From the IMG/VR virus record IMGVR_UViG_3300025574_000001, positions 1-64,000 of that record: 64,000 bases of DNA. One strand, written 5' to 3'. Origin of the DNA: a virus. The position numbers were made by a program, and so were the translations under genes. This document shows, piece by piece, positions 1 through 64,000 of this stretch. The notes beneath the pieces were generated by a model. The model saw nothing but the letters and a program-made list of their open reading frames with translations. It had not been told where the DNA came from and ran no database searches. The number at the start of each line of letters is the position of its first letter. Position 1 is the first letter of the stretch.

Positions 1-438
1 CTCTTACGCTTTGGTGCGCGTGCTGCGGATGTGTCACCTGCGCTTGAAGTCATCGCCACAATGTTTTATGAGTCTGAGAAAAAACAATTCGATACCGAAG
101 GTGCATATGCATCGGGTGGTTGGAAACCACTTGCCGAATCGACTGTCCTTGCTAAGTTGAATAATCCTGCGTGGAGTAACATGATCTTGCAACGCACGGG
201 TGCAATGATGGAAGGTTTAACAACCGACACTTCTGACTCCGGAACGAAACACATCACGACAGATACATTGGAGATTTTGTCCACACTTGACTACCCAGTG
301 TTTCATCAGCAACCTAATGGTCCCGGGAGTGGTCTTATCCCAATGCGAAAGCCAGTAGAACTTCCTGAAAATGTCAAAGTGGATATGGTTCGTGTACTTC
401 AGCGTTGGCTAGTCGGTGGTGGAGGTATAACTGCATGA
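1..438 (+). CDS. gpG-like phage virion morphogenesis / tail completion protein (5' partial)
   Basis: The reading frame is open from base 1, so the gene starts upstream of the window; a GTG at 31 is only an internal codon. The visible 145 residues show the pattern of the phage Mu gpG / virion morphogenesis family: a helical N-terminal part with a QF.TEG segment, then GGWKPL (W.PL motif), then LQRTGAMM (the L..TG.L signature) and a beta-rich end. Such proteins help complete the head-tail junction or tail. It sits upstream of the putative tail terminator and sheath, as in PBSX-type modules. Its stop overlaps the ATG of the HNH gene (ATGA). Confidence 0.75.
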   Translation, partial: LLRFGARAADVSPALEVIATMFYESEKKQFDTEGAYASGGWKPLAESTVLAKLNNPAWSNMILQRTGAMMEGLTTDTSDSGTKHITTDTLEILSTLDYPVFHQQPNGPGSGLIPMRKPVELPENVKVDMVRVLQRWLVGGGGITA

Positions 439-908
439 CAAACTTTTTTCAAGACCAAGCGCACTACACTGAGATCTTTCTTGAACACAATGGCAACGGT
501 CCTTGGGTGTGTTTCTTTTGCAATGAAGAGATTCTCCCAGATGAGAAACCACGTAGTCGTTGTTCACTTGCAGTTCATCACAAGAACCACAATCACGATG
601 ACAATCGAAAATCGAATTTGAAGCCAGCACACTGGGGATGTCATATAAGTCATCACAGGACTGGGAGTGTTAGCACGACAGAACAGCGAATGAAGATTAG
701 CGCATCGATTAAAAAGCACTGGGAGACGCGTGATCGAACGTTTACATTAGAACATCGTGCGAATCTAAGTGAGGCTCACAAAGGTAAAGTGACTTCACCT
801 GAGGTGCGCGCTAAGATGAGTGCCGCGGCAGTTGGAATACCTAAGTCACCTGAGACACGTGCCAATATGAGTGCAGCACAGCGTAAGAGACGGCGGGTGT
901 CGTTATGA
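435..908 (+). CDS. HNH homing endonuclease with NUMOD3-type repeats
   Basis: 157 residues from ATG 435, which overlaps the preceding stop. The core has a CFFC knuckle, then HHKNHNHDDNRKSNL and a GCHISHH segment (Cys/His metal site plus HNH catalytic histidines). The C-terminal half repeats a SPE(T/V)RAKMSAA-like unit, typical of NUMOD3 DNA-binding helices of free-standing homing endonucleases. It is inserted between two tail genes yet keeps ATGA overlaps at both ends. It is closely similar to the HNH protein at 21457 (same HHKNHNHDDNRKSNLK block), which points to recent copying within the genome. It presumably cuts DNA of related phages lacking it. Confidence 0.88.
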   Translation: MTNFFQDQAHYTEIFLEHNGNGPWVCFFCNEEILPDEKPRSRCSLAVHHKNHNHDDNRKSNLKPAHWGCHISHHRTGSVSTTEQRMKISASIKKHWETRDRTFTLEHRANLSEAHKGKVTSPEVRAKMSAAAVGIPKSPETRANMSAAQRKRRRVSL

Positions 909-1555
909 CAATGACACTTCCACGCGCAATTTCGTTTGGCAATTATGTCACAGCGAAAGATGTTACTGATGCTGTGCAAGCAACCATTCAATTATGGAGT
1001 GAAACGTACTTAGCGGAAATGGCGCGGCACGACGGACAAGATCCTACAACGGACGGTGGACTCCTTCCTGACTTTGCATCATACCCAGACTCACTTGACC
1101 TTTCACGATTTCCTGAAGAACAATTGCCTGCATGCATTCTTGTTGTTCCCGGGACCACACAGATAGAAAAGCGTGGGAGTGGTAAGGTTAGTGCATTATG
1201 GAAAGTCGGTATTGGTCTTGCTGTGACAGGCCAAGATAAGCCAACGACAATTAAACTTGCACAACTTTACACCACAGCAGTTCGCATGATCATTCTTCAG
1301 AACCCTTCACTCGGACATTTCGCAAATGGTGTCACATGGAATCGTGAAGAATACACAGGCAACATCATCCGCGCTGATGATACAAGAACGCTGGCAATTG
1401 GCGTGTTGGACTTTACGGTGAGTGTTGATGGGAACGTTGATGTCGACCAAGGTCCTGTGGAACCGATACCAAACAACGAACCACCCACGGGCTGGGCTAC
1501 AGTTGAAACGCCAAGCATAACCATTCATGGAGATGCAGTAGGAACGGAGTTGTAA
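905..1555 (+). CDS. putative tail terminator / head-tail joining protein
   Basis: 216 residues, ATGA overlap with the HNH gene. No family motif is certain. The composition (soluble alpha/beta with a long acidic-proline C-terminal segment PVEPIPNNEPPTGW) and the position between the gpG-like protein and the tail sheath match the XkdJ slot of PBSX-like tails, where terminator or joining proteins are encoded. The segment LPACILVVPGTT followed by KVSALWKVGIGLAV resembles the central beta strands of such proteins. The function is inferred from order. It ends in TAATG with the next gene. Confidence 0.5.
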   Translation: MTMTLPRAISFGNYVTAKDVTDAVQATIQLWSETYLAEMARHDGQDPTTDGGLLPDFASYPDSLDLSRFPEEQLPACILVVPGTTQIEKRGSGKVSALWKVGIGLAVTGQDKPTTIKLAQLYTTAVRMIILQNPSLGHFANGVTWNREEYTGNIIRADDTRTLAIGVLDFTVSVDGNVDVDQGPVEPIPNNEPPTGWATVETPSITIHGDAVGTEL

Positions 1556-1797
1556 TGTCATCAGGTAACGTCCTAAATGTTGGCGCCCATCCAGTCGATC
1601 TTAGTGATGGTCGTGTTCTTGGTCACGGTGAGCACGCGCTCAGTATCGACTTGGACCACCCGCACAACAAAACGCAGATTGACGCCGGTCACTTAATTGT
1701 GATTGAGAATGCGCCAGTGATCACACCTCGCAATGTAGACGGTTCGACCAACGCTGCACCCGCGCCGAAAGATAAGGTGAATGAAAATGCCAGTTAA
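1555..1797 (+). CDS. small conserved-type tail module protein
   Basis: 80 residues, start ATG 1555 sharing bases with the previous TAA. The text DLSDGRVLGHGEHALSIDL and GHLIVIENAP suggests a small beta-sandwich. Proteins of this kind occur just before the sheath gene in many actinobacterial myophages, but I cannot name a function. The last 11 bases overlap the sheath gene. Confidence 0.6.
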   Translation: MSSGNVLNVGAHPVDLSDGRVLGHGEHALSIDLDHPHNKTQIDAGHLIVIENAPVITPRNVDGSTNAAPAPKDKVNENAS

Positions 1798-3250
1798 CAC
1801 ACCTGGAGTGAATGTCATCAGCATCGCGTCCGTCACTGCACAGACGCCACCAACCTTGACCGACACAGCGTTTATCGTTGTGGAAAGTCTTCAAGGTCGC
1901 ATTGATGCACCTGTGTTGATTCAGTCAATGACACAGTTCATCAACAACTTTGGCGCACGCACGCCATACAGCATTGCATACGACTGGCTCGATGCGTTCT
2001 TCAATGAAGCAGGTGGCGGTCAAGTGTATGTCATGCGTGTCACTGGTACAGGAGCAACCGTTGACACGTTCACGTTCAACGACTCCGGTGCAGCGCCATC
2101 AATCTCTGTCTTCTCCATCGGTCCCGCCGCATCGGGTTTGTCGGCCATGATTCAATCGGGTGTAACACCGAGTTCGTACAACATCGTAGTAACAGGTCTG
2201 CCCGATGGTTCGACATTGACATCGCCCGACCTCCTCACTGTGGCGGATGCGGTGAACTGGGGAGCAGCACAGTTGCTCATCCGTGTTGCGGCACTGGGTG
2301 TCAACGCACCAGCCAACCACGTGATTGCTGCACTCACGGGTGGTGTCGACAATCACGCCACAGTCACCGACGCGCAACGTGTCGCAGCACTTGCACTCAT
2401 GCCCCAGGGTTTGGGTGTTGGTCAAGTCGCCATCCCAGGGTCAACGACCGAGGTCATTCAAGCAGGTTTGCTGAATCACGCACTCACACACAACCGATAC
2501 GCATTGCTTGATACACCCGACACCAACTCAACATCCACACTCACTGGTCTTGCTGCCGCCGCACAAATCGATGTGAACATCGCGGCGACTGGTCTCGAGG
2601 AAGGAATGATGTTGTGCGACTGGCAACTGATTCCCGGTCTTGTACCCAACACAACCAGGGCAGTGCCACCTTCCGCAATCGTCGCTGCACTCATTGCACG
2701 AAGTGACCGTGCAGGTGGAAACCCGAACCGCGCGGCAGCCGGTGCCAATGGTCTTGTGCAGTATGCATTGGGTAAGACGCAGACCGCGGACTGGACGGAT
2801 GCGCAGACCACGCAACTTGTTGCAGCGGGTGTGAACCCGTTCCGCGTTGTCTACAACAGTGAACGCTTCTATTCATTCCGCACTCTCGCAAATGCCAACA
2901 CGGACCCAGTGTGGCTCATGGGTTCCGCTGTTCGTTTGCGTATGGCCATTGAAGATGAGGGCTACAAGATCGGGCAGTCGGTTCTCGAAGACCAGATTGA
3001 TGGCAATGGACATGAGGCCGCGAAGTATGGTGCGCGCATCAGTGGTATCCTTGCGGGATACTACGCACTGGGCGCACTCTTCGGAAATACGTCACAAGAC
3101 GCATACATCGTTGACACTGGTCCTGATGTCAACACACCCACAACGATTTCAAACAGGGAACTTCACGCAATGGTAGGGATTGTCCCTGCACCATACGCGG
3201 AGACTGTGTTCTTCGGACTCGCGGCATTCACTGTCGCACAAGGCGTATAA
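1787..3250 (+). CDS. contractile tail sheath protein
   Basis: About 487 residues. Two in-frame ATGs exist (1781 and 1787). The purine-rich AAGGTG at 1774-1779 gives sensible spacing only to 1787, so MPVNTPGVNV is preferred. The N-terminal PGVNVISIAS and the 'ADTAFIVVE.LQG..D.PV' type opening (here LTDTAFIVVESLQGRIDAPV), followed by an F...FG segment and a GGGQVYVMRV strand, are characteristic of phage tail sheath proteins. The C-terminal third has the conserved sheath core, including the VN.FR and ENRE-like regions. It forms the contractile outer tail tube. It is directly followed by the tube gene, which has a strong GGAGAGG ribosome site. Confidence 0.9.
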   Translation: MPVNTPGVNVISIASVTAQTPPTLTDTAFIVVESLQGRIDAPVLIQSMTQFINNFGARTPYSIAYDWLDAFFNEAGGGQVYVMRVTGTGATVDTFTFNDSGAAPSISVFSIGPAASGLSAMIQSGVTPSSYNIVVTGLPDGSTLTSPDLLTVADAVNWGAAQLLIRVAALGVNAPANHVIAALTGGVDNHATVTDAQRVAALALMPQGLGVGQVAIPGSTTEVIQAGLLNHALTHNRYALLDTPDTNSTSTLTGLAAAAQIDVNIAATGLEEGMMLCDWQLIPGLVPNTTRAVPPSAIVAALIARSDRAGGNPNRAAAGANGLVQYALGKTQTADWTDAQTTQLVAAGVNPFRVVYNSERFYSFRTLANANTDPVWLMGSAVRLRMAIEDEGYKIGQSVLEDQIDGNGHEAAKYGARISGILAGYYALGALFGNTSQDAYIVDTGPDVNTPTTISNRELHAMVGIVPAPYAETVFFGLAAFTVAQGV

Positions 3251-3259
3251 GGAGAGGCA

Positions 3260-3682
3260 ATGACCACAACTGCACGTACCGATACCTGGCTCAATACCGT
3301 CACTGTTGATGGTGTTTCAATCGGGACATGGGACACACTTAAGGGTGGTGACAACGACTCCACAGTGATGAACTATCGACCTGGCGGCATGGCTGCGACC
3401 AAGGTCATCGGTGGACAAACGACTGTGTCAACACTCACTCTTGAGAAGTCGTTGGAAATCGAAACGGATTGGGCCATCATCAGCAACTTGCTTCGTGCAA
3501 GTGTTGGTGTGAGTGCGGTTATCATCTCACGACAGTTACTCGACCCAGATAAGAATCCTTATGGCGCACCATTGATTTACACAGGCATCTTGAAGCAGGT
3601 GACACCTGGCGACACTGACTCTGCGAAAGGAGATGTGCAGATGTGGGGCATTGTCGTTGTACCTGCCGGAACAATCGGCTAA
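3260..3682 (+). CDS. tail tube protein
   Basis: 140 residues, ATG 3260 preceded by GGAGAGG at 3251-3257. The order VTVDGVSIGTWDTLKGGD, then GGMAATKVIGGQTTVSTLTLEKSL and WAIISNLLRAS, fits the T4 gp19-like / myophage tail tube family (beta-barrel monomer, hexameric rings). The length is normal for the family. Its position immediately after the sheath and before the chaperone gene is diagnostic. It forms the inner rigid tube through which DNA passes. Confidence 0.85.
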   Translation: MTTTARTDTWLNTVTVDGVSIGTWDTLKGGDNDSTVMNYRPGGMAATKVIGGQTTVSTLTLEKSLEIETDWAIISNLLRASVGVSAVIISRQLLDPDKNPYGAPLIYTGILKQVTPGDTDSAKGDVQMWGIVVVPAGTIG

Positions 3683-3712
3683 GTAGTAACCAATGACAGA
3701 AAGAGAAAATAG

Positions 3713-4228
3713 ATGAGTGACATAAATGAAGTTCCACAAACACCTGGGAAAGGCGTGTTCGGTTTTCTTGAACAACGACGACGTGAAATCGTTGATGCCC
3801 AAGTCCTTACGCTTGAAGTTCCACGATGGACAAGTCCAAAACTGTTGATTCGTTTTGGACCAGTCGATCACACGATCTTGAAGCGTGGTGCGCAGATTCA
3901 GGAAAGAGTGAACAAGGATGGAAGTAGTGCGGAAAAAATTTCCTCTACAGAAATTGATACGAATGCTGACATCCTCATCAATGCTTGCATCGAAATCGTT
4001 GCTGTGTTACCAAACGGCGAAGAGGTTGGTGTAGGACCAGAGGGGAAGCACACTCGATTCGACCCAGATCTTGCAATCAGTCTTGGGTTGCCTGAAGGTG
4101 TTGGTTCACGCGCACTGTGCAAAGAAATCTTTATCACCAGTGGTGACTTACTTCTTGCATCTAAGAAACTTGGCGAATGGTCAGGCTATCGTGAAGGTGC
4201 AGTAGAAGAAGCCATCAAGGGGGAATAG
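3713..4228 (+). CDS. tail assembly chaperone, short frame-0 product
   Basis: 171 residues, acidic, with no export signal. It lies between tube and tape measure genes, the slot of tail assembly chaperones (lambda gpG, PBSX XkdN), which coat the tape measure protein before tube polymerisation. The C-terminal codons read ATC AAG GGG GAA TAG, and a long open frame continues in -1 register downstream, so a minor longer product is expected (next entry). The ribosome site is weak (AGAAAGAGA). Function is assigned from position and frameshift architecture, with modest sequence support. Confidence 0.75.
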   Translation: MSDINEVPQTPGKGVFGFLEQRRREIVDAQVLTLEVPRWTSPKLLIRFGPVDHTILKRGAQIQERVNKDGSSAEKISSTEIDTNADILINACIEIVAVLPNGEEVGVGPEGKHTRFDPDLAISLGLPEGVGSRALCKEIFITSGDLLLASKKLGEWSGYREGAVEEAIKGE

Positions 4229-4446
4229 AAGACCGTCATGGCGAATGGGTCCGGGCCGCGGCGGTCGCACTCAAACTCGGATACGACCCAGTTCTGTTTC
4301 TATCGCTTGAAGGTATGGAGCGAACAGTGATGGGACTGGTACTTGATGAAGCGGCTCGGATGCATTCGAGAGACGAAGAAAATCGTATGGCGGTAATGCG
4401 GAATGCTGTGCAAGAAGGTGTAGTGCGAGCGTTCGGTGGAAAGTAA
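4219..4446 (+). CDS. -1 frameshift extension of the tail assembly chaperone
   Basis: From the run of five G at 4219-4223, the -1 frame is open without a stop to TAA 4444-4446, giving GIEDRHGEWVRAAAVALK... and ending VVRAFGGK (74 residues). There is no start codon with a ribosome site near its beginning; the first in-frame ATG is at 4315. P-site re-pairing GGG to GGG is perfect at GGG 4220-4222. Slippage would make a 244-residue fusion, analogous to lambda gpGT. Helical text (MGLVLDEAARMHSRDEENRMAVMRNAV) suits a chaperone tail. The slip site is inferred, not proven. The A-site pair GAA/GGA is imperfect, so efficiency may be low, as expected for gpGT-type ratios. Confidence 0.75.
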   Translation, partial: GGIEDRHGEWVRAAAVALKLGYDPVLFLSLEGMERTVMGLVLDEAARMHSRDEENRMAVMRNAVQEGVVRAFGGK

Positions 4447-4461
4447 AAGTGAGGTGATCCC

Positions 4462-6657
4462 GTGTCGTCATTTAACGAAATCGGAATCCGCGTCTCACTT
4501 ATCGGTGGCAAGGAAGTTGCAGTTCAAAATGCCGCCATTGCTGGTTCAATTGATGCCATAGGAGTTTCGGCAGACACTGCCGTTCCGTCACTCGCTACAC
4601 TAAGCGGTGGTATGGATATGTTGTCCGTGTCAGTTGGTGGCGTGACAACAATGGATGCTGCCGCGAACACAGAGTTCCTTCGATTGACGGGTGCCACAGA
4701 CGCACTCATATCATCCAACGCTGGCCTCATAGCGTCGAATGACGCACTCATGGCGAACACAGTCGAGGTTGATGCAAGTATCGCGGCACAGACAACAGAA
4801 TTAGGTTTCTTGGATAGAGGCCTCTTCAAAGTGGGTCTTAGTTCAGAAGCGATGCTGGGAAAAGTTCGTGCTGTAGGTAAGGGTCTTGCAATTGCATTTC
4901 TTGCTGCGGGTGCAATGGTTGCGTATGAATCAGCGAAGATGTCAGTTGACTTCACAAAATCAACTGCATCCATTGCCGCGAACGCGAATATCTCTGTGGG
5001 TGCTGCAGGTGATATCACAAAAGCGTTCTTAACCACCGCGGGCAGTATGGAATTCAACGCACAACAAATGTCGACTGCATACGCGCCCGTCGCTGGTCAA
5101 TTAAGCACAGTCACCGGTCACGCACAGACCACTGGGCAGGCAATGCAGTTCATGCACGTGTCCATGGGATTGGCTGATGCATCGGCAGGTGATCTCACTG
5201 CCACCACTGCCGATTTGTCCAGTATCATGCAAGTGTATCACCTCACTGTTGATAAAGCATCATACGCATCGAACGTTCTTTACAACACGTCACGTCTTAC
5301 CGGAAACTCCATATCAGCGTTGGATACTGTTGCATCACGTTTGCATTCACGCCTGGGACAGATGATTCCGTCACTGTCTGATACTGGTGCGCTGTTGCTG
5401 GATCTCGCGGAACACGGTGCAAAGGGTGCGCGTGGCACGATGGTTGTTGTGAGTGCAATGAATACATTGCTAGGTGGTGGTAAGAATACAAATTCGATGT
5501 TGCAGATGTTGGGTCTTAGTGCGACTGCGTTTGTTGGACCCAACGGTAAGTTCATCGGGATGGCAAAGGCAATTGACCTCTTGCAACCGAAACTTGCACA
5601 ACTCCCAACGAACCTTCAAATCATTGCGGAGAAATCGTTGTTTGGTGCGGGTGCATCGCAACTCATGGGACAGATGGTGTTGTCTGGTTCCGCAGCATAT
5701 CTCACTGCCAGCGCACGTGTGAACCAACACGGCATCGTGCAAGCGGCAGCGGCGAAAGCAATTCACTCTACCGCTGGACAGATTGACGTCATCAAGGCCG
5801 CGGTACACGACTTCATGATCACACTTGGAAATTTCTTACTACCGAAACTTGTTTCATTCGGAACATGGATGGTTGATCACAAGCCTGTTCTTTATGCATT
5901 CGCTACTCTTATGGGCGTGCTCATCGTTAGTGCAATTGGTGCATATGTTGTTAGTATGATCCTTGCCATAAGCACAACGGTACTTTTCTGGACAGCGGTG
6001 ACGGGTGGATTCATTCTTGCGGCCGTGGCACTTATTGCTGGTGGCCTGTGGCTTATTGATCACTGGCATGAAGTATGGACTAACATCAAGAACTGGGTGA
6101 TGGACGCTTATCACTTTGTCGATGACATCCTTCATAACAAATTTGTACTCTTACTCATGGGTCCAATAGCACCACTCATCCTTCTTGGTCAACATTGGAA
6201 AGCAGTGTGGAACGGAATTGTCGGAGTTATAATGTGGGCGTGGGATCATGTAGCGAAGATCTTTGACAAATTTACGCACGCCTTTGATGTGGTGAGGCAT
6301 GGTGTTGCTAAATTCGCTGATCACTTCTTGGGTGGTGCTGCTCATATGCTCGGATTTGCAGAGGGTGGCGTTGTCCCAGGTCCAATCGGCGCACCAATGA
6401 TGGCTGTGGTTCACGGTGGTGAAGTAATCGCACCACCACAGAACATTTACAATTCATCGAGTGTTTCATCTACACTTCTTGGACTATCAGTATCGAAGGT
6501 TGCACCCGTTGGTTCTAACATGTCAACTGTTCCCGGGATAGTGAATGTGAATGGTGGTCAAGGTACTGGAACCACAGTCATACAACTTGTTGTAAGTGGT
6601 AAGGTTCTAGCAGAGGCTGTGTACAAACAAATTCGAGAAGACACCGCGAGGATATGA
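4462..6657 (+). CDS. tail tape measure protein
   Basis: 731 residues from GTG 4462, with GAGGTGAT at 4451-4458. It is Ala/Gly/Ser-rich and largely helical, with a hydrophobic block of several membrane-like helices at about residues 473-534 (YAFATLMGVLIVSAIGAYVV..., WTAVTGGFILAAVALIAGGLW) and a Gly-rich C-terminal part. These are standard features of tape measure proteins, which set tail length and are ejected with DNA. By the usual rule of about 1.5 A of tail per residue, the tail would be near 110 nm (inference). It follows the frameshifted chaperone gene. It ends in ATGA overlap with the LysM protein. Confidence 0.9.
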   Translation: MSSFNEIGIRVSLIGGKEVAVQNAAIAGSIDAIGVSADTAVPSLATLSGGMDMLSVSVGGVTTMDAAANTEFLRLTGATDALISSNAGLIASNDALMANTVEVDASIAAQTTELGFLDRGLFKVGLSSEAMLGKVRAVGKGLAIAFLAAGAMVAYESAKMSVDFTKSTASIAANANISVGAAGDITKAFLTTAGSMEFNAQQMSTAYAPVAGQLSTVTGHAQTTGQAMQFMHVSMGLADASAGDLTATTADLSSIMQVYHLTVDKASYASNVLYNTSRLTGNSISALDTVASRLHSRLGQMIPSLSDTGALLLDLAEHGAKGARGTMVVVSAMNTLLGGGKNTNSMLQMLGLSATAFVGPNGKFIGMAKAIDLLQPKLAQLPTNLQIIAEKSLFGAGASQLMGQMVLSGSAAYLTASARVNQHGIVQAAAAKAIHSTAGQIDVIKAAVHDFMITLGNFLLPKLVSFGTWMVDHKPVLYAFATLMGVLIVSAIGAYVVSMILAISTTVLFWTAVTGGFILAAVALIAGGLWLIDHWHEVWTNIKNWVMDAYHFVDDILHNKFVLLLMGPIAPLILLGQHWKAVWNGIVGVIMWAWDHVAKIFDKFTHAFDVVRHGVAKFADHFLGGAAHMLGFAEGGVVPGPIGAPMMAVVHGGEVIAPPQNIYNSSSVSSTLLGLSVSKVAPVGSNMSTVPGIVNVNGGQGTGTTVIQLVVSGKVLAEAVYKQIREDTARI

Positions 6658-7511
6658 TGGCACAGAGTGACATAATCAGAATCACAGCCATTGATCCTCC
6701 TGGCCCTGCGGTGCAATGTCGTCATGGTGATGGTCCATCAAAACCAACGGGGCAGAATGGATGGCAGTTCACGGCACGTCCACGACGCGATTCAATGACA
6801 GAGTTCATGGGCTTTGACCCATACACACTTGTTGTCCCGGTGATTTTTGGTAATGGTTTCGACACTAGTGTTAATGTTGACTCACCAATTGAAGTGTTGC
6901 GAGGTCTAGGACGAAACCTTGTTGGTCCGCGTATTGAACCTGCCGTTCTTAAAATCAGTTGCCCACTCATTCCACTCACATGGTTGACGTGGACGCTGCA
7001 AGACATGACGTTCAATGTAGAGTATCGAAATGATGATGGGTCAAGGTACTATGCAGCACTGTCTCTCACGTTCTTTGAGTATGTACCAACTGATCTTGTT
7101 GCCACAAAGGGTGCTAAGTCAATTGCGATGAAGACTGTGACAACAAAGCAAGTGCAAGCGGGATCGTCACAGGTGACAACAGCGGCAAAGCCATATGGAC
7201 CACCTGCGACACTTGGACCGTTTGATAATCCCGCTATCCCCGGGGTCAATGCAGGTTCAAACACATTGCCAACATCAGGTAGTATGTATGTGGTGAAGAA
7301 GGGTGACACACTCGAAACGATTGCACAAAAGAAACTAGGTGCTGCGAAATTTTGGACTCAGATTGCCGCGCTTAATGGTAACATCCGTGATCCTAAGTCA
7401 ATCAAGGTGGGTCAAGTATTACGCTTACCTAAAGATGCTACTGTTAAGAAAGATCTTAATGAAGTTCTTATTCATGGTCCTGTTGGTGGACCTATCCCGG
7501 GATTGTTCTAA
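6654..7511 (+). CDS. LysM-domain tail/baseplate protein (XkdP-like)
   Basis: 285 residues; ATG 6654 overlaps the tape measure stop, with a second ATG at 6657. The first 170 residues contain GFDPYTLVVPVIFGNGF, as in proteins that cap the tail tube at the baseplate. A LysM domain lies at about 211-262 (MYVVKKGDTLETIAQKKLG ... IKVGQVLRLP). LysM domains bind N-acetylglucosamine glycans or act as structural modules in tail hubs. The order tape measure, LysM protein, hub is that of PBSX XkdO-P-Q. It ends in TAATG with the hub gene. Confidence 0.85.
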   Translation: MMAQSDIIRITAIDPPGPAVQCRHGDGPSKPTGQNGWQFTARPRRDSMTEFMGFDPYTLVVPVIFGNGFDTSVNVDSPIEVLRGLGRNLVGPRIEPAVLKISCPLIPLTWLTWTLQDMTFNVEYRNDDGSRYYAALSLTFFEYVPTDLVATKGAKSIAMKTVTTKQVQAGSSQVTTAAKPYGPPATLGPFDNPAIPGVNAGSNTLPTSGSMYVVKKGDTLETIAQKKLGAAKFWTQIAALNGNIRDPKSIKVGQVLRLPKDATVKKDLNEVLIHGPVGGPIPGLF

Positions 7512-9010
7512 TGTCACTTATTACCGCACCACCATCGATTCTTGGAAGTACAGTCCCACATCCTGGACTTGCACCTACATCCATTAACACATTATTGGTC
7601 AATGGGTCTGATGGATGGAAGACGAATATCGCGGACGCGGCAACTGGCATCTCCATTGCATTTAATATCGATGGCACACCCAACGTCATCGTGCAGACAG
7701 AAGATCCACAACGATTTTTACTTCGTTCAAAAATGGGTATCGTTCGTTCGTACCTTATGATTGATGGCGTCACGTTCGTGATGGCTGAGATCGACAAGGC
7801 AGGTCCACAGATCACATTGACGTTTGAACACGCGGTATGTTCGAAGTTGAAGGATCGCACAGACACGTTGTCGGTGCGTGCGAATACTATGTCACGAACT
7901 TCATTCGTCGCAAAACTTGTAGCGATGGAGGGATGGATTCAGTTATTAATGCCGGGCGGTCCTGAACTTCAAAACTCAATTGCACAACTCTCTACAGGTA
8001 ACGTCGATTCATCCACGGGTGGCGCACTCCCACTCCCATACAGCACTACCTTTCAACAAAAAGAAACGTTCTGGGATTCGACTGGCACCGTCCTTTCAAC
8101 AATCGGGTGGCGTAGATTTCCTCGAGGTGCAAACCAACTTATTGTCGCATCCGACCAGTGGCTCTATAATCAGACACCCATTGCAACGATTGATGAAGAC
8201 ACACCCGGCGTCGATAGCATTGATTTCAACTATGACATACGCAAACCACTGGGTCAAGTGACAGTGACGTGTCGTGCGTCGGCATGGGCGTTCCCGGTGG
8301 GTTCCGTCATTGCGTTCTCTGCCAAGATGGGAATCATTGGCATACAGTCAAGTGTGCAACCACGACAAACAATCGGTGGACAGTTACCGGCTATCCCGGG
8401 TCATTGGCTTGTCACAAACATTGCACGAACATTAACATCTGCATCTTGCACCATCACACTTGATAATCCACTCTTAACACTGACTGAACCACAGACACAA
8501 CCGCCGACTAGTCCTGTGAATGAAGTGATTGCCGGACTTAGTCCTAGCACTGTTGCAGAACTCTCACTTCCTAATGGCGCACAGACAGGTAAGGGTGCAA
8601 CACAAAAGATTACGCAGTTCGTTAAGTTTGCTGAATCAAAAGTTGGTGGTCCATACGTGTGGGGCGGTTCAGGGCCGAAGGGTTATGATTGCAGTGGTCT
8701 TGTGCAAGGTGCTGCGGCAACTATTGGTGTAAGTCTTGAACACAACTCAGTCGCAATCTATAATCAGTGTATGGCGGCAAAAACGACATGCACGACGGAG
8801 ACGGCAATGAAAACATACGGCGCACTCCTCTTCATTCAACCCGGGACGAATGGTGAACCATCAGCATCCGCGGGTGGTGGACACATTGCGATTTCATTGG
8901 GTAACGGTTCGACAGTTGAGGCCACAGGAATTGCGGAAGGCATCTGCTACAACACACACATCACTGGTGAATTCAATCAAGGCGCACTACTGCCGGGAAT
9001 CGCGTACTGA
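7511..9010 (+). CDS. tail hub protein with C-terminal NlpC/P60 peptidase domain
   Basis: 499 residues. Residues 1-330 resemble the XkdQ/gpD-like tail hub (beta-rich, VTCRASAWAFPVGSVIAFSA). Residues about 365-499 form an NlpC/P60 cysteine peptidase: YVWGGSGPKGYDCSGLV with catalytic Cys394, then GGGHIAISLG with His458, and a polar third residue nearby (Glu470 in STVEA). The fusion places a peptidoglycan peptide-cleaving activity at the tail tip, suited to local wall penetration at infection. The domain is complete and apparently active. It is a different protein from the free NlpC/P60 enzyme at 16215. Confidence 0.88.
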   Translation: MSLITAPPSILGSTVPHPGLAPTSINTLLVNGSDGWKTNIADAATGISIAFNIDGTPNVIVQTEDPQRFLLRSKMGIVRSYLMIDGVTFVMAEIDKAGPQITLTFEHAVCSKLKDRTDTLSVRANTMSRTSFVAKLVAMEGWIQLLMPGGPELQNSIAQLSTGNVDSSTGGALPLPYSTTFQQKETFWDSTGTVLSTIGWRRFPRGANQLIVASDQWLYNQTPIATIDEDTPGVDSIDFNYDIRKPLGQVTVTCRASAWAFPVGSVIAFSAKMGIIGIQSSVQPRQTIGGQLPAIPGHWLVTNIARTLTSASCTITLDNPLLTLTEPQTQPPTSPVNEVIAGLSPSTVAELSLPNGAQTGKGATQKITQFVKFAESKVGGPYVWGGSGPKGYDCSGLVQGAAATIGVSLEHNSVAIYNQCMAAKTTCTTETAMKTYGALLFIQPGTNGEPSASAGGGHIAISLGNGSTVEATGIAEGICYNTHITGEFNQGALLPGIAY

Positions 9011-9369
9011 TGAAACCACATGAATCCGCTACCCTTGGACACGTACTGTTCGGGACACGAGCGACAGAAGATGATGAACACATTGGCGCTCGATTTGAAG
9101 AGTGCGCATTTCATCACATCGATGTTGATGGAATCTACTTCACACGGCCGATGTATGACAACAAGAAGACAGTCTATGGACCTGCACCATACACGTGGCC
9201 GATTGTTGATGTGACAGGTGCAACGGCAGTGAGTACTTTCGGAACGCACACGCACGTGATACCTATTCCAACACCAGCACCAACAACAGGTGATCGTCTT
9301 TTGGTCGCGTGGGTGACAACAATCGTAGGTGGGTTCCGTCCCTGGGTGATAGGTTGGTCAACATCATGA
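9010..9369 (+). CDS. small baseplate-module protein (XkdR position)
   Basis: 119 residues, start overlapping the hub stop. The text GPAPYTWPIVDVTGATAV and GDRLLVAWV..IVGGFRPWVIGW suggests a small OB-like beta barrel, as in baseplate spike or hub accessory proteins. The motif is not strong enough for a name. Position between hub and gp25-like protein supports a baseplate role. Confidence 0.6.
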   Translation: MKPHESATLGHVLFGTRATEDDEHIGARFEECAFHHIDVDGIYFTRPMYDNKKTVYGPAPYTWPIVDVTGATAVSTFGTHTHVIPIPTPAPTTGDRLLVAWVTTIVGGFRPWVIGWSTS

Positions 9370-9686
9370 CAGTTATGGTTCCTCACTTCACATTTCCGTT
9401 CGCGGTTGATGGTGCATCGTTTGGTGTTCGTGAACAAGATTCAACTGGAGAGATTCAGGATTGTGTTGAGGTCTTGTTACTTACACCAATAGATTCGCGT
9501 ATGGTGTTGCCCGATTACGGGACACCTGAACTTCTCTTTTCAGAACTACCCGCAAACATTCCGGCCATTCTTGCGAATTGCAACAAGTGGGAACCTCGTG
9601 CCGGGTTGACACTTACTGAAACACTTAACGCGATTGACGAAAAAATTGTGAGCGTGCAAGTGCAGATAATCGGAGGCACATCATGA
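9366..9686 (+). CDS. gp25/W-like baseplate wedge protein
   Basis: 106 residues from ATG 9366 (ATGA overlap). FPFAVDG...VREQDSTGEIQDCVEVLLLTPIDSR followed by MVLPDYGTPELLF matches the GPW/gp25 family signature (I.....LL.T..G.R.M.PDYG). In contractile tails this protein is part of the baseplate wedge and helps trigger sheath contraction. It is short, as usual for the family. It ends in ATGA overlap with baseplate J, the normal neighbour. Confidence 0.88.
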   Translation: MTVMVPHFTFPFAVDGASFGVREQDSTGEIQDCVEVLLLTPIDSRMVLPDYGTPELLFSELPANIPAILANCNKWEPRAGLTLTETLNAIDEKIVSVQVQIIGGTS

Positions 9687-11032
9687 CGATGGGTTACATC
9701 GGCGTTCCCACAGTGACAGATCCTGATGTTATTTCTGAAGCAGCACTGAACTACTTGATGACTAATATCCCTGGCTTTTCACCAAGTGACGGTAACTTGG
9801 AAGTGTGGATGATCATGGCACTCGCACAGATGCTGTCAACGTCACGTGACGTCGCGTCCATCGTGCCAGATGAAATCTTTGAGTATTTCGGCACCACAGT
9901 GATGAACCTCCCACCCATCGCTGCGGCACCTTCCGCAGTCAATGCAACGATTACGGTGCAGGACAACGCGGGCTATGATATCCCAGCGGGAACACAGTTC
10001 GCGTTTCAAGTAACGGGAACGCAGTTCGCACTCTTCACAACGCTGAATGATACGGTCATTCTTCCAGGATTCAATACTGCAACGAACGTAAATCTTGTTG
10101 CGGAGGTTGCTGGTTCCGCGTCTAACGGCCTGACTGGCGCAATGGTTACGATTGACCCGCTCGCGTTTATTACCGGCATTCTGGCCACTACAACGTCGGC
10201 TGGTGGTGTAGATGCTGAAGATATCGGCACTTACTTATCACGATTAGTTTCTGATCTTCAACTTCTTGCACCACGACCCATTCTTCCTGGTGACTTTGCT
10301 GTTCTTGCACGCTCACTCGCTGGCGTGTATCGTGCACTAGGTGTGGATGGCTACAACCCAGGGCGTGTGTTCACTGATGGTATAACGAATGCCACTAACA
10401 TACTTAACTCACCGGCACTGGCTAACTTCACATCGGCTGATGTGGGTCGTGGTATCTCCGGTGGAACAATACCTGGTGGAACAACAATTCTTAGTTTCAC
10501 TGGACCAACACAGTGCACAATGTCGGCAGCGGCAACGGGATCAGCGTCAGGTGTAACGATCACTCTTGCTGCACTGACGGGACAAGAACGAACAGTTGGT
10601 GTCTCTGCAATTGATAGTTCGGGTGTGGTTGTGAGTCCTACGATTCAAGCCTTACTCATCGCATACTTAACTTCACTACGTGAAATAAATTTCGTGGTGA
10701 CGTTTGTTCAGCCAACTGTGACAACAATCAATGTGGTCTTTGCTATTCACTGCAATGTAGGTGCGAATTCAACTGTGGTCATAGCGTCAGTCACGGCCGC
10801 ACTTGAAAATTATCTGTCACAAGCAGCGTGGGGTGGTGGCAACAATAATCCGCCATCATGGGATCCTACTGCAAGTGTGGTTCGTTATTTGTCTGTGGCA
10901 GGTATCATTGAAGAAGTACCGGGTGTGAACTACTTGTCATCACTTACGCTTAATGGTTCCGCTGCTGATGTCGCAATAGGTGGTGTTGCACCTCTTGCAA
11001 ACTACGGCACTGTCACAGGGAGTGCAGTCTGA
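9683..11032 (+). CDS. baseplate J-like wedge protein
   Basis: 449 residues. MTNIPGFSPSDGNLEVWMIMALAQMLS at the start, a domain with ITVQDNAGYDIPAGTQF, then EVAGSASNGLTG and EDIGTYLSRL are the usual landmarks of baseplate J (P2 gpJ / XkdT). It has one insertion of beta-rich sequence around residues 235-300 (NSPALANFTSADVGRGISGG). It forms the outer wedge arm to which fibres attach. It follows gp25/W and precedes the fibre gene. Confidence 0.9.
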   Translation: MTMGYIGVPTVTDPDVISEAALNYLMTNIPGFSPSDGNLEVWMIMALAQMLSTSRDVASIVPDEIFEYFGTTVMNLPPIAAAPSAVNATITVQDNAGYDIPAGTQFAFQVTGTQFALFTTLNDTVILPGFNTATNVNLVAEVAGSASNGLTGAMVTIDPLAFITGILATTTSAGGVDAEDIGTYLSRLVSDLQLLAPRPILPGDFAVLARSLAGVYRALGVDGYNPGRVFTDGITNATNILNSPALANFTSADVGRGISGGTIPGGTTILSFTGPTQCTMSAAATGSASGVTITLAALTGQERTVGVSAIDSSGVVVSPTIQALLIAYLTSLREINFVVTFVQPTVTTINVVFAIHCNVGANSTVVIASVTAALENYLSQAAWGGGNNNPPSWDPTASVVRYLSVAGIIEEVPGVNYLSSLTLNGSAADVAIGGVAPLANYGTVTGSAV

Positions 11033-11050
11033 TGAAACAGGAGATCGAAC

Positions 11051-13030
11051 ATGCCATCTAATTATCCCACATCTATCGACACATTCGTAGATCCCACGGA
11101 TGTAGACACGATGATTGCGATTGACCACGCCAGTGAACACACGAACGCCAATGACGCCATTAGTGCAATTGAGAATTTTCTTGGTACTTCTGGTTCGCCA
11201 AACTTTGCGAAGAACGCTAGCCCAACGCTGACCGGAACACCTCATGCACCAACGAACGCGACGGCGACAGATTCTTCAACACAGATAGCAACCGACGCAT
11301 TTGTTCAGGCAGCCATCGCGGCAGCGGGTGGTGGTGGAGGTGGTGGAGGTGCGCCACTTGTTAGTCCTGCGTTTACTGGCACACCCACAGCACCAACACA
11401 ATCACCACTAACCAATAACACTGATCTCGCCACGACACAGTACACAGACTTAGCAGTGGGAGTGGAAACGACTGCACGCACAGCGGCTGATGCACTTCAT
11501 GCACTTATCGCTAGTCCAACATTCACGGGTACGCCACACGCACCTACGAATGGAACAGCGACAGATGCCACAACTCAAATCGCAACTGATGCATTCGTGC
11601 AAGCAGCAATTGCAGCGGCAGGTGCCGGCACTGGAATGTCATCTCTTACAGGTGATGTGACAGGCTCTGGGTCAGGTGCAGTTGCCACTACACTTGTAGC
11701 CACAACGAACTCTAAGAAAGTTATTTATGGTCTCCTCCCGCAGTTCTATGCGGGCAACCCACTCTATGCAACCGCAGGTTCAATCGGTACGGGCAGTGCA
11801 ACGAATGACACCACGGCTATGACGAACTGTGCAGCGGCAATGATCGCGGCGGGTGGCGGTATTATGTTGTGGCCGGCGGGAACATTCAAGATTAACACCT
11901 GGCCTACATTTCCTTCGAACTCTACTTATCTTCCATACGCAATCAATGGTGTGGGAAAGAAACTCACCATCTTTCAAAACTACGCAACATCACTTGCTAC
12001 ATCACTCACAATCACTGCTCCCGGTGCATTTGTTACCAGTGGTCCTGCTTGGCGAGGCTGGACTATCGATGGTACGAATGCAACATCAACTGCCGTTGGC
12101 ATTCACTGGTGTGACGTTAGCGACATTCTTTGGGAAGATGTTGAAATTAGTAACCACACTCTCACGGACAACTGGTATTGGCACAACGTTCTGGGGTGGT
12201 GCGAGGACATGATCTTCGTTGGTGTCACTAGTTCTAACGCAAAGAACATCATGCACTTTGCTGTTGGTTCCGCGGGGTACTCATCATTCGACTACTGGGT
12301 GATGGCAGAGTTTTATACAAACCTCAATGCAAACCAAAGTTTCATCACCGAAGAAGCGTCACTCAATACTGGCGGCACAAACCCACTGCAAACTTTGCAC
12401 GAAGGTTGTCACATCCGCGCTGTGATCAATGCGCAGACGGGTGGCACTAATACTGGAGTACTCTTGAACTTCAAGGGATGGAGTGCGTGGACCAATACGC
12501 ACTTCGATATTCATGCTGAAGTTGACGGTAGTGGTGTGTGTCACCAGTCACTCAATTTTGCCAACAACAACGCAACATTCCAAGGTAGTGGTGTGTTCAC
12601 ATTACTTGGGTCATTCACATCACCAACATTTTCCGGTGGCGTGTATCAAGCAGAGATGAGTGGAAGACTCTTAATCCCTGGTCTCTTTGGTTTTGCGGGT
12701 GGTGCCATCACTGTGTCAGGTTCAGCGGGTGGTTCGGCAACTGTTGTCTCGAACCAACCAACACCGCCAACATTGGTATCGGGAACACCATGGACCAACA
12801 ACACAGGCTGTGACGTAACGCTTTATGTTCCGTACACACTGACCGCAACATCAGCCACACTTAAGTTAGCACAACAGTCATACACCATTAGTGCGGCGGG
12901 TGCCACAGTGGTCACGTCACCCGTTGCTTCAATGGCTGGTGTGCTGACGTTGCGTGTAAACAGCAATGAACGAATTCGTATCGATGTATCTACCGGCACC
13001 ATTGGTACTGTGCAAGCGTTCTGGGGATAA
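11051..13030 (+). CDS. tail fibre / tailspike-like protein
   Basis: 659 residues, ATG 11051 after AGGAG. The N-terminal 200 residues hold two copies of the unit SPT(L/F)TGTPHAPTN.TATD followed by TQIATDAFVQAAIAAAG, the shaft repeat common in phage fibres, split by a glycine run of eight. From about residue 225 the text (ATNDTTAMTNCAAAMIAAGGGIMLWPAGTF) is that of pectate-lyase-type right-handed beta-helix tailspikes, and repeated Asn/Thr ladders follow. It probably binds or degrades a surface glycan. No catalytic residues could be assigned. It lies between baseplate J and protein I. Confidence 0.82.
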   Translation: MPSNYPTSIDTFVDPTDVDTMIAIDHASEHTNANDAISAIENFLGTSGSPNFAKNASPTLTGTPHAPTNATATDSSTQIATDAFVQAAIAAAGGGGGGGGAPLVSPAFTGTPTAPTQSPLTNNTDLATTQYTDLAVGVETTARTAADALHALIASPTFTGTPHAPTNGTATDATTQIATDAFVQAAIAAAGAGTGMSSLTGDVTGSGSGAVATTLVATTNSKKVIYGLLPQFYAGNPLYATAGSIGTGSATNDTTAMTNCAAAMIAAGGGIMLWPAGTFKINTWPTFPSNSTYLPYAINGVGKKLTIFQNYATSLATSLTITAPGAFVTSGPAWRGWTIDGTNATSTAVGIHWCDVSDILWEDVEISNHTLTDNWYWHNVLGWCEDMIFVGVTSSNAKNIMHFAVGSAGYSSFDYWVMAEFYTNLNANQSFITEEASLNTGGTNPLQTLHEGCHIRAVINAQTGGTNTGVLLNFKGWSAWTNTHFDIHAEVDGSGVCHQSLNFANNNATFQGSGVFTLLGSFTSPTFSGGVYQAEMSGRLLIPGLFGFAGGAITVSGSAGGSATVVSNQPTPPTLVSGTPWTNNTGCDVTLYVPYTLTATSATLKLAQQSYTISAAGATVVTSPVASMAGVLTLRVNSNERIRIDVSTGTIGTVQAFWG

Positions 13031-13033
13031 TGA

Positions 13034-13759
13034 ATGTCACTCTACGTTAGAGACTCTGAATATGACTCAACTGATTCATATGTCGGCGTACCTAGTCCAA
13101 CGACGCCAACCGCAACACCTGATTCCGTTTCAGAGACGACACTTGACTGGTGGAATCAATTAGGACCGTGGCGTGATGCTGATGAAGCGTCAGGTCTTGC
13201 AGGAAATGGATATCCACTTCTTACGTTTCTTGATGCAATTGGTTTACAGTTTGACGTCACAGAACAGTACACACGTGATGATGCGACACATATCGGTTGG
13301 GGACAACTACTTGATGTGAATGTGTGCCCAGGGTTTGCACTTCCTTGGCTTGCACAACTAGCAGGTGTTGTGATTCCAGTTGGTACATCAGACGCGGCAG
13401 CACGACTACTTATCACGACACAAGCGAACGCGAAGCGTGGAACACCCGCAACACTTATCGCTGTGTTGCAAGCATTCTTGACTGGCACACAGTCAGTCAT
13501 ACTACTTGAACGAACTCCTGACCCATACAGTTTTATGATCATGTGTCAAGCGTCACAGATTCCAGGAGGTGCAGGTGGTGCCACAGCAGCCGCCGCACTT
13601 GTTGCATTGATAGCAGCAAAACCCGCTGGCCTAGTAATGTCGTTTCTAGTACAGGCAGGATTGGATTGGGCGCAGATGGCGGGTTACCCAGTGTTAGCAG
13701 GACGATGGGCAGACCAGACGGATACGTGGGCATCACTCTCTAATGAAATCCCGGTGTAA
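13034..13759 (+). CDS. phage tail protein I (P2 gpI-like)
   Basis: 241 residues. PLLTFLDAIGLQFDVTEQYTRDD, CPGFALPWLAQLAGV and ANAKRGTPATLIAVLQAFLTGTQSV follow the P2 tail protein I family pattern (W.P.LA..LG followed by KRGT...I). It links the baseplate J arm to the fibres. Family members usually sit directly after J; here the fibre gene lies between. There is an N-terminal Ser/Thr/Pro extension of about 50 residues. Confidence 0.82.
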   Translation: MSLYVRDSEYDSTDSYVGVPSPTTPTATPDSVSETTLDWWNQLGPWRDADEASGLAGNGYPLLTFLDAIGLQFDVTEQYTRDDATHIGWGQLLDVNVCPGFALPWLAQLAGVVIPVGTSDAAARLLITTQANAKRGTPATLIAVLQAFLTGTQSVILLERTPDPYSFMIMCQASQIPGGAGGATAAAALVALIAAKPAGLVMSFLVQAGLDWAQMAGYPVLAGRWADQTDTWASLSNEIPV

Positions 13760-13762
13760 GAC

Positions 13763-14674
13763 ATGACAACGACAACAAGCAAAGGCTATCAATACCCAAC
13801 GATTGTTGGTGGGTCTTCTACTGATACCGTCACTTCATATCCTCCTAGTGCAGCAGCGAACGCACTCTTACATGAAGCACGTCCGGGAGTATCATCTGTC
13901 ACAACCACTGTGCGTAATGCGTACACAGGCATTGACCTCTGGGATGGTCGCATCATCTGGAACACCACCACGTTGCGATTGGAAAAATACGACCTAGGAA
14001 CCACATCTTGGATTCCTGCAGCGGCGGGTGCGTCACCAGCCACAACGGTTGCCGGTCCTGCAGCGTTTGGTGATGCAACGATTCTTGGCACATCACTGCT
14101 CTATGCGCGTCAAGATCACAACCACGGACTCCCCGCAACGACAGGACTTGCAACGACTGCCGCATTAACGACTGAGACAACACGCGCTACAACGGCAGAG
14201 ACTGCGGTTAATGTTGCTGTGGGTAATGAAGCAACGACACGTGCAATAGCGGATGCACTCTTACTTCCGAAATTGAATGGCATCCTAACATCTGCGTTTG
14301 AGTCTGTGTATGTCACTGGTTCTGCACCCACATATGGGGGTGAGATTGACATCACGACTAACAGTTCGCTTCTTTTCTTTACCGCGGCTGCATCGACTAA
14401 TTTCTTACCTAATTTTAGAAGTACACCTACCGTTACGTTGAATGCACTTATGGCAGTAAATACATCAATCACTGTCACAATGTTGGTGACGCAGGGTGCC
14501 ACTCCTTATTTCTGTTCAACTTGCGATATTGACGGCGCTTCACAAACAGTTCACTGGCAAGGTGGCATTGCACCAACCGCCGGATTTGCGTCTGGCATTG
14601 ATGCATACACATTCACAATCATCAAAACCGCCAGCGCGACATTCACAGTCCTAGCGAGCCTCACACAGTTCTAA
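13763..14674 (+). CDS. tail fibre protein with DHNHG motif
   Basis: 303 residues. FGDATILGTSLLYARQDHNHGLP is the G.S..YAREDH.H motif of collagen-like and knob-type phage fibres, where the histidines often bind metal in a trimer. Upstream is a domain with LWDGRIIWNTTTLRLEKYD. A coiled stretch (ETTRATTAETAVNVAVGNEATTRAIADALL) precedes a C-terminal beta-rich head. It is probably a receptor-binding or fibre-shaft protein. It ends TAATG with the next gene. Confidence 0.75.
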   Translation: MTTTTSKGYQYPTIVGGSSTDTVTSYPPSAAANALLHEARPGVSSVTTTVRNAYTGIDLWDGRIIWNTTTLRLEKYDLGTTSWIPAAAGASPATTVAGPAAFGDATILGTSLLYARQDHNHGLPATTGLATTAALTTETTRATTAETAVNVAVGNEATTRAIADALLLPKLNGILTSAFESVYVTGSAPTYGGEIDITTNSSLLFFTAAASTNFLPNFRSTPTVTLNALMAVNTSITVTMLVTQGATPYFCSTCDIDGASQTVHWQGGIAPTAGFASGIDAYTFTIIKTASATFTVLASLTQF

Positions 14675-15633
14675 TGCCACCACTCCTTCAAACCGCAGCC
14701 AATGCAGCAGCACGAGCATTCGGATTCATGAGAAATTCGCTTTCTCGAATCTATGATTCATTCGCACGTGTGACCTCTGGTTCACTGGGCACGACAACAA
14801 GTGGGTCAATCTGGAATGCAATCACGGGTGTATGGAATGCTGCAAGTGGTGTGGCGACAACTGCAACATCACCATCATCATATCCGTCGGCAACTATTCC
14901 TGTTGCTGTGAATGCATCAGCATCAGTTGTAAGTCCAAGTCCCGGTGCTGGCGTCATGCTTTGGGAAGCAGGCTCCGGTGACTGGTGGGGTGCAACATCA
15001 TACGTTTCAGAAGCAAGTGTGAACACATACAACTGTGTATCAAATTCTTGTTGCACAACATACAGCACGTGTGCAAGCAATGGGTGTTGCACTACAGCAA
15101 ACTATTCACAATCATACGCAACACCTGCCACATGCCCAGGAACATACACGGCTCCAGGAAATACGATTGCGTGTGCGTTCTCATCGCAGATAAGTGGAGG
15201 TGGACTTCTTACTTGTTACTACAACGGATGTTGTGTTAATAATGGATGTTGCACAGGAAGCCCAACGGGTGGATGTAATTCAAACTCTTGTTGTTCTACA
15301 ACACTTGCGTACACCACATATACGTGGAGTCATTTTGTACAGATTTTGAAATCAGTTGCGAGTGTCATCTCATCTGTTGGTATGTCGGCACTCTTAGGAA
15401 CGAACTCAAATACATCGGGCACATACCCAGGGAGTGTTGTGAACTCACTTATGGTGACAACACTCGGCACAACCATTGAAGCGTTCGCGTATAGTGACAC
15501 CGGATTTGCGACATTGCTTGGCACACTCTCTGAAACGAATGGAGTGACGCCGACAGGAATCGGTGTTGGCATTTTGCTTGCACCCAGTCCTGCCGCACAA
15601 GGCAGTACAGTTGGTCCGTTCACAGCAACGTAA
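14674..15633 (+). CDS. cysteine-rich tail module protein with repeated Cys-Cys motifs
   Basis: 319 residues. The centre (about 121-207) carries 16 cysteines, ten of them in five Cys-Cys pairs in the context N(S/G)CC at 126-127, 138-139, 186-187, 192-193 and 206-207. Flanking parts are Ser/Thr/Ala-rich and fibre-like. I do not recognise the family. The pattern could be a disulfide-linked or metal-binding knob. Encoded in the fibre block and coupled to the fibre gene by TAATG, it is most likely a virion surface component. Confidence 0.65.
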   Translation: MPPLLQTAANAAARAFGFMRNSLSRIYDSFARVTSGSLGTTTSGSIWNAITGVWNAASGVATTATSPSSYPSATIPVAVNASASVVSPSPGAGVMLWEAGSGDWWGATSYVSEASVNTYNCVSNSCCTTYSTCASNGCCTTANYSQSYATPATCPGTYTAPGNTIACAFSSQISGGGLLTCYYNGCCVNNGCCTGSPTGGCNSNSCCSTTLAYTTYTWSHFVQILKSVASVISSVGMSALLGTNSNTSGTYPGSVVNSLMVTTLGTTIEAFAYSDTGFATLLGTLSETNGVTPTGIGVGILLAPSPAAQGSTVGPFTAT

Positions 15634-15647
15634 GAGGAGACGAAAAG

Positions 15648-15932
15648 ATGCCCGATGAAATCGTAAAAGGTCCACCAGTATTTGTTATGCCAAAGGAACC
15701 ACCACCACACGAGATCGGGTTTGTGATTGATGGTGTCGTGCGGCAAACTATTTTTGTCAGTGATTATTTTGCCGCGATTCTTTTGAGCAATCCCGTCATC
15801 ATCAATGTAACGGATGCAAAGGCAATACCAATTCACACCCTTTGGGATGGTGAAAAGTTAATGACTGATGAAGGTGATGAATTGATTGTGAAGCCGAAGT
15901 CTCCGTTTGACAAGCAGCCGACACATGAGTGA
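15648..15932 (+). CDS. hypothetical protein of the fibre module
   Basis: 94 residues, ATG 15648 after AGAGGAGA. The N-terminus is Pro-rich (PPVFVMPKEPPPHE), followed by a compact alpha/beta segment (VVRQTIFVSDYFAAILLSNPVIINVTD). Not recognised. Co-transcribed with fibre genes and overlapping the zinc-binding protein that follows. Confidence 0.6.
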   Translation: MPDEIVKGPPVFVMPKEPPPHEIGFVIDGVVRQTIFVSDYFAAILLSNPVIINVTDAKAIPIHTLWDGEKLMTDEGDELIVKPKSPFDKQPTHE

Positions 15933-16218
15933 TGAGACACCGGCTCGATTTATTGACATGTTCGATAAGCAAAAGCGACTTGAGGCAGAACTGGGTAAGC
16001 CAGTCGCGGTAGAAATCGCAAGTGAACGGTTGGCAATCTGTAAAGCGTGTCCACACTTTCGTAAGTTCACACAGCAGTGTAAGATATGTAACTGTCATAT
16101 GCCGTGGAAAGTTACGTTGGCACAAGCGACGTGCGCGTTACCCGACCCAAAATTTCCGGGCGAGGAACGTAAATGGGATGTTGCAATTAAACCTGAAAGT
16201 GATGAGGAGATACAATGA
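15925..16218 (+). CDS. small zinc-binding protein
   Basis: 97 residues from ATG 15925, which overlaps the previous stop. CKACPHFRKFTQQCKICNCHM gives a C-x2-C ... C-x2-C-x-C cluster, followed by K..LAQATCALP. This type of one-domain zinc protein is common in tail and late regions of many phages; its role is unknown. The N-terminal half is a charged helix. It overlaps the NlpC/P60 gene by ATGA. Confidence 0.7.
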   Translation: MSDETPARFIDMFDKQKRLEAELGKPVAVEIASERLAICKACPHFRKFTQQCKICNCHMPWKVTLAQATCALPDPKFPGEERKWDVAIKPESDEEIQ

Positions 16219-16826
16219 CGTGGTATTCAATCTATGATCGAACCAATGCTGGCCTCGAGGCTCTTAAGCATGGTGAGGGGCAAGTCGGCCTTCCGTATAT
16301 CTGGGGTGGTGAAGAACCAGGTGTCGGCTTCGACTGTTCGGGACTGACAGAATGGTGTTACCGTTCAGTGGGTCTTTACATTCCTCGCACAACATACGAC
16401 CAGTACAAGATATGTGAACTCGGCCGTGGTACTCTACTTCTTCCTGGTGACCTCTTATTCATCAATGAAGGTGAGAACGGAATACCCGGACCTGGTCACG
16501 TGATGATGTATCATTCACCTGGTCTTGTTCTTCAAGCACCCTTCACGGGTGAAAATGTCAACATCGGTCCGTATGACACTGAGGTGTATGTGTTTGCTAG
16601 TCGTCCTGCCAATCTTTATGGTGCGGCAGTCGCGGGACCGACAGGCGCAGTCATTAGGGCGAATGGTCTTGTGCGTCTTAGTACACCTGCACAAGCGTCA
16701 CTTGCACAAAGGAACAACTGGCAAGTGCGCGGATGGGATGGTCATGAATTCCCAGTGCTTCCGTTCAATGGGGTTCCTGCAGGTGTGTGTAAGTACGCAT
16801 CTGCTAATTTTCGCCAGAAGCACTGA
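16215..16826 (+). CDS. NlpC/P60 family cell wall peptidase
   Basis: 203 residues. LPYIWGGEEPGVGFDCSGL has catalytic Cys41, GPGHVMMYH has His95, and LLLPGDLLFI is the usual intervening strand. The C-terminal 60 residues (after VIRANGLVRLSTPAQASL) form a small added domain, perhaps for wall binding. It would cleave peptide bonds in peptidoglycan. It closes the tail operon, so it may be virion-associated or the lysis endolysin; the separate candidate lysis block at 59.6-62.3 kb leaves this open. Confidence 0.82.
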   Translation: MTWYSIYDRTNAGLEALKHGEGQVGLPYIWGGEEPGVGFDCSGLTEWCYRSVGLYIPRTTYDQYKICELGRGTLLLPGDLLFINEGENGIPGPGHVMMYHSPGLVLQAPFTGENVNIGPYDTEVYVFASRPANLYGAAVAGPTGAVIRANGLVRLSTPAQASLAQRNNWQVRGWDGHEFPVLPFNGVPAGVCKYASANFRQKH

Positions 16827-16828
16827 AC

Positions 16829-16834
16829 TATAAT
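16829..16834 (+). promoter_or_regulatory. putative -10 element of a leaderless promoter
   Basis: TATAAT ends six bases before the ATG at 16841, so the expected start of transcription coincides with the A of ATG. No Shine-Dalgarno sequence is present before this gene. This spacing is the hallmark of leaderless transcripts, common in Actinobacteria. No good -35 hexamer is visible. Confidence 0.5.
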
Positions 16835-16840
16835 CAGGCT

Positions 16841-17257
16841 ATGACGAAACGACAGAAGTTCACTGTGAAAGATCATGACAGAGCCTTCGTGTTCAACGGT
16901 GTCTGCCTAGGTCGTGCAACGTCAGAAACCGAAACGAAAAAGCGATGGACGGAAATGGCCATCTATCGAACCGAAGCCGGCACGTACATCATCTCCGGCA
17001 TTGGTCAGACACGTGTGAAGAAGGGTGACACCTTCTGGGATGAGAACCAAAAGTTTATGGTGACGGCAGATGAAGATGAGACACCTCGCGCCTGGGCTCA
17101 CGTCTGTGAAAGTGCGGAAGGTGCGATTCAACGACTGTACCTTTATGATGGTGATGATGTTCGATACATGACGCGTGTTGCACACACCGCCTTGCTTGAG
17201 GCTATTGAACTTGATGACATACTGAAGAGTGCCTTCCTCATCGAGGAGGTGGCCTAA
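16841..17257 (+). CDS. hypothetical protein, probably leaderless mRNA
   Basis: 138 residues. AFVFNGVCLGRATSETETKKRWTEMAIYRTEAGTYII then VKKGDTFWDENQKFMV reads as a soluble alpha/beta protein that recalls small actinophage early proteins, but I do not recognise a domain. It is the first gene after the late tail operon and has its own apparent promoter directly abutting the ATG. Its end carries the strong ribosome site (GAGGAGGT) for the 19-residue peptide that follows. Confidence 0.65.
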   Translation: MTKRQKFTVKDHDRAFVFNGVCLGRATSETETKKRWTEMAIYRTEAGTYIISGIGQTRVKKGDTFWDENQKFMVTADEDETPRAWAHVCESAEGAIQRLYLYDGDDVRYMTRVAHTALLEAIELDDILKSAFLIEEVA

Positions 17258-17316
17258 TGAAGAATTGGTGGAAGCGAGTTGTTGCTTGGTGGAAAGAAGT
17301 CAAAGCCAATTGGTAA
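17257..17316 (+). CDS. 19-residue Trp-rich cationic peptide
   Basis: ATG 17257 (TAATG overlap) encodes MKNWWKRVVAWWKEVKANW. It has five Trp, two as WW pairs seven residues apart, and net charge about +4. A very good Shine-Dalgarno (GAGGAGGT at 17243-17250, seven-base spacing) supports real translation. As a helix it would be amphipathic and membrane-active in character, similar in composition to Trp-rich antimicrobial peptides. Function unknown. Its position after a cell wall hydrolase and before nucleotide genes does not settle it. Confidence 0.6.
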   Translation: MKNWWKRVVAWWKEVKANW

Positions 17317-17371
17317 GGATTGCGTAACATCTGCATTTGTAGTAATTTGATGCAAAGACGAAAGGATATGA

Positions 17372-17827
17372 ATGCTTTTAAAAAAACGACTACATCAAGA
17401 CGCTGACAAACTTCTTATTGGACCAAAGAGAACATTTCAGCGCATCATCGTTCATTCACTTATTGATTTGGAATACATTACATCATTAACTTGTGCATGG
17501 GAGTCGTGTGTACTCCCGGGTGTTCCGCTAGCAGCAAGTGGAAGAACACTAGATGGTTTTACAATTGATCATATCATCGCAATAAATGATGGTGGCACTG
17601 ACCGACCAGAAAACATACAACTTCTACATCACACTTGCAATATGCGCAAAGGTGCAATCTTCACTGAAGAACGTCGAGCAAAGATTGCAGAGAAGACAAA
17701 ACTTAGATGGAATGACCCGGCATATAGAAATGCAATGGCCACTCGAACACGATCACAAGAAGAACATGAACATCGAGTTGCAGGAGCACAACGCGGTGAT
17801 GATCATTGGAAAAGAAGGAGTGCCTAA
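17372..17827 (+). CDS. HNH homing endonuclease
   Basis: 151 residues. Zinc-type pairs (C..SC and HHTCN) frame the core IDHIIAINDGGTDRPENIQLLHHTCN, a classical HNH (D-H-I, N, H). A NUMOD-like C-terminal tail follows (TEERRAKIAEKTKLRWNDPAYRNAMATRTRS). It belongs to the DHI...GG.D.P.NIQLL subgroup with the protein at 30507, not the HHKNHNHDDN subgroup. It is inserted just upstream of dNMP kinase and retains the TAATG junction and the kinase ribosome site. Confidence 0.87.
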   Translation: MLLKKRLHQDADKLLIGPKRTFQRIIVHSLIDLEYITSLTCAWESCVLPGVPLAASGRTLDGFTIDHIIAINDGGTDRPENIQLLHHTCNMRKGAIFTEERRAKIAEKTKLRWNDPAYRNAMATRTRSQEEHEHRVAGAQRGDDHWKRRSA

Positions 17828-18348
17828 TGTTGGTGATCTTAGAAGGGCCGGATGGGGCCGGGAAAACTACTCTCGCACAAAAGATTGCGTTCAGTGTTCA
17901 CGGTGTCACTGACATTCGGCATTGTAGTCAACTAAGACGTAACCCTATGGCTGAGTATGTCGAGGACTTACACATGTACGTTCCCGGCACCGGGATGAAT
18001 ATCGTTTACGACCGTCACTACTTAGGTGAACTTACCTATGGACCTTTGTACCGTGGCATATCACAAGTCAGCCCAAGTATTAAGACAGCGATTGAGTACC
18101 GATTAAACAAACTTGGTGCGCTTCTTGTTCATGTGACACACGATCTTCCAACGCTAATTGAACGATGTAAGGATAAGGGCGAAGATTTTTTGCAAGAAGG
18201 TGACATTTACTTTGTGCGTCAACAATTCATTGAAGAAGTTGCGGAGTCGGGAATTAGATTCAAGGCGGCTGTGACAGATGCAACAGGTCAAGACATCCTT
18301 GATATCATCTGGCTTGCACAAGAACTGGAAAAGAGAGTGAGTGAATGA
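17827..18348 (+). CDS. deoxynucleoside monophosphate (thymidylate-type) kinase
   Basis: 173 residues from ATG 17827, chosen because GAAGGAG (17813-17819) is eight bases upstream and ATG overlaps the HNH stop. LVILEGPDGAGKTTLAQKIA is the P-loop; IVYDRHYLGELTYG is the DR(H/Y) motif of thymidylate kinases. The C-terminal half carries the Arg-rich lid (HDLPTLIERCKDKGEDFLQ). It would phosphorylate dTMP to dTDP. If the next gene makes a modified dCMP, this enzyme could also accept it, as T4 gp1 does (inference). It overlaps the ThyA-family gene. Confidence 0.85.
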   Translation: MLVILEGPDGAGKTTLAQKIAFSVHGVTDIRHCSQLRRNPMAEYVEDLHMYVPGTGMNIVYDRHYLGELTYGPLYRGISQVSPSIKTAIEYRLNKLGALLVHVTHDLPTLIERCKDKGEDFLQEGDIYFVRQQFIEEVAESGIRFKAAVTDATGQDILDIIWLAQELEKRVSE

Positions 18349-19217
18349 TCGTAATCCCTAACATGCCTATTGGTTATCGCACAGTCATTGAACATGTCAT
18401 TGCACGCGGGCGTCCTGTTAGTCCTCGAGGAATGCCAACGTTGGAAGTTCCTGATGTTGTTGTGCGTCTTGACAATCCGTTCTTTGCTCTTGCACTCGGT
18501 TCAACACGGAAGATCAATCTGGCGATTGCGGCAGCGGAGACTGTGCAACTTATCGGTGGGTTTCTTGACCCACAACTTTTGACCAGTGTCTCTAAGAACT
18601 TTGAACAGTTCATGGATGATGGCACCTTTCACGGTGGTTATGGCGAACGCATCGGAGATCAGATGTTGCGTGCCGCACAAAAGTTAGTGACGGATCACAG
18701 CACGCGACAAGCCGTGATTCAACTCTGGGACAAGGACAAGGATAATGAAAGCGGATATCACGATTATCCTTGCACTCTTTCACTCGTCTTTCAAGTTCGT
18801 GATGATAAGTTAGAACTTCATACCACGATGCGTTCAAACGACGTGTGGCTTGGGTTTCCTTATGACGTGTTTCAATTCACCCAGTTGCAAATCACGATGG
18901 CACGTGTCTTGGGCTTTGGCATTGGTCCTTACTATCATCATGCTGTAAGTCTGCATCTCTATGATCGAAATCGTTTTGATGCGGAACACTTGCGCATGGT
19001 GCCAGTGACACTCATAGATAACCGTCCACTGGGTTTCGGCAATGTACACACTGACCGAAGTATGAATATCTTTGGTGTATTACAAAGAGCCAAAGATATT
19101 GGGACAGGTAATAAAAGTGAGGTCACAAAGCGTTCACCATCAGAAGAGTGGTACGTGAAGCAGTTGGCACCACACGTTGCACCACACACAAAAGACAAAG
19201 GGACGAGAAACAAATGA
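18345..19217 (+). CDS. ThyA-family enzyme with Asn-to-Asp change; candidate dCMP hydroxymethylase or methylase
   Basis: 290 residues, thymidylate synthase fold. Landmarks: GGYGERI (about 97-103), RQAVIQLWD with Arg121, active-site DYPCTLS with Cys143, RSNDVWLGFPYDVFQF (Arg163, Asp166), and LHLYDRN with His204 and Tyr206 for the dUMP ribose. The residue equal to E. coli ThyA Asn177, which reads the uracil ring, is Asp174 here (PYD in place of PFN). The histidine after the catalytic Cys is Thr. In the family, Asp at that place goes with dCMP as substrate (T4 dCMP hydroxymethylase). A separate ThyX at 39508 supports a role other than dTMP synthesis. Product (hydroxymethyl or methyl) cannot be told. 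It overlaps dCMP deaminase. Confidence 0.85.
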   Translation: MIVIPNMPIGYRTVIEHVIARGRPVSPRGMPTLEVPDVVVRLDNPFFALALGSTRKINLAIAAAETVQLIGGFLDPQLLTSVSKNFEQFMDDGTFHGGYGERIGDQMLRAAQKLVTDHSTRQAVIQLWDKDKDNESGYHDYPCTLSLVFQVRDDKLELHTTMRSNDVWLGFPYDVFQFTQLQITMARVLGFGIGPYYHHAVSLHLYDRNRFDAEHLRMVPVTLIDNRPLGFGNVHTDRSMNIFGVLQRAKDIGTGNKSEVTKRSPSEEWYVKQLAPHVAPHTKDKGTRNK

Positions 19218-19705
19218 CGGCAATAGGACGACGACAGAGTTGGGACAGGACGTGGATGGCCATGGCGTTTGTGATGGCACTTCGGTCAGATTGTACACGC
19301 TCACAAATAGGTGCAGTGATTGTGAATGATAAGAATCGAATCATCGCCACCGGATATAACGGTCCACCCGCGGTAAGTCCTGTCGATTACACATGTCATC
19401 TCTCATGTCCCAGGGCGAATGGTGATGTAGGAGATCAGTACGGGTTCACTTGCATTAGCATTCATGCCGAGGCCAACGCGCTTCTCTTCTGTGATCGGTC
19501 AACGATTGAAGGTGGTTCACTCTATGTGAACGCTGTGCCGTGTCCCGACTGCGCGAAGTTGATTGCGAACAGCGGACTCACGCACGTGTACTTTGTCGAT
19601 GATGGGAAACCAAATCGAATCCCACACACGGTTACAGAATACTTAGACCAACACGGTGTCCTAATGCTAGAGATGCAGATGCGTGATGAGTTTGCAGAAC
19701 GTTAA
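19214..19705 (+). CDS. dCMP deaminase (zinc-dependent)
   Basis: 163 residues from ATG 19214, which overlaps the ThyA-family stop. SIHAEANALLFC supplies zinc ligand His84 and catalytic Glu86; NAVPCPDCAKLI supplies Cys110 and Cys113. An extra cysteine pair (CHLSC at 61-65) is typical of phage and eukaryotic dCMP deaminases with a second zinc. It converts dCMP to dUMP, feeding ThyX. It overlaps the DNA polymerase start. Confidence 0.9.
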   Translation: MTAIGRRQSWDRTWMAMAFVMALRSDCTRSQIGAVIVNDKNRIIATGYNGPPAVSPVDYTCHLSCPRANGDVGDQYGFTCISIHAEANALLFCDRSTIEGGSLYVNAVPCPDCAKLIANSGLTHVYFVDDGKPNRIPHTVTEYLDQHGVLMLEMQMRDEFAER

Positions 19706-21464
19706 ACTCCATTACATCGAGTCGTTGCGTGATGCTGATGAATTCATGTTATGGCTAGGTAATCAGCGTTCCGTTCTTGCAGTTGACACAGAGACGACAG
19801 GTCTCAAGCCGCACAGAGATCACGTGCGCCTTGTGCAATTTGGCGATCACGATGAAGGGTGGACGTTTCGCTGGGATCGATGGGGCGGTGTCGTTAAAGA
19901 AGTGTTTGATAGGTATGAAGGTGATTACGTTTTTCACAACGGAAAATTCGACCTTGCGATGTTGAAGCAGTGGTGTGACGTTGTGATTCCTCCTTCACGT
20001 GTTCACGACACTGCAATCATGGCGCGACTACTTGACCCATGTGGGTTACGTGGTCTTAAGCCGGTGGCCACGATGTTAGTCGATAGGAATGCGGGTGTTG
20101 GTCAAGCGATGTTGGATAAGGCGATGCATGATGGTGGATGGGACTGGTCAACGATTCCGTATGACGTGCCAGCCTACACGATGTATGCCGCGATGGACTG
20201 TGTGCTGACTGTGCGTCTCTTTGAAATTCTCTACCCACAGATCTTGACGACTTGTCCGGTGGCATATGATTTGGAACGTGAGTTCGCTTCTGTGGCGCAA
20301 AAGATCGAGGCTCGAGGATCACAGGTTGACGCGGATTACACTAAGCAAGCATTTGAAAGTCTCACCACGTATATGACGACTGCGGAACAGTGGTGTGTTG
20401 ACAACTACAATGTGAAGCCAGGTTCTAATCAAGCAGTGGTACAAGCGCTTATGAATGATGGTGTATCGTTCATCAAGACAACAAAGGCCGGTGCCGTGTC
20501 GCTTGATGCTGATGTGTTAGAAGGAATTGATCATCCACTTGCAAAGACTGTCTTACAACGACGACAAACGCAAAAGGTAGCGAACACTTATCTCAAAAAC
20601 TTTTTGGAAATGTCCGATGATCAATACATCATTCGCCCAGGGATGGATGCACAAGGAACTGTGACAGGTCGAATGAGTATGGAGTTGCTTCAAACACTCC
20701 CACGTCGCAATGAAGACAACCCGTTAGCGGACATCGTGCGCAACTGCATTGTGCCGCGTGAAGGTAACGTCTTGCTCTTCAGTGACTTTTCCCAGGTGGA
20801 AATGCGTATATTGGCTCACCTCACTGGTGATCCCGGATTAGCAGAAGCATTCACCCAAGATGATTTTTTTCTTAGTGTTACTCGGGAAATTTTCAATGAC
20901 CAAACAATTACAAGAAAAGACCCGCGACGACAGACCACTAAGAATGGGCTCTATGCGTGGGCGTATGGTGCGGGTGCCGATAAGTTCGCGATGACTGCGG
21001 GTATTCCAAGAGAAGAAGGCGCTGTGTTCTTCAACACAATCAAGAATCGTTTCCCGATGATGGAAGGATTCAAGAAACAAGTCGAACGTGTAGCAACTGA
21101 ACGCGCACAACTGGAAGGTCGACCGTATGTCCTGTCGCCTTTCACACGTCAGCCCTACTATCCGCAACGTGAGGATAAGATTTACGCTTTGGTCAACTAC
21201 TTAATTCAAGGTAGTGCGGCATCGATCTTGAAGATGAAGGTTGTTGAACTTGACAACGCGGGTGTTGGCGATTACATCACACTCTTGATTCACGATGAAG
21301 TGATTGTGGATGCACCATTGAATATGAATCGTGAAATCGCTGGCACGATGCAAGCGATAATGAACGATGATCACATATTGTCGGTTCCTCTTATAGCGGA
21401 ACTTAGTGCGGGTTATCGGTGGGGTGAAAAGTTTGATTACCTGGGATCCTCGTTAGATGTCTAG
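19686..21464 (+). CDS. family A DNA polymerase with 3'-5' exonuclease domain
   Basis: About 592 residues; ATG 19686 (a GTG lies one codon earlier). Exonuclease: VLAVDTETTGL (ExoI), VFHNGKFDLAML (ExoII), AYTMYAAMDCVLTVRL (ExoIII). Polymerase: LLFSDFSQVEMRILAHLTGD (motif A), DPRRQTTKNGLYAWAYGAG (motif B), LLIHDEVIVDAP (motif C). No 5'-nuclease domain. In motif B the residue four after the conserved Lys is Tyr, as in T7 DNA polymerase, rather than the Phe of E. coli Pol I. It is the replicative polymerase of the phage. It is followed by an HNH gene that starts inside its last codons. Confidence 0.93.
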   Translation: MSLQNVKLHYIESLRDADEFMLWLGNQRSVLAVDTETTGLKPHRDHVRLVQFGDHDEGWTFRWDRWGGVVKEVFDRYEGDYVFHNGKFDLAMLKQWCDVVIPPSRVHDTAIMARLLDPCGLRGLKPVATMLVDRNAGVGQAMLDKAMHDGGWDWSTIPYDVPAYTMYAAMDCVLTVRLFEILYPQILTTCPVAYDLEREFASVAQKIEARGSQVDADYTKQAFESLTTYMTTAEQWCVDNYNVKPGSNQAVVQALMNDGVSFIKTTKAGAVSLDADVLEGIDHPLAKTVLQRRQTQKVANTYLKNFLEMSDDQYIIRPGMDAQGTVTGRMSMELLQTLPRRNEDNPLADIVRNCIVPREGNVLLFSDFSQVEMRILAHLTGDPGLAEAFTQDDFFLSVTREIFNDQTITRKDPRRQTTKNGLYAWAYGAGADKFAMTAGIPREEGAVFFNTIKNRFPMMEGFKKQVERVATERAQLEGRPYVLSPFTRQPYYPQREDKIYALVNYLIQGSAASILKMKVVELDNAGVGDYITLLIHDEVIVDAPLNMNREIAGTMQAIMNDDHILSVPLIAELSAGYRWGEKFDYLGSSLDV

Positions 21465-21816
21465 CGCACTGCACATACGATTGTTCTTTGCCCATAATGG
21501 TCTTGGACCATACGCTTGTTTCTTTTGTGGTGATGATGTCACACTAGAGAAAGTAACAATTCATCATAAGAATCACAATCATGATGACAACCGAAAATCA
21601 AACTTGAAAGCATCACACTCCGGTTGTCATAGTCGACATCATGCCACCGGGCGTGTTAAATCAGATGAAGAATGCGCAAAGATTTCAATAGCGCGTAAGG
21701 GTATGTTTGAACGTGGTGAACTTGTATCACCAACAAAAGGTGTAGGTCACACACCCGAAACTCGCGCAAAGATGAGTGCATCAATGATGGGAAACTTGAA
21801 TGGAAAACGAAGGTGA
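21457..21816 (+). CDS. HNH homing endonuclease
   Basis: 119 residues; ATG 21457 overlaps the polymerase end. The order FFAHNGLGPYACFFCGDD, HHKNHNHDDNRKSNLK, SGCHSRHH mirrors the protein at 435, so the two are paralogues. A C-terminal NUMOD3-like unit (TPETRAKMSASMMG) is present. It is inserted between DNA polymerase and a RuvC-like nuclease, a favoured site for homing genes. Confidence 0.87.
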   Translation: MSSALHIRLFFAHNGLGPYACFFCGDDVTLEKVTIHHKNHNHDDNRKSNLKASHSGCHSRHHATGRVKSDEECAKISIARKGMFERGELVSPTKGVGHTPETRAKMSASMMGNLNGKRR

Positions 21817-22238
21817 TTTTTATTGGCGTGGACCCGGGGAAAACTGTTGGTCTTGCCGTTTACGATACTGATGATGCAGAGTCAATGATGGGTACTCAAA
21901 TTTTATTTGATGATCTTGGCGATTGGCTAAATGTAAGTTTGGCAAATCTTAAAGGTCGTGATGTAACTGTCGCATGTGAGAGATACACAATTCGAAGTTT
22001 GAAAGTAGCGGCTGATGCGCACTGGGCAATAGAGATAATTGGAATCGTCAACTATTTGTGTAGGTGTTATTCAGTACCCGTGATAATGCAAATGCCTTCG
22101 GATGCAAAGAACTTTGCAACAGACTTAAAGTTAAGAAAAGCCAAGTGGTATATGCCAGGTAAGAATCATGCGAATGATGCGATGAGGCACATAGGATTAG
22201 CAATGGCCTCACTAAAAATTACACCACCGTGGTTCTAA
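21813..22238 (+). CDS. RuvC-like Holliday junction resolvase / RNase H-fold nuclease
   Basis: 141 residues from GTG 21813 (GTGA overlap). MIFIGVDPGKTVGLAVYD contains the first acidic residue, VACERYTI the second, and KNHANDAMRHIGLAM the C-terminal acidic/histidine motif of RuvC-like phage nucleases. It would resolve branched replication intermediates before packaging. Length is normal for phage RuvC. It lies between polymerase and helicase genes. Confidence 0.8.
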   Translation: MIFIGVDPGKTVGLAVYDTDDAESMMGTQILFDDLGDWLNVSLANLKGRDVTVACERYTIRSLKVAADAHWAIEIIGIVNYLCRCYSVPVIMQMPSDAKNFATDLKLRKAKWYMPGKNHANDAMRHIGLAMASLKITPPWF

Positions 22239-22281
22239 AAGTAGTATTGTAAACTTAGACGAAATTGATGAAGGATGATTG

Positions 22282-24141
22282 ATGGCACTTGCCGAACTTA
22301 GTGAAGACAGTGGACGGATCTTGGTGTCCACAACGTTCAGTGAGAAGGAATTGATTAAGATGGTGCCGGGTAGTGCGTGGAGAAACAATGCATGGACCGT
22401 CCCACTGTCTTGGGGTTCGTGTGTTGTCCTCCGTGGTATTTTTCATGAGCGACTTGAAGTTGGTCCACGCTTAACAGAGTGGGCGTGGCATGAACGCAAG
22501 GAACGTGTTGACCCAGCGAATGAAATTCGCACGGTGATTGCGTGGGCCAATGATGAAGTGATGGAGCCAGGTCTCTACCCATTCCAAGACGTGGGTGTTG
22601 AGTTTCTTTATCGCGCTAAGCGTGCACTCCTTGCTGATGAAATGGGAACAGGTAAGACGACACAAACCATCCGCGCAATTCGTCGTCTTGCTGATTGGGG
22701 TGAAGATCCGTTTCCCGTATGCGTCATCTGTCCTAATACTGTCAAACCCGGGTGGGAAACGGAATGGAACCGTGAAGCGCCTCGAGGTGACCCGGGTGTT
22801 GACGTATTCATTGTGCAAGGTTCGTTACCGAAACGACGTAAGATCTTCACTGATGTAACAAAGGCAATAAGTCTAGGACGTGATGTCGCGGTCGTTATCA
22901 ATATCGAAGGCGTGCGTGGGCATTCACGTCTTGCACCTTACGGAACTGTTCACTTAACTGATGCTGAAAAGGCGCTAAAGGAACTAAACGAAATCCCATT
23001 CAAGACCGTTGTTGTTGACGAGGCTCACAGGATGAAAGATCCCAAGTCAAAACAAACACGTGCATGCTGGGCAGTGCAACACGGGAAGGATGTAAAGTTT
23101 GCATTCGCGTTGACTGGCACACCCATTGCGAATCATCCTGGTGACATATGGTCAATCATGCATGGAATCGCACCACTTGATTACCCAGTGCGTGGGAAGT
23201 TCATCGACCGGTACTGTCAACAAGGTTACACTCCTTTTGGTGGATTGAATATCACGGGTGTGTTGCCAGCGACAAAGGAAGAGTTTGAAACTATCCTCAA
23301 CCCACGTATGCGGTCAATGCCAAAGGAACTTGTGTTGCCCTTCTTACCACCTAAGGTTCGACCAGACCCGCGCTATGTAGAGATGGGTGTGAAGCAAAAG
23401 AAGGCGTATCGACAGATGGAAGAAGACATGATGATCCGTCTTGAGGATGGGTCAACGATCTTCGCAACAAACTCACTTACACGTAACACACGCTTACTTC
23501 AATTCTCTTCTGCGTTCGCAACTGTTGATGAAGCGGGTGAAGTACACTTATCTGAACCGTCATCAAAGTTAGATGAACTTGACACGATCATTGATGAAAT
23601 GGATGGGCAACCACTAGTCGTTGTCGCTGAGAGTAAGCAACTCATTAACCTTGCCCAGGTGCGAATGGAAAAGCGTGGGATCACGTATCGCATGATCACA
23701 GGCGACATACCTGCCGGTCCTATCCGTGAACAAAACCGAATCGACTTTCAAGAAGGTAAGGCAAGAGTGATGTTGATGACAATTAAAGCGGGTGGTGTTG
23801 GGATTACACTTACACGTTCTGGTGTCATTGTCTTTTTGCAACGTTCGTGGTCATTCATCGAGAACCAACAGTGTGAAGACCGATTGCACCGCATTGGTTC
23901 AGAGATTCACGACAAGATTGTGATCATCGACATGATTGCATCCGACACAAAGGAAGAAGATCAGATTCCGCGTCTTCATGAAAAATTAGTCAGGTGGCAG
24001 GAGATCGTGCGACACCGTGAAACGTTACTGGCAAATGGTAACGTGGAAGCAGTCGCCGCACTTGACGCAGAAAGAGCAGCAATTGAATCGAGCCCACTGT
24101 GGGAAAACGATGAAGTGAGAGAAAGAGAGAATGATGAGTGA
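22282..24141 (+). CDS. SNF2-family DNA helicase/translocase
   Basis: About 619 residues, ATG 22282 (a TTG precedes it). Motif I ADEMGTGKTTQT (about 118-129), motif II VVVDEAHRMKD (about 243), motif III ALTGTPIANHPGDIW, motif V/VI IKAGGVGITLTRSGVIVFLQRSWSF and CEDRLHRIGS are classical SNF2 signatures. The N-terminal 100 residues (STTFSEKELIKMVPGSAWRNNAWTVPLSW) form a HARP/SMARCAL1-like entry domain. Probably replication-fork remodelling or the main phage helicase activity. It ends inside the start of the nuclease gene. Confidence 0.92.
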   Translation: MALAELSEDSGRILVSTTFSEKELIKMVPGSAWRNNAWTVPLSWGSCVVLRGIFHERLEVGPRLTEWAWHERKERVDPANEIRTVIAWANDEVMEPGLYPFQDVGVEFLYRAKRALLADEMGTGKTTQTIRAIRRLADWGEDPFPVCVICPNTVKPGWETEWNREAPRGDPGVDVFIVQGSLPKRRKIFTDVTKAISLGRDVAVVINIEGVRGHSRLAPYGTVHLTDAEKALKELNEIPFKTVVVDEAHRMKDPKSKQTRACWAVQHGKDVKFAFALTGTPIANHPGDIWSIMHGIAPLDYPVRGKFIDRYCQQGYTPFGGLNITGVLPATKEEFETILNPRMRSMPKELVLPFLPPKVRPDPRYVEMGVKQKKAYRQMEEDMMIRLEDGSTIFATNSLTRNTRLLQFSSAFATVDEAGEVHLSEPSSKLDELDTIIDEMDGQPLVVVAESKQLINLAQVRMEKRGITYRMITGDIPAGPIREQNRIDFQEGKARVMLMTIKAGGVGITLTRSGVIVFLQRSWSFIENQQCEDRLHRIGSEIHDKIVIIDMIASDTKEEDQIPRLHEKLVRWQEIVRHRETLLANGNVEAVAALDAERAAIESSPLWENDEVRERENDE

Positions 24142-25540
24142 TATAACAAAGGAAGTGATCGCGGCAGATAGGAAGGCGCGAAATCTTTCAAGAGCAAAGT
24201 ATGCCGCGGTCTTGGGTGTTACACAAACGCGTGTGTACAATCTGGAGATGAATGGAACGAAACCAACTGATGCTGAAGTGGCGATTCTTGAAGCATTGTT
24301 TGCAACACCAGTGGGTAGTGAAAAAGTCCCGGGTGTAAAGAAGGAACGTAAGAAGACTGTGAAGAAACCAACGTTCACGCCAACGCCACCACCAGCGTAT
24401 GAGCAAGACGCTGTGATCCTCGAGGATGATGACACCGATGAGGATGATGATTCGTTTGGTGTTGGTGACGAGGTGCAAGGTAGCATTTTCGATGAGATCC
24501 CGGATGATCAAGCGATTGCGGAATCACGAACACCTGTGATGATGCCGACTAAGTATGCATTCAAGCATGAAGGTTATCACGTGTCGAATTCTGAACTGCA
24601 AACCTTTAAGCGGTGTCATCGTAAATGGTGGCTTGCGTACTACCGTGAACTTCGTCTTAAGAGCCCAGAGGTGACAGGACCTCGTCAATTAGGAACACGT
24701 CTTCACCTTGCGTTGTCGGCGTTCTATTCAGTGGAACACATCGATGCAATGGAAGTTCTTGAGTCAACGATTACGTATGACCGCAAGATCTTAAGTGAAG
24801 GTACCGACATTGATGCGCTTGCGGATTTGGAAAAGGAAGCCGACCTTGCACGCATAATGTTGGAAGGTTATCTTGAGTGGGTTGCTGAGAACGGTGCTGA
24901 TGAAGGTCTTGAGATCATTGGTAATGAAGAGGTTGTGGAAGTTCCGTTCGGTACGATTCTTGGTGTTGTGATTGTGTTGGTTGGCAAAATGGACATTCGT
25001 TTACGTCGAATAGTTGACCGTGCGCGCTTGTTCCTCGACCACAAGAGTGTTCCTAACTTCGTCACACCACAAAAAACGTTGCACCTCGATGAACAGATGT
25101 TGATGTATCACCTACTTGAATATCTGACGTTCTTACAAGACGGTGTTCCCGCCAACGAAATCGAACAATCAGCGGGCGGCATTTACAACATGCTTCGCAA
25201 AGTGAAGCGAACTACGAATGCCACACCACCGTTTTATCAGCGTGTTGAAGTGCGACACAACATTCATGAACTCCGTTCATTCTACATACGTGTGTTTGGT
25301 GAAATCACAGCCATCATGGAACTTCGTGCTAAGTTGGATGCAGGTGAAGATCCCAGGCAGGTTGCGTATCCAACACCGACTAGTAACTGTTCATGGGATT
25401 GTGATTTCATTGCTGTGTGCCCAATGTTTGATGATGGGTCAGCGGCAGAGGAGATGCTTGCGGATGTATATGAGAAGCATGATCCACACGATCACTATTA
25501 TCCATATGGTGAATTTGAAGATGAAAGGAGTGGAGCATGA
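24131..25540 (+). CDS. RecB/Cas4-like PD-(D/E)XK nuclease with N-terminal HTH domain
   Basis: 469 residues (ATG 24131 or 24134). Residues 1-60 read as an XRE-type helix-turn-helix (AKYAAVLGVTQTRVYNLEMNGTKP). A Lys/Pro and Asp/Glu-rich linker follows (DDDTDEDDD). The nuclease part has SELQTFKRCHRKWWLAY, an active site with GKMDIRLRR and LFLDHKSV (D...D.K), and a C-terminal NCSWDCDFIAVCPMF. The cysteines at both ends match the iron-sulfur clamp of Cas4/AddB-type nucleases. Recombination or end-processing role beside Sak4-like ATPase and SSB. The HTH fusion is unusual. Confidence 0.85.
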   Translation: MMSDITKEVIAADRKARNLSRAKYAAVLGVTQTRVYNLEMNGTKPTDAEVAILEALFATPVGSEKVPGVKKERKKTVKKPTFTPTPPPAYEQDAVILEDDDTDEDDDSFGVGDEVQGSIFDEIPDDQAIAESRTPVMMPTKYAFKHEGYHVSNSELQTFKRCHRKWWLAYYRELRLKSPEVTGPRQLGTRLHLALSAFYSVEHIDAMEVLESTITYDRKILSEGTDIDALADLEKEADLARIMLEGYLEWVAENGADEGLEIIGNEEVVEVPFGTILGVVIVLVGKMDIRLRRIVDRARLFLDHKSVPNFVTPQKTLHLDEQMLMYHLLEYLTFLQDGVPANEIEQSAGGIYNMLRKVKRTTNATPPFYQRVEVRHNIHELRSFYIRVFGEITAIMELRAKLDAGEDPRQVAYPTPTSNCSWDCDFIAVCPMFDDGSAAEEMLADVYEKHDPHDHYYPYGEFEDERSGA

Positions 25541-26271
25541 TTGAAACCCTTTCGATTCTGATTCACGGATATTCAAAAGTTGGTAAGACAACACTCGCCG
25601 CGACTGCACCAGTGCCGATTCTTGCGCTTGATGCAGAAGGTGGTTGGAAGTTCTTACCTTATCGCATGGTGCAATGGGATCCAATTCAAGGACCACCGCC
25701 TTTGTATGATGGCACCTGGGACGTATGCCATGTGACCGTTCGTGATTGGGCAACAGTCGGGTACACGTTTCAATGGTTGCAGGCAGGACAACACAATTTC
25801 CGAAGTTTGGTTATTGACTCCATCACAGAGATTCAACGACGTCTTAAGGAGAATCTTGTTGGCACTGAAGCAATGCAACGAAATGACTGGGGTGTACTCT
25901 TAGCAAAAATGGATGGTGTCATTCGTGGATTCCGTGACCTTACACTTCACGCCACAAATCCAATTCAAGTTGCTGTGTTCGTTGCAGAGACACGTGAAAA
26001 CAGCAAAGGCAAGATGGTACCAAAGATGGAAGGACAAATTAGTACATCACTTCCGTATTGGACTGACCTTGTTGGATGGCTGTGGGTTCAAGATATCCCG
26101 GATGCAAACGGACAACCAAGTGGTGCGTTAGCGCGACGGTTATGGATAGCGCCTAATGAACAATTCGAAGCAGGTGAACGTGTGCAAGGACGACTGCCCG
26201 CAGTTGTTGACTACCCGAACATCACGAACATGCTTATCGCTGTATACCCGTCTTTACAACAACAAGTGTAG
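25537..26271 (+). CDS. Sak4-like RecA-fold ATPase
   Basis: 244 residues, ATGA overlap. LIHGYSKVGKTTLAATAP is the Walker A near the N-terminus; FRSLVIDSITEIQ is the Walker B strand; VAVFVAETRENSKGK and MEGQISTSLPYWTDLVGWLW are typical of phage AAA_24/Sak4 proteins. These assist single-strand annealing recombination together with an SSB, which is the next gene. No oligomer-specific features can be seen. Confidence 0.85.
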   Translation: MIETLSILIHGYSKVGKTTLAATAPVPILALDAEGGWKFLPYRMVQWDPIQGPPPLYDGTWDVCHVTVRDWATVGYTFQWLQAGQHNFRSLVIDSITEIQRRLKENLVGTEAMQRNDWGVLLAKMDGVIRGFRDLTLHATNPIQVAVFVAETRENSKGKMVPKMEGQISTSLPYWTDLVGWLWVQDIPDANGQPSGALARRLWIAPNEQFEAGERVQGRLPAVVDYPNITNMLIAVYPSLQQQV

Positions 26272-26295
26272 TAACTACAAAAAGAGAAAGAAGGA

Positions 26296-27153
26296 ATGAT
26301 GGCAGAATTTGATTGGTCCACACTGATGGAGCAAGCGGGTACATCGCTTGTGCCGATTCCAGATGGTGAGTATGAATTGCAGTGCAGTTCAGCGAAGCCA
26401 GGAACATCAAGTAACGGTAAGCAGACATTCAATTGTCGATTCACCGTTGTGCAAGGACCGCACACATCACGACCCGTGTACAACACCTTCACGATTTCGC
26501 CGGAAAGTCCGCCAGCAATTGCGTTCTTCTTTCGACACATGAAGGCGTTTGGTTTGGACCTCGAATACTTTAAGAGGAACCCAACACCGGACCAAGTTGC
26601 GGATGCGTTGATTGGGAAGTTGGTTCACGCAAAGATCGGTCACAAGACGTACCAAGGTGAAGTGCGAAACGAGTGCAATGGTTTTTCAGCATCACTGCTT
26701 GCACCCGGGAGTGTTCCTGTGACACCAACACCAGCACCAGTTGGTGGTGGTCCAGTGACAGCACCACCGCCTCCTATCGCATCAGTTCCAACACCGGCAG
26801 TCCCGCCAGTCGCAGCCGCACCTGCACCTATTGTTGCGCCTGCACCAGTTGCGGAGACGGTTGCACCGCCTCCTGCTGCTGTACGCACGTTCAATCCACC
26901 CGATGGTCAAGAGTGGAATGGGACAGCGTGGATATGGCCAGTGGAACGTGTCGCGGGTTGGAACTGGGATGTTGCTTCGCAGACTTGGGTAAACCCAGTT
27001 CCTGCGGCTGTGACGCCTCCACCACCGCCCGCACCACCTGCACCACCTGCACCACCCGCTGCACCCGCTGCACCAGCCGCACCGCTTGCACCTCCTGTTG
27101 CTGCCGCTCCCACGGCTGCGACAGTTCCTGGTGCACCTTCAGTTCCGTTTTAA
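26296..27153 (+). CDS. SSB-like DNA-binding protein with long Pro/Ala tail
   Basis: 285 residues. Residues 1-135 (FDWSTLMEQAGTSLVPIPDGEYELQC... KLVHAKIGHKTYQGEVRNE) match the DUF669-type phage proteins regarded as single-strand DNA-binding. Residues about 137-200 and 235-285 are low-complexity Pro/Ala with a WNGTAWIWPVERVAGWNWD insert between. The chain ends VPF, recalling the DIPF tip of SSB that recruits partners, though without acidic residues. It follows the Sak4-like ATPase, the usual pairing. Confidence 0.75.
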   Translation: MMAEFDWSTLMEQAGTSLVPIPDGEYELQCSSAKPGTSSNGKQTFNCRFTVVQGPHTSRPVYNTFTISPESPPAIAFFFRHMKAFGLDLEYFKRNPTPDQVADALIGKLVHAKIGHKTYQGEVRNECNGFSASLLAPGSVPVTPTPAPVGGGPVTAPPPPIASVPTPAVPPVAAAPAPIVAPAPVAETVAPPPAAVRTFNPPDGQEWNGTAWIWPVERVAGWNWDVASQTWVNPVPAAVTPPPPPAPPAPPAPPAAPAAPAAPLAPPVAAAPTAATVPGAPSVPF

Positions 27154-27165
27154 GGAAGGATGACG

Positions 27166-28473
27166 ATGGGTAAGAGAATCGGATACGCGAAGTTAGGGCG
27201 TTCAATGCCACTTGTTGCTAGTGAAGGCGACTTCAGTGATGATGAACCTGCACGTGTGTTACGTGATCTTGCCCATCGTCACCCGGAGGATGAATTCGTT
27301 ATTCTTGGATTCAATTCATGTGATGACAATGCAACAGCACGTATGCCCGACAACGTTGTGAACCCGTGGCATGATGGGTGGCGTGATTCATTGAAAGAAT
27401 TAAGAACGGGTTGGAAGGCGCCACTAGGACCAGAGAATCAGATGAAGATACAAGATTGGGGTGACGCAAACATTCTCCCATGGTTTCGTTCGTGTGATGC
27501 TGTGATCATCTGGCTTGGACAACATGGGAACACGAATAGTTTTATCCCGCCAGCAAATGGGTTGTGGTCTGATGGTGCAGTTAAACTTCACGACGAATAC
27601 CTTTCGTATGGAAGTTACTGTGTACGTGGTGTGAATGCATTTCGTCAAGCCGACCCACTCACACGTGAAGAAATTTATCTAGTCGCTGACGGACGTAATC
27701 ATTTGAAAGCACGTGACACAAAGTGGCCACTTAAGCATCCGATTCAGGGACAATACATTTGGTCACGTAAGACGAAGTTTGAACGTTATGGCGATACACG
27801 ATCACCCGAAGAGTGTGGGTTCCCAGAAGCAGAGTGGGACAACGATCACATATGGATGGCCGATGTGAAGTATGAATACACACGTCTTGAAATCTCAGGC
27901 ATCCTTCCCTGGGAAGTTGACATTCGTTACTCTGAGGAATTTGATTCACGACGTCACTTTGGTCTTTTCATCAATGAGGCAAGAGCGTATGTTGGCGTGT
28001 CACGTCTTAAGGCGATGCAAGAGTACGTGTTACAACTAAACCCGGTGTTCATTCATGGAAAATGGGGTAAGGAATCATTAGCCGTTCTTGGCTTTGATAT
28101 TCAGCAAGCGCCCGCAACGATTTACTATGACATCTTACGTTCTGTGAAGTGTACGTTCTCAACACCTTCATCAGGTACGGGTTGGGCAACGACGAAACCG
28201 TGGCAAGGTTTCGGTTGCGGGACCGTGACGTTCTTTCATCCGAAATACGACACACAAGACAACATCCTTGGTGATGCACCCAAGGAACTTCGCGATTGGC
28301 TTCGTGTCACATCACCTGAACAATTGAAAAAGCGCGTGGAACATCTTGACACTCACTATGACGATTGGCTTTGGATTATCCGCGAACAGAAAAAGCATTA
28401 TGATACGGCAGTTGCAGAGATGAGACACATCAAAAAAATTGAGGAGAGAATATATGGTAATGACAATGGATGA
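27166..28473 (+). CDS. GT-B-type glycosyltransferase
   Basis: 435 residues; ATG 27166 is preferred over 27160 because AAGGAAGG (27152-27159) leaves proper spacing. The first half is Rossmann-like (IGYAKLGRSMPL, DAVIIWLGQHGN). The second half has LQLNPVFIHGKWGKESLAVLG and then ILRSVKCTFSTPSSGTGWATTKPWQGFGCGTVTFFHPKYD, the donor-site layout of GT-B enzymes. LRDWLRVTSPEQLKKRVEHL is the usual C-terminal helix. The acceptor is unknown. It opens an overlapping block with another glycosyltransferase and a sugar-nucleotide epimerase inside the DNA metabolism region, which favours phage DNA as acceptor (inference). Confidence 0.72.
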   Translation: MGKRIGYAKLGRSMPLVASEGDFSDDEPARVLRDLAHRHPEDEFVILGFNSCDDNATARMPDNVVNPWHDGWRDSLKELRTGWKAPLGPENQMKIQDWGDANILPWFRSCDAVIIWLGQHGNTNSFIPPANGLWSDGAVKLHDEYLSYGSYCVRGVNAFRQADPLTREEIYLVADGRNHLKARDTKWPLKHPIQGQYIWSRKTKFERYGDTRSPEECGFPEAEWDNDHIWMADVKYEYTRLEISGILPWEVDIRYSEEFDSRRHFGLFINEARAYVGVSRLKAMQEYVLQLNPVFIHGKWGKESLAVLGFDIQQAPATIYYDILRSVKCTFSTPSSGTGWATTKPWQGFGCGTVTFFHPKYDTQDNILGDAPKELRDWLRVTSPEQLKKRVEHLDTHYDDWLWIIREQKKHYDTAVAEMRHIKKIEERIYGNDNG

Positions 28474-29545
28474 AACGACGACACACATCAAAGAACCACC
28501 GAAAAAATTGGACATAGCAATTGTGTCCACATCAATCAATGAAGCACCAGTGGCGTATGCGAAGTGGGCAAAGTTAGGACGCTTAATTATTGCGGGTGAC
28601 AAGAACACACCACCTACACTTGAACACTACATCAAATCCCTGGGTGAACAACACCAGTACATACCGCCGGCGCAACAAGATCGATGGGAATCGAGTGAAG
28701 TGATTGGGTGGCATAACATCCAACGTCGCAACATTGCAATCCTCGAGGCGATTAAGTCAGATGTTGATTACATCATCACAGTGGATGACGACAACATCCC
28801 ACTTCAAAACATTGATCTTATACTCTCTGCATTTGAAAATTCTCACGCACTACACGTTAGTTCAGCACTAGGTTGGTACGACCCGTGTCGTGAACTTATC
28901 CCCGCTGTGTGGCATCGTGGATTCCCATATTCTTTTCGCAATCAGCAAGGTAAGCAAGGAGTTGAGTCGCTTGAACGATATGACGTGATAAAAGTGCCAA
29001 TAGGTGTTGTGGCGGCAACGTGGTTGGGTGAACCTGATGTTGGTGCAATTGACCGCATCACGAATCACGTACTTGTTCAAGGACATCACGCCACTCTGTT
29101 AGACCCGGGTGTTGTGCTACAACCAGGAACGTGGTGTCCGTTCAATTCGCAAGCAACAGCGTGGCGTGCAGAGTACGCTTCACTGATGATGTGCTGGCCT
29201 GGTGTTGGTCGATTCGATGACATCTTCGCAAGTTTTGCAGCGCGTCGAGTGTTGGATGAATTGGGTGTTGGTGTGAAGTATGTGCAACCACTTGTGCGTC
29301 AAGATCGCAATGAACACGATTCATTCGTTGACCTTGAGAATGAAATGTTTGGCTACAAACATCAAGATGAGTTGTGCGAACTTCTTCGTGCAGTTGACTT
29401 ACGTGGTATAGATGACGTGCAAGATATGCAACATCACGTCTATGATGCTCTTAGTGGCGCTAGATTTTTACCACATAGAACTATTGAATCATTTGAGTGT
29501 TGGATGAACGACGTTAAGACAGCGGAAAAGGAGCGTGCAGTATGA
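28454..29545 (+). CDS. GT-A glycosyltransferase of STELLO / reversibly glycosylated polypeptide type
   Basis: 363 residues; ATG 28454 has GAGGAG at 28441-28446. LDIAIVSTSINE opens the nucleotide-binding fold; NIQRRNIAILEAIKSDVDYIITVDDDN carries the metal-binding acidic triad at about 111-113; WYDPCRELIPAVWHRGFPYS and GRFDDIFASFAARRVLDELG follow. This matches STELLO/GT75-like proteins, some of which are UDP-arabinose mutases rather than transferases. So it may transfer or isomerise a sugar nucleotide. It overlaps both neighbours in frame. Confidence 0.75.
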   Translation: MVMTMDETTTHIKEPPKKLDIAIVSTSINEAPVAYAKWAKLGRLIIAGDKNTPPTLEHYIKSLGEQHQYIPPAQQDRWESSEVIGWHNIQRRNIAILEAIKSDVDYIITVDDDNIPLQNIDLILSAFENSHALHVSSALGWYDPCRELIPAVWHRGFPYSFRNQQGKQGVESLERYDVIKVPIGVVAATWLGEPDVGAIDRITNHVLVQGHHATLLDPGVVLQPGTWCPFNSQATAWRAEYASLMMCWPGVGRFDDIFASFAARRVLDELGVGVKYVQPLVRQDRNEHDSFVDLENEMFGYKHQDELCELLRAVDLRGIDDVQDMQHHVYDALSGARFLPHRTIESFECWMNDVKTAEKERAV

Positions 29546-30510
29546 AGATAGCGGTTACGGGTGCAGGTGGATTCATTGGTGGTCACCTTGTCAATCAGTT
29601 GTTGAATGATGGACACCAAGTTTCGGCGTATGACATTAAGCCGTTAAGAGAATGGCAACAAGTTCGTGGCGATGCGCGTAATCATCCTCTTGTTGATGTT
29701 GGTATGAACAATGCTGATTTTGATTTTGAAGATATGGATGAAGTGTATCAACTTGCAGCCGACATGGGCGGGTTGGGATTCATTCAAAACAACAAAGCAC
29801 GATGCATGCTATCGGTTCTTGCATCAACGAACACATTGTTAAAAGCCAATGAAGCGGGTGTAGGTCGATTCTTTTACCCATCATCAGCGTGTGCGTACCC
29901 AGCGGGTGTGCAGACTGAAATTGATTCACCGCCAATTAAAGAAAGCGACATATACCCGGCGATGCCAGAGGATGGGTACGGCTGGGAGAAGTTATTCAGT
30001 GAGCGAATGTGTAATCACTTCTATGAAGACTTCGGTCTTGAAACACGTGTGGCGCGATACCACAACACATACGGCCCATGGGGTGAATGGGAAGGTGGTC
30101 GTGACAAGGCTCCCGCGGCAATGTGTAGGAAAGTCGCAATCGCTAAGTTGTCAAAGAGTCATGAAGTTGAAGTATGGGGTGATGGAATGCAAACACGAAC
30201 GTTCACATACATTGATGATTGTCTAAAAGGCACAGTGATGTTGACGCGAAGTGACGTGCATGAACCCGTGAACCTTGGTTCCGCGGAACTCATATCCATC
30301 AATGATCTGGCGAATCTCACTGCACTTATTGCCGGCGTGAACATCCACATACGTCATATCCCCGGCGCGTTGGGCGTGCGAGGTCGATGCAGTGACAACA
30401 CACTCATCAATAAGTTATTTGACTGGGAACCTAGCATTTCATTAAGTGAAGGAATGGAACGCACTTATGAATGGGTTTATAATCAGGTGAAGGCAAAATA
30501 TTTCTCATGA
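29542..30510 (+). CDS. GDP-mannose 3,5-epimerase-like enzyme
   Basis: 322 residues, short-chain dehydrogenase/epimerase fold. NAD site TGAGGFIGGHL (6-16); LAADMGGLGFIQ; SSACAYP with Cys117; DGYGWEK with Tyr146 and Lys150; NTYGPWGEWEGGRDKAPAAM with Lys189; VWGDGMQTRTFTYIDDC; HIPGALGVRGRCSDN. These blocks match plant GDP-mannose 3,5-epimerase closely and keep its catalytic Cys, Tyr, Lys and Lys. That enzyme turns GDP-D-mannose into GDP-L-galactose and GDP-L-gulose. In the operon it would supply a sugar donor to the two glycosyltransferases. Exact substrate is inferred. Confidence 0.85.
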   Translation: MKIAVTGAGGFIGGHLVNQLLNDGHQVSAYDIKPLREWQQVRGDARNHPLVDVGMNNADFDFEDMDEVYQLAADMGGLGFIQNNKARCMLSVLASTNTLLKANEAGVGRFFYPSSACAYPAGVQTEIDSPPIKESDIYPAMPEDGYGWEKLFSERMCNHFYEDFGLETRVARYHNTYGPWGEWEGGRDKAPAAMCRKVAIAKLSKSHEVEVWGDGMQTRTFTYIDDCLKGTVMLTRSDVHEPVNLGSAELISINDLANLTALIAGVNIHIRHIPGALGVRGRCSDNTLINKLFDWEPSISLSEGMERTYEWVYNQVKAKYFS

Positions 30511-30875
30511 TAACTGGCAATTGTGTTAAGTGTGGCACATGGCGACAGTCACTTCATCGTGATCATATCATTGCAAAGTGCAATGGTGGAAGTGATGATC
30601 CCAGTAACATCCAGTTGTTGTGCGCGAATTGTCATGAAGACAAAACACGTGAAGATTTAACAGGTCGAACAATAAGTGAAGAAACACGTGCCAAAATAAA
30701 AGGTCATCCTCATCGTGGTCCTAAACATCATTCACCAGAAACACGTGCAAAAATAGGTGAAGCGCGAAAAGGACAAGTGTTCACGCCAGAGACACGGGCG
30801 AAGATGAGTACATCAGCAAAAGAATCATCTAAACGCGGATGGGAAACACGACGAAGAAATGAGAGAAAAACATGA
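30507..30875 (+). CDS. HNH homing endonuclease with NUMOD3 repeats
   Basis: 122 residues, ATGA overlap with the epimerase. CVKCGTWRQ, then HRDHIIAKCNGGSDDPSNIQLLCANCH (HNH core with two Cys pairs), then three NUMOD3-like units (SEETRAKI, SPETRAKIGEARKG, TPETRAKMS). It is of the same subgroup as the protein at 17372. It sits between the epimerase and the NTP pyrophosphatase. Confidence 0.88.
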   Translation: MITGNCVKCGTWRQSLHRDHIIAKCNGGSDDPSNIQLLCANCHEDKTREDLTGRTISEETRAKIKGHPHRGPKHHSPETRAKIGEARKGQVFTPETRAKMSTSAKESSKRGWETRRRNERKT

Positions 30876-31348
30876 CATTCACACCACCCGAATCAGATGA
30901 CTACACATTCAGTGAGTGGCTTGACTCCACAACTGAATTGCAAGTGGGCGCATACGGAATCAACCCGGGGAAATTGCAGGGTGAAGCGTTGAAAGGATGG
31001 TGTGCAATCAACGTTCTTGCAGCCACTGATGAACTTCACGAATTCTTACAGGAAGTGCCGTGGAAGCCGTGGGCATCAGGTATGCAAATCAATCGTGATG
31101 CAGCCATCAGTGAAATCGTTGACACCATGCACTTCATCTCAAACTTGTTGGCGACATTCGACGTCACAGGTGAAGAACTTACACGTGTGTATAAGGCAAA
31201 GCAAATTCGCAACGCACAACGTCAAGCCGAAGGCTACACGGGATTGGACAAGTGTTCAGGTTGTCACCGCGACAAACAAGAAGTCGGCGGATGCATACAT
31301 GAACAAGGTCCAATGACGTGCAATGGTTGTGGGACGGTGTGGCTGTGA
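30872..31348 (+). CDS. all-alpha NTP pyrophosphatase (dUTPase/dCTPase-like) with zinc ribbon
   Basis: 158 residues. ATDELHEFLQEVPWKPW gives E54-x-x-E57, and EIVDTMHFISN gives E81-x-x-D84, the magnesium-binding ExxE...ExxD signature of MazG/dimeric dUTPases; VYKAKQIRNAQRQ.EGYTG is the following helix. A C-terminal Cys cluster (CSGC, GGC, CNGC) forms a zinc ribbon. T4 dCTPase-dUTPase gp56 is in this superfamily. Here the enzyme may remove dUTP, or dCTP if cytosine is replaced. Substrate is not decidable from sequence. Confidence 0.75.
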   Translation: MTFTPPESDDYTFSEWLDSTTELQVGAYGINPGKLQGEALKGWCAINVLAATDELHEFLQEVPWKPWASGMQINRDAAISEIVDTMHFISNLLATFDVTGEELTRVYKAKQIRNAQRQAEGYTGLDKCSGCHRDKQEVGGCIHEQGPMTCNGCGTVWL

Positions 31349-31725
31349 GTACGCGAACACATCAAAAAGTTTTTCTAACAAATAATGGTGATGGGCCGTG
31401 GCCTTGTCACTTTTGCAAAGAACTTGTGTATGGACCTATTCCAAATGGAAAAACAAAATATGTTGCTATTGTTCATCACATTGATGAAGATCGTTCTAAC
31501 AATGACAAATTGAATCTTGTAGTGGCTCATCACAGTTGCCATTCTTCATATCACGCAACTCATCCACCAAATGATGTTACACAAAGTGACCAAGCCAAAC
31601 GAGGTTGGAAGACACGAAAACTTCAAGGAAATAATCTTGCTAATGCATACTGCACAACACGTGGTATGAAACGCAGCAACGCAACAAGTAAGGGTTGGAT
31701 AACGCGAAAGAGGAATGCATTATGA
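31345..31725 (+). CDS. HNH homing endonuclease
   Basis: 126 residues from GTG 31345 (GTGA overlap). VFLTNNGDGPWPCHFCKELV, then IVHHIDEDRSNNDKLNLVVAHHSCHSSYHATH is the same architecture as the proteins at 435 and 21457, but more diverged. The NUMOD-like tail is degenerate (AKRGWKTRKL, SKGWITRKR). It sits directly before the cytosine methyltransferase. Confidence 0.83.
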   Translation: MSTRTHQKVFLTNNGDGPWPCHFCKELVYGPIPNGKTKYVAIVHHIDEDRSNNDKLNLVVAHHSCHSSYHATHPPNDVTQSDQAKRGWKTRKLQGNNLANAYCTTRGMKRSNATSKGWITRKRNAL

Positions 31726-32936
31726 CAAAGTCAACTCACACAGCCATTGATGTACAAGGTTTCGCTGGCGGGTTCACACTGGGAATGGTGCAGGCAGGTT
31801 TCACACTTGTTTCAAAATGCGAAATGAAGGGTGCATTCGGTGCAGCCAACTGTGAAGCGAATCGTCATCTTCTTGGCAACAAGTGGGATCTTCAAGTTGG
31901 GCCACAGGAGAGTTGGGAAAACCGAGGTGCTGAAGTTCAGTTTGGCAATCCTCCGTGTAGTGCGTTCAGTCCTCTTAGCGCGAAATCGTTTCGTGGTATG
32001 AACAGTCCTATCGCCCACTGTATGTGGGCAGAAAGTCAGTACGCCGCACGTGCAATGCCATATGTGATGATCTTTGAGTCTGTGCAACAGGCTTACAATC
32101 AAGGTCTCCCGATGATGCGCGATATTCGCACGTGGCTTGAACACGAATCAAAAACGAAGTGGGAACTGTATCACGTCCTTCATAACAATGCCGGCCTAGG
32201 TGGTGCGTCAATTCGTAAGCGATATTTCTATGTGGTGTCGCGTATCCCATTTGGTGTTGATGAACCACACATCACACGTGTGCCAGTTCTTAAGGATGTG
32301 TTAGGTGATCTAATGGGACTGGGTCAGACGTGGGAAGCCCAAGCCTATCGACGTCAACCATCGTGGTGGGCAAAGCCAATGCGTTCAAAGTTGAATGTTG
32401 TGGATGGTCACATCGGTCGCAACAACGCAGTGGATGTGTTGCGTGTATTGCAACTTCTTGACGCTGTGCCGTGGGGTGAAGGTGAAGTTGTTGGGCAAGT
32501 CGCGAAAAGGTACTATGAACAGTACGGCGAACTTCCTGATCTCTGGACCAACACGCAGAAGTGGGTGGACAAGGATTGGCAGATGGGATTTCACCAACCC
32601 ATCAAAATGAAATGGGACAAGATGGCGCGAGTGATCACAGGCGCAGTGTTGCATAAGAACATTCACCCACGGGAGAATCGGTTTCTTACACATCGCGAGG
32701 CTGCACGAATTCAAGGGTTTCCTGATGACTGGAACATTCGCCCGTTGCGTGGCGTGAGTGGATTAAGCGCAACGTGGGGCAAGGGTATCCCAGTGCAAGC
32801 GGGCAAGTGGATTGGAACAGCGATTAAGAATGCACTTGACGACAACCCGCAGGAATATCAAGGTGAATTGATTGGAGAGAGGGAACACGTCATCGACTGG
32901 ACTAACACATATCGAAAATTCACGACTGAACGGTAG
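31722..32936 (+). CDS. DNA C5-cytosine methyltransferase-like protein
   Basis: 404 residues from ATG 31722 (ATGA overlap). Motif I DVQGFAGGFTLGMVQAGF, motif IV FGNPPCSAFSPLSAK with catalytic Cys79, motif VIII SIRKRYFYV, motif IX THREAARIQGFPDDW, motif X GKGIPVQAGKWIG. Motif VI reads FESVQQ (Glu119-Ser-Val) where canonical enzymes have ENV; the Glu is kept. It would methylate cytosine C5 at an unknown target, or do a related C5 chemistry. It is the last gene of the modification block, followed by a promoter region. Confidence 0.82.
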   Translation: MTKSTHTAIDVQGFAGGFTLGMVQAGFTLVSKCEMKGAFGAANCEANRHLLGNKWDLQVGPQESWENRGAEVQFGNPPCSAFSPLSAKSFRGMNSPIAHCMWAESQYAARAMPYVMIFESVQQAYNQGLPMMRDIRTWLEHESKTKWELYHVLHNNAGLGGASIRKRYFYVVSRIPFGVDEPHITRVPVLKDVLGDLMGLGQTWEAQAYRRQPSWWAKPMRSKLNVVDGHIGRNNAVDVLRVLQLLDAVPWGEGEVVGQVAKRYYEQYGELPDLWTNTQKWVDKDWQMGFHQPIKMKWDKMARVITGAVLHKNIHPRENRFLTHREAARIQGFPDDWNIRPLRGVSGLSATWGKGIPVQAGKWIGTAIKNALDDNPQEYQGELIGEREHVIDWTNTYRKFTTER

Positions 32937-32973
32937 GTCAAAAATCTCCCTGAAAAGACCATTTTTTAATGGT

Positions 32974-33011
32974 ATTTAGTGTCCACTATTTAGTGAAAAC
33001 TTGATAGTATT
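32974..33011 (+). promoter_or_regulatory. extended -10 promoter with tandem TATTTAGTG motif
   Basis: TATTTAGTG occurs at 32974-32982 and 32988-32996, a 14-base period. TGATAGTAT follows at 33003-33011 as an extended -10 (TG-N-TAGTAT). The region lies in the only gap (107 bases) between the methyltransferase and the DUF2786 gene. A repressor or activator site is the likely meaning of the repeats. Confidence 0.5.
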
Positions 33012-33043
33012 GGATTGACCACCAAAACGGAGGTCAGGACGAA

Positions 33044-33874
33044 ATGACGAAAGGAACAAAGATGGCAGATTTCCAAGATGACACGACTGAAAAGTATGCA
33101 ACCCGAATCGCTAAGTTGTTGGCGAAGGCGGAGAGTACATCCAGTCAAGAAGAGGCTGACAGTTTCTTCACCAAGGCGCAGGCCTTGATGACCGAACACA
33201 ACATCACCGTGCAGATGATTGCACAAGCCGGTGGTGCCAATGTTTCAGACACTCTTGCAGATGGTGAAATGATTTTCACCGGGATTTTCATGAAGCAGAC
33301 AATGCACCTTGCATTCCGCGTTGGCGAATACAACAACGTGGAGTGCGTGTACAGTCAGCGTGACGATTACGTTGATGGCAAGCGCAAGAAGTACATTCGT
33401 GTTGGGATGTTTGGATTCAAGAGTGATATCGCCAATGTCGAACTGCTTGTCACGTCACTTCAACTGCAATGCGCGCAAGCAATGCAGCGTTGGGCGAAGG
33501 ACGAGGAAGCGTTGCAGTTTGGAACTGCCATGGAGAAGTTCAAGGAAAAGCGAGAATTCATTCTTGGATTCCAGTCCACCATTGCCCGTCGTCTTCGTGA
33601 AGGTCGTGATGCTGGTCGTCGCGCCGCTGCCGAAGCCGCGACTGCACGAGGCGTTCAAGATGCCACGTCATCCGTTGCACTCGTTGTTCAGTCAAAGGAA
33701 CAATTGGTCCGTGACGGGTTCAAGAAAAGGTACCCACGCCTGGGCAAGGGTCGCATTGGTGCGACGTCACCGGGTAGTGGTGCTGCACGTGCTGCGGGTA
33801 ACGCGGCTGGTGCGAAGGCAAACCTCGGTGGTGGCAAGGCAGTCACGGGTGGCGGAAAGGCGATAGGACGATGA
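33044..33874 (+). CDS. DUF2786 domain protein
   Basis: 276 residues (ATG 33044; an alternative ATG 33062 has AAAGGA upstream). YATRIAKLLAKAESTSSQEEADSFFTKAQALMTEHNI is the DUF2786 helical domain found in many actinobacterial and phage proteins. A middle domain follows (VGEYNNVECVYSQRDDY...). The last 50 residues are Gly/Ala/Lys-rich and disordered (GAARAAGNAAGAKANLGGGKAV). Function of the family is unknown. First gene after the 33 kb promoter. Confidence 0.8.
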   Translation: MTKGTKMADFQDDTTEKYATRIAKLLAKAESTSSQEEADSFFTKAQALMTEHNITVQMIAQAGGANVSDTLADGEMIFTGIFMKQTMHLAFRVGEYNNVECVYSQRDDYVDGKRKKYIRVGMFGFKSDIANVELLVTSLQLQCAQAMQRWAKDEEALQFGTAMEKFKEKREFILGFQSTIARRLREGRDAGRRAAAEAATARGVQDATSSVALVVQSKEQLVRDGFKKRYPRLGKGRIGATSPGSGAARAAGNAAGAKANLGGGKAVTGGGKAIGR

Positions 33875-34494
33875 CCGAACGTCGACCCGAACAACACTGT
33901 CCCAAGTGTGACGGAACGAACATCTTCTACAGTTTGATTACTGTGGGTGGGATGTTGTGCCGTGAATGCAACTACGGGTTTGTGGACAGTCGAAACCCAG
34001 TCACACGGGTGGAGGTGCCGACACAGGCACCTGCACCCGTCACGCCGAAGACGGTCAAGATTCCAGAGGGAACATACACGATCACCAATTTGAACAAGAT
34101 GACTGGTGATCTTGACGAGGTTGACAACGATTACGTGACACTCCGCGTAGAGAAGGCAACGTTCATCAAGGATGAGGATAAGTTGATGGTGTCGTATCTT
34201 ATGGGATCCGACAACGAAGTGTCATACAAAGGTTTCGCGTTTGTCAATGCAACCGGGATTGCGGTGTGGAGTCGATTCAAGAGTGATTCACGAATCGTTC
34301 AGGCTGCCAAGATCCTGTGGAACATTGCACAGCACGAGGCTGGATTGATTGACGCCCATGAACTGTTTCTCGAGGTTGCGGAGGCATACGCTTTGCGTAG
34401 CGGTCAGTGCATGCGTTGTGGTCGTAAGTTGACTGTACCCGCGTCACTGCATCGCGGCCTGGGTCCAGTGTGCGCCGGAATCGAAGGTGTGTAA
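33871..34494 (+). CDS. zinc-ribbon protein with C-terminal Cys/Leu motif (DUF6011-like)
   Basis: 207 residues, ATGA overlap. HCPKCDGTN ... MLCRECNYGF is an N-terminal zinc ribbon. A middle beta domain (PEGTYTITNLNKMTGDLDEVDNDYVTLRV) follows. The end CMRCGRKLTVPASLHRGLGPVCA is the short metal motif found in many actinophage proteins. Probably nucleic-acid related; not known. Confidence 0.7.
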   Translation: MTERRPEQHCPKCDGTNIFYSLITVGGMLCRECNYGFVDSRNPVTRVEVPTQAPAPVTPKTVKIPEGTYTITNLNKMTGDLDEVDNDYVTLRVEKATFIKDEDKLMVSYLMGSDNEVSYKGFAFVNATGIAVWSRFKSDSRIVQAAKILWNIAQHEAGLIDAHELFLEVAEAYALRSGQCMRCGRKLTVPASLHRGLGPVCAGIEGV

Positions 34495-34527
34495 TGCAAT
34501 ATCCAAACAAGACAAAGGAGATGTAAG

Positions 34528-34701
34528 ATGGCTGCAAAGAATGTGACAATCAAGTTCAAGAAGGAGAAGGAAACGAAAGGAACTTTCCGATACACGGAGG
34601 AAGGTGATGAGACGAAGGTTGGCAGTCTCTACCTCAAGAAGGCTGCGGCAACGGAACTGGGCAACCCAGAATCGTTGACTGTCGTTATCACGGCAGCATG
34701 A
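34528..34701 (+). CDS. small Lys-rich hypothetical protein
   Basis: 57 residues, ATG 34528 after AAAGGAG. Reads MAAKNVTIKFKKEKETKG... and ends SLTVVITAA: a small beta-type protein with the look of phage early proteins that pair two strands (KGTFRYTEE, VGSLYLKKAAA). Unknown role. ATGA overlap with the next gene. Confidence 0.6.
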   Translation: MAAKNVTIKFKKEKETKGTFRYTEEGDETKVGSLYLKKAAATELGNPESLTVVITAA

Positions 34702-34937
34702 TGGCGAGTGATGAGGCGTTTGAAACCAGTGAAGGTGAACTGCGGCAGATGGGTTGGCTCTCTCCTGAAGATCGAAAGATCATCGCGACGGGAGTTGACT
34801 ATCTGGCGACGACTCATCACGAAGGTCAGCACACCGCAATGATTCAGCAAGGTATGCGCACAGTGACTGGGTGTGATGCCAAGAGTTGTAAGTATGCCAC
34901 TGAACTACTGACGTGGCTTAAGACAGAAAGGACGTGA
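34698..34937 (+). CDS. hypothetical protein
   Basis: 79 residues, mostly helical (GVDYLATTHHEGQHTAMIQQGMRTVTGCD). Two cysteines near the end (GCDAKSCKYA). Not recognised. Overlaps both neighbours. Confidence 0.55.
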   Translation: MMASDEAFETSEGELRQMGWLSPEDRKIIATGVDYLATTHHEGQHTAMIQQGMRTVTGCDAKSCKYATELLTWLKTERT

Positions 34938-35509
34938 AGAATATGGTCACACCGACTGATGCACAGATTGTTAGCACTGCATTCACAGATGAACCGATGA
35001 CACTGCAACAACTTGTCCATAGGACGGGTCTTACGAAGTTGCGCGTGAACAACGCGCTTGATGAACTGGTGGATGCAGGTCGCATTCACACAGGATCCAA
35101 CAACACATGGAGCCTTAAGCCCATGAGAAGGAGTGCAACTGCAATGTCGAATATCCCAGTCCCACCATCCCCACCCGCTAAGAAAGCGCCAGCGGCTAAG
35201 AAGGCAGCCAAGAAGGTGCCAGCGAAGAAGGCACCTGCAAAGAAGGTGGCGAAGGCTGCCAAGAAGGCGCCCGCAAAAACAAAGGGAGTCGTCAAGAGCC
35301 ACAGCGATATTGAAGAGCGTGACAACACCGCGCTTACGATTATCGCCAAGGCAAAGGACGGGCTCACGAAGGATGAACTGACGGAGGCCATGAAGTTGGA
35401 AGCCGGGTTGGTCAACATGTCCATCTACCGTTTGCAGCGTGACGGTAAGATTGCCAAGAACGCGGGTGTCAAAGGCGAAGGACGCCAAGTCAAGTGGGTT
35501 GCTGTTTAA
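34934..35509 (+). CDS. histone-like protein with two winged-helix domains and Lys/Ala/Pro linker
   Basis: 191 residues from GTG 34934 (ATG 34943 possible). Residues about 5-60 are a winged helix (TLQQLVHRTGLTKLRVNNALDELVDAGRI). Residues about 77-120 are a tandem of PAKK/AAKK units, as in histone H1 and actinobacterial HupB/Lsr2-associated tails. Residues about 125-190 are a second winged helix (GLTKDELTEAMKLEAGLVNMSIYRLQRDGKI). It probably binds phage DNA without strong sequence choice. It is the last gene before a strong terminator. Confidence 0.75.
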   Translation: MKNMVTPTDAQIVSTAFTDEPMTLQQLVHRTGLTKLRVNNALDELVDAGRIHTGSNNTWSLKPMRRSATAMSNIPVPPSPPAKKAPAAKKAAKKVPAKKAPAKKVAKAAKKAPAKTKGVVKSHSDIEERDNTALTIIAKAKDGLTKDELTEAMKLEAGLVNMSIYRLQRDGKIAKNAGVKGEGRQVKWVAV

Positions 35510-35526
35510 CCCAACAAAAAATCGGA

Positions 35527-35566
35527 GGGAGCAGGTCGTGGGACTACACGCGACCTGCTCCCTTTT
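35527..35566 (+). terminator. intrinsic transcription terminator
   Basis: GGGAGCAGGTCG (35527-35538) pairs perfectly with CGACCTGCTCCC (35551-35562), with a 12-base loop, then TTTT. It lies 18 bases after the histone-like gene, so it ends the 33-35.5 kb transcript. Confidence 0.85.
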
Positions 35567-35584
35567 GAATTGAAGGAGAGAAAG

Positions 35585-35758
35585 ATGACATGTGAATTCA
35601 AAATTGAAGGTGAAGACGGAGAGAGTATGAATTGTGCTCTTGCGGAGAGTTGCACATGGCCTTCATGTGAATCACTCCCTCTTAACCCAGTCGAATTCCC
35701 ACTGGGACCACCCACAATCAGCGGCACAGATGTTGTGAAGGACGTGGATCTTACTTAA
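35585..35758 (+). CDS. small cysteine-containing hypothetical protein
   Basis: 57 residues, ATG 35585 after GAAGGAGAG. Four cysteines (MTCEF, NCALAESCTWPSC) suggest metal binding or disulfides. The C-terminal half is Pro/Val-rich. Unknown. The next 120 bases to the primase hold no gene I can support. Confidence 0.5.
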   Translation: MTCEFKIEGEDGESMNCALAESCTWPSCESLPLNPVEFPLGPPTISGTDVVKDVDLT

Positions 35759-35878
35759 GATCAAAGATGCGCGTTGCAGAGTTGCTGCACGACTGAAAAA
35801 CGATTATTGTTTTGCTACTCGACTATTCGACGAACGACAAATGAAGGCACACTATGAACTGTATGTGTATGGGTCACC

Positions 35879-38215
35879 ATGCAGTCAAATGAACCAATGG
35901 CCCAGTGGTGGGTAGTCACCTTTGGGTGGTTCATATTTCCAGTGTGGGGTATCGATGAAAACACATTGCAGTGTATGTGTGGTGATCCCGAATGTAAACG
36001 CCCTGGCAAACACCCACACTCACTTGCGCCGAACGGCCATAACTCCGCATCGAACAATCCTGCACAGGTTCAAGCGTGGTGGAACATCGCACCATACGCG
36101 AACATCGGTGTTGATACGGGACGTTCAAACTTGGCGGTGTTGGATAGTGATGGGAGTGAAGGTGTCACTGACTTGTTCAACATGCTGGCATCAATCGGCA
36201 TCGATGAATTGCCATTGACGTTACGCACACGCACGGGCAGCGGTGGTGAACATCTTTTCTTTGACGCAACTGGTTATGACATCAAGTCGATGAATCGTTA
36301 CTTTGAGAACAATGACGTGAAGGCCAAAGGTGGCTACGTCATTCTGCCGACGTCGTTACATCACACCGGCAATCGTTATGAGATCCTGGACAATGCATAC
36401 CCGGCACCACTACCTGATTTACTTGCACAACGATTATTGACCGCGAAGAGTGGTGCAGCGTTTGAGAGTAGTCGAAAGCCAGGTGAACCGTCATACGATT
36501 TCAGTGAAGCGTGTAAGTACGGTGCTGCCGCTGGCTATCGTGATGACTTCTTCAATCGTTTCGCATTCAAACTGAAGAAGGATGGTCGCAATGAAGAGTA
36601 TGCGTTCAATGAAGTCAAGCGTGTATGGGAACTGACTGAACAACCACAGAACGACCAGTTCACATTTCAGCAAGCAGTGGAAAAACTCATAAGAGTGTAT
36701 CGTGACGATTCAGTGCAAGCAGATGAGATTCCAGAATGGCCCGCAGGATTGGCGGCGCCAGTTGCGACGGAATCTATTGCGGAACCAATTGGAATGCCGA
36801 CAACATCCTCCAGCCTGCTCGAAATCATGGGAATGGCGCCACGTTCAGACGTTGGAAATGGAAACTTATTAGCGTGGCACATCAACACACGTTGGGTGTT
36901 CACTAATAAAGATTGGTACGAATACATCAATGGCTTATGGACGCAAGATGTGACGAATCGAATTGAACAAGAAGCAACATTAATGGCAAAACTATTACTT
37001 GCATTTTCGTATGATAACAAAAACGATCTTGAGAATGAAGACCGTAAATCACTTGTAACTTGGGCACTCCAAACACACTTTCGTGTAAGGATGCAAGCGA
37101 TGATTAAGCAAGCCAGTAGTGATCCTAAAATTGCATGTAACATTGAACTCTTTGACCAGGACCCGTACATCCTCACAGCCAATAATGTCACTATCAATTT
37201 GCGAACGGGCGAAGGATATGAACATCGTCCTGAAGACATGTGTATGAAGGGAACAAAGGTTGATTATGTCCCTGGATTTCAAAGTCCGTTGTTTACTAAA
37301 TACATCAATGCAACGTGTGCAAGTGATCCCAGTGAACTTTTATATCTGCAACGTCTTAGTGGTTCAATGTTGTGTGGTGAAACGTTAGATAAGTCGTTAT
37401 ACATGGCGATAGGACCAAAGAACACGGGTAAGACGACATTCATTAATTTGTTGTTGACTGTTCTTAATTCATATGCGATGTCAATCGACCCGAAGTATTT
37501 GATGAAACGTAGAATGCAAACTATTCCACCACACGAACGTGCCAATATGGAAAACAAACGTGTTGTCGTTTCAGATGAACCGGCCATTGGCGATTTTTTT
37601 GATGAATCGTTATTGAAGACAATGACAGGTCGAGGAACGATTACGGCTGACAAGAAGTTTAAAGACTCACGTACATTCCAAACACGCTTCACATTATTCA
37701 TTGCTGGTAATCAAGCGCCCGCTGTTCATGACGAGGCTCTTAAGGCTCGCATCGTTGAAATTCCATTCGATCACGAACTAAGTTATGAAGATCAGAACCC
37801 AGAGATATCACGTGCAGCCACTGACCCAACATCGGATTTCTGTAAGGCCGCGTTAGCGTGGATGGTTGCGGGTTGTGTTGATTGGTGCGCACATGGTTTA
37901 GCCGAACGTCCAGTGCGGGTTGTGTTAGCAACAGAAGCATATTTGATGGACCAAGATGTCCTGGGTGAATTCATTGAGGAATGTTTGATATATGAGTTGG
38001 GTGCGCGTGTGACAGTGCAAGCAGCGTATAACGTGTATGCGCCCTGGACTAAAAGTCATAATGAATATGTCCTCACGAAAAAACAGTTCACAACTGATAT
38101 GAAAATGCGTGGTGGTGGAATCAGTGTGATAAGTGGTTCTGGTCGTCACGGATTATGTGTCAAAGACTACAAGATCAATGAATCGGTTTTGGCGTGGCCA
38201 GGCCAGAACGTCTAG
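35879..38215 (+). CDS. bifunctional primase-polymerase / SF3 (D5-type) helicase
   Basis: 778 residues. N-terminal prim-pol domain: FPVWGIDENTLQC, CKRPGKHPH, ANIGVDTGRSNLAVLDSDG (metal Asp pair), GGYVILPTSLHHTGNRYEI. Then a D5_N-like region (CNIELFDQDPYILTANNVTINLRTGE). SF3 helicase with Walker A GPKNTGKTTFINL at about 512-524, Walker B/sensor near RVVVSDEP (about 561), and LFIAGNQAPAVHDEALKARIVEIPF (motif C and arginine finger). It provides primers and unwinds DNA for the family A polymerase. The ribosome site is weak. It ends convergent with the leftward operon. Confidence 0.92.
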   Translation: MQSNEPMAQWWVVTFGWFIFPVWGIDENTLQCMCGDPECKRPGKHPHSLAPNGHNSASNNPAQVQAWWNIAPYANIGVDTGRSNLAVLDSDGSEGVTDLFNMLASIGIDELPLTLRTRTGSGGEHLFFDATGYDIKSMNRYFENNDVKAKGGYVILPTSLHHTGNRYEILDNAYPAPLPDLLAQRLLTAKSGAAFESSRKPGEPSYDFSEACKYGAAAGYRDDFFNRFAFKLKKDGRNEEYAFNEVKRVWELTEQPQNDQFTFQQAVEKLIRVYRDDSVQADEIPEWPAGLAAPVATESIAEPIGMPTTSSSLLEIMGMAPRSDVGNGNLLAWHINTRWVFTNKDWYEYINGLWTQDVTNRIEQEATLMAKLLLAFSYDNKNDLENEDRKSLVTWALQTHFRVRMQAMIKQASSDPKIACNIELFDQDPYILTANNVTINLRTGEGYEHRPEDMCMKGTKVDYVPGFQSPLFTKYINATCASDPSELLYLQRLSGSMLCGETLDKSLYMAIGPKNTGKTTFINLLLTVLNSYAMSIDPKYLMKRRMQTIPPHERANMENKRVVVSDEPAIGDFFDESLLKTMTGRGTITADKKFKDSRTFQTRFTLFIAGNQAPAVHDEALKARIVEIPFDHELSYEDQNPEISRAATDPTSDFCKAALAWMVAGCVDWCAHGLAERPVRVVLATEAYLMDQDVLGEFIEECLIYELGARVTVQAAYNVYAPWTKSHNEYVLTKKQFTTDMKMRGGGISVISGSGRHGLCVKDYKINESVLAWPGQNV

Positions 38216-38520
38216 GTCATCCAGCCCAGGAAATCCGCCGGTTTTCGGCACTTCAGATTCGTAGTAATCAAATCCATCGCTGGTCAGCGTTAGAAACCAA
38301 AAAAACCATCTGAGCATTCACTACTTCACGCGATTCGTGTGACAAAGGTTGCTTCAAGCGACCTTATGACATCAAGCGACATTTTGATTTACAGTTGCAT
38401 TGGAGTTTGCTGGTCGATTGTCTTGTGGTGATTCATCGGGTGGAGATTGGTTTTCCCCCTTCTCCCTTGCACCCCAACCCCTCACCACAACGACATGAGG
38501 GCAGTCGGCCAGTGAACTCT
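38216..38520. other. convergent intergenic region with short repeats
   Basis: About 300 bases between converging transcripts. It holds a direct repeat TCAAGCGAC at 38354-38362 and 38372-38380 (18-base period), the palindrome CGCTGGTCAGCG at 38278-38289, and a run of seven A at 38299-38305 (T-run on the minus strand), but no convincing stem directly before it. No gene of plausible composition was seen. Confidence 0.5.
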
Positions 38521-38649
38521 TCACTCAATCTGATCCCATAGATAATTCCAACGTGCCGCGGCCTTGTCAAAGTCACAAGCATTATTATCGACCAACTCCC
38601 AGATGAGTTGAAGTTCATTGTGAAGTTCATCAAGAAGGTGAGTAATCAT
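38521..38649 (-). CDS. small acidic helical protein
   Basis: 42 residues, start ATG at 38649: MITHLLDELHNELQLIWEL..., ending RWNYLWDQIE. The regular heptad-like spacing of Leu, Trp and acidic residues looks protein-like. The frame is open upstream for about 18 codons without a standard start. It is chosen over an overlapping 66-codon frame that has glycine-rich random-looking text. Last candidate of the leftward operon. Confidence 0.4.
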   Translation of the reverse strand: MITHLLDELHNELQLIWELVDNNACDFDKAAARWNYLWDQIE

Positions 38650-38673
38650 AAGGACGTTATCGTCATCACCTAA

Positions 38674-38693
38674 CTTACGCTGGTCAGCGTAAG
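38674..38693. repeat. 20-base palindrome CTTACGCTG-GT-CAGCGTAAG
   Basis: Nine-base perfect arms around GT. Its 12-base core recurs at 38278-38289, exactly 400 bases away, and a half copy (CGCTGGTCA) follows at 38701-38709. It lies just upstream of the 42-residue reading frame, so it may be a regulator or processing site. Confidence 0.6.
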
Positions 38694-38723
38694 GAAGCCA
38701 CGCTGGTCATGCAGAGTATTTGG

Positions 38724-38873
38724 CTAGTGTTGACTTTTCCACATCTCTGCCTCGTGATAATCGAGTACCCAGTAGTGATGAACACCTTTGTGTCCTTTGT
38801 CCTTGCGGCATTGGTGCGCGGGGTATTTCAGATGAGTGGCTGAGCAACGTGGATTGATGGCACGTGAGTGCAT
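38724..38873 (-). CDS. small His/Cys-rich protein with GHKGVH motif
   Basis: 49 residues, start ATG at 38873. CSATHLKYPAHQCRKDKGHKGVHHYW resembles the C.....GH.GPH.C unit duplicated in the protein at 40937, so it is likely a related small metal-binding protein. It starts ten bases after the previous stop; no clear ribosome site. Confidence 0.5.
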   Translation of the reverse strand: MHSRAINPRCSATHLKYPAHQCRKDKGHKGVHHYWVLDYHEAEMWKSQH

Positions 38874-38883
38874 GAAATAGACG

Positions 38884-39045
38884 TTATACGAATTTAGGAA
38901 CTGGATGCTTCCGTTCTTTTTTCGGTATCACAGTCGTGTTCATACTGTTGTGAACATCTGTGGCGCACGACTTACACACACGATCACCACACTTGTCAGG
39001 GCATCCTTGCATTGCTTCATTGGTACTGCACATTGCACACGTCAT
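38884..39045 (-). CDS. small zinc-binding protein
   Basis: 53 residues from ATG at 39045 (ATGA overlap with the preceding gene). MTCAMCSTNEAMQGCPDKCG, then VCKSC gives six cysteines in three close pairs, enough for one or two zinc sites; the tail is basic (PKKERKHPVPKF). Not recognised further. Confidence 0.6.
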   Translation of the reverse strand: MTCAMCSTNEAMQGCPDKCGDRVCKSCATDVHNSMNTTVIPKKERKHPVPKFV

Positions 39046-39236
39046 AACAATCCTTCATCGAGTGGACCGATGGCTGTGACGGTTATTTCAGTTTGTGCAA
39101 GTGTCATCCATGTGCCATGTGAAGTTTGCATCTGTACACTACCTGGTGTTGCCTGTGCGTCCTCCTCGGTCCCGACCCTCACGCAACACATCGGCTTGCA
39201 CACGTTCAAGACGGTCACGAAAATCTTTTCGGTCAA
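39042..39236 (-). CDS. hypothetical protein
   Basis: 64 residues; start TTG at 39236 overlaps the upstream TGA (TTGA), with inner GTG codons as alternatives. VLNVCKPMCCVRVGTEEDAQATPG then WMTLAQTEITVTAIGPL. Three cysteines near the start. The overlaps on both sides support it, but the start codon is uncertain. Confidence 0.45.
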   Translation of the reverse strand: MTEKIFVTVLNVCKPMCCVRVGTEEDAQATPGSVQMQTSHGTWMTLAQTEITVTAIGPLDEGLL

Positions 39237-39511
39237 CTAAGTCCATCTCTCTCCCTCTTCATTAGTTCGATGCAGCCCGCGTACCCAGCGATGTCAATGA
39301 GTGAATCACGTTGACCGCCACCATTGTTGTACCGGGCAATCTTCACACCAATCATACACAGTGCAACTTGTTCAGGTGTGACGTCGACACCAAGGATAGG
39401 ACTCCACAATCCCGCAATAGTTGTGAATGATTGTAGTGGTGTGCCATAGTCTTGTTGACGTTCGCCATTGATGATTTCATCGGCTTCACGTAATACTGAC
39501 TTTTCACTCAT
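39233..39511 (-). CDS. DUF6378-type phage protein
   Basis: 92 residues. EADEIINGERQQDYGTPLQSFTTIAGLWSPILGV, then TPEQVALCMIGVKIARYNNGG and DSLIDIAGYAGCIEL follow the conserved pattern of this small phage family, often beside nucleotide-metabolism genes. Function unknown; the all-helical shape recalls NTP pyrophosphatases. ATGA overlap with ThyX upstream. Confidence 0.8.
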   Translation of the reverse strand: MSEKSVLREADEIINGERQQDYGTPLQSFTTIAGLWSPILGVDVTPEQVALCMIGVKIARYNNGGGQRDSLIDIAGYAGCIELMKRERDGLS

Positions 39512-40332
39512 GGGCGTTCCTTGTCATGGCGTAGTTGGTGCCACCCGGTGAAGTTGGCGTGGTTGTGATGCTCATATGAATTGTTGTAATCACAAGCGAA
39601 TGCCTGGTGCTCAAGTGGTGATGCGTGCATCGGGTTTGCGTTTGTGAGTTGCTCATAAAGGCGCGCATCAGCATCAAAGTCTTTAACGTCACCGGCGTGT
39701 AGTGATGACACACGCGCACAACGCGCCACACTCATGATTTGGCATTCGCCCAGTGAACGGGTGCGTGATTCTTCTTCAGTGACATAAGGCAAATGCCAGT
39801 ACCGAAGTTGCGGCGTGCTCTCATCCATTGCTTGCTTCATCAGCACCGCCGCTGCACGAATCTCTGGTTGTGCCATTGGTGAACAACGCAAGCCAAAGAA
39901 GTTATCCCATTCAGTCGATGTGACCACAATGGTGTGCCACATGAATGGTTCAAGATAGCGGTTAAGAACTGATTTGTGAAGACGGTGTTCAGGATCAGGA
40001 TGACGGTTGAGATAGATGATAATTGAATCAGTCGTATCCACAAGAATGTCACGAATAAGATCCTGTGCGTCACTCAAGTCTTGACCTTCCAGTTCACTGC
40101 CACCTTGCATACCCTTTTGTTCGCGTGGATGTGAGATAGGTAGTGCGGGTGATTCATCGATTCTGTCCAGTTGCTTTTGAATCGGAATGGCGCGTGAGGA
40201 CGCAGAGTTCCTGGAGAAAACACGGTGCGTGTTGAATTCAGCCAACACGAATCGGTGAAGTGTCACTTCCATCGTTGTGATTCGTGCACCCGTGTAGATT
40301 GAATCTTCAATGATCTTGGCTTCTGTGTTCAT
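39508..40332 (-). CDS. thyX: flavin-dependent thymidylate synthase ThyX
   Basis: 274 residues from ATG at 40332 (overlaps upstream TGA). LAEFNTHRVFSRNSASSRAIP is the phage form of the ThyX HRx(n)S signature that binds FAD and dUMP; STEWDNFFGLRC and NPMHASPLEHQAFACD are further family blocks. It methylates dUMP to dTMP using FADH2 and folate. Its presence makes the ThyA-family gene at 18345 redundant as a thymidylate synthase. Located in the leftward operon, separate from other nucleotide genes. Confidence 0.9.
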   Translation of the reverse strand: MNTEAKIIEDSIYTGARITTMEVTLHRFVLAEFNTHRVFSRNSASSRAIPIQKQLDRIDESPALPISHPREQKGMQGGSELEGQDLSDAQDLIRDILVDTTDSIIIYLNRHPDPEHRLHKSVLNRYLEPFMWHTIVVTSTEWDNFFGLRCSPMAQPEIRAAAVLMKQAMDESTPQLRYWHLPYVTEEESRTRSLGECQIMSVARCARVSSLHAGDVKDFDADARLYEQLTNANPMHASPLEHQAFACDYNNSYEHHNHANFTGWHQLRHDKERP

Positions 40333-40808
40333 GGCAGTACCACGTGTTCGCACTTATCACAACAACCGTCCTCACCCAGTCGTCTTTGTTCCATACACAA
40401 GTCAAGGATCGTATGACACGCGACACATGAACTTGTTCGATTCTCTTCCACAACACGCGCTTCATATTCCTTCCACGCAATCACAGCCGCTTTGAACAAC
40501 ACATTCGTTTCAAAGAGGTTGCCAATGTCGGCACCTTCGAGATGTGTGAACACTTCAACCATGTGTTTGATTTGTTGCGCCTGCACGTCAGGGCGTGTGT
40601 ATTCACTGAAGACCTTTAACGCATCAATGAACACACTGTCAATCTGTTCTTGCAAGGCAAGAGTGGCGTGTGTTTGTGCCATGATGCTAAGTGCTACTGC
40701 ATCCCAGTGATTATCTTCATCACGTGAAAAAACCAAATCATCCGCAGTTCTCAATAATCGTGCTGCTTCATGCACGTGAATCGCTACTGCATCTATTTCG
40801 TCACTCAT
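40329..40808 (-). CDS. hypothetical protein with C-terminal cysteine cluster
   Basis: 159 residues, helical for about 115 residues (VHEAARLLRTADDLVFSRDEDN..., QIKHMVEVFTHLEGADIG). The end CVACHTILDLCMEQRRLGEDGCCDKCEH gives a zinc ribbon-like cluster. Not recognised. Overlaps ThyX and the 47-residue gene. Confidence 0.6.
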   Translation of the reverse strand: MSDEIDAVAIHVHEAARLLRTADDLVFSRDEDNHWDAVALSIMAQTHATLALQEQIDSVFIDALKVFSEYTRPDVQAQQIKHMVEVFTHLEGADIGNLFETNVLFKAAVIAWKEYEARVVEENRTSSCVACHTILDLCMEQRRLGEDGCCDKCEHVVLP

Positions 40809-40944
40809 CTGTTAGTCCTGCTTTCTTCAACACTTCACGTGTCTTCTTGACGTTGTGCGTTTTCTTAAACGTTGCATACGCTTCATCTAAGATCACGTTC
40901 ACTTCCTTGGTTCGTTCCTCAATGTTGATAGGTTCATCAGACAT
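40801..40944 (-). CDS. small charged helical protein
   Basis: 47 residues from ATG at 40944. Reads MSDEPINIEERTKEVNVI... and ends REVLKKAGLTDE. Highly charged, probably one or two helices. ATGA-type overlaps both sides support it. Unknown role. Confidence 0.55.
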   Translation of the reverse strand: MSDEPINIEERTKEVNVILDEAYATFKKTHNVKKTREVLKKAGLTDE

Positions 40945-41317
40945 TATCCACCTCATTAAGAATCAGTAGTAGTGATTCACTGTCGTTCTGCACTGCCCAG
41001 TTCCGCGCTTTTTCAATGATGTCCCGCAATCGCATGTCTTCATCAAGCCACGTGACGTTTTCATTGTTTTCGTGTCTGCACATGTGAGGAGGTTCGTGTC
41101 CTGCGGGTTCAAAGCATGAATGTCCCGCAGTCATCGCTTCACAAAGATTTCTTGAGCCCCACGTGACGTCACAACACTGGTGTGGACCGTCATGTCCTTT
41201 TTCTAACAAACACTGATGTGAAAAGTCTTCATTCTCATCATTGCATTTGGTTGCACGTTGTTGTGGGTACTCACCCTCAAATCCTTCGCGTGCAAATGAC
41301 ACTGGGTCGTCATTCAT
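40937..41317 (-). CDS. cysteine-rich protein with two C...GHxxPHxC units
   Basis: 126 residues. Two copies of C-x5-GH-x2-PH-x-C: CLLEKGHDGPHQC and CFEPAGHEPPHMC, with further Cys between them. The GH.GPH knuckle is common in small actinophage proteins and probably binds zinc. The C-terminal third is a helix. Function unknown. Confidence 0.65.
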   Translation of the reverse strand: MNDDPVSFAREGFEGEYPQQRATKCNDENEDFSHQCLLEKGHDGPHQCCDVTWGSRNLCEAMTAGHSCFEPAGHEPPHMCRHENNENVTWLDEDMRLRDIIEKARNWAVQNDSESLLLILNEVDNV

Positions 41318-41681
41318 GTTCGTTCACCTTTCCTAATGATTCCACACCTGCATTTAATTCATCAACACCGTGACCGAGTTCGTGATCATTCGCTAACGCT
41401 GCCGCATTGGCAAAGTGCGTGAGCGCAACAGTGATGATCCCGGTCAGTTCCGCCACACGACAAGAATGACACGCGTGATGGTCCATGAACTCTTCGTCGT
41501 TGGCGTTGCCGCACAATCGACACACACCTTGTTCGAGTGATGTAGGTGCTAAGCGTGGATCATTCACCGGATACACGACCTTGCACTCTGAACAAAAGTA
41601 CGCGTGAGTGAGTGGGTTCCTAACTTCATTCAGCAACGCGCCGTCATTCGGACACTGCATCATTTCCTCCCTAGGTTTCAT
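41310..41681 (-). CDS. double zinc-ribbon protein
   Basis: 123 residues (ATG 41681; inner ATGs possible). QCPNDG ... YFCSECK is one ribbon, CRLCGN ... HHACHSC a second; the rest is helical (TVALTHFANAAALANDHELGHGVDEL). Unknown role. Overlaps both neighbours. Confidence 0.6.
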   Translation of the reverse strand: MKPREEMMQCPNDGALLNEVRNPLTHAYFCSECKVVYPVNDPRLAPTSLEQGVCRLCGNANDEEFMDHHACHSCRVAELTGIITVALTHFANAAALANDHELGHGVDELNAGVESLGKVNEHE

Positions 41682-41893
41682 TGCGCCGCCAGCCGTCCGG
41701 CTAGTTTGTCAAAGCCTTCACACACGACGTATCCAGGGCATGAAGGATCTTGTATCACTTTCACAAGTGTGGTGAATGTTGATGGGTCATAACAGCGTAA
41801 ACATCCGAGTGTGATGTTGAGTGGATGTTCCTTGTCATTGATGATCCACATCCTGTGACCGAACAGTCGGCACCTATGATTGCGTTTCGTCAT
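41678..41893 (-). CDS. small Cys/His protein
   Basis: 71 residues. RCRLFGHRMWI ... LGCLRC looks like a small phage zinc motif. Upstream, a ten-codon frame MSAPTPETES ends just before this ATG and may be a leader or a remnant of the SAPTG repeat. Confidence 0.55.
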   Translation of the reverse strand: MTKRNHRCRLFGHRMWIINDKEHPLNITLGCLRCYDPSTFTTLVKVIQDPSCPGYVVCEGFDKLAGRLAAQ

Positions 41894-41910
41894 TTCAACT
41901 CTCCGTTTCA

Positions 41911-42396
41911 GGTGTAGGGGCGCTCATTCGCTAGTCAGCCTTTGAAATGACAACGAGCGGCTCGTCGTAATCGTGCAGAATGACGAGCGGCGTGTTACTG
42001 GACACGACCTCATCGAGGTACTTCTGCGGGTTGCGGACAAATTCCTCTAACTGAACATCAACCATTTGGGTTCTCCTTTAAGTCATCGGACAGACGGCGT
42101 ATCTCGTCGTCGGCCCATTCTCCGCCAGTCGGTGTAGGGGCGCTGGAAGATTCAAGAATTGCGTCGCGTAGGAGTTGAGCGCCGTACCGCTCGTGAGCGA
42201 TTGGCGTCCCAGTCTCGACCTTCCAAATACCATCAATCAATTCGTCCAACCGCTCCCTCGTTAGCCCTGTGGGGGCGCTGGAATATTCAAGAATTGCCCG
42301 AACTTCCATTTTGAAATCCTGCGCCTCGCCGTAAAAGTCGGCTGGATAGTCGGCAAACAACTTTTCGAGTTGCTCCGTTAGCCCTGTGGGGGCGCT
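41911..42396. repeat. four copies of a GGGGCGCT-centred repeat
   Basis: GTTAGCCCTGTGGGGGCGCT is identical at 42260-42279 and 42377-42396. GGTGTAGGGGCGCT is identical at 41911-41924 and 42131-42144. Three copies encode the linkers of the 156-residue protein; the fourth lies beyond the antitoxin-like gene. After 42131 and 42260 homology continues into GGAA.ATTCAAGAATTGC. Confidence 0.8.
41931..42065 (-). CDS. Phd/YefM-like mini antitoxin
   Basis: 44 residues from ATG at 42065, overlapping the upstream stop. LEEFVRNPQKYLDEV and TPLVILHDYDEPLVVIS follow the N-terminal dimerisation/DNA-binding domain of prevent-host-death antitoxins (F..NP..YLD.V....PLVI....P.VVIS). It ends right after that domain, without a toxin-binding tail, and no toxin gene is adjacent. 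May act as a DNA-binding repressor or neutralise a host system. Confidence 0.6.
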   Translation of the reverse strand: MVDVQLEEFVRNPQKYLDEVVSSNTPLVILHDYDEPLVVISKAD

Positions 42397-42528
42397 CGAA
42401 AGTTCTTCGTCGGTTTCGATTTCTTCCCAATCTCGGCTCTTGATGTAGCGCGTCACGCCCTTGACAATCCGCTCAATGATGAAGTCCTCGCCGCCCCTAG
42501 ACACAAATCCCCCATTCACTCGTTTCAT
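42058..42528 (-). CDS. modular protein with SSAPTG linker repeats
   Basis: 156 residues built of four short modules joined by SSAPTGLT, SSAPTGLT and SSAPTPTG (each after an AILE(Y/S) or TDEEL end). Modules are acidic helices (EQLEKLFADYPADFYGEAQDF, RERLDELIDGIWKVETG). Not recognised. The repeats are nearly identical at DNA level. ATGA overlap with upstream gene. Confidence 0.6.
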   Translation of the reverse strand: MKRVNGGFVSRGGEDFIIERIVKGVTRYIKSRDWEEIETDEELSSAPTGLTEQLEKLFADYPADFYGEAQDFKMEVRAILEYSSAPTGLTRERLDELIDGIWKVETGTPIAHERYGAQLLRDAILESSSAPTPTGGEWADDEIRRLSDDLKENPNG

Positions 42529-42821
42529 AGTGTTCCATTCTGCACGTTGGAATTGATCACAGTTGCAACGTGTGCATCAAGATCACGGGTTGTTGTGTAC
42601 TGCCAGTCGGAGGTGTCATCGAATCCGTCACCGTCATTGCATACACACTTCTGACCTTGGTGACACGGCCCACCATTCATATCGTGACAGAAGCACAGGC
42701 ACAATCGTGTGTATGGGTCTGAGGTGATTTGTTTAATGAGTGCCGTCAGTGGTGGATTTCCTTGTGCACGCTGTTCAATGAGTTGTTGCAGGGCGTGGTT
42801 CTGGTGGTGATGTGTGATCAC
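42525..42821 (-). CDS. His/Cys-rich hypothetical protein
   Basis: 98 residues. N-terminus MITHHHQNHALQQ; CLCFCHDMNGGPCHQGQKCVC in the middle gives several Cys/His ligands. Probably metal-binding. Overlaps neighbours by ATGA-type junctions. Confidence 0.55.
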   Translation of the reverse strand: MITHHHQNHALQQLIEQRAQGNPPLTALIKQITSDPYTRLCLCFCHDMNGGPCHQGQKCVCNDGDGFDDTSDWQYTTTRDLDAHVATVINSNVQNGTL

Positions 42822-43111
42822 AACGCAACACCCGCCCTCTGAAGGATCTCATCAATTTGGTGTGTTGGTGCTCCGTCGTGAATTGCGTTGCGGGCTTCGT
42901 GAATGACGTTGAACATCTGTGTGTTCTTACACACCATACAGTCGTCGGGGTCCCAGCCTCCGCAGTTCTCACAGTCCTCTGCGGGGCGTGTGAGTGCCGG
43001 GTCATCAATGAGCCATGTTTCACCTTCCTCTGAACACCCGTAGAAATCCGGCTCACTGATACCTTCTACTAAGGTGAGTGTTCCTCCACAGCCTGGGTTT
43101 GGGCACTTCAT
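42818..43111 (-). CDS. zinc-ribbon protein
   Basis: 97 residues from ATG at 43111, chosen because it overlaps the upstream stop (ATGA) and begins directly with MKCPNPGCGGTL. Cys pairs: CPNPGC, CENCGG, CMVC. Ends with a helical part (IDEILQRAGVAL). Unknown role. Confidence 0.65.
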   Translation of the reverse strand: MKCPNPGCGGTLTLVEGISEPDFYGCSEEGETWLIDDPALTRPAEDCENCGGWDPDDCMVCKNTQMFNVIHEARNAIHDGAPTHQIDEILQRAGVAL

Positions 43112-43266
43112 GATGTGGGAGTGCTGGCCGCTTGAACCCTGACGCAGTGTGCACACTGTTCCTGGGACTTCGGTGCAACGGCTGCGGAACCGTCACGGCG
43201 GTACTGATTGCAAAGTGAAGAGTTCTCTCCCTCTGCAAAGATGTGTTGCTTACGCTTTGATGTCAT
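43108..43266 (-). CDS. first gene of the leftward operon, small basic protein
   Basis: 52 residues from ATG at 43266, preceded on the minus strand by AAGGAGAG. MTSKRKQHIFAEGENSSLCNQYRRDG then QCAHC. Three Cys. It directly follows the operator/promoter at 43294-43325, so its product would be made early; role unknown. Confidence 0.6.
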   Translation of the reverse strand: MTSKRKQHIFAEGENSSLCNQYRRDGSAAVAPKSQEQCAHCVRVQAASTPTS

Positions 43267-43293
43267 TTCGTCTCTCCTTGGGTTAGTGAATCT

Positions 43294-43325
43294 TACTTGA
43301 GAGATTCTCAAGTAGGGCAACTATA
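43294..43325 (-). promoter_or_regulatory. leftward promoter with inverted-repeat operator
   Basis: Nine-base arms TACTTGAGA (43294-43302) and TCTCAAGTA (43306-43314) around GAT form an operator-like palindrome. On the minus strand TATAGT (plus ACTATA, 43320-43325), in the context CGCTATAGT, is a good -10; the palindrome covers the expected start. It controls the leftward operon. No clear -35. Confidence 0.65.
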
Positions 43326-43470
43326 GCGGGTTTCTTATGTGAAGGTCGCGGTGCGTTAGTGAGTGTTTAGAGTGATAAGTTTGTGAAGGGTTTATGAAGA
43401 GTTTATGACGGGACATCACCTGTTCACACAGTTTTGCAAGGGCTTATTTTGCTTGAGAGTGTTGAACAAA

Positions 43471-43789
43471 GTGATAAGGTTTTTGTGATATGACCTTGGA
43501 GAGAAATTAGCAGGTGAAGAAAGGATGTGTAGAAGAGTGATATGAGTGATATGAAGTTGAGAAGGGAGAAATGATGTGTATCACTCTGAAGACTAAATAA
43601 AAACTGGAAGGTGATACATATGATATGAGTGATACATAAAAATAAAGATATACGTTAGAGGAATTTTTATATATATATAGATAGATACACTTTAAAACGT
43701 ATCACACGTATCACACGTATTAAAACCCGTTTGATAATTAGCGTTTGGTTGTTGGGTGATGTATCACGGTGATATGAACTATGTATCAC
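43471..43789. repeat. iteron cluster GTGATA/TATCAC, candidate replication origin or partition/regulatory site
   Basis: GTGATA starts at 43471, 43485, 43537, 43546, 43611, 43629 and 43769; TATCAC at 43579, 43700, 43709, 43762 and 43784: twelve copies in 319 bases. Two pairs are nine bases apart, and 43762-43774 is the palindrome TATCAC-G-GTGATA. The stretch 43630-43690 is very AT-rich (ATATATATAGATAGATA). No coding frame is credible in 43267-43970. Divergent operons flank it. These are standard features of initiator-binding origins, but a regulator array would look alike. Confidence 0.7.
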
Positions 43790-43906
43790 AAGAGATTTTT
43801 GAAGGAGGAGGGAGAAAAAAGGGAGGAAAACTCACTCGTGTGGCCTTGTTGGGTGAATCCCAACCCTAGCGCGTGCAGTGTTTTTCTCTTGTGTTGAAAC
43901 TCTCTT

Positions 43907-43947
43907 GTGATCACTAAAACCTGTTAGACTGATTCCAAGGCAGTAAC
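43907..43947 (+). promoter_or_regulatory. rightward promoter of the accessory operon
   Basis: GTGATCACTAAAAC, CCTGTTAGACT (extended -10 TG-N-TAGACT, 43922-43930) and CAAGGCAGTAAC (43936-43947) align with the same order at 47603-47641. The shared 12-base CAAGGCAGTAAC lies where the transcript would start. Located 24 bases before ATG 43971. Confidence 0.6.
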
Positions 43948-43970
43948 TACAGAAAGCAAGTAAAGTTGAA

Positions 43971-45032
43971 ATGACAAAGAATCCCGAATTAGAAATCACC
44001 TGGCCCGTCTCATACATCAACGTTGACAACTTCTATGGGTCCACCAAGAAGGAAGCGATCTGTTGGGACTGCTTCCATTATGATGCACAACACAGTGATG
44101 ACCTCGAGTACAATTCCTCGGGTCGGAATTCGTATGATGACAAGACGTCAACCTTCACATCACCAGTGGTGTGCAACACTTGTGCAAAGACGCTTGTCAC
44201 ACTCAAGCCCAACCCTTACACGATTCCCGAACTGCCCAACCTGGGTGATGTGAAGTTTTCGTGGGTGATGACGAAGGCACTTGACAATGTGTTCACTGAC
44301 GCTTATGTGTTTCACAACACGCAAGTGTGGAAGACCGCCAACCCAGGCAAGGAACCCACGTTTGAAGACCGAGGTGTGATGTACACATACCCAGACTTCT
44401 ACTCAGCACACAAGTGCTGGCTGGAGAATGTCACCTTTCAGAAGTTGGGTGAAATCAAGAAGGTGTTGGCGGAGTACTTGAACGGCCTCACCACAAAGGT
44501 GACCACTGGGATTTCCACGAATGCCGGGAGTGCCAAAATGAACCTCAAGAAATTGGGTGTGGAACTGGACAAGCAGATGGCACGTGCGTTTGAAGAGGCA
44601 GTGAACACACGTGAGGAGGCCATCACACGTGCACGTAAGAGCACACTGCAATTCGGTGAGCGTGATGTGTACGAAATCCGACTTGTGGAAGATTCAAATT
44701 GTGGGATGGTCAAAGTGGGTGCGTTCAACATGACACCTCAAGGATCCTCCAAGTGGGTGAATACACATTCCGAATTCTCACGTGAGATCACCGTGTACAT
44801 CACTGTGAACGCTGATCGCGAAGCGGAGATGGCGTTTCAGCAGGACATCATTTCCAAGGAGGATGGAGCGTGGGTCCGTAACGGACACGTTTCTTCATCG
44901 CTTGATGAGGCCATTGCGAAGGCAAAGGAAATGTTGCAGGTGCAAATCGACGCATGTGAAACAAGCGTTGACCAGAACGCCATCTACGCAATGGAAGCGT
45001 TGCGGACTGCGGGGCTTTCATTGACCGCGTAG
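43971..45032 (+). CDS. hypothetical early protein with zinc motif
   Basis: 353 residues. Two CxxC pairs near the N-terminus (CWDC, CNTC) make a split zinc ribbon. The middle is helical (LGEIKKVLAEYLNGLTTKV; MARAFEEAVNTREEAITRARK), the C-terminal part alpha/beta. I do not recognise it. First gene right of the iterons with its own promoter, so a replication or host-takeover role is possible. A hairpin directly follows its stop. Confidence 0.65.
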   Translation: MTKNPELEITWPVSYINVDNFYGSTKKEAICWDCFHYDAQHSDDLEYNSSGRNSYDDKTSTFTSPVVCNTCAKTLVTLKPNPYTIPELPNLGDVKFSWVMTKALDNVFTDAYVFHNTQVWKTANPGKEPTFEDRGVMYTYPDFYSAHKCWLENVTFQKLGEIKKVLAEYLNGLTTKVTTGISTNAGSAKMNLKKLGVELDKQMARAFEEAVNTREEAITRARKSTLQFGERDVYEIRLVEDSNCGMVKVGAFNMTPQGSSKWVNTHSEFSREITVYITVNADREAEMAFQQDIISKEDGAWVRNGHVSSSLDEAIAKAKEMLQVQIDACETSVDQNAIYAMEALRTAGLSLTA

Positions 45033-45036
45033 CAGT

Positions 45037-45055
45037 AAGCGCCCGTGTGGCGCTT
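45037..45055 (+). terminator. hairpin after the 353-residue gene
   Basis: AAGCGCC (45037-45043) and GGCGCTT (45049-45055) pair perfectly over a five-base loop, just after TAG 45030-45032. The T-tract is short, so it may be a weak or regulated terminator. Confidence 0.5.
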
Positions 45056-45132
45056 TGGTGTACTGGTCATGCCCTTGCCCAGTGCATCAAAGGACCACCC
45101 GGTTCGATGTACCCACAGAAAGAAACGACGAA

Positions 45133-45387
45133 ATGACGAAGAGAACAGTAGTGCAGACTGACCAGTGCGCCGACATTGACGCAGAAGCGCGTGCGTTGAC
45201 TGCGCGTGGCTACAAGATCATGCTTGACAGTAGGGAGATGTTTACATCAACGTTCATGGATGCAGAGGATGCAGGTGAAGTGAGTGTAGATAGTCTTGGG
45301 TTTACCTGGTACTTAATGACTGCAACGGAACGTGAAGAGCGTGCAATGATGTTGGTTCAGTTGGCCCAGGTATGGATTGACGCATGA
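45133..45387 (+). CDS. hypothetical protein
   Basis: 84 residues from ATG 45133 after a weak site (GAAACGACGAA). CADIDAEARALTARGYKIMLDSREMFTSTFMD reads as a small alpha/beta protein; ends VQLAQVWIDA. Unknown. ATGA overlap with the next gene. Confidence 0.55.
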   Translation: MTKRTVVQTDQCADIDAEARALTARGYKIMLDSREMFTSTFMDAEDAGEVSVDSLGFTWYLMTATEREERAMMLVQLAQVWIDA

Positions 45388-45548
45388 GTACCACTGCACG
45401 TCGTTACTACGTATGGTGCGACCAGCATAAGTACATTGGTCACCCTTATGCAACACGGGATCTACCAGCGTTACACGCACACGCACATGACGTAGAATTT
45501 CACAAGAGTGTTATTACGGCAAAAGTGATGAGAGGACCAAAGCGATGA
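45384..45548 (+). CDS. small His-rich hypothetical protein
   Basis: 54 residues, ATG 45384 (ATGA overlap). ARRYYVWCDQHKYIGHPYATRD then LHAHAHDVEFH; possibly a truncated zinc-finger-like fold. Tandem hairpins start three bases after its stop. Confidence 0.55.
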   Translation: MSTTARRYYVWCDQHKYIGHPYATRDLPALHAHAHDVEFHKSVITAKVMRGPKR

Positions 45549-45550
45549 GC

Positions 45551-45747
45551 AAGCAACCCAAGTTGCTTACACACACACGCCTAGCCCAGACGGGCTGTGT
45601 GAATGTTTACCCATCACTCTTCACCTCCCACACCCGGCTTCGTAAATTTTTTCACCCACCTTTTCAAAAATCACACTCTCCCCTTCCCAAAAATTTTTCA
45701 CCTCCCAAAACCCAACAGATTCACCCAAGAGAAAGGAACACAGTATC
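45551..45747 (+). other. structured pyrimidine-rich leader or attenuator
   Basis: AAGCAAC/GTTGCTT (45551-45568, four-base loop) and AGCCC/GGGCT (45583-45596) are tandem hairpins; then about 110 bases very rich in C and T with A/T runs, to the AAAGGAA ribosome site of the next gene. An 84-codon frame starting at 45545 covers it but has a Pro/Ser/Thr-biased, unlikely composition. Confidence 0.45.
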
Positions 45748-46071
45748 ATGCCCAAGCACCCACAAGGAAAGTCCGAGGTTGAACCTCCCGACTTCATGAT
45801 TCACTGCCGACCACACTTCTTCGAACTGCAACCCAGGTATGAAGTGATGATCATTAACAATGACACGGGTGAGGTGCTACATCACCAGACACTCAACACC
45901 AACCTCACGCCGTTTCCCAACGCACTGAAAGCCTACCTCCATACACACGGCTACCGACGCACCAACTCCTTCACACGGGTGAATGCGGACGGCCTCACCT
46001 TCGCTGCCGCGGAGTTCAAGGGAGTACCTGTCCTCACCGACGCAGAGGTTGAACGCCTGGGCGTGTTGTGA
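45748..46071 (+). CDS. hypothetical protein
   Basis: 107 residues, ATG 45748. PHFFELQPRYEVMIINNDTGEVLHHQTLNTN and FTRVNADGLTFAAAEFKGVPVLTDAEVERL suggest one compact alpha/beta domain. Not recognised. Its stop overlaps the next start. Confidence 0.55.
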   Translation: MPKHPQGKSEVEPPDFMIHCRPHFFELQPRYEVMIINNDTGEVLHHQTLNTNLTPFPNALKAYLHTHGYRRTNSFTRVNADGLTFAAAEFKGVPVLTDAEVERLGVL

Positions 46072-46292
46072 TGAGTGACAACAACGCAGCCATCACCATC
46101 ACCCAGACGTACCTCGAGGAACTGGAACAGAAGTTGAAGAACACACGTATGTCAAAGGATGCCGCGTACCGTGTGAATGACAACGGGATGTATCACTACT
46201 TCACCAACGAGGAACATGGTCTTATGGGTGCGCAAGACGCAGTGCAAGTACTCCTAAGTAAGTTTGAGAACGATGATAAGAGGATGCTATGA
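46068..46292 (+). CDS. small protein, first of a tandem paralogue pair
   Basis: 74 residues (GTG 46068, or ATG 46071). AAITITQTYLEELEQKLKNTRMSKDAAYRVNDNGMY..FTNEE....DAVQVLL aligns with the following gene over its whole length. Two helices with a strand; role unknown. Confidence 0.6.
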   Translation: MMSDNNAAITITQTYLEELEQKLKNTRMSKDAAYRVNDNGMYHYFTNEEHGLMGAQDAVQVLLSKFENDDKRML

Positions 46293-46495
46293 CCAGTAAC
46301 GCCAAAGCAATCACGATCACCGAGGCTCACATCACCAAGGCCGAGGAACAGTTGAAGGAGATCCGTCTCACAAAGGATGCCGCGTACCGTGCGGATGTGA
46401 ATGACTTGTATGTCTTCACATCCATTGAAGAGAAGGAGAAGGTCGCGGCAATCAATGCGTTGCAGGTTCTCCTCACAGACCTCGAGGCGATATGA
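46289..46495 (+). CDS. small protein, second of a tandem paralogue pair
   Basis: 68 residues, ATGA overlap. AKAITITEAHITKAEEQLKEIRLTKDAAYRADVNDLYVFTS.EE...INALQVLL; shares TKDAAYR/SKDAAYR, Y.FT..EE and QVLL with its neighbour, so a gene duplication is evident. Confidence 0.6.
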   Translation: MTSNAKAITITEAHITKAEEQLKEIRLTKDAAYRADVNDLYVFTSIEEKEKVAAINALQVLLTDLEAI

Positions 46496-46773
46496 ACAAG
46501 GTGAACACTCTCATTCATCCACTGGACCGATGCGCGAACTGCAACCTTTCCATTTACAATCATAAGTGGCCGGCGAGAGTTCACTCACACTCGTGTAAAC
46601 ATTTCATCAGTGTTGAGATGATGTGCTATCTCCTCCTTGATCTTATGCGCACCAACACGATTGAGGCGTTGAAGGATTCACCAACACGAGTGACACGGGA
46701 GATGATGCAACCCAGTATCGAAAAGAATCACCTCATCATGCTTGAGGCCAAGAAAATGTTGCGGCGATACTAA
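46492..46773 (+). CDS. small Cys/His-containing protein
   Basis: 93 residues, ATGA overlap. HPLDRCANCNLSIYNHKWPARVHSHSCKHF provides a possible zinc site (C, C, H, C); the rest is helical. Unknown. TAATG with the next gene. Confidence 0.55.
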   Translation: MNKVNTLIHPLDRCANCNLSIYNHKWPARVHSHSCKHFISVEMMCYLLLDLMRTNTIEALKDSPTRVTREMMQPSIEKNHLIMLEAKKMLRRY

Positions 46774-46865
46774 TGTGGAACATACCCACACCACTTGCCG
46801 TCATCCTTTGCATTGCCATTGGCGTCCTAAACGCCATCATCCTTGGAAGGATCAATAAGCGATGA
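46773..46865 (+). CDS. 30-residue single-pass membrane peptide
   Basis: ATG 46773 (TAATG). MWNIPTPLAVILCIAIGVLN... with one hydrophobic helix and a basic end (GRINKR). The next gene, another membrane protein, overlaps by ATGA, so the two may act together. Confidence 0.5.
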   Translation: MWNIPTPLAVILCIAIGVLNAIILGRINKR

Positions 46866-47203
46866 CACAGAGCCAACACCCAAGCCAGCAACCTTGCAAT
46901 CATTCATATCAACGTGAGGACGGGTACACCTATGATGTGTATCGCGGTCGCTGTCCTAAGTGCCACAAACTGATTCGACCTTTCTCCTTCTACTGGTGGC
47001 ACACGTTAGAATCATTCTTTCACCTCACCATACCCATGTGGGTGAAGAAGACGTGGTGGATTTATTTCACAGGTCTCTATGGGTGGTTGATCACGGGTGA
47101 CATATGGCGTGGTGATTATCGAGGCGCCCTGGAATATGTCCTCCTTGTTACATTCATCATCTGTCTCGACTGGCCCAGGGTCAAGAAATGGTTTAAGCGA
47201 TGA
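46862..47203 (+). CDS. membrane protein with zinc ribbon-like start
   Basis: 113 residues. C..NH at the start and GRCPKCHKLI form a metal motif; two hydrophobic segments follow (FFHLTIPMWVKKTWWIYFTGLYGWLI and ALEYVLLVTFIICLDW). Ends basic (KKWFKR). Probably inner-membrane; role unknown. Confidence 0.55.
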   Translation: MTQSQHPSQQPCNHSYQREDGYTYDVYRGRCPKCHKLIRPFSFYWWHTLESFFHLTIPMWVKKTWWIYFTGLYGWLITGDIWRGDYRGALEYVLLVTFIICLDWPRVKKWFKR

Positions 47204-47439
47204 ATCTTTTACACACCAAAGAATTCGAGGCGTTCCTTCGCAACAAGGACAACGACCATATGTATGTGCGTGTTCATCGAACGTGGCGGGACGGTATGTG
47301 TAGTGTTGTGGGCATCAACGGGGAGTCGTCGTTCATCACGTTCAAACTGTCCAGTGACGCACTTACATTTGCCCAGAAGGAGGTCAAGAAACTGATCCGC
47401 AAGGGATACCGCCAGGTGGCGATTCCCACGCCACGATAG
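47200..47439 (+). CDS. hypothetical protein
   Basis: 79 residues, ATGA overlap. LHTKEFEAFLRNKDNDHMYVRVHRTWRDGMCSVVGI... and AQKEVKKLIRKGYRQVAIP look like an alpha/beta fold. Unknown. Confidence 0.5.
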   Translation: MNLLHTKEFEAFLRNKDNDHMYVRVHRTWRDGMCSVVGINGESSFITFKLSSDALTFAQKEVKKLIRKGYRQVAIPTPR

Positions 47440-47447
47440 ATTGACGT

Positions 47448-47582
47448 GTGCAGCACCTCCTCCGACACATTCACACGTTCATACTGAATCTCCCGGCGGG
47501 TTTTGTCGGTTACGTGATAGGAGTCGTGGTCACGACTGTCGCGTTCCTGATATTGAACGCCCGCCAAACGGGCCAAAAATAA
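47448..47582 (+). CDS. putative 44-residue membrane peptide
   Basis: GTG 47448. MQHLLRHIHTFILNLPAGFV then GYVIGVVVTTVAFLILNARQ: a clear hydrophobic helix. No good ribosome site, so confidence is low. A G/C hairpin (GCCCG/CGGGC) lies near its end. Confidence 0.35.
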   Translation: MQHLLRHIHTFILNLPAGFVGYVIGVVVTTVAFLILNARQTGQK

Positions 47583-47602
47583 GCCAAAAATAGGCCATTT
47601 TA

Positions 47603-47641
47603 GTGATCATTAACCTGCTAGTATTTAGTCAAGGCAGTAAC
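47603..47641 (+). promoter_or_regulatory. promoter matching the one at 43.9 kb
   Basis: GTGATCATTAA, CCTGCTAGTAT (extended -10, 47616-47624), TATTTAGTC and CAAGGCAGTAAC (47630-47641). The order and bases match 43907-43947; the TTTAGT word recalls the repeats before 33044. It stands before a clear ribosome site (AAGGAAGG) and ATG 47666. Confidence 0.6.
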
Positions 47642-47665
47642 CAAGGAAAAAAGGAAGGTTTCAAA

Positions 47666-47824
47666 ATGACCCGCAAAATGATTCACGCAGTAATCTGCGA
47701 AACACCTGGATGTGACTTCGAGTTTGAAGAGCGTTCTGTGTTCCCAAGCGACAAGTGGTATGACGCTTCAGAACACGACATCGAATTCAATCACACCGTT
47801 CGCCTCGTTCACGCGGTGGCTTAA
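47666..47824 (+). CDS. small hypothetical protein
   Basis: 52 residues from ATG 47666. HAVICETPGCDFEFEERSVFPSDKWYDASEHDIEFNHTVRL has CETPGC and two His, likely a one-site zinc fold. Directly follows the promoter, so transcribed first. Confidence 0.55.
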   Translation: MTRKMIHAVICETPGCDFEFEERSVFPSDKWYDASEHDIEFNHTVRLVHAVA

Positions 47825-47826
47825 TC

Positions 47827-48093
47827 ATGTCAATCAAAAATCACGAAGGTCAGGAGATTCGCGAAAGCGACCAGATCATCTCCTTCTCCGGTTCACGTGC
47901 ACCCAAGGTCATCGGGTACATCGTTGGATTTAGGAATGGCGCATTCGGCCAAGAGGCTGTTGTTCGGATGCAGGATGAAATGCCAAACGACAACATCTTC
48001 ATTTACTCGTTGACTGAACTCTGCCTTTATGCAGAAGCCGGTCACGGTAGCACAGTCAGCGTCAACACCAAGACCAAATGGTTCGTGGCCTAA
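47827..48093 (+). CDS. hypothetical protein
   Basis: 88 residues, starts two bases after the previous stop. IISFSGSRAPKVIGYIVGFRNGAFGQEAVVRM suggests a small beta barrel (SH3-like). Unknown. A 25-codon frame follows by TAATG at 48093 and is not called. Confidence 0.55.
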   Translation: MSIKNHEGQEIRESDQIISFSGSRAPKVIGYIVGFRNGAFGQEAVVRMQDEMPNDNIFIYSLTELCLYAEAGHGSTVSVNTKTKWFVA

Positions 48094-48159
48094 TGCGTAC
48101 CAGCGATTCCTCATTCACATCCACACTTGGCTTGACGATGAAATTGATAAGGAGACACG

Positions 48160-48324
48160 ATGAACGCCAATGATCTTGCCAAAGCAATTGAAGGCATTGA
48201 GGAACTGGAGAAGTTTCACGCTGAACAACACGACTCACCATATGATCAGGTGGATGAACAGGCTGCAAAAGCCATCACGATGTTGCGTAAACGATTGTCA
48301 CATGAGATTGTGAGGATGCCATGA
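48160..48324 (+). CDS. small acidic helical protein
   Basis: 54 residues, ATG 48160 after AAGGAGA. LAKAIEGIEELEKFHAEQHD then DEQAAKAITMLRKRL: two helices. Unknown. ATGA overlap with the next gene. Confidence 0.55.
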   Translation: MNANDLAKAIEGIEELEKFHAEQHDSPYDQVDEQAAKAITMLRKRLSHEIVRMP

Positions 48325-48581
48325 GTGATCCCATCACAGGCCAGCCTTTCGCCGTTGGTTCGTATGTGCGTGTCAAGAATTCACCCAAGATCTTTGGTGA
48401 GGTTGTCAGTTGTTTCAAGAAGTCGTATGATGAGGACCGTGAGTGGGAAGTTCAATTTCAGTCAATGCGATATGAACACCCACTTGCATACTGGTGGTGG
48501 CAGGTCGAGGCCGCGACGACTGACGGACGTAAAGTTGAACCATGCATACACGGTGAAGGAAATGATTGGGAGGAATCATGA
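48321..48581 (+). CDS. hypothetical protein
   Basis: 86 residues, ATGA overlap. FAVGSYVRVKNSPKIFGEVVSCFKKSYDEDREWEVQF is KOW/SH3-like in pattern; YWWWQVEAA follows. Unknown. Overlaps the ADP-ribosyltransferase-like gene. Confidence 0.5.
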   Translation: MSDPITGQPFAVGSYVRVKNSPKIFGEVVSCFKKSYDEDREWEVQFQSMRYEHPLAYWWWQVEAATTDGRKVEPCIHGEGNDWEES

Positions 48582-49174
48582 CACCGGAACTTCCAATCGA
48601 CCTCAACCTGATTGATCACGTGGCATTTGGAAGCGGTCCCATCACGTTGCCAACCCGCAAAACATGGGACGAATTATCGGCACGTGCCGGTCGCAACGAC
48701 ATGCCTGGCATCCTTGCAGAGGCCATACTGTCTGAATCACTGTCACACGTAGAACTGGCGAAAGGAATTGCATCCACATGGGTACTGTGTGAATGGCCGG
48801 CAAGAGCAATTGAAATTCATGTGTGGGAATACATTTTCACAATGGTGTGTGACGGTGGTTACTACCTCAATGATGATGGCGACGTCAAGAGTCACGAGGA
48901 TCTCCCAGAGGAACTGATCTTGTACCGCGGTTGCCTTCCAGAATTCAAAGAGGGTATGTCATGGACCACTGATAAGGAACGGGCCGTGTGGTTCGCGCAT
49001 CGTCTTGATCACGGCAACAACATCGGACATCTTTACACCTGCACCATACCACCACACATAGTGCTGGCGAAATTCGACGGGCGTGGAGAGAATGAAATCG
49101 TCATTGAAGTATCGCAGTTGTTTGAAGACGACATCGAAGAAATCGATGAGTCCACAGAAAAGAAAGAAGGATAA
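48578..49174 (+). CDS. putative ADP-ribosyltransferase
   Basis: 198 residues from ATG 48578. ELILYRG (Arg117), EGMSWTTDKERAVWFA (Ser128, Trp, Thr) and GRGENEIVIEV (Glu171-x-Glu173) give the R-S-E triad order of arginine-type mono-ADP-ribosyltransferases, with an ExE rather than QxE end. The N-terminal 100 residues are helical. T4 Alt/Mod enzymes of this fold alter host RNA polymerase; a host-takeover role is inferred. Could also be inactive. It precedes a secreted protein gene. Confidence 0.6.
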   Translation: MTPELPIDLNLIDHVAFGSGPITLPTRKTWDELSARAGRNDMPGILAEAILSESLSHVELAKGIASTWVLCEWPARAIEIHVWEYIFTMVCDGGYYLNDDGDVKSHEDLPEELILYRGCLPEFKEGMSWTTDKERAVWFAHRLDHGNNIGHLYTCTIPPHIVLAKFDGRGENEIVIEVSQLFEDDIEEIDESTEKKEG

Positions 49175-49177
49175 GAA

Positions 49178-49624
49178 ATGAAGAAAGTATTATTCACAAT
49201 CACAATGGCGTTGGCGGTCCTATTGCCCACGACCATTGCCAGTGCATCACCGGCATCTAAGTTTAATAAGTGGATACTGGCAACCAACCCAATCATCCAA
49301 AAGTTCTTACGTGATAATCACACCCTGGGCGTCATCTTGAATTCAGGAAACGTGACGGGTGCAGTGCGACAACTCGCAATCCTCAGTCGTGATGGCACCT
49401 CACTGGGTACACACACGAATAGTGGTGACTTACTATTGAATGTTGACATAACACTCTTATCACGTTCCATCATTCACATGACGGGTGTTGGTATGAACAC
49501 ACTCGCCGGTGGTTACGGTGGGTCATTTAACCCGTGGACAAATGCAGTTCGCACCGTGACAGTGAATGAAGGACACGTCACTGCTGACCTGAACTATGAC
49601 GCTAAGAAATTTGGGTTGGCATAA
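49178..49624 (+). CDS. secreted protein with signal peptide
   Basis: 148 residues. MKKVLFTITMALAVLLPTTIASASP is a Sec signal peptide with likely cleavage after ASA. The mature part is Thr/Asn/Gly-rich beta. No family recognised. A phage-coded exported protein could act at the infected cell surface, e.g. superinfection exclusion (speculative). Confidence 0.6.
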   Translation: MKKVLFTITMALAVLLPTTIASASPASKFNKWILATNPIIQKFLRDNHTLGVILNSGNVTGAVRQLAILSRDGTSLGTHTNSGDLLLNVDITLLSRSIIHMTGVGMNTLAGGYGGSFNPWTNAVRTVTVNEGHVTADLNYDAKKFGLA

Positions 49625-50001
49625 TGAAGGCTCTTAAGATGAATGTGGACGGCAAGACTGAAGTTGTAGCATTCACAAATGCAACGTGTTACAAAACGTT
49701 GAATGAAGGTGTGAACGGCTATATCCAATGTGTTCGCTTACATCACCTCAACGTTGACATGTGGGTGAATGAGGAAGGGAAGTTACGTGATCTTCCCACA
49801 AACGACCAAGCAACACTGATGTGGGTACGGTCATACGGACCCACGGATGTGATTAAGGGTAATGTGGTCTTCACTTCACATACGAATTCCATGGGCAACA
49901 CTGTTGGATTAAGTGATGAACAGATTGAAAAGATTAAGAAAGAGATCATCGACTTTCTTAAGGTCACGATCATCAGTCTTGACGACATAGTAGAGTTGTA
50001 A
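49624..50001 (+). CDS. hypothetical protein
   Basis: 125 residues, TAATG overlap. NVDGKTEVVAFTNATCYKTLNEGVNGYIQCVRLHHLNVDMWVNEEGKLRDLPTN resembles DUF3846-like proteins (a small value reported in the family as phage/plasmid accessory). Ends helical. Unknown function. Confidence 0.5.
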   Translation: MKALKMNVDGKTEVVAFTNATCYKTLNEGVNGYIQCVRLHHLNVDMWVNEEGKLRDLPTNDQATLMWVRSYGPTDVIKGNVVFTSHTNSMGNTVGLSDEQIEKIKKEIIDFLKVTIISLDDIVEL

Positions 50002-50016
50002 CGACGAAAGGACGAA

Positions 50017-50133
50017 ATGAATATGATTTACAACGCACTTACATATTTCTTTTGGCACGCATTCTTTGTCATCGGAACTCTCTCAGCAATCGGTGTATGC
50101 ATCATCGGCATAAAGGAAATGCGTGGCAACTGA
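50017..50133 (+). CDS. 38-residue membrane peptide
   Basis: ATG 50017 after AAAGGACG. NALTYFFWHAFFVIGTLSA then IGVCIIGIKEMRGN: one long hydrophobic helix. Overlaps the next gene by 11 bases in another frame. Confidence 0.5.
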   Translation: MNMIYNALTYFFWHAFFVIGTLSAIGVCIIGIKEMRGN

Positions 50134-50341
50134 ACTTCACACGCACATCACAGCAATAACGTTGTGGCGCACTGAACACGGTGCAACTATTTTCAAGGCA
50201 GTGTGTACGTGTGGAAAGTGGGAAGAGCAGCGAACTGATTCATCCATCATTCTTGACAAGTGTGTTGCACACGAACTCTCGAATCTGGCGAAGGACATAA
50301 ACCTATGGAAAGAAAGGAATGAAAAAAATGGCAACGACTGA
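50123..50341 (+). CDS. hypothetical protein
   Basis: 72 residues from GTG 50123. HITAITLWRTEHGATIFKAVCTCGKWEEQRTDSS with one C-x-C and His; likely metal-binding zinc-ribbon remnant. Overlaps next gene. Confidence 0.5.
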   Translation: MATELHTHITAITLWRTEHGATIFKAVCTCGKWEEQRTDSSIILDKCVAHELSNLAKDINLWKERNEKNGND

Positions 50342-50516
50342 ACAAACGAAACAAGAAAAAATCAATGAGATCGACCAGAGTTTGAATCTTGCACGTGTCC
50401 AATTGGGTGAGGCGAAGTTTGTCTTGGGTAAGGGCGACACAGAGCAAGTGAAGTTCTTGACGAATCGCACCATCATTGAACTGAACAACATCCTCACGAA
50501 AGTTGAGGGTCTGTGA
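50319..50516 (+). CDS. small helical protein
   Basis: 65 residues (ATG 50319; ATG 50328 is possible with AAAGG upstream). KQEKINEIDQSLNLARVQLGEAKFVL then RTIIELNNILTKV: coiled-coil-like. Unknown. GTGA overlap with the next gene. Confidence 0.5.
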   Translation: MKKMATTEQTKQEKINEIDQSLNLARVQLGEAKFVLGKGDTEQVKFLTNRTIIELNNILTKVEGL

Positions 50517-50647
50517 GCGACAACTCATCACAGCATTATGTCCCAGTGAAGTGTGAGTGTAGTCACAAGGACAAGAAGCACATTGGCGGAAAAGGTCCTT
50601 GCACAGTACGTGATTGTGACTGTGATGAGATGCGGGCAGTGCGATGA
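50513..50647 (+). CDS. 44-residue zinc-binding protein
   Basis: GTG 50513. KCECSHKDKKHIGG then GPCTVRDCDCDE: two C-x-C clusters plus His, a tight zinc site. Related small proteins (C.C.H....GPC....C.C) are common in actinophages. ATGA overlap with the next gene. Confidence 0.55.
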   Translation: MSDNSSQHYVPVKCECSHKDKKHIGGKGPCTVRDCDCDEMRAVR

Positions 50648-50775
50648 GTAAGCGTTCACGCAAGAAGGAAGTAAAAAGAGAAGACAAAGTATTCCGTAAG
50701 TCAGTGAAACGTTATGAACGCTTTTTACAGGACCAAAGGAATTGGACGAAAGGACGGAGTGATGCAAGGAGATAG
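50644..50775 (+). CDS. 43-residue basic protein
   Basis: ATG 50644. MSKRSRKKEVKREDKVFRKS..., ends KGRSDARR; over one third Lys/Arg. Likely nucleic-acid-associated or unfolded. Overlaps next gene. Confidence 0.5.
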   Translation: MSKRSRKKEVKREDKVFRKSVKRYERFLQDQRNWTKGRSDARR

Positions 50776-50995
50776 GAACGAGACGGAATGGTGTGGTCTT
50801 AAGGAAAATGATCCTGTCTTAGTGTCAGGAATCAAAGGACAGTTTCTTTTCGACTACGTGAGGATGGATGGTGACAAACCCATCTGGGTTTCCGTCACAC
50901 GTGCGAAGACGGACAAGAGGCAAGGAACTCGGATGGTGACACCTGACAGGATTGGTGTTCAACAAGGTCGTGGCATGAGGATGGTGCTGCAATGA
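50762..50995 (+). CDS. hypothetical protein, SH3/KOW-like
   Basis: 77 residues from ATG 50762 (AAAGGACGGAG upstream). WCGLKENDPVLVSGIKGQFLFDYVRMDGDKPIWVSVT has a small barrel pattern. The tail is basic. Unknown. ATGA overlap with the next gene. Confidence 0.5.
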   Translation: MQGDRNETEWCGLKENDPVLVSGIKGQFLFDYVRMDGDKPIWVSVTRAKTDKRQGTRMVTPDRIGVQQGRGMRMVLQ

Positions 50996-51117
50996 CGAGA
51001 TCAAAGTATGTGCGACGTGACAACACCACGCCAACGAAATCAGCGATGAAGACGCGACGGGAACAGCGTCGTGCACGCAACAAGGCAGCACGCGCCAGTC
51101 GGAAGAAGAACCGATGA
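50992..51117 (+). CDS. 41-residue highly basic protein
   Basis: ATG 50992. Ends with KTRREQRRARNKAARASRKK; about 16 Lys/Arg in 41. Probably binds nucleic acid. ATGA overlaps on both sides. Confidence 0.5.
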   Translation: MTRSKYVRRDNTTPTKSAMKTRREQRRARNKAARASRKKNR

Positions 51118-51380
51118 AGATCTGCGGAACGTGTAAGAAGCCTGTGGCTTATATTGTCACACGCACATCCGGTCTTTGGCGTCACGGCACTGGGAACTGG
51201 CGATGTGCACCTCCTTTCATAGGTGATGCCAACACATCGCAGATTGAAGTGCGAATGGCGAAGTGTTCAGTGTGTAAGACTGAAAAACCCACAAGCGAAT
51301 TGGAGGGTGACAAGTTATTGGTGCATCATACGTATCTTGATCACGACGATTACTGGTGTGGCTGTGTGGGTGGCGACTGA
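51114..51380 (+). CDS. double zinc-finger protein
   Basis: 88 residues. MKICGTCKKPVAYIVT ... NWRC, then KCSVCKTEKPTSELEGD ... HHTYLDHDDYWCGC: two metal sites of C-x2-C type, the second followed by His. Unknown role. After it, 51381-51478 has only a nine-codon frame (GTG 51429). Confidence 0.6.
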   Translation: MKICGTCKKPVAYIVTRTSGLWRHGTGNWRCAPPFIGDANTSQIEVRMAKCSVCKTEKPTSELEGDKLLVHHTYLDHDDYWCGCVGGD

Positions 51381-51478
51381 TCTTGATAGTTTTTTGATAA
51401 ACGACGAAGAGATGAAGGGAGGTGAACTGTGAACAACGCGATGTATGAAGTTGCCTAGTCGCCAATCGAAGGAGTCCC

Positions 51479-51907
51479 ATGACTCGCAAGATCATAGCAA
51501 CGCTTTTCATATGTTTGTTGGTGGGCTTTGGAAATGTTCAGATCTCCAGTGCCCACACTACGCATTCAACGCATCACACAGCGACAGTGCTGTGGTACCA
51601 ACCACTTTTACAAATTCCTCATTCATGGATGCCAGCGATTAAATGTTTGATGATGGCGGAATCACGTTCCACAACTGCACACCCGAATCTTGGTGACAAT
51701 CGTTCACCAGCAATAGGACAGTATTCGGGAATCTTTCAGATGGGCAATTACGTTGGTGGCGTGTGGGATACTTACGCAATGCCACGACTACATGTGCAAA
51801 TCTGGAATGCAACACCATACCAACAAGCCGAAGGGTTCGTGGATGTGTTGCGGTACGACGGTGGATTTCATCCGTGGCATGGTGATGGGTGCATCTACCC
51901 TAATTGA
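51479..51907 (+). CDS. secreted lysozyme/Rpf-like transglycosylase
   Basis: 142 residues. MTRKIIATLFICLLVGFGNV plus ISSA is a signal peptide. Then CLMMAESRSTTAHPNLGDNRSPAIGQYSGIFQMGN with candidate catalytic Glu61, W...YA, and QAEGFVDVLRYDGGFHPW follow the transglycosylase-like / resuscitation-promoting factor pattern (C...ES......G..Q), which cleaves peptidoglycan glycans. The exported form suggests wall work from outside the membrane. Confidence 0.65.
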   Translation: MTRKIIATLFICLLVGFGNVQISSAHTTHSTHHTATVLWYQPLLQIPHSWMPAIKCLMMAESRSTTAHPNLGDNRSPAIGQYSGIFQMGNYVGGVWDTYAMPRLHVQIWNATPYQQAEGFVDVLRYDGGFHPWHGDGCIYPN

Positions 51908-51925
51908 GGTGAGTCACTCTTTGTT

Positions 51926-51955
51926 GTGATGACGTGCTATTGTTGGCGTCATCAC
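51926..51955 (+). promoter_or_regulatory. inverted repeat around an extended -10
   Basis: GTGATGACG (51926-51934) and CGTCATCAC (51947-51955) flank TGCTATTGT (51935-51943). The -10-like box lies inside the loop, as in an operator-controlled promoter, 20 bases before AGGAG and ATG 51973. It could also be a plain hairpin. Confidence 0.5.
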
Positions 51956-51972
51956 GACATAGGAGTGTCACA

Positions 51973-52350
51973 ATGGCCCTTGTTTATCTCACCGCAACAA
52001 CGGCAAGTGCAGCAATGGACGCCGTTGTCCCCGCCTCAACAAACATGGCAATCAGTTTGCATATCAGCACTGGCCCTGGGAACACGGGTGCCAATGAATG
52101 CGCAGGTACTGGGTACGCATACCAGCAAGGACAGTTCATCGCTGCGGTGTCGGGTGTTAAGACCGGACCCAACGCCGCGGTGTCGTTCACATCGACCGCA
52201 TGGACCGGCACCATTGGTTATTTCGGTGTATGGGACACGACACACGCAACATGGAAATGCGGAGGTGCACTGACCGCGACACTCACACCGCCATCATCAT
52301 GCACCATCGTCATTGCCATCGCTGGACTTTCACTTTCGATTCAAGGCTAA
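51973..52350 (+). CDS. probable virion decoration / beta-sandwich protein
   Basis: 125 residues from ATG 51973 (AGGAG). VYLTATTASAAMDAVVPASTNMAISLHIST, then SFTSTAWTGTIGYFGVWDT and CTIVIAIAGLSLSIQ: small beta-sandwich in the style of actinophage 'phage tail/collar' proteins. Starts the second structural block. Exact role unknown. Confidence 0.55.
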   Translation: MALVYLTATTASAAMDAVVPASTNMAISLHISTGPGNTGANECAGTGYAYQQGQFIAAVSGVKTGPNAAVSFTSTAWTGTIGYFGVWDTTHATWKCGGALTATLTPPSSCTIVIAIAGLSLSIQG

Positions 52351-52359
52351 GGAGACAAG

Positions 52360-52737
52360 ATGTCAGATGACGTCATCAAGACCAAGGTTGGTGTCGATGC
52401 TAACGGCATGGACAAATTCAATTACAACTGGAAGGATCATCCAGGAATGCAGGATGTCGATCCTCGCAACCACACGCACATCGCAATCGTTACTGGACCA
52501 CTAGGCGGCAGTGTGTCGTTGGCCGATGGCACGTCATATGATATGACGGAGACGTTGATTGTTGTGCCAGTGAAAGACGCTGACGAACTGGTGACGAAGA
52601 TTCACGACGTCCACCGTCTTGCCGGCCTCACCACCGAACCGACACCCACCACCGCGGAAGTGAAGGCCAAGCGAATGGCCAGTGCGGAGGAAGCGGCAGT
52701 GAAACATGGGTTGCCACCCGCGGCTGTGACACGATGA
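52360..52737 (+). CDS. hypothetical structural-block protein
   Basis: 125 residues, AAGGAGA before ATG 52360. VDPRNHTHIAIVTGPLGGSVSLADGTSYDMTETLIVVP then a helical tail with AEEAAVKHG. Not recognised. ATGA overlap with the GH16-like gene. Confidence 0.5.
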   Translation: MSDDVIKTKVGVDANGMDKFNYNWKDHPGMQDVDPRNHTHIAIVTGPLGGSVSLADGTSYDMTETLIVVPVKDADELVTKIHDVHRLAGLTTEPTPTTAEVKAKRMASAEEAAVKHGLPPAAVTR

Positions 52738-53876
52738 CGGACACTGCACTCGTCACTCTGACGCCAGCACAGGCGACCACAGCACGGGCGAACGGTTTCA
52801 CCGTCTATTCGACAACGGTGAATGGTGTTGCACTCGAATTGGCGTTACCTAGTGCAATCGTTGTGACGCCACCTCCGCCTCCACCTACACAGACGTTTAC
52901 GGCAACGCAAGTTGGCACTAGTCAGATTCAAGTTGCCTGGGCCGGGTTCTCACCAGTCAAGATCGGACGTAATGGTGTGGATTCGAATGGCACTGGTCCT
53001 TGGAGCACTGCAACGCTGACCGGCGAACCATCCACCGGCACGTTCACGTTCAACAGTCTTGTGCCGGGTAATTCGTACATCCTCACGGCGACGAAAGCGG
53101 ATGGCACAGCGATAACGACCGCCATCACGATGTCCGGTGGTGTAGTAGTGACGCCACCGCCTGTCACACCACCACCGAACTCGGGTACCTACCCCCTGGG
53201 AATTGATCCCTACCCTCTAGGCGTGGGTGAGTCAGTGATCAAACTGTTTGACTTCAAGTCAGGTCTTAACACAACTGACTTCGGCGTGTACAGCGGTAAG
53301 TCACAGCCATCTAATGGACAGTTCGTCACCATCAATACCACTGTTGTTGGTGGTGAATTGAATCTTAAGATGAACCAGAATCCGAGTCTTGGCACACCAG
53401 TGAACAACAATGAAGTTGGCGCGGGCGTTCAACTCATCTCACACACGATGCAACCGGGTCAGCGCATTGAGTTTGCGTTTAAGAATGTTCCGATGAATGG
53501 TGCATATCAAATCGGTCTTCTGTTCGCGGCTGACAACGTGTGGCCGGGTCACGGCGAAATCGACATTCTTGAACAAGATGACGGTGGTGCGTTTAAGAGC
53601 ACCGTCATTTCCAATGCGGGTAACCCGCAAAAGGCTGTCCCAACCACCAACGCCAGCGCACACATGATGGCACTCGCGTGGACCACGGACGGACACCTGC
53701 GTTTCTATCTCGACAACCTCACGACACCGTACTGGGATTTTCCAACACCACCCGCACCGTTCGGTGCAGCCGGTCTGAACTTCTGTTTGCAGACCCAACA
53801 GGAATCCATCTTCAATTCACCGGGTTTGACAAGCGATGAAATCGTTGACTGGGTTCGTTTGGTGAAGTTGGCATGA
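52734..53876 (+). CDS. GH16-like glycoside hydrolase with fibronectin-type domain
   Basis: 380 residues. 1-40 small N-domain; Pro stretch; fibronectin-III-like domain about 53-135; second Pro linker; then a concanavalin-type domain about 165-380 with VWPGHGEIDILEQ. The Glu275-Ile-Asp277-Ile-Leu-Glu280 matches the GH16 catalytic motif (E-I-D-x-x-E) exactly. GH16 enzymes cut beta-1,3/1,4-glucans, agars or related glycans. Probably a virion or exported enzyme against host capsule or matrix. No signal peptide. Confidence 0.75.
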   Translation: MTDTALVTLTPAQATTARANGFTVYSTTVNGVALELALPSAIVVTPPPPPPTQTFTATQVGTSQIQVAWAGFSPVKIGRNGVDSNGTGPWSTATLTGEPSTGTFTFNSLVPGNSYILTATKADGTAITTAITMSGGVVVTPPPVTPPPNSGTYPLGIDPYPLGVGESVIKLFDFKSGLNTTDFGVYSGKSQPSNGQFVTINTTVVGGELNLKMNQNPSLGTPVNNNEVGAGVQLISHTMQPGQRIEFAFKNVPMNGAYQIGLLFAADNVWPGHGEIDILEQDDGGAFKSTVISNAGNPQKAVPTTNASAHMMALAWTTDGHLRFYLDNLTTPYWDFPTPPAPFGAAGLNFCLQTQQESIFNSPGLTSDEIVDWVRLVKLA

Positions 53877-54532
53877 ACACTCACGGAGCCGTCGATCTTG
53901 CACCAACCAAAGCAAAGATTGAACTAGGTCGTTTTCACGACCCATCGATTGAACGGATGGCGGAGATTGCGCACGACTTAAACGCCACAATGTATTCAGG
54001 TGGATGGGTCAACTTGTTGAACTTTGATTCGCCTGAACAAGATACGGCGGTCACGCCTAAGAACACCTTCACAACAATGGCAGACATTTGTAATCCGCAG
54101 CGTCCGTTCATCCCGGCGAACTCGGTGAAGACCGGAACGATCTTTCGCATAATGGCGTGGGGGACCGTCGGTTCGGCGGCCGGCACGGCGACGACAACGA
54201 TGGGACTGTACCTGAACGGTGCCGCAGCCGGGACGCAACTTGCCGTCACAGCCGCACAGACACCGGCAACATCAACTGTGAACTGTTGGAATATGGACAC
54301 GCAGGCTCGTGTCGTGTCAATCGGCGCAGCAGGGACCATCGTCACCATCGGAGACGTCATGGGAATTAACGCCACCGCGACAACCGGTGTGCTGATGCCC
54401 GCAACACTTCCTGCGGCAGCGGCCTTCAACACAACACAGGCGAACAGCATTACCATCGCCGCATCGTGGAGTGTGTCGGCAGCGGGCAACACCTACTCCG
54501 TTCATGGTTTCACCGTGGAGCAATTGAACTGA
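53873..54532 (+). CDS. structural-type protein, unknown
   Basis: 219 residues, ATGA overlap. After a helical start, an Ala/Thr-rich beta region (TIFRIMAWGTVGSAAGTATTTMGLYLNG..., NSITIAASWSVSAAGNTYSVHGFTVEQ) resembles jelly-roll tail or appendage domains in phages. Probable virion protein beside the GH16-like enzyme. Confidence 0.55.
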   Translation: MNTHGAVDLAPTKAKIELGRFHDPSIERMAEIAHDLNATMYSGGWVNLLNFDSPEQDTAVTPKNTFTTMADICNPQRPFIPANSVKTGTIFRIMAWGTVGSAAGTATTTMGLYLNGAAAGTQLAVTAAQTPATSTVNCWNMDTQARVVSIGAAGTIVTIGDVMGINATATTGVLMPATLPAAAAFNTTQANSITIAASWSVSAAGNTYSVHGFTVEQLN

Positions 54533-54540
54533 CGTAAGTC

Positions 54541-57500
54541 ATGACAATCAACAAGGCCCAAAGTACCGGCACTGGTGCAGGATGGGGTGCGTCACCGATC
54601 TCCGTCACGCTGAATAATGTCGCTCCTGGCAATGCACTGTTTTTTGCAATCAATATCCAGGGCGGCGCGGGACTTGGTGTCTCTGGCATTACGGACAACA
54701 ACGGCAACACGTGGACCAAGATAATTGCATTTCCCGATAACACCGGCTATGGCAACCAAGACACAGAGTTGTGGTGGGTCAAAAATAATCAAGTTGGCGG
54801 AACGGTAACCCTCTCGGTCGCGTACACCGGCACACCCTACGGAACTGTCGGCTCATACAACATCATGGTGTGGTTTGCAGAATTTCCCAATGTAAAAGCG
54901 GTGAACACATCTGGACTCGCAACAGGTACATCAACTGCACCACTGTCATTGGCGATAGGAAGCAGCACCGGCACTAACACTCTAATAATTTCACTGGCGT
55001 CTCTCACAACCCTGAACCTGGGATCACCAACCGCGTCACCAACCGCGCCGTGGGTCAATGAAGTAATCCCTGGCAGTGTTGGCAACGACCTGTTCATTGC
55101 GTGGCAGGTCATGACGTCGTTTACCTCAGTTCAAGCGTCATGGACCCTGGCGACCAGTGGTATATGGGCAGTGTGGGCTGTAGCACTCACACCGGAACCA
55201 TTGTTGTCTGCATCACCACCGCCGCCGATTGCATTTGGACCACCGATTGGACCGCCCCCTCTTCGGGCGTGGCTTTTTGGCCCACGAGTTAATTATGATG
55301 CGGGTGCAAACGTTGCGACACAAAACGCTGCGGGTACTTTCGCCGGGACATTCGGCACCACTGGTATCCTTGATGTATTGGTGGCAGGATCATTCTTAGG
55401 AACATACACCGATTCAACAAGTCCTCTCACTATCCCAATCACTGCATCAGTCACATATAATTATTCAACGGTTGCCGCAGTGAACCTTGGTGCTGCGGGT
55501 TTGTTCGCTGGTGCATTCACAGAGACAAGTCAAGTGAACCTTGATGTGGCAGGATCGTTCTTAAGTTCATACACGACGTCAACGAGTGTTCTTACGATTC
55601 CCATTACCGCTACCGTCACGTATAACTACACATCCACGGGTGTAATCGCGTATGGCGTTGCGGGTTCATTCACCGGGATGTATGCAGCAACGACCAGTGT
55701 CCTCACCATGCCGGTCGCTGCTACTGTCACATATAACTACACAGCAACAGGTGGCATTGCGTTTGGTGTTACAAGCGCTGTGACGTATCTGTATTCCACG
55801 ACTGCCACTGTCGCGTTGGGCGTCTCAGGCGTGGCGGCGTACACGTATAGCGCAACTGGTGCGATCATATTCATTGAAGCGGGTACGTTCCTTGGCACGT
55901 ATTCAACTGCGGCAACAATCGCACTGGGTGTGAGTGGTGTTGGTGCATACACATACAGCACATCAACAAGTGTCTTAACGTTCAAGATCGCCGGCACTGG
56001 TGCATACACGTACAGCACATCCACAAGCACTCTTGTCTTCTCTCTCACTGGCACTGGTGCATACACATACTCTGCGACTGGTGGTGTTGGGATTGCGGTT
56101 ACAAGTAGCGTCATGTATAACTACACAGCCAGTGGTGCGTTGATTCCGCAAGTCACAGGTGTCGTCACATACAACTATTCAGCAACAGGTGCAGTGGCAC
56201 TTCGCGTGAGTGGCACGTTCACTGGAACATATACCACAAGTGGGAATGTTGGGTTAGGTGTTGCTGCGTCAGTGACATACAACTATTCCGCGACAGGCAG
56301 TGTGATATTTGTTCTTGCAGGAACAGGCGCGTATACATTCACAAGCACTGGTGCCATCGCCTATGGAGTGTCTGGTGCTGCGACATATAACTACACCGCG
56401 ACAGGCGTTGCCACGTACATTGTTAGTGGCGCATTCACTGGCACGTATTCGACGAGTGCAACTATTGCGATTAGTGTGGGTGCAACATTTGCGGGTACTT
56501 ATCAAAGTACGGGTCTTGTTGTCTTCCCAGTGTTGGGAACCTTCGCCGGAACATACACAACCGCGGGTAATGTGTCGGCTGTCACCATCATAGGTGCAAG
56601 TCCAGGATTCGTAGGTGCATACACGACAGCAACGAGTGGCGTCACGTATGGAGTGACAGGAACGTTTGTCATGTCATACACTTCCAGCACGAGTGTCTTG
56701 ACCATTCCTATTGCTGGTGTAGGAGCATACACTTACACCGCTGCCGGCGTACTGAAAATTCCAATCACTGGCACCACAGCGTACACATTCACAAGTAGTG
56801 GTGGTGTGGTCTTCATGCTCACTGGCACGTTCGCTGGTTCGTACACATCAACGAGTACTCTTGGAATTAAAGTGTCAGGTGCAGGTGCATACGTCTTCAC
56901 TAGTAGTGGTGCTGTCATTATCCCAATCACAGGTGCGTTCGCTGGTGCATACACAGAGACGAGTCACATTGGTCTGCAAGTTGGTGGAACATTTGCGGGA
57001 TCATACACAGAGACGAGTCACATCAGTATTCAAGTAAGCGGAACGTTTGTGGGATCATACACGTCAACAAGCCAAGTTGGAATTCGAGTAAGCGGAACGT
57101 TTACGGGATCATACACATCTACCGCTAGCGTCACTCTTCATATTGCTGGTGTTGGTGCGTATACATTCACTAGTGTTGGTGCACTCGTCATTCCAGTCAT
57201 AGGAACATTCACAGGATCATATGCATCAACCGCAACTGTCACTCTTCATATCGCTGCCACGTTCACTGCATCATATACATCAGTAGGACAAATTGCTATT
57301 GGTGTGAGTGCCGGATTCATTGGTTCATACACATCAGTTGCAAACATCACCATTCATATTGGCGGAACTGGTGCATACACTTACACTAGTGCTGGTGTTC
57401 TTATTGCACTTATCACAAGTACTATTGCGTATGTGTACACAGGAACAGGAACGGTGATACTGCACGTCACTGGTGGATTCATCGGTTCATATACATCCAC

Positions 57501-57804
57501 TGGGCAAATCAACATCAAAATAAATGCAAGTGGCACGTTCACTGGTTCATACACGTCAACCGCGACTGCATCTTTTCTTACTGTCCCAGCGGGTCTGTTC
57601 ATTGGTCTGTTCATTGGTGCGGGTGTCCCAAATCGAATTGGTCTTCTTTTCTTCATCGCTGCTACTAGGATGACGAATCGTCAGGCCACGGGAACATACA
57701 CAATGAATCGTGCAGTGACTGAAACACAGATGAAGAGTCGTCAAGCCACAATGACACGTACAACGAATCGCGCAATCGAAAAAATTGAAGACGCTACAAT
57801 CTAA
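54541..57804 (+). CDS. giant repeat protein (about 40 beta repeats of 18 residues)
   Basis: 1087 residues. About 1-220 a jelly-roll-like domain (SVTLNNVAPGNALFFAINIQGG); a Pro-rich hinge about 222-245; from about 264 to 1018 a tandem array with unit length 18, e.g. SGTFVGSYTSTSQVGIRV and SGTFTGSYTSTASVTLHI, alternating G.(F/G)xGxYT with hydrophobic strand. C-terminal 70 residues have RQAT...NRA repeats and a hydrophobic patch (AGLFIGLFIGAG). The array should fold as a long beta solenoid or fibrous stalk. Not recognised as a known fibre. Likely an exposed adhesin-type phage protein. Confidence 0.75.
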   Translation: MTINKAQSTGTGAGWGASPISVTLNNVAPGNALFFAINIQGGAGLGVSGITDNNGNTWTKIIAFPDNTGYGNQDTELWWVKNNQVGGTVTLSVAYTGTPYGTVGSYNIMVWFAEFPNVKAVNTSGLATGTSTAPLSLAIGSSTGTNTLIISLASLTTLNLGSPTASPTAPWVNEVIPGSVGNDLFIAWQVMTSFTSVQASWTLATSGIWAVWAVALTPEPLLSASPPPPIAFGPPIGPPPLRAWLFGPRVNYDAGANVATQNAAGTFAGTFGTTGILDVLVAGSFLGTYTDSTSPLTIPITASVTYNYSTVAAVNLGAAGLFAGAFTETSQVNLDVAGSFLSSYTTSTSVLTIPITATVTYNYTSTGVIAYGVAGSFTGMYAATTSVLTMPVAATVTYNYTATGGIAFGVTSAVTYLYSTTATVALGVSGVAAYTYSATGAIIFIEAGTFLGTYSTAATIALGVSGVGAYTYSTSTSVLTFKIAGTGAYTYSTSTSTLVFSLTGTGAYTYSATGGVGIAVTSSVMYNYTASGALIPQVTGVVTYNYSATGAVALRVSGTFTGTYTTSGNVGLGVAASVTYNYSATGSVIFVLAGTGAYTFTSTGAIAYGVSGAATYNYTATGVATYIVSGAFTGTYSTSATIAISVGATFAGTYQSTGLVVFPVLGTFAGTYTTAGNVSAVTIIGASPGFVGAYTTATSGVTYGVTGTFVMSYTSSTSVLTIPIAGVGAYTYTAAGVLKIPITGTTAYTFTSSGGVVFMLTGTFAGSYTSTSTLGIKVSGAGAYVFTSSGAVIIPITGAFAGAYTETSHIGLQVGGTFAGSYTETSHISIQVSGTFVGSYTSTSQVGIRVSGTFTGSYTSTASVTLHIAGVGAYTFTSVGALVIPVIGTFTGSYASTATVTLHIAATFTASYTSVGQIAIGVSAGFIGSYTSVANITIHIGGTGAYTYTSAGVLIALITSTIAYVYTGTGTVILHVTGGFIGSYTSTGQINIKINASGTFTGSYTSTATASFLTVPAGLFIGLFIGAGVPNRIGLLFFIAATRMTNRQATGTYTMNRAVTETQMKSRQATMTRTTNRAIEKIEDATI

Positions 57805-57820
57805 ATGAAGCGAGGACACA

Positions 57821-58189
57821 GTGGCTATTACATATCTTGAAGACAATGTGATTGAATTTGAGATGGTGTTTGTCGACCCTGACAATAATGATGCTCCTGT
57901 CGATCCTACTGTTGTGACTGCACAATTTTGGTTTTCACCTGACACTGTCACTGCGTACACTGCATACGGTTCAGTGATCACATATGCCGGTGCTATCATA
58001 TCCGCAGTGAACGTCATCAGTCGTATGTTGAATGCCGATGGTGTGTATTGCTATCGTGTGAGGTTCGATACCACTGGTCTTCCTATTCCTGTAGGTGTGC
58101 AATACGCTGGTGCACTATGTAAATGGAAGTCAACAGGTTCAGGACAAGCGGCGGACAACGACTATGCTCTTATCGAAACAAACAACTAA
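57821..58189 (+). CDS. hypothetical beta-rich protein
   Basis: 122 residues from GTG 57821. VIEFEMVFVDPDNNDAPVDPTVVTAQFWFSPD, then GVYCYRVRFDTTGLPIPVGVQYAGALCKWKSTG: Ig-like strands, of the kind encoded near phage head genes or appendages. Unknown. Confidence 0.55.
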   Translation: MAITYLEDNVIEFEMVFVDPDNNDAPVDPTVVTAQFWFSPDTVTAYTAYGSVITYAGAIISAVNVISRMLNADGVYCYRVRFDTTGLPIPVGVQYAGALCKWKSTGSGQAADNDYALIETNN

Positions 58190-58195
58190 GGAGAT

Positions 58196-58396
58196 ATGAT
58201 GTCAAAAGTTAAGGGTGGTAAAAGCCGAGGTAAGGGTGGCGGCGCAAAAGTCGTCAATGACACCACACAGGCTGGTAAGGGCAAGGGCAAGGCGACCAAG
58301 GCAATCGGAACGAACAAGGATCCTGCGGGCGGCACACCCGACGGCAACACAACTCCCGCAGTGAAGAAGGGTGCACTGGGCGCAGGAAAAGAATAA
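58196..58396 (+). CDS. small Gly/Lys-rich protein
   Basis: 66 residues (ATG 58196 or 58199), AAGGAGA upstream. KVKGGKSRGKGGGAKVV then KGKGKATKAIG; disordered, very basic; perhaps DNA-associated. Followed by a promoter. Confidence 0.5.
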   Translation: MMSKVKGGKSRGKGGGAKVVNDTTQAGKGKGKATKAIGTNKDPAGGTPDGNTTPAVKKGALGAGKE

Positions 58397-58404
58397 CGTC
58401 ACTT

Positions 58405-58433
58405 TGCTATAGTGCGAACTACCAGGAGGTGAT
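58405..58433 (+). promoter_or_regulatory. extended -10 promoter and strong ribosome site before the small terminase
   Basis: TGCTATAGT (58405-58413) as TG-N-TATAGT, expected start near 58420, then AGGAGGTGAT (58424-58433) seven bases from GTG 58437. The -10 word matches the leftward promoter at 43.3 kb (CGCTATAGT). Confidence 0.6.
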
Positions 58434-58436
58434 GTA

Positions 58437-59120
58437 GTGACGGCGTGTACCAACCCAGCGGTGGTTCGCGATGAGAACGGCGAAACGAAACGCGACATCC
58501 TCACCGGTGAACCGCTGACGCGTGAGTGTCGTCACCACGCACTGATTGGAACTGACCCACCTAAGTGTTTGCAGCACGCGTCACCGATGGAACGTCAGAA
58601 GCGAATGCAAGACACGTTCATGGCGCGACATAGCAAGGACGTCTTACAACTTCTGCAAGCACTTGACATTCCTGATCTCAATCCTATGGATGGGTTGCTT
58701 GAGGCTGTTCGTGTGAGTGGTGGCATGATGCGAATGTTCCAAGTGTTGGTCAGTGAACTTCCAGAAGGTCCACGTGTTGAAAACAAACTTATCGATGGTA
58801 TCATGACCGAGGTTGTGACATCAGGTGTATGGGGATACGACCACAACATGGACCAAGCGCCTCACGTACTCATGAATCTTTTAACGATGTGGACCGACCG
58901 TTACACACGTGCATGCAAGATGGCGATTGACGCGGGTCTCGATGAACGCCTCGTGCGCAACGCAGAAGTTACAAGTAACACACTCCTTGGTGCGTTCGAC
59001 CGTGCGCTTAAGGCAGTGAACTTGACTGAGGAAGCACAGATGGCGATTAAGCAAGCGATGGCACAAGAAATTCGCAAAGCAGTGTCACCACAATCAACCC
59101 CTATGGAGGTTTCAGCATGA
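58437..59120 (+). CDS. terS: terminase small subunit (putative)
   Basis: 227 residues from GTG 58437. N-terminal Cys/His region (MTACTNP ... CRHHALIGTDPPKCLQHAS) followed by NPMDGLLEAVRVSGGMMRMFQVLVSELPE and a helical end RACKMAIDAGLDERLVRNAEVTSNTLLGAFDRALKAVNLTEEAQ, the layout of actinophage small terminases (Cys/His head, DP...LL..V..., D.GL.ER...). It would recognise packaging sites. Large terminase is 3.6 kb downstream, an unusual gap filled by lysis-type genes. Confidence 0.65.
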   Translation: MTACTNPAVVRDENGETKRDILTGEPLTRECRHHALIGTDPPKCLQHASPMERQKRMQDTFMARHSKDVLQLLQALDIPDLNPMDGLLEAVRVSGGMMRMFQVLVSELPEGPRVENKLIDGIMTEVVTSGVWGYDHNMDQAPHVLMNLLTMWTDRYTRACKMAIDAGLDERLVRNAEVTSNTLLGAFDRALKAVNLTEEAQMAIKQAMAQEIRKAVSPQSTPMEVSA

Positions 59121-59590
59121 GTATGAACCCACTCAATCCGGTGGAAACGAATACACCGCTTACACCCGCACCACCCTGGGGGCGTGGTGTGACAGCGGAT
59201 GCACAACTTGCCGCCACGTCAGAGATGGTGAACTACGCAAAATCCGGCGCAGTGGTTCCTGCAGGCACCACAATTTCAAAGACGTTCGACTTGAATGTTG
59301 ATGAATCGTATGAATCACAGTTAGTTCTCGATGTCAACATCACCGCAGTATCGGGTGGCGACACATTGACTGTGCAAATCAATGGTAAGAATTCAGATGG
59401 CACCACATATCCGATCCTCACCAGTGCTGCACTTGCCGCTGTTGCTGTCACCACATTGCGCGTGGGTGCAGGATTCACTCCTGCGGCAAACCTTGCGGCG
59501 AATGACATGCTGCCCAATGACATACAAGTTGTTTGCACTGTGGCGGGCGGTGGTGCAATCGCGTATGGTGTTGACTTGGAAATTGGTTGA
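59117..59590 (+). CDS. hypothetical beta protein
   Basis: 157 residues, ATGA overlap. SKTFDLNVDESYESQLVLDVNITAVSGGDTLTVQING then LRVGAGFTPAANLAANDMLPNDIQVVCTV: small jelly-roll as in capsid or tail decoration proteins. Role unknown. TTGA overlap with the next gene. Confidence 0.5.
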   Translation: MSMNPLNPVETNTPLTPAPPWGRGVTADAQLAATSEMVNYAKSGAVVPAGTTISKTFDLNVDESYESQLVLDVNITAVSGGDTLTVQINGKNSDGTTYPILTSAALAAVAVTTLRVGAGFTPAANLAANDMLPNDIQVVCTVAGGGAIAYGVDLEIG

Positions 59591-60210
59591 CAGTGACAAC
59601 GGAACCGACTAACGGCGGCGCACCACCCCGCATTGACCCAACGGTTGTTACCAAAGAAGCAATCGACATGGCGAAGGAAGACCTACGTCGTGAGATAGCC
59701 GCAAGCAAAGAACTTACTGACTTATCGAGAGATTCACTTCGCACCGAAGTCATGAGCGACATTCGTCGTGTGAATGATGTGGCCGACCAAAAGTTCGACA
59801 GTGTTGCACAACGATTTGAGGAACGTGAAATACGATTCAATACTGCAGTAAGAGAAAATCGAGTCGCGTTGGATACTGCCCTTGCTGCAGCGAAGGAGGC
59901 GGTTGAAGTGCAGAATAAATCAGATGCATTGAGTATCACTAAAGCCGAGGTCGCGACACAGAAGCAAATCGACGCACTCGTGGAACTCTTCAACACGCGC
60001 ACCGATTCACTCAACATTCAAATCGGTGACGTGAAGAGTCGGCTCGACCGTGGCGAAGGCACGGTACACGGTGAAGATAAATCTGCTGCACAACTGACTG
60101 CTGAGAAAGCGCAAGCCACTGCAAAAACAAGTATGTTTATTGCTGCGGTTGGTGGTGCAGCATACCTCATCTATCTCGTTCTTGCAATTTCAACGAAAGG
60201 AAAGTTCTAA
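59587..60210 (+). CDS. coiled-coil protein with C-terminal membrane anchor (lysis module)
   Basis: 207 residues (TTG 59587, or GTG 59593). Long coiled coil (KEDLRREIAASKELTDLSRDS..., TALAAAKEAVEVQNKSDALSITKAE ... KQIDALVELFNTRTDSLN) and TM helix about 180-203 (MFIAAVGGAAYLIYLVLAI). This combination recurs beside holins in many phages; possible holin regulator or spanin-like factor. Confidence 0.6.
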   Translation: MTVTTEPTNGGAPPRIDPTVVTKEAIDMAKEDLRREIAASKELTDLSRDSLRTEVMSDIRRVNDVADQKFDSVAQRFEEREIRFNTAVRENRVALDTALAAAKEAVEVQNKSDALSITKAEVATQKQIDALVELFNTRTDSLNIQIGDVKSRLDRGEGTVHGEDKSAAQLTAEKAQATAKTSMFIAAVGGAAYLIYLVLAISTKGKF

Positions 60211-60281
60211 TGTACATAGGTGGCGGATTAATCGTTCTCATTCTCATCGTTGTGTTAATCGTTTTTCTTGTTCGACACTAA
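60210..60281 (+). CDS. 23-residue membrane peptide
   Basis: ATG 60210 (TAATG). MYIGGGLIVLILIVVLIVFL plus VRH. A near-identical type of GGG-LxVLILxxVLIVFLLR peptide is frequent in actinophage lysis regions. Probably part of the lysis cassette. Too short for standard gene finding. Confidence 0.65.
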   Translation: MYIGGGLIVLILIVVLIVFLVRH

Positions 60282-60291
60282 AGGAGGCATC

Positions 60292-60486
60292 ATGACCACC
60301 ACAGAGCCAACGCCTACACGACGACGTGGACCTATTCGATACTTCTTGGTCATCGGTGCAGTCCTTGTCGTTCTTGCTGGTTGTGTTGCGGATCATGCAC
60401 ACTTACACTTCGGTTGGAACGTGTATTTGTGCAGCGGCATTGTTGCTGTGATTCTCGATAAGATTTTTCCTAACGCTTCAGTCTGA
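60292..60486 (+). CDS. holin-like membrane protein
   Basis: 64 residues from ATG 60292, with AAGGAGG upstream. TM1 YFLVIGAVLVVLAGCVA, polar HAHLHFGWN, TM2 VYLCSGIVAVILDKIF; charged N-terminus with RRR. Two-helix small holin layout. Assignment from shape and place. Confidence 0.6.
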   Translation: MTTTEPTPTRRRGPIRYFLVIGAVLVVLAGCVADHAHLHFGWNVYLCSGIVAVILDKIFPNASV

Positions 60487-60500
60487 CAAGGAGACACGTG

Positions 60501-61649
60501 ATGAAGATTTTTGAACGCGGGTTGTTACCGTTTGACCCAGTGAAGCACGCGCTTCGTAAATCAACACTCGATTATGGGTTCACATTCCCGGTACCAATGT
60601 ATCCGATTGATAAGTCAGGTGGCATCACTGACTTTGGTATGGGTGGCAACGGACCTGACCCAACGCTGACTGTCAACAAAGGACAACCCGTAGGTGACTG
60701 TGGACCGAATGCAGTACCGAAAAACGCCAACTTAGTTGACGCAGTTCTCACGGGACTTGCGGTAACTGATTACACAATGACATCAGATGAAATCGTTACT
60801 CTCTATTTTGAGTACACGGGTGGACAAGATACTGGTGTTGACTTGGGCGATTGGCTTATGTGGCTCTTCAAGAAGGGTCTTATCAAAGGGTTCGTGAAAT
60901 TGAATCTTAGCGATATGGACGCTGCACTTGCACTGGGTTTCGCGGTCGTCGTTGGTGTGAGTCTTAATCGACTCGCCGATGATCAAGTTATCCAAGGTGT
61001 TCCTTGGGACGTTGGTCCCGGTGATGAACCCGACCCAAATGAAGGTCACGCGATTCTTCGACTCGCGGCTGAGAGTGCGACAGGAAATCGAACGTGGGCG
61101 TCATGGGGTCAACGAGTTATATCAACATATGACTGGGACCAAGCATGTGTGCAAGAAGCGTTCGGTGTTGTGACGAATCCTGATGCACTTGAGAAAAATG
61201 GTTTCCCGGTCGCTGCATTAATTGCTGACCTCGTTGCGGATAGCGGTACTGTTGCATCACTCCCTGCCGAAGTACTGAGATTAGAGAGTCCCAGCGTTGT
61301 AGCACTTGCACCAGTGACGCCACTGCAACCGAATGTCGTGAAGGCGATTGTGCGAAGTATCATGCCATTCATTATCTCAGCATTCGTGGCTGTGTGCATT
61401 CATTTCGGTTATCACCCAACTGCACAGACCATCACCTGGGTTCTTGGTGCGGGTGGCGGTGGATTGACTATTCTCTTACATCTCCTTGAGAAAAAATGGC
61501 CGATGGTTGGAATTCTGTTGGGGTACATTGGTGCTCCTGTCTACACTCCACCAAAGAGAGTGTTGCAATCGAATAAGATAAGTCAGTTGGAAACACAAGT
61601 GGCGACTCTTACTGATACTGTCAACGCTCTACGACGCGGAGGCACATGA
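60501..61649 (+). CDS. papain-like cysteine peptidase fused to membrane domain
   Basis: 382 residues from ATG 60501 (AAGGAGA; a GTG lies one codon earlier). VNKGQPVGDCGPNA has candidate catalytic Cys67; NEGHAILRLAA supplies His (about 182); WASWGQRV the usual downstream strand of C1/C39-like peptidases. From about 288 two or three hydrophobic helices (MPFIISAFVAVCIHFGY, ITWVLGAGGGGLTILLHLL), then a short coiled coil. Possibly a membrane-tethered lysis or maturation peptidase. Unusual fusion. Confidence 0.6.
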   Translation: MKIFERGLLPFDPVKHALRKSTLDYGFTFPVPMYPIDKSGGITDFGMGGNGPDPTLTVNKGQPVGDCGPNAVPKNANLVDAVLTGLAVTDYTMTSDEIVTLYFEYTGGQDTGVDLGDWLMWLFKKGLIKGFVKLNLSDMDAALALGFAVVVGVSLNRLADDQVIQGVPWDVGPGDEPDPNEGHAILRLAAESATGNRTWASWGQRVISTYDWDQACVQEAFGVVTNPDALEKNGFPVAALIADLVADSGTVASLPAEVLRLESPSVVALAPVTPLQPNVVKAIVRSIMPFIISAFVAVCIHFGYHPTAQTITWVLGAGGGGLTILLHLLEKKWPMVGILLGYIGAPVYTPPKRVLQSNKISQLETQVATLTDTVNALRRGGT

Positions 61650-62344
61650 CGAACGACCGAATGATACTTATCGTCCCACCATTTACAATCAAGTGGTTTG
61701 GACCGGGTGAACACTGCACTGATGCGGTGGATGCTGACTTGTTGCTTATAGATCATGGCACATGGGAAGATCGTGCTATTGAATATGCACAAGACGCACT
61801 CTTGCTAACGGAACCTGAACTCAAGGGTTATACATGGTGCGCGCATAACGCGATTATCCGAGGTAAGAACGCAGAAGATCGCACGATGGTCAGTGGGATG
61901 GGTCCAGGTGGTTACGAACGCCGACCACTCTACGATTACAAGCATCACCTCTACGCTGTGATTCACTTCGAAGTCAATGAAGACCTTCGTGCGAATGCAG
62001 TGCAGTATGACGAGGCATGTGTTAACCTCGATTATGGGTGGTCACAGTACTTGTTCATTGGTGTTGATGATCTCACAGGTGTTAAGTTGGCGTGCTCTTG
62101 TGGTGGTGCTATCATCTGCTCAACACACGCAACATTGGTGGAGATGGGTCTTGGGTTGTTTCCTGACCGTCCGCCCAGTCTTGTCGTCCCTGCACGTATG
62201 GCGTTGTGGTGCGATGCAAAGGTACCTCACGGGATAGTCGTTGGTCCACCAACATCAATCATCGTGACGCCAGGGATACCGCGCAACAACGTAGGACCAC
62301 CTACTACGATAATCGTGACTCCCGGAATTCCCCGAGAGAATTAA
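61646..62344 (+). CDS. permuted papain-like / NlpC-type hydrolase candidate
   Basis: 232 residues, ATGA overlap. TWCAHNAIIRG supplies a His and, over 70 residues later, GGAIICSTHATLVEMGLGL a Cys, the order of circularly permuted papain-fold (LRAT/NlpC-like) proteins of actinophages. C-terminus has a double GPPT(S/T)IIVTPGIPR unit. It may be the endolysin or a structural relative. Confidence 0.5.
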   Translation: MTNDRMILIVPPFTIKWFGPGEHCTDAVDADLLLIDHGTWEDRAIEYAQDALLLTEPELKGYTWCAHNAIIRGKNAEDRTMVSGMGPGGYERRPLYDYKHHLYAVIHFEVNEDLRANAVQYDEACVNLDYGWSQYLFIGVDDLTGVKLACSCGGAIICSTHATLVEMGLGLFPDRPPSLVVPARMALWCDAKVPHGIVVGPPTSIIVTPGIPRNNVGPPTTIIVTPGIPREN

Positions 62345-62362
62345 CAGAGATAGGAAAGACAC

Positions 62363-62689
62363 ATGGCTGATTTCATTCTTGGCGATGGCCAAAACGTCGA
62401 CCTCGGAATTGTACCCGGGACGGACGCTGCAGGCAACCCGACCACGGCACCATTTGACGCGGGCTCGGTAACGGCGACGTTGCCCGAGGCCACGAACCTT
62501 GTGGCGACTGTGAGTGCGGACCAGACGTCAATCAACGTGAAGGCCGAAGGCCCACTCGTTGTTGACGATGTCCTCACCATCTCGGGAACAGTGAACGGAG
62601 TACCCGTCACTGCCGATTTCCCGTTCGATGTGGACGCCGAAGCGCCGACCACCATCACGGTCACGCCCGGTACGCCGAACGCGAACTAA
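62363..62689 (+). CDS. Ig-like small protein
   Basis: 108 residues. DAGSVTATLPEATNLVATVSADQTSINVKAEGPLVVDDVLTISGTVNGVPVTADFPFDV is one Ig-like domain. It ends PTTITVTPGTPNAN, resembling the tail repeats of the previous gene. Perhaps a capsid or appendage decoration protein. Confidence 0.55.
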   Translation: MADFILGDGQNVDLGIVPGTDAAGNPTTAPFDAGSVTATLPEATNLVATVSADQTSINVKAEGPLVVDDVLTISGTVNGVPVTADFPFDVDAEAPTTITVTPGTPNAN

Positions 62690-62698
62690 AGGTCGTGT

Positions 62699-62736
62699 CG
62701 ACAGGTCAGTGTTTCTTGGGACGCACTGGCCTGTCG
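62699..62736 (+). terminator. strong hairpin before the large terminase
   Basis: CGACAGGTCAGTG (62699-62711) pairs with CACTGGCCTGTCG (62724-62736), one T.G pair, 12-base loop. No long T-run follows, so it may be a terminator or a processing hairpin. Confidence 0.55.
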
Positions 62737-62749
62737 GCTCTTCACTTAA

Positions 62750-64000
62750 ATGACGAATGCCCTTTCACTCTTTGCTGACAGACTTGACCCACCAGAGTCT
62801 CAGTATCTATTTCACCCTGAAAGATGGGTGCAAGATCGACTAGGTGAACACCTTTGGTCGAAGCAAATTGAGATGCACAATGCAGTCGTTCATCATCGTC
62901 ACGTTGCTGTGCAGTCGTGCAACGACGTTGGCAAATCATTTGGGATGGCGCGACTTGCGGCCTGGTGGATTGAAGAACACGCACCCGGTGAAGCATTCGT
63001 TATCACCACTGCACCAACATGGTCGCAGGTGTCCGCGATTCTCTGGCGTGAACTTGCACGTGCACACAAGAAAGGAAAACTCCGTGGCCGCATCACTAGC
63101 ATGTGCGAATGGAAACTTGACATGGGTGGTGGGCCAGATGAACTTGTCGCCTATGGCCGAAAGCCTGCGGACTATGATGCAGCCGGCTTCCTTGGAATTC
63201 ACCAACGATACGTACTTGTCATTATCGATGAAGGTGGAGGAGTCCCACAAGCCATCTATGACGCTGCTGAATCACTAGCAACGAATGAGTATGCACGCAT
63301 CGTTGCAGTAGGAAACCCAGATGATCCTTCAAGTTACTTCGCAAAAGTCTGCGCACCCGGGAGTGGGTGGCACAACATTCGTATTGACTCGTTTGAAAGT
63401 CCAAACTTCACAGCGGCTGAAGTGAACAAGTATCCAGAGGTGCGTTCACTGATGATTCGTGAAGGTATTGTACCAACGACTGAAGCAATCCCAGCCGATG
63501 TACGGGACCTCTTGTTGTCACCACTCTGGGTGAGTGAGCGAATTAAGCGATGGGGTATTGGGAGTCCTTTGTTTGAATCACGTGTGCGAGGTCGATTCCC
63601 TTTGATCACCAACAACACACTTATCCAACCTCACTGGGTTGCGTTGGCGTGTTCACGTGACCTCATACCAGTCGCCACAGACCAAACCCTGGGCGTTGAC
63701 GTTGCGAGGTATGGAACTGACCACAGCATCATTCTGCATCGTCAGGGTGGTGTTGCGCGTGTTGTCGAAGACATCGCATACGGACCTGTGACAGAACTAG
63801 CGGGACGTGTTCAAATCCTCGGGCAAACGTTGGGTGGAATGGTGCGACCCATTGCGAACATTGACGACACGGGTGTTGGTGGTGGTGTGACAGACATTCT
63901 TCGTGAAGATGGGTATCCTTGCATTGGACTCATATCATCAGCCGCGTGTAGTCCGCAAGAAGTGTTAGAAGGGACAGGAAAGCCGAGGTTCGCAAATGCA
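62750..64000 (+). CDS. terL: terminase large subunit (3' partial)
   Basis: Open from ATG 62750 to the window end (417 codons). Walker A-like VAVQSCNDVGKSFGMAR, VITTAPTWSQV, Walker B YVLVIIDEGGGVP, AVGNPDDPSSYF (motif III), nuclease LGVDVARYGTDHSI with the first acidic residue and NIDDTGVGGGVTDIL the second. It drives DNA packaging. The C-terminal part is outside the window. Start has no strong ribosome site. Confidence 0.92.
   Translation, partial: MTNALSLFADRLDPPESQYLFHPERWVQDRLGEHLWSKQIEMHNAVVHHRHVAVQSCNDVGKSFGMARLAAWWIEEHAPGEAFVITTAPTWSQVSAILWRELARAHKKGKLRGRITSMCEWKLDMGGGPDELVAYGRKPADYDAAGFLGIHQRYVLVIIDEGGGVPQAIYDAAESLATNEYARIVAVGNPDDPSSYFAKVCAPGSGWHNIRIDSFESPNFTAAEVNKYPEVRSLMIREGIVPTTEAIPADVRDLLLSPLWVSERIKRWGIGSPLFESRVRGRFPLITNNTLIQPHWVALACSRDLIPVATDQTLGVDVARYGTDHSIILHRQGGVARVVEDIAYGPVTELAGRVQILGQTLGGMVRPIANIDDTGVGGGVTDILREDGYPCIGLISSAACSPQEVLEGTGKPRFANA

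Follow-up and report, generated by a model that had tools for sequence, protein, structure and literature searches.

We propose that a phage in an IMG/VR virus record encodes a dCMP hydroxymethylase feeding DNA glycosylation by an enzyme like T4 DNA β-glucosyltransferase (BGT), with a furanose donor made by the phage itself. We hold this reading, taken whole, to be quite probable; it stands on homology, active-site residues, fold and conserved linkage, from which we infer all the reactions, how far cytosine is replaced, and which sugar is used. The window analysed here is the first 64,000 bases (1–64000) of the 75,028-base record. It contains no tRNA, and megablast of its DNA against phages gives no match. 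The genes that concern us are as follows.

17806–18348 (ATG probably 17827), plus strand: deoxynucleoside monophosphate kinase-like protein, putative hm-dCMP kinase (PHROG 761 thymidylate kinase, 6.1e-16)
18345–19217, plus strand: predicted ThyA-family dCMP hydroxymethylase (PF00303, PDB matches, active-site residues)
19148–19705 (ATG at 19214, from the translation), plus strand: dCMP deaminase (PF00383, 1.8e-20; PHROG 174, 3.2e-46)
19683–21464, plus strand: family A DNA polymerase with 3'-5' exonuclease (PF00476, 5.4e-57; PF01612, 8.3e-16)
27160–28473, plus strand: GT-B glycosyltransferase like T4 BGT, putative 5hmC glycosyltransferase (fold, profile)
28439–29545 (ATG probably 28454–28466), plus strand: GT75 NDP-pyranose mutase homologue, MtdL/RGP family (Pfam RGP, 9e-7)
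29542–30510, plus strand: GDP-mannose 3',5'-epimerase (GME) homologue (PDB 2c59, 3.6e-92)
30872–31348, plus strand: all-alpha dCTPase/dUTPase-like pyrophosphatase, T4 gp56-like (dUTPase_2, 3.4e-10; PHROG 18650, 2.7e-23)
31695–32936 (ATG probably 31722), plus strand: C5-cytosine DNA methyltransferase homologue whose motifs I and X are altered (PF00145, 4.8e-17)
39508–40353, minus strand: ThyX, an alternative source of dTMP (Pfam Thy1, 5.9e-9; PHROG 85, 1.7e-55)

Active site of the ThyA-family protein and its neighbours

The gene at 18345–19217 is a single open frame of 290 amino acids starting with ATG. Its product exceeds the gathering score of Pfam Thymidylat_synt (E = 5.8e-19) and also matches thymidylate synthases in PHROG, the name that PHROG and other databases give to its relatives. 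The top PDB matches are to the CMP 5-hydroxymethylase MilA (3.4e-16), with true ThyA behind (6.7e-12), and the protein stays below every NCBIfam ThyA equivalog cut-off (65 versus 327 bits).

A sequence-only reading of this DNA had claimed that the catalytic Cys and the dUMP-binding Arg, His and Tyr are kept, that the equivalent of E. coli Asn177 is Asp (PYD for PFN) and that the His after the Cys is Thr. Alignment with E. coli ThyA, T4 gp42 and SPO1 gp29 bears this out: Cys146, Arg126, Arg166, Ser167, Asp169, His207 and Tyr209 are retained (E. coli numbering throughout), position 177 (T4 Asp179) is Asp and position 147 is Thr. Glu58 is present together with Arg126, the catalytic Cys and the ThyA fold family. 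Position 143, three residues before the Cys and equivalent to T4 Asp145, is Asp in our protein, T4 gp42, SPO1 gp29 and MilA, and Leu in E. coli ThyA. D177, T147, D143, E58, R126 and S167 are thus all common to the phage protein and T4 gp42, and as a set they are the mark of deoxycytidylate hydroxymethylases as opposed to ThyA, the SPO1 dUMP hydroxymethylase and MilA. The cultured Gordonia phages GodonK, Forza and GMA2 and the Lactobacillus brevis phage ATCCB have the same ThyA residues. Within the ThyA family, Asp177 is reported to mark the enzymes acting on cytosine and Asn177 those acting on uracil (PMC5175136, PMC8670742, PMC6400193), and T4 Asp145 is described as activating the water from which the hydroxymethyl oxygen comes (PMC6400193). 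In the MetaGPA study, positions 177 and 147 are given as the two with the greatest power to tell chemically modified virome contigs from unmodified ones (PMC8670742).

MilA shares D177, T147 and D143 with our protein. However, it is described as using Lys126 and Ala167 (MilA Lys133 and Ala176) for ribose (PMC5175136), where the phage protein carries Arg and Ser, the residues of enzymes that favour deoxyribose; a MilA/BcmA-type CMP hydroxymethylase, which needs that Lys and Ala, was rejected for this reason. Since Asp177, Thr147 and Asp143 occur together with Arg126 and Ser167, the case that 18345–19217 encodes a predicted dCMP hydroxymethylase is strong. The protein is best read as a dCMP-specific enzyme, with hydroxymethylation favoured over methylation.

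In a 59-row ThyA tree, from which L069, L096, L105 and L122 were left out as fragment or duplicates, the protein falls in a 39-row group (100/99) with glycosyltransferase-linked rows, the lake actinomycete phage record DSL-LC01 and Gordonia phages. E. coli ThyA and the PaMx28 protein stand apart from this group. T4 gp42, MilA and SPO1 lie on long branches, that of T4 very long, and have no reliable placement; the tree does not join the protein to T4 gp42. The ThyA of Mycobacterium phage Papyrus (L132, 2974–3975) is an unusual mixture: positions 177 and 169 are both Asn, yet Thr147 and Asp143 are present.

The ThyA gene is tightly packed among genes of nucleotide metabolism: its start codon overlaps the stop of the kinase gene, and its own stop is overlapped by the dCMP deaminase ATG. 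The kinase has SPbeta YorR as its top PDB match (2.1e-5), and kinase homologues precede ThyA in related contigs. The dUTPase_2/MazG-type protein at 30872 aligns with T4 gp56, sharing WKxW, E/D..HF and RQ..GY stretches, and carries a Cys-rich C-terminal tail; it is best described as a gp56-like predicted dCTPase/dUTPase. The ThyX that the sequence-only reading had placed at 39508 is recovered by both Pfam and PHROG, with the scores listed above.

Five HNH-type endonuclease ORFs lie among the essential genes (405–908, 17372–17827, 21457–21816, 30507–30875 and 31318–31725), those at 405–908 and 21457–21816 recognised by eye. Two flank the gp56-like gene, one has a NUMOD3 motif, and all five look like intergenic homing endonucleases. 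Elsewhere in the window, 54541–57804 encodes a 1087-aa protein with many short Thr/Ser-rich repeats, which probably belongs to a fibre or to the virion surface.

A BGT-like glycosyltransferase and its conserved cassette

Between the genes for SSB and the gp56-like protein lie those for the glycosyltransferase, GT75 and GME, then a small HNH ORF. The protein at 27160 has no Pfam or PHROG family match. A first structure model, built on five rows, was of low quality (pLDDT 66.2) and was left out of the fold search; an AlphaFold2 model from 49 rows has a pLDDT of 92.7 and a pTM of 0.92. The top six matches of this model among PDB folds are all T4 BGT (E 6.7e-9 to 3.1e-7), and VIA-align superposes it on BGT over 313 residues with a Z of 22.6 and an rmsd of 4.0, the next protein reaching 19.1. 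Against the viral library, the match ranked second bears the name DNA beta-glucosyltransferase (8e-18). The 27160 profile matches one of T4 BGT plus two phage BGTs over 142 columns of the C-terminal domain only (E 2.7e-5), and T4 BGT alone at E 2.8e-4. Asp177 of the glycosyltransferase is invariant in its 49-row alignment (A3); its pairing with the catalytic Asp100 of BGT was made by eye and is absent from the global hhalign with BGT, which was uninformative. From the modelled fold we infer that this protein is probably a DNA glycosyltransferase of T4-BGT type acting on 5hmC.

The single sequence P0002 used as query gave no viral contig and one weak phage match, and a five-row glycosyltransferase profile was needed to reach 61 viral loci. 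Against bacterial genomes the profile pointed to no host, with 44 stretches matching the pattern and 0 confirmed. Four contigs found via ThyA or GT75 (G001–G004) share gene order with the window: kinase, ThyA, dCMP deaminase, PolA, RuvC, helicase, exonuclease, RecA-like and SSB, the RuvC-to-RecA names being taken from the DSL-LC01 annotation, followed by glycosyltransferase, GT75, an optional epimerase, the MazG-type gene and the C5-methyltransferase (C5-MTase).

Linkage was counted across the loci with near-copies (L060=G001, L071=G003, L108=G002, L110=G004, L030=G005; L112 close to L119) and contigs used for HMM building included: ThyA is within reach in 24 of the 34 glycosyltransferase loci having 9.5 kb upstream, a MazG-type gene is nearby in 39/42 and GT75 in 31/47 (16 without), and, where 3 kb lie downstream, GME is found in 3 of 43 loci, plus the window, and another NAD epimerase in 16 of the 43. 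A whole-contig search of 18 contigs found ThyA on 12; of the six on which it was not found, five are fragments of 11–22 kb and the sixth (L068) begins inside PolA. Asp177 is present in 24/24 of the nearby ThyA frames, in 12/12 of those farther along their contigs and in G003, making 37 contigs, several of them near-copies. These loci were collected through the glycosyltransferase, not through ThyA, and since all 37 carry Asp177, its presence is not due to chance. Thr147 is found in 36 of the 37, with Asn in L126.

GT75 is missing from the cassettes of L083, L089–L092, L102, L104, L105 and L118; a nucleotidyltransferase-like ORF occupies its site in L083, L090, L091, L102, L104, L105 and L118, and some of the GT75-less cassettes also have a 280-aa protein without a Pfam match. 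The transferase and the cytosine enzyme are thus constant while the donor genes vary, as expected if the sugars differ. In L085 (11690–16533) the cassette is extended by genes for a methyltransferase, an NDP-sugar dehydrogenase and a GME, and by one whose product has a 5-hmdU DNA kinase helical domain (PF18723, 1.3e-22); this suggests that the modification there is more elaborate. In L051 (2744–4591), directly after a Mu-like portal gene, a 615-aa protein whose C terminus matches the DRAT ADP-ribosyltransferase family (1.8e-6) is possibly carried in the head. WhiB-like sequences seen by eye near the cassette in G002–G004 suggest that the hosts are actinobacteria.

Related arrangements occur in named phages. 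DSL-LC01 has the same order, a D177 ThyA, an annotated glycosyltransferase and, in place of GT75, a UDP-galactopyranose mutase (PF03275, 5e-30); Lactobacillus phage ATCCB has an Asp177 ThyA with a beta-glucosyltransferase and a UDP-galactopyranose mutase adjoining. In Enterococcus phage EfaS_140, ThyA, dUTPase and beta-GT genes adjoin, and the ThyA residues equal those of our protein, Asp177 included. EfaS_140, in which the residues were read, stands in here for VPE25: VPE25 and VFW, Enterococcus phages with a beta-glucosyltransferase, are the ones reported to have cytosine-modified DNA, which is bisulphite-resistant, MspI-resistant and PvuRts1I-sensitive (PMC4999554). The window shares with the T4 5hmC pathway (gp42, gp56, gp1, BGT) dCMP-type ThyA residues, a gp56-like pyrophosphatase, a dNMP kinase and a BGT-like transferase. 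It differs in its family A polymerase, ThyX, phage-made donor and linked C5-MTase homologue, and sequence identity is low. Glycosylation of DNA by the cassette is likely.

The sugar donor and competing readings

The GT75 protein at 28439 exceeds the Pfam RGP gathering score at the E value listed above, and its closest solved relative is MtdL (2.1e-28), the mutase of the A201A pathway. Along their alignment, in which MtdL residue numbers were counted by hand, it keeps the DDD motif, Arg159 (autoglycosylated in MtdL), Asp195, Ser228, Gln229, Arg257, Asp260, Arg289 and His292, as well as the GDP-binding Asp40 and Asn42 and, by position, Thr13. However, Ser86 is replaced by Asn, Asp87 by Ile and the metal ligand His287 by Gln, and this Gln is invariant in the 8 viral rows of its alignment (A2). 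The neighbouring protein at 29542 is homologous to GME over its full length, and SAC, YGxEK, GRDKAPA and GVRGR are kept in alignment with 2c59. The homology takes in the regions of SAC, YxxxK, Lys217 and Arg306, which have functional roles in GME. It passes no NCBIfam model, the best being GDP-L-fucose synthase (97 bits against a cut-off of 500). In the A201A pathway a GME step presumably precedes an MtdL-type GT75, the same pair of steps as here. Synechococcus phages S-T4, Sf-CH5 and Sf-CH8 have GT75 homologues about 31% identical to the 28439 protein, so other phages may also make furanose donors.

A GT75 with MtdL as nearest relative and a GME, both beside the glycosyltransferase, suggest an L-furanose donor. 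MtdL is reported to turn GDP-L-galactopyranose into the furanose (PMC9937993), and GDP-L-galactofuranose would be the most economical donor, an identification that we make tentatively. UDP-arabinose, the first idea from the RGP/UAM Pfam match, lost ground because the neighbouring gene encodes a homologue of GDP-mannose epimerase and MtdL is the nearest GT75 of known structure; it is kept as a rival sugar.

That the DNA is glycosylated with a different sugar (GDP-L-gulose, L-arabinose, L-fucose or a pyranose), the GT75 having drifted or acting as a second transferase, has in our estimate a little less than an even chance. Asp87 is reported to be needed in MtdL (PMC9937993), and with Ile in its place the substrate or activity of the viral GT75 may differ; His287 is lost as well. 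Sister cassettes swap GME for the other NAD epimerase, and some of the loci missing GT75 carry a nucleotidyltransferase. Non-glucose sugars are moreover known from T4-like modification, as arabinosyl-hmC in RB69 (PMC6024577) and pentosyl-cytosine in Thanatos (PMC12838424). What speaks for the galactofuranose donor instead is the retention of T13, D40 and N42 for GDP binding, and the pairing of GME with an MtdL-type GT75, the same two steps as in the A201A pathway (MtdL: PMC9937993).

The product might also be hm-dCMP as proposed, with the sugar genes decorating virion proteins or the host surface. Mycobacteriophage virions can reportedly be glycosylated (PMC12619734), GT75 proteins and epimerases have many roles, and the cyanophages S-T4 and Sf-CH also carry GT75. 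Against this, the transferase fold is nearest to T4 BGT, and in the window, G001–G004 and DSL-LC01 the genes lie inside the replication cluster, flanked by SSB and the gp56-like gene. We regard a virion or surface target as unlikely.

The sequence-only reading had offered a dCMP hydroxymethylase or methylase. Our analysis supports that pair and favours the hydroxymethylase, because Asp143 and Thr147 match T4 gp42, whereas PaMx28 has Asn143 and Pro147. PaMx28, reported to share a genus with the 5mC phage Xp12 (PMC9206674), serves here as a stand-in for Xp12, where 5mC is known; its ThyA combines Asp177 with Asn143, Pro147 and Trp80. A search for Xp12 relatives by way of dCMP deaminase gave none of Xp12's genus, and record MG189906, which is DLP_5, was left out. 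A dCMP methylase as in Xp12, giving DNA with 5-methylcytosine, draws on literature cited in PMC8670742 in which Asp177 alone turns ThyA into a dCMP methylase, but it conflicts with the hydroxymethylase residues Asp143 and Thr147 and with the differing Xp12 relative, and 5mC would offer a BGT-like enzyme no hydroxyl; we consider it very improbable. Least probable of all, and by our reckoning barely credible, is a dUMP hydroxymethylase or ordinary thymidylate synthase, as the family and the database names of its relatives would have it: the uracil enzymes E. coli ThyA and SPO1 (gp29 type) have Asn177, and ThyA also His147, where the phage protein has Asp and Thr, falls below the NCBIfam cut-offs and shares its genome with ThyX.

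Linked C5-methyltransferase homologue and proposed pathway

A C5-MTase homologue is linked to the glycosyltransferase in 40/40 loci with enough downstream DNA. The family keeps the catalytic Cys (46/46), the motif VI Glu (49/49) and RxR (49/49). Motif I, FxGxGG, has become [QLM]GFAGG, with Phe for the first Gly in 44/46, and with M.HaeIII as alignment reference the motif X Asn is Lys in all 49 rows. This linkage is puzzling, since C5 should be occupied if cytosine is fully hydroxymethylated; either replacement is incomplete or the homologue does something else. In vitro, C5-MTases are able to join nucleophiles to 5hmC, a lead and not evidence. At the motif X site, Arg is reported in the carboxy-SAM-using CmoX and Lys in the engineered M.MpeI N374K (PMC12783734). 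The motif X Lys prompted a CmoX/Cx-SAM reading, which was rejected. Like the CmoX carboxymethyltransferase (S-B43; PMC12783734), the 31695 protein has a basic residue in place of the motif X Asn; unlike it, the protein has Lys (Lys363) and not Arg350, NPPC and not SPPC, and no CmoA in 20/20 records. That search (TIGR00740, 0/20 phage records) is a meaningful zero, not proof of absence, the control giving a signal in 11/14 known genomes, above cut-off in only 1.

Considered as a whole, the genes are consistent with a pathway in which Cys146 would attack C6 of dCMP while Asp177 reads and protonates the cytosine; CH2-THF would supply the methylene, and water activated by Asp143 would yield hm-dCMP. 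Clearance of dCTP would fall to the gp56-like enzyme and phosphorylation of hm-dCMP to the kinase; PolA would build hm-dCTP into DNA, with dTMP supplied by ThyX and dCMP deaminase. After replication, the 27160 protein would glycosylate 5hmC in DNA, using a donor for which 29542 would convert host GDP-mannose to GDP-L-galactose and 28439 the pyranose to the furanose. Counting against this pathway as a whole, full occupation of C5 would leave the ever-linked C5-MTase homologue nothing to act on; GT75 is without MtdL D87 and H287, so that it may differ in substrate or in mutase activity; GME is confined to those 3/43 loci and the window, with GT75 missing from 16/47; the counterpart of BGT Asp100 is tentative; and the ThyA tree, with its long branches, does not join T4 gp42. 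A broader conjecture, which we think possible but doubtful, is that a wide, probably actinobacterial phage lineage turns cytosine into 5hmC coated with L-galactofuranose by way of GME and GT75, and that its C5-MTase homologue is non-methylating, performing a further step on hydroxymethylcytosine or using a non-SAM cofactor.

The dCMP hydroxymethylase is of an already known kind, and non-glucose sugars on phage hmC (RB69, PMC6024577) and a pentose on cytosine (Thanatos, PMC12838424) have been described. For RB69, the relevant parts of PMC6024577 name neither GT75 nor GME and treat the nucleotide-sugar source as unresolved as of 2018. Neither furanose-coated phage DNA nor a GDP-mannose epimerase serving it was found in the literature searched; the likeliest overlap, the work of Pyle et al. 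(2024) on glycosyltransferases encoded by viruses, lay outside that scope, so we make no judgement of priority.

Glycosylation of 5hmC is the classic means by which phages withstand restriction and CRISPR, and is best known in T4-like enterobacterial phages. Here a sugar coat would probably serve to hide phage DNA from bacterial defences. The T4-like logic is put together from other components, in an uncultivated lineage that has tens of relatives. The BGT-like family, without a Pfam or PHROG model match, would be a marker for phages of this kind, and the linked C5-MTase family, its cofactor motifs altered, gives enzymology a new and defined target. GT75 together with GME offers a concrete donor route for a non-glucose sugar; if the proposal is true, this would be a furanose DNA modification fed by a GDP-sugar.

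Follow-up and report, generated by a model that had tools for sequence, protein, structure and literature searches.

A phage gene cassette predicted to make GDP-L-galactofuranose for glycosylation of DNA hydroxymethylcytosine

Described systems and the phage cassette

Glycosylation of hydroxymethylcytosine in phages is already known; what looks new here is the predicted sugar and the route to it. In phage T4 the donor is host UDP-glucose, donor-enzyme genes are absent from the phage and the acceptor of the transferase BGT is a hydroxymethyl group. The A201A antibiotic pathway puts its sugar onto a nucleoside antibiotic, and its gene cluster holds, besides the mutase MtdL, a matching epimerase. 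The DNA of phage RB69 bears arabinosyl-hydroxymethylcytosine, for which a kinase/nucleotidyltransferase and isomerase route to the pentose has been proposed (PMC6024577). A phage-made donor has been proposed both there and for the Thanatos pentose system (PMC12838424). MtdL converts GDP-L-galactopyranose to GDP-L-galactofuranose (PMC9937993).

These systems were compared with a window of 64,000 nucleotides (the whole stretch analysed) from a 75 kb phage record. Three overlapping genes (G1, G2 and G3) were found on the + strand within a nucleotide/replication operon. The overlap is 20 bp between G1 and G2 and 4 bp (ATGA) between G2 and G3, and the G2 start codon (ATG 28454) lies 6 nt past a GAGGAG-type ribosome site. 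The initial annotation had described an overlapping three-gene cassette inside a DNA metabolism operon, which was confirmed by the open frames, the overlaps and the flanking genes; its placement between SSB and NTPase genes, away from tail genes, was borne out, the SSB being named by position. The T4-like plan proposed there was supported as well, as the ThyA homologue with its Asp, the dNMP kinase, the dCMP deaminase and the all-alpha NTPase are all present (Table 1).

The likeness to T4 (gp42 and β-gt) lies in the predicted ThyA-Asp hydroxymethylase, dCTPase, dNMP kinase and post-replicative GT-B transfer; the difference lies in the donor, here predicted to be phage-made GDP-L-galactofuranose. 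As in RB69 and Thanatos, a non-glucose sugar would be carried on cytosine, but in place of the route proposed for RB69 the window has a GDP-mannose epimerase and a GT75 mutase. G2 is homologous to MtdL and G3 would make the MtdL substrate, as in the A201A pathway, whereas the predicted acceptor here is phage DNA.

Table 1. Genes of the cassette and associated functions in the window
Feature	Position	Strand	Basis
dNMP-kinase-like P-loop protein, possible hm-dCMP kinase	17806..18348	+	PHROG thymidylate kinase E 6e-16
ThyA-family enzyme, predicted dCMP 5-hydroxymethylase	18345..19217	+	PF00303; MilA match; Asp174, Cys143, Ser164, Arg121
dCMP deaminase	19148..19705	+	PF00383 E 2e-20
Family A DNA polymerase, predicted to incorporate hm-dCTP	19683..21464	+	PF00476 E 5e-57
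Putative ssDNA-binding gene, just before G1	26296-27153		Position; no Pfam match
G1: GT-B glycosyltransferase resembling BGT, predicted to act on DNA hydroxymethylcytosine, 437 aa	27160..28473	+	AF2 fold, T4 BGT matches, hhalign, homologues in same operon
G2: NDP-pyranose/furanose mutase of the GT75/MtdL type (would turn GDP-L-galactopyranose into GDP-L-galactofuranose)	28454..29545	+	MtdL profile, AF2 model, catalytic residues
G3: GDP-D-mannose 3,5-epimerase (makes GDP-L-galactose)	29542..30510	+	Plant enzyme match, active-site residues
HNH gene, next after G3	30507-30875
All-alpha NTP pyrophosphatase, predicted dCTPase/dUTPase	30872..31348	+	PF08761 E 3e-10; PHROG dUTPase E 3e-23
C5-cytosine-methyltransferase homologue, motif X Asn to Lys, conserved operon partner	31695..32936	+	PF00145, motifs
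ThyX, flavin-dependent thymidylate synthase	39508..40353	-	PF02511 E 6e-9; PHROG E 2e-55

From the observed gene order, folds, active-site residues and co-conservation we infer all of the reactions, the acceptor and the exact sugar as follows. Through the dCTPase, the dCMP hydroxymethylase, the dNMP kinase and the polymerase, 5-hydroxymethylcytosine would replace some or all cytosine and would be glycosylated after DNA synthesis. G3 would convert host GDP-D-mannose to GDP-L-galactose, G2 would contract the ring to give GDP-L-galactofuranose and G1 would move L-galactofuranose onto the hydroxymethyl group of DNA cytosine. The full pathway is considered fairly probable. If it is true, an apparently new sugar, and a furanose, would be added to the natural DNA decorations. 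It would also matter for the way in which CRISPR nucleases, base-excision defences and type IV restriction that senses sugars deal with unfamiliar DNA sugars. A search of the openly accessible literature found no phage GDP-mannose epimerase and no furanose DNA sugar; an earlier description is possible elsewhere.

The transferase G1 and its tie to DNA

The structure of G1 was predicted with AF2 (pLDDT 92.5) as a two-domain GT-B fold. In a structure search of the PDB with this model, T4 BGT occupied ranks 1–6, above every other GT-B enzyme, and is thus the nearest solved fold (E 3e-9 to 4e-8, with a TM of only ~0.5–0.65). Profile alignment to the BGT family by hhalign gave E 1.1e-6, limited to the C-terminal 76 columns, over the donor motif. 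The GT-B transferase named in the initial annotation was thereby upheld. G1 is only ~10% identical to BGT and gave no match to the BGT family model; by sequence it falls outside the T4 BGT family, and neither Pfam nor PHROG has a family of its own for it. Its sequence profile gave no credible match among solved structures. G1 is predicted to work like T4 BGT and was not filed as a member of that family; the remoteness of the link was counted against the best explanation.

Homologues of G1 were gathered by alignment query, giving 64 loci and 54 distinct complete proteins from viral contigs. Invariant residues were found across the alignment of the 54 proteins, among them Gln121-His122 (54/54). 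The N-terminal domain has no residue alignment to T4 BGT, and BGT Asp100 has no certain counterpart in G1; Gln121-His122 are candidates for its place. A tblastn search of 50,697 phage records with G1 as query gave no match, nor did IMG/VR when queried with peptide patterns taken from G1 only, and bacterial genomes gave no confirmed relative. G1 and its operon placement are kept in dozens of other viral contigs, which is far beyond chance. Among cultured relatives, Micrococcus phage Kurnik and Actinomycetia phage DSL-LC01 share the operon and Gordonia phage Sixama has a related gene set; the G1 profile did not match the proteins that these three carry in the G1 slot, so they probably have a different transferase there.

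The ThyA family was found in 32 of the 36 records bearing G1. This association bears on the reading that the cassette targets virion proteins or the host surface instead of DNA. GT75 and GDP-mannose-epimerase pairs are common in the glycan clusters of other phage contigs without cytosine-modifying genes, cyanophages included, so that the pair alone is not diagnostic of DNA glycosylation; it is G1, together with the ThyA operon, that ties the cassette to DNA. By its own terms the initial annotation would have been refuted by a trio widespread without cytosine-modifying genes; this was found in part, for the GT75–epimerase pair, which weakens it, while G1 stays tied to ThyA. The genes in the window, however, lie between recombination and dNTP genes, away from tail genes, and G1 resembles a DNA glycosyltransferase and accompanies ThyA-Asp, so a protein or surface target is regarded as highly improbable.

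The hydroxymethylcytosine acceptor

The best PDB match of the ThyA homologue was the CMP 5-hydroxymethylase MilA. The base-reading Asp (D174), the catalytic Cys (C143) and the Ser and Arg of deoxyribose users (S164 and R121), determinants described in PMC5175136, are all invariant in 21 aligned sequences. With this cytosine-specifying Asp the homologue is predicted to be a dCMP 5-hydroxymethylase, and the presence of ThyX leaves it free for a reaction other than thymidylate synthesis. Sequence does not separate a dCMP hydroxymethylase from a dCMP methylase, and ThyA-family enzymes may methylate dCMP instead (phage Xp12), which was counted against the best explanation. A search of the 36 records for TET/JBP dioxygenases gave no match, and neither did its control.

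C5-methyltransferase homologues share the G1 operon in most loci, and motif X carries Lys in the window and in 43/43 homologues examined. Such an enzyme would lack an explanation under full replacement of cytosine and was likewise counted against the best explanation; it may be an ordinary methyltransferase. As in CmoX (PMC12783734), the window homologue has a positive residue at the HhaI Asn304 site. As a CmoX-type carboxymethyltransferase it falls short: unlike CmoX it has Lys, not Arg, CmoA was not found in the 36 G1-bearing records and no amide ligase was seen.

The acceptor might alternatively come from elsewhere than ThyA hydroxymethylation, with the C5-methyltransferase homologue installing a handle (for example 5-carboxymethylcytosine) that is later modified, or with ThyA making 5-methyl-dCMP. 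The Lys at the carboxy-SAM-binding position of engineered M.MpeI N374K and CmoX Arg350, in a homologue present in the same operon at most loci, speaks for such a handle. Against it stand the lack of a CmoA match in the 36 records (E. coli was among the controls giving matches), the amide ligases that accompany CmoX but were not seen here, the cytosine, deoxyribose and catalytic determinants of ThyA and the hydroxymethyl acceptor of T4 BGT, and this origin of the acceptor is judged very unlikely.

Donor synthesis and donor exchange

For G3, the best five PDB sequences were all GDP-mannose 3,5-epimerases (E 4e-92 to 3e-91, the top match being the plant enzyme at E 4e-92); the next family followed at E 8e-27. 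Equivalents of Cys145, Tyr174, Lys178, Lys217 and Arg306 are kept. These matches and the complete active site bore out the name already given to G3, for which all NCBIfam matches were far under the cut-off and supplied no name. Cys145/Lys217 and Tyr174-x3-Lys178 are kept in the window and in eight other loci of the GDP-mannose-epimerase type, all of which carry G2 (9/9). In loci with the other epimerase type the Cys and Lys217 are lost (17/17).

G2 matched RGP (PF03214, 9e-7) and, weakly, STELLO in Pfam, and its profile matched MtdL at E 4e-66. Compared over its full length with MtdL, the AF2 model gave TM 0.82; a plant mutase followed at 0.67, and structures from outside GT75 came far below (query TM at most 0.41). 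The fold includes the mutase-specific core and C-terminal helices. The DDD motif (D110–D112) is conserved in 37/38, 38/38 and 38/38 family members, and MtdL Arg159, Asp195, Arg257 and Asp260 correspond to R154, D194, R252 and D255, each present in 38/38. Arg159 (autoglycosylated in plants) and Asp260 are among the essential GT75 residues (PMC9937993). MtdL Asp87 is replaced by Ile88, and the Mn ligand His287 by Gln282 (Gln in 35/38 relatives). As the Asp87 position is Ser in active plant enzymes (PMC9937993), the His287 change alone counts as a real gap.

G2 is most likely a GT75-like pyranose/furanose mutase working like MtdL. The RGP/STELLO-like GT-A assignment made earlier stands for its RGP part and, weakly, for STELLO; the role of second transferase most likely does not. 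With G2 of the MtdL type, the GDP-L-galactose donor first suggested would be converted further, and the predicted sugar becomes L-galactofuranose instead of the pyranose. A rival reading keeps G2 as a transferase, with G1 adding the first sugar to hydroxymethylcytosine and G2 using GDP-L-galactose to add a second; the product would be a disaccharide like that of T2/T6. Two-transferase systems occur in T-even phages, GT75 enzymes share the GT-A fold and are able to glycosylate an arginine, and MtdL His287 and Asp87 are absent from G2. The best match of G2 is nevertheless a mutase whose essential Arg159 and Asp260 have equivalents, and other phages fill the G2 slot with donor-makers (a nucleotidyltransferase or a UDP-galactopyranose mutase); a second transfer by G2 is considered unlikely.

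The nucleotide-reading Thr13 is kept in 24/24 G2 proteins adjoining an epimerase. Among phages of the group without an adjoining epimerase, Pro, as in UDP-users, stands at this site in 5/9 aligning G2 proteins; these five loci share one branch of the G1 tree, so the pattern is suggestive only.

At loci lacking G2, its place is occupied by a nucleotidyltransferase/kinase set. The donor set of locus L068 matches the RB69-type gene and arabinose-5-phosphate isomerase, a further likeness to RB69. In the cultured phage DSL-LC01 the corresponding slot is taken by an unrelated enzyme, a UDP-galactopyranose mutase. From these gene contents, related phages seem to vary the DNA sugar by swapping donor-making genes around G1. 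Relatives would hold G1 and the hydroxymethylcytosine machinery constant and exchange donor genes, placing other sugars on the same armour; if true, phages would diversify their DNA decoration by donor-module exchange round a constant transferase. A wider statement, that many uncultured phages carry furanose armour on hydroxymethylcytosine made by one BGT-like transferase with interchangeable donor modules (L-galactofuranose here), and that a further modification of cytosine may come from the C5-methyltransferase homologue, whose motif X is of the carboxy-SAM type, is judged to be evenly balanced between right and wrong. Donor type tracks the G1 tree, on which it changes 8 times, compared with a mean of 26 after shuffling.

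Gene organization of the locus

The IMG/VR record comprises 75,028 bases, of which the window covers bases 1-64000. The three-gene observation of the initial annotation was sound: G1, G2 and G3 overlap head to tail beside dNTP and replication genes. Upstream lie enzymes of nucleotides and replication (a dNMP-kinase-like gene, a ThyA homologue, dCMP deaminase and a family A polymerase) together with a RuvC-like gene, an SNF2 helicase, a PD-(D/E)XK nuclease, an AAA_24 ATPase and a putative ssDNA-binding gene. The trio is followed by an HNH gene, an all-alpha NTP pyrophosphatase and a C5-cytosine-methyltransferase homologue. As ThyX is also encoded, dTMP supply does not depend on ThyA. Small HNH-type genes, at least five in number and alike in their tails, are inserted between genes genome-wide and appear to form a homing-type endonuclease family that is spreading.

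Features of the window
Feature	Position	Strand	Remarks
G1	27160-28473	+	437 aa; head to tail with G2 and G3; trio spans 27160-30510
G2	28454-29545	+	ATG at 28454; 20 bp overlap with G1
G3	29542-30510	+	4-bp overlap with G2
C5-cytosine-methyltransferase homologue	31695-32936
Winged-helix-like protein	34934-35509		Ala/Lys-rich middle
ThyX	39508-40353	-	farther downstream than the operon genes
HNH-type gene	405-908
HNH-type gene	17372-17827
HNH-type gene	21457-21816
HNH-type gene	30507-30875		NUMOD3 motif; directly after G3
HNH-type gene	31318-31725
Cys-Cys repeat protein	14674-15633		319 aa; structural region; dense repeats (NSCCTT, NGCC, SNSCC); neighbours differ
Short-repeat protein	54541-57804		1087 aa; many repeats of type GTFTGSYTST / GAYTYSATG

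The sugar genes and the proposed pathway

G1 gave no convincing match among Pfam or PHROG families, tblastn found no relatives in 50,697 phage records, and none were confirmed in bacterial genomes. An alignment started from four sequences was used as the query against IMG/VR, giving 64 loci from which 54 distinct complete homologues were extracted; 12 of these 54 match Glyco_trans_1_2 weakly. The AlphaFold2 model from the 54-row alignment (pLDDT 92.5) was searched with Foldseek, and the top six hits were T4 DNA beta-glucosyltransferase (BGT) structures (E 3e-9 to 4e-8), with all other GT-B enzymes lower. In a viral structure library, rank 2 was a protein annotated as DNA beta-glucosyltransferase. 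When the G1 profile was compared with a profile of seven T4-type BGTs (E 1.1e-6), the C-terminal donor motif, GWATTKPW..., with invariant Lys346, Asp364 and Gln366, aligned to the BGT stretch holding Arg269/Glu272. G1 is predicted from these profiles and the model to work like BGT; membership of the BGT family is not claimed.

A profile of G2 matches MtdL (E 4e-66) and UDP-arabinopyranose mutase (2e-5), and the G2 AF2 model (pLDDT 92.4) has a TM score of 0.82 to MtdL, a characterised GT75 mutase converting GDP-L-galactopyranose to GDP-L-galactofuranose (PMC9937993). Equivalents of Arg159, Asp195, Arg257 and Asp260, essential in MtdL (PMC9937993), are kept in 38/38 G2-family proteins, and those of Asp109 and Gln229 in 37/38. 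G2 departs from MtdL at Asp87, where active plant enzymes have Ser, and the Mn ligand His287 is Gln in 35 of the 38. Because of these profile, fold and residue matches G2 is read as a predicted mutase rather than as the second transferase of the earlier assignment.

G3 shares ~46% identity with the GDP-mannose 3,5-epimerase of Arabidopsis (E 4e-92) and keeps all catalytic residues tested. GDP-mannose would thus be converted to GDP-L-galactose and this to GDP-L-galactofuranose, from which the sugar would pass to 5-hydroxymethylcytosine (hmC) in DNA, both acceptor and sugar being predicted. GDP-L-gulose is also a possible product of GDP-mannose epimerases. The general scheme, a plan like that of T4 with an unusual sugar, is well supported at the level of sequence; from the mechanism first proposed the unusual sugar route is retained, with furanose and a mutase role for G2 as restated details. 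No earlier description of this system was found in the open literature, the coverage of which is incomplete.

Genes for the predicted acceptor and the methyltransferase homologue

The closest solved relative of the ThyA homologue is the CMP 5-hydroxymethylase MilA. At its base-reading site the ThyA homologue carries Asp where thymidylate synthase has Asn; it also retains the catalytic Cys, as well as the Ser and Arg characteristic of enzymes that use deoxyribonucleotides (roles in PMC5175136). All of these are invariant in 21 aligned relatives. The family is present in 32/36 G1-bearing records; of the four that lack it, three are only 20.9-31.9 kb long and in the fourth the operon reaches the contig end.

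The C5-methyltransferase homologue, which most loci keep within the G1 operon, has PPC and R-x-R motifs, and Lys at the HhaI Asn304 (motif X) position in the window and in all 43 homologues examined. A basic residue there binds carboxy-SAM in engineered M.MpeI N374K and natural CmoX (Arg350), the product being 5-carboxymethylcytosine (PMC12783734). The operon enzyme shares its Lys with M.MpeI N374K, whereas CmoX has Arg; a new cofactor use is possible. CmoA was found in none of the 36 G1-bearing records. Roughly half of the relatives (e.g. loci L002, L034 and L055) seem to have the methyltransferase homologue extended C-terminally by a fused domain similar to the winged-helix-like protein.

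Exchange of donor modules

Donor genes beside G1 in syntenic loci were scored in four classes: GT75 with GDP-mannose epimerase (9 loci, window included), GT75 with another epimerase (16), GT75 by itself (12) and nucleotidyltransferase, in some cases joined by a kinase (11). The other epimerase, ~25% identical, takes the place of G3 and lacks the Cys and Lys on which 3,5-epimerisation depends; a seventeenth copy (locus L073) lies outside the slot. Donor labels required 8 changes on the G1 tree versus 26 when shuffled (0/200 shuffles as low), so donor type is inherited with G1 yet was swapped several times.

GT75 and GDP-mannose-epimerase genes are often neighbours within glycan gene clusters of other phages, which supports their working as a pair and also shows that this pairing has no fixed link to DNA; it is a portable donor module. 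Occurrence apart from cytosine-modifying genes, named initially as evidence against DNA glycosylation, was thus found for this pair and not for the trio. At L136, L137, L140, L150 and L155, which are such clusters, the two genes are adjacent or near, and no hydroxymethylcytosine genes were seen nearby.

Locus L068, of the nucleotidyltransferase type, encodes a nucleotidyltransferase fused to a kinase, as well as a sugar isomerase. For the greater part of their length these match the phage genes that have been proposed to supply the arabinose donor for the arabinosyl-hmC of RB69 DNA (PMC6024577). The same operon (polymerase ... RecA-like, transferase, X, MazG, C5-methyltransferase) occurs in DSL-LC01, a cultured Actinomycetia phage, where X (region L080:6908-10053) is a UDP-galactopyranose mutase (PF03275, E 5e-30) unrelated to GT75. 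This places a second, unrelated furanose-making enzyme inside a phage DNA-metabolism operon, and the use of one slot by mutases of two unrelated families suggests that a furanose recurs in these systems.
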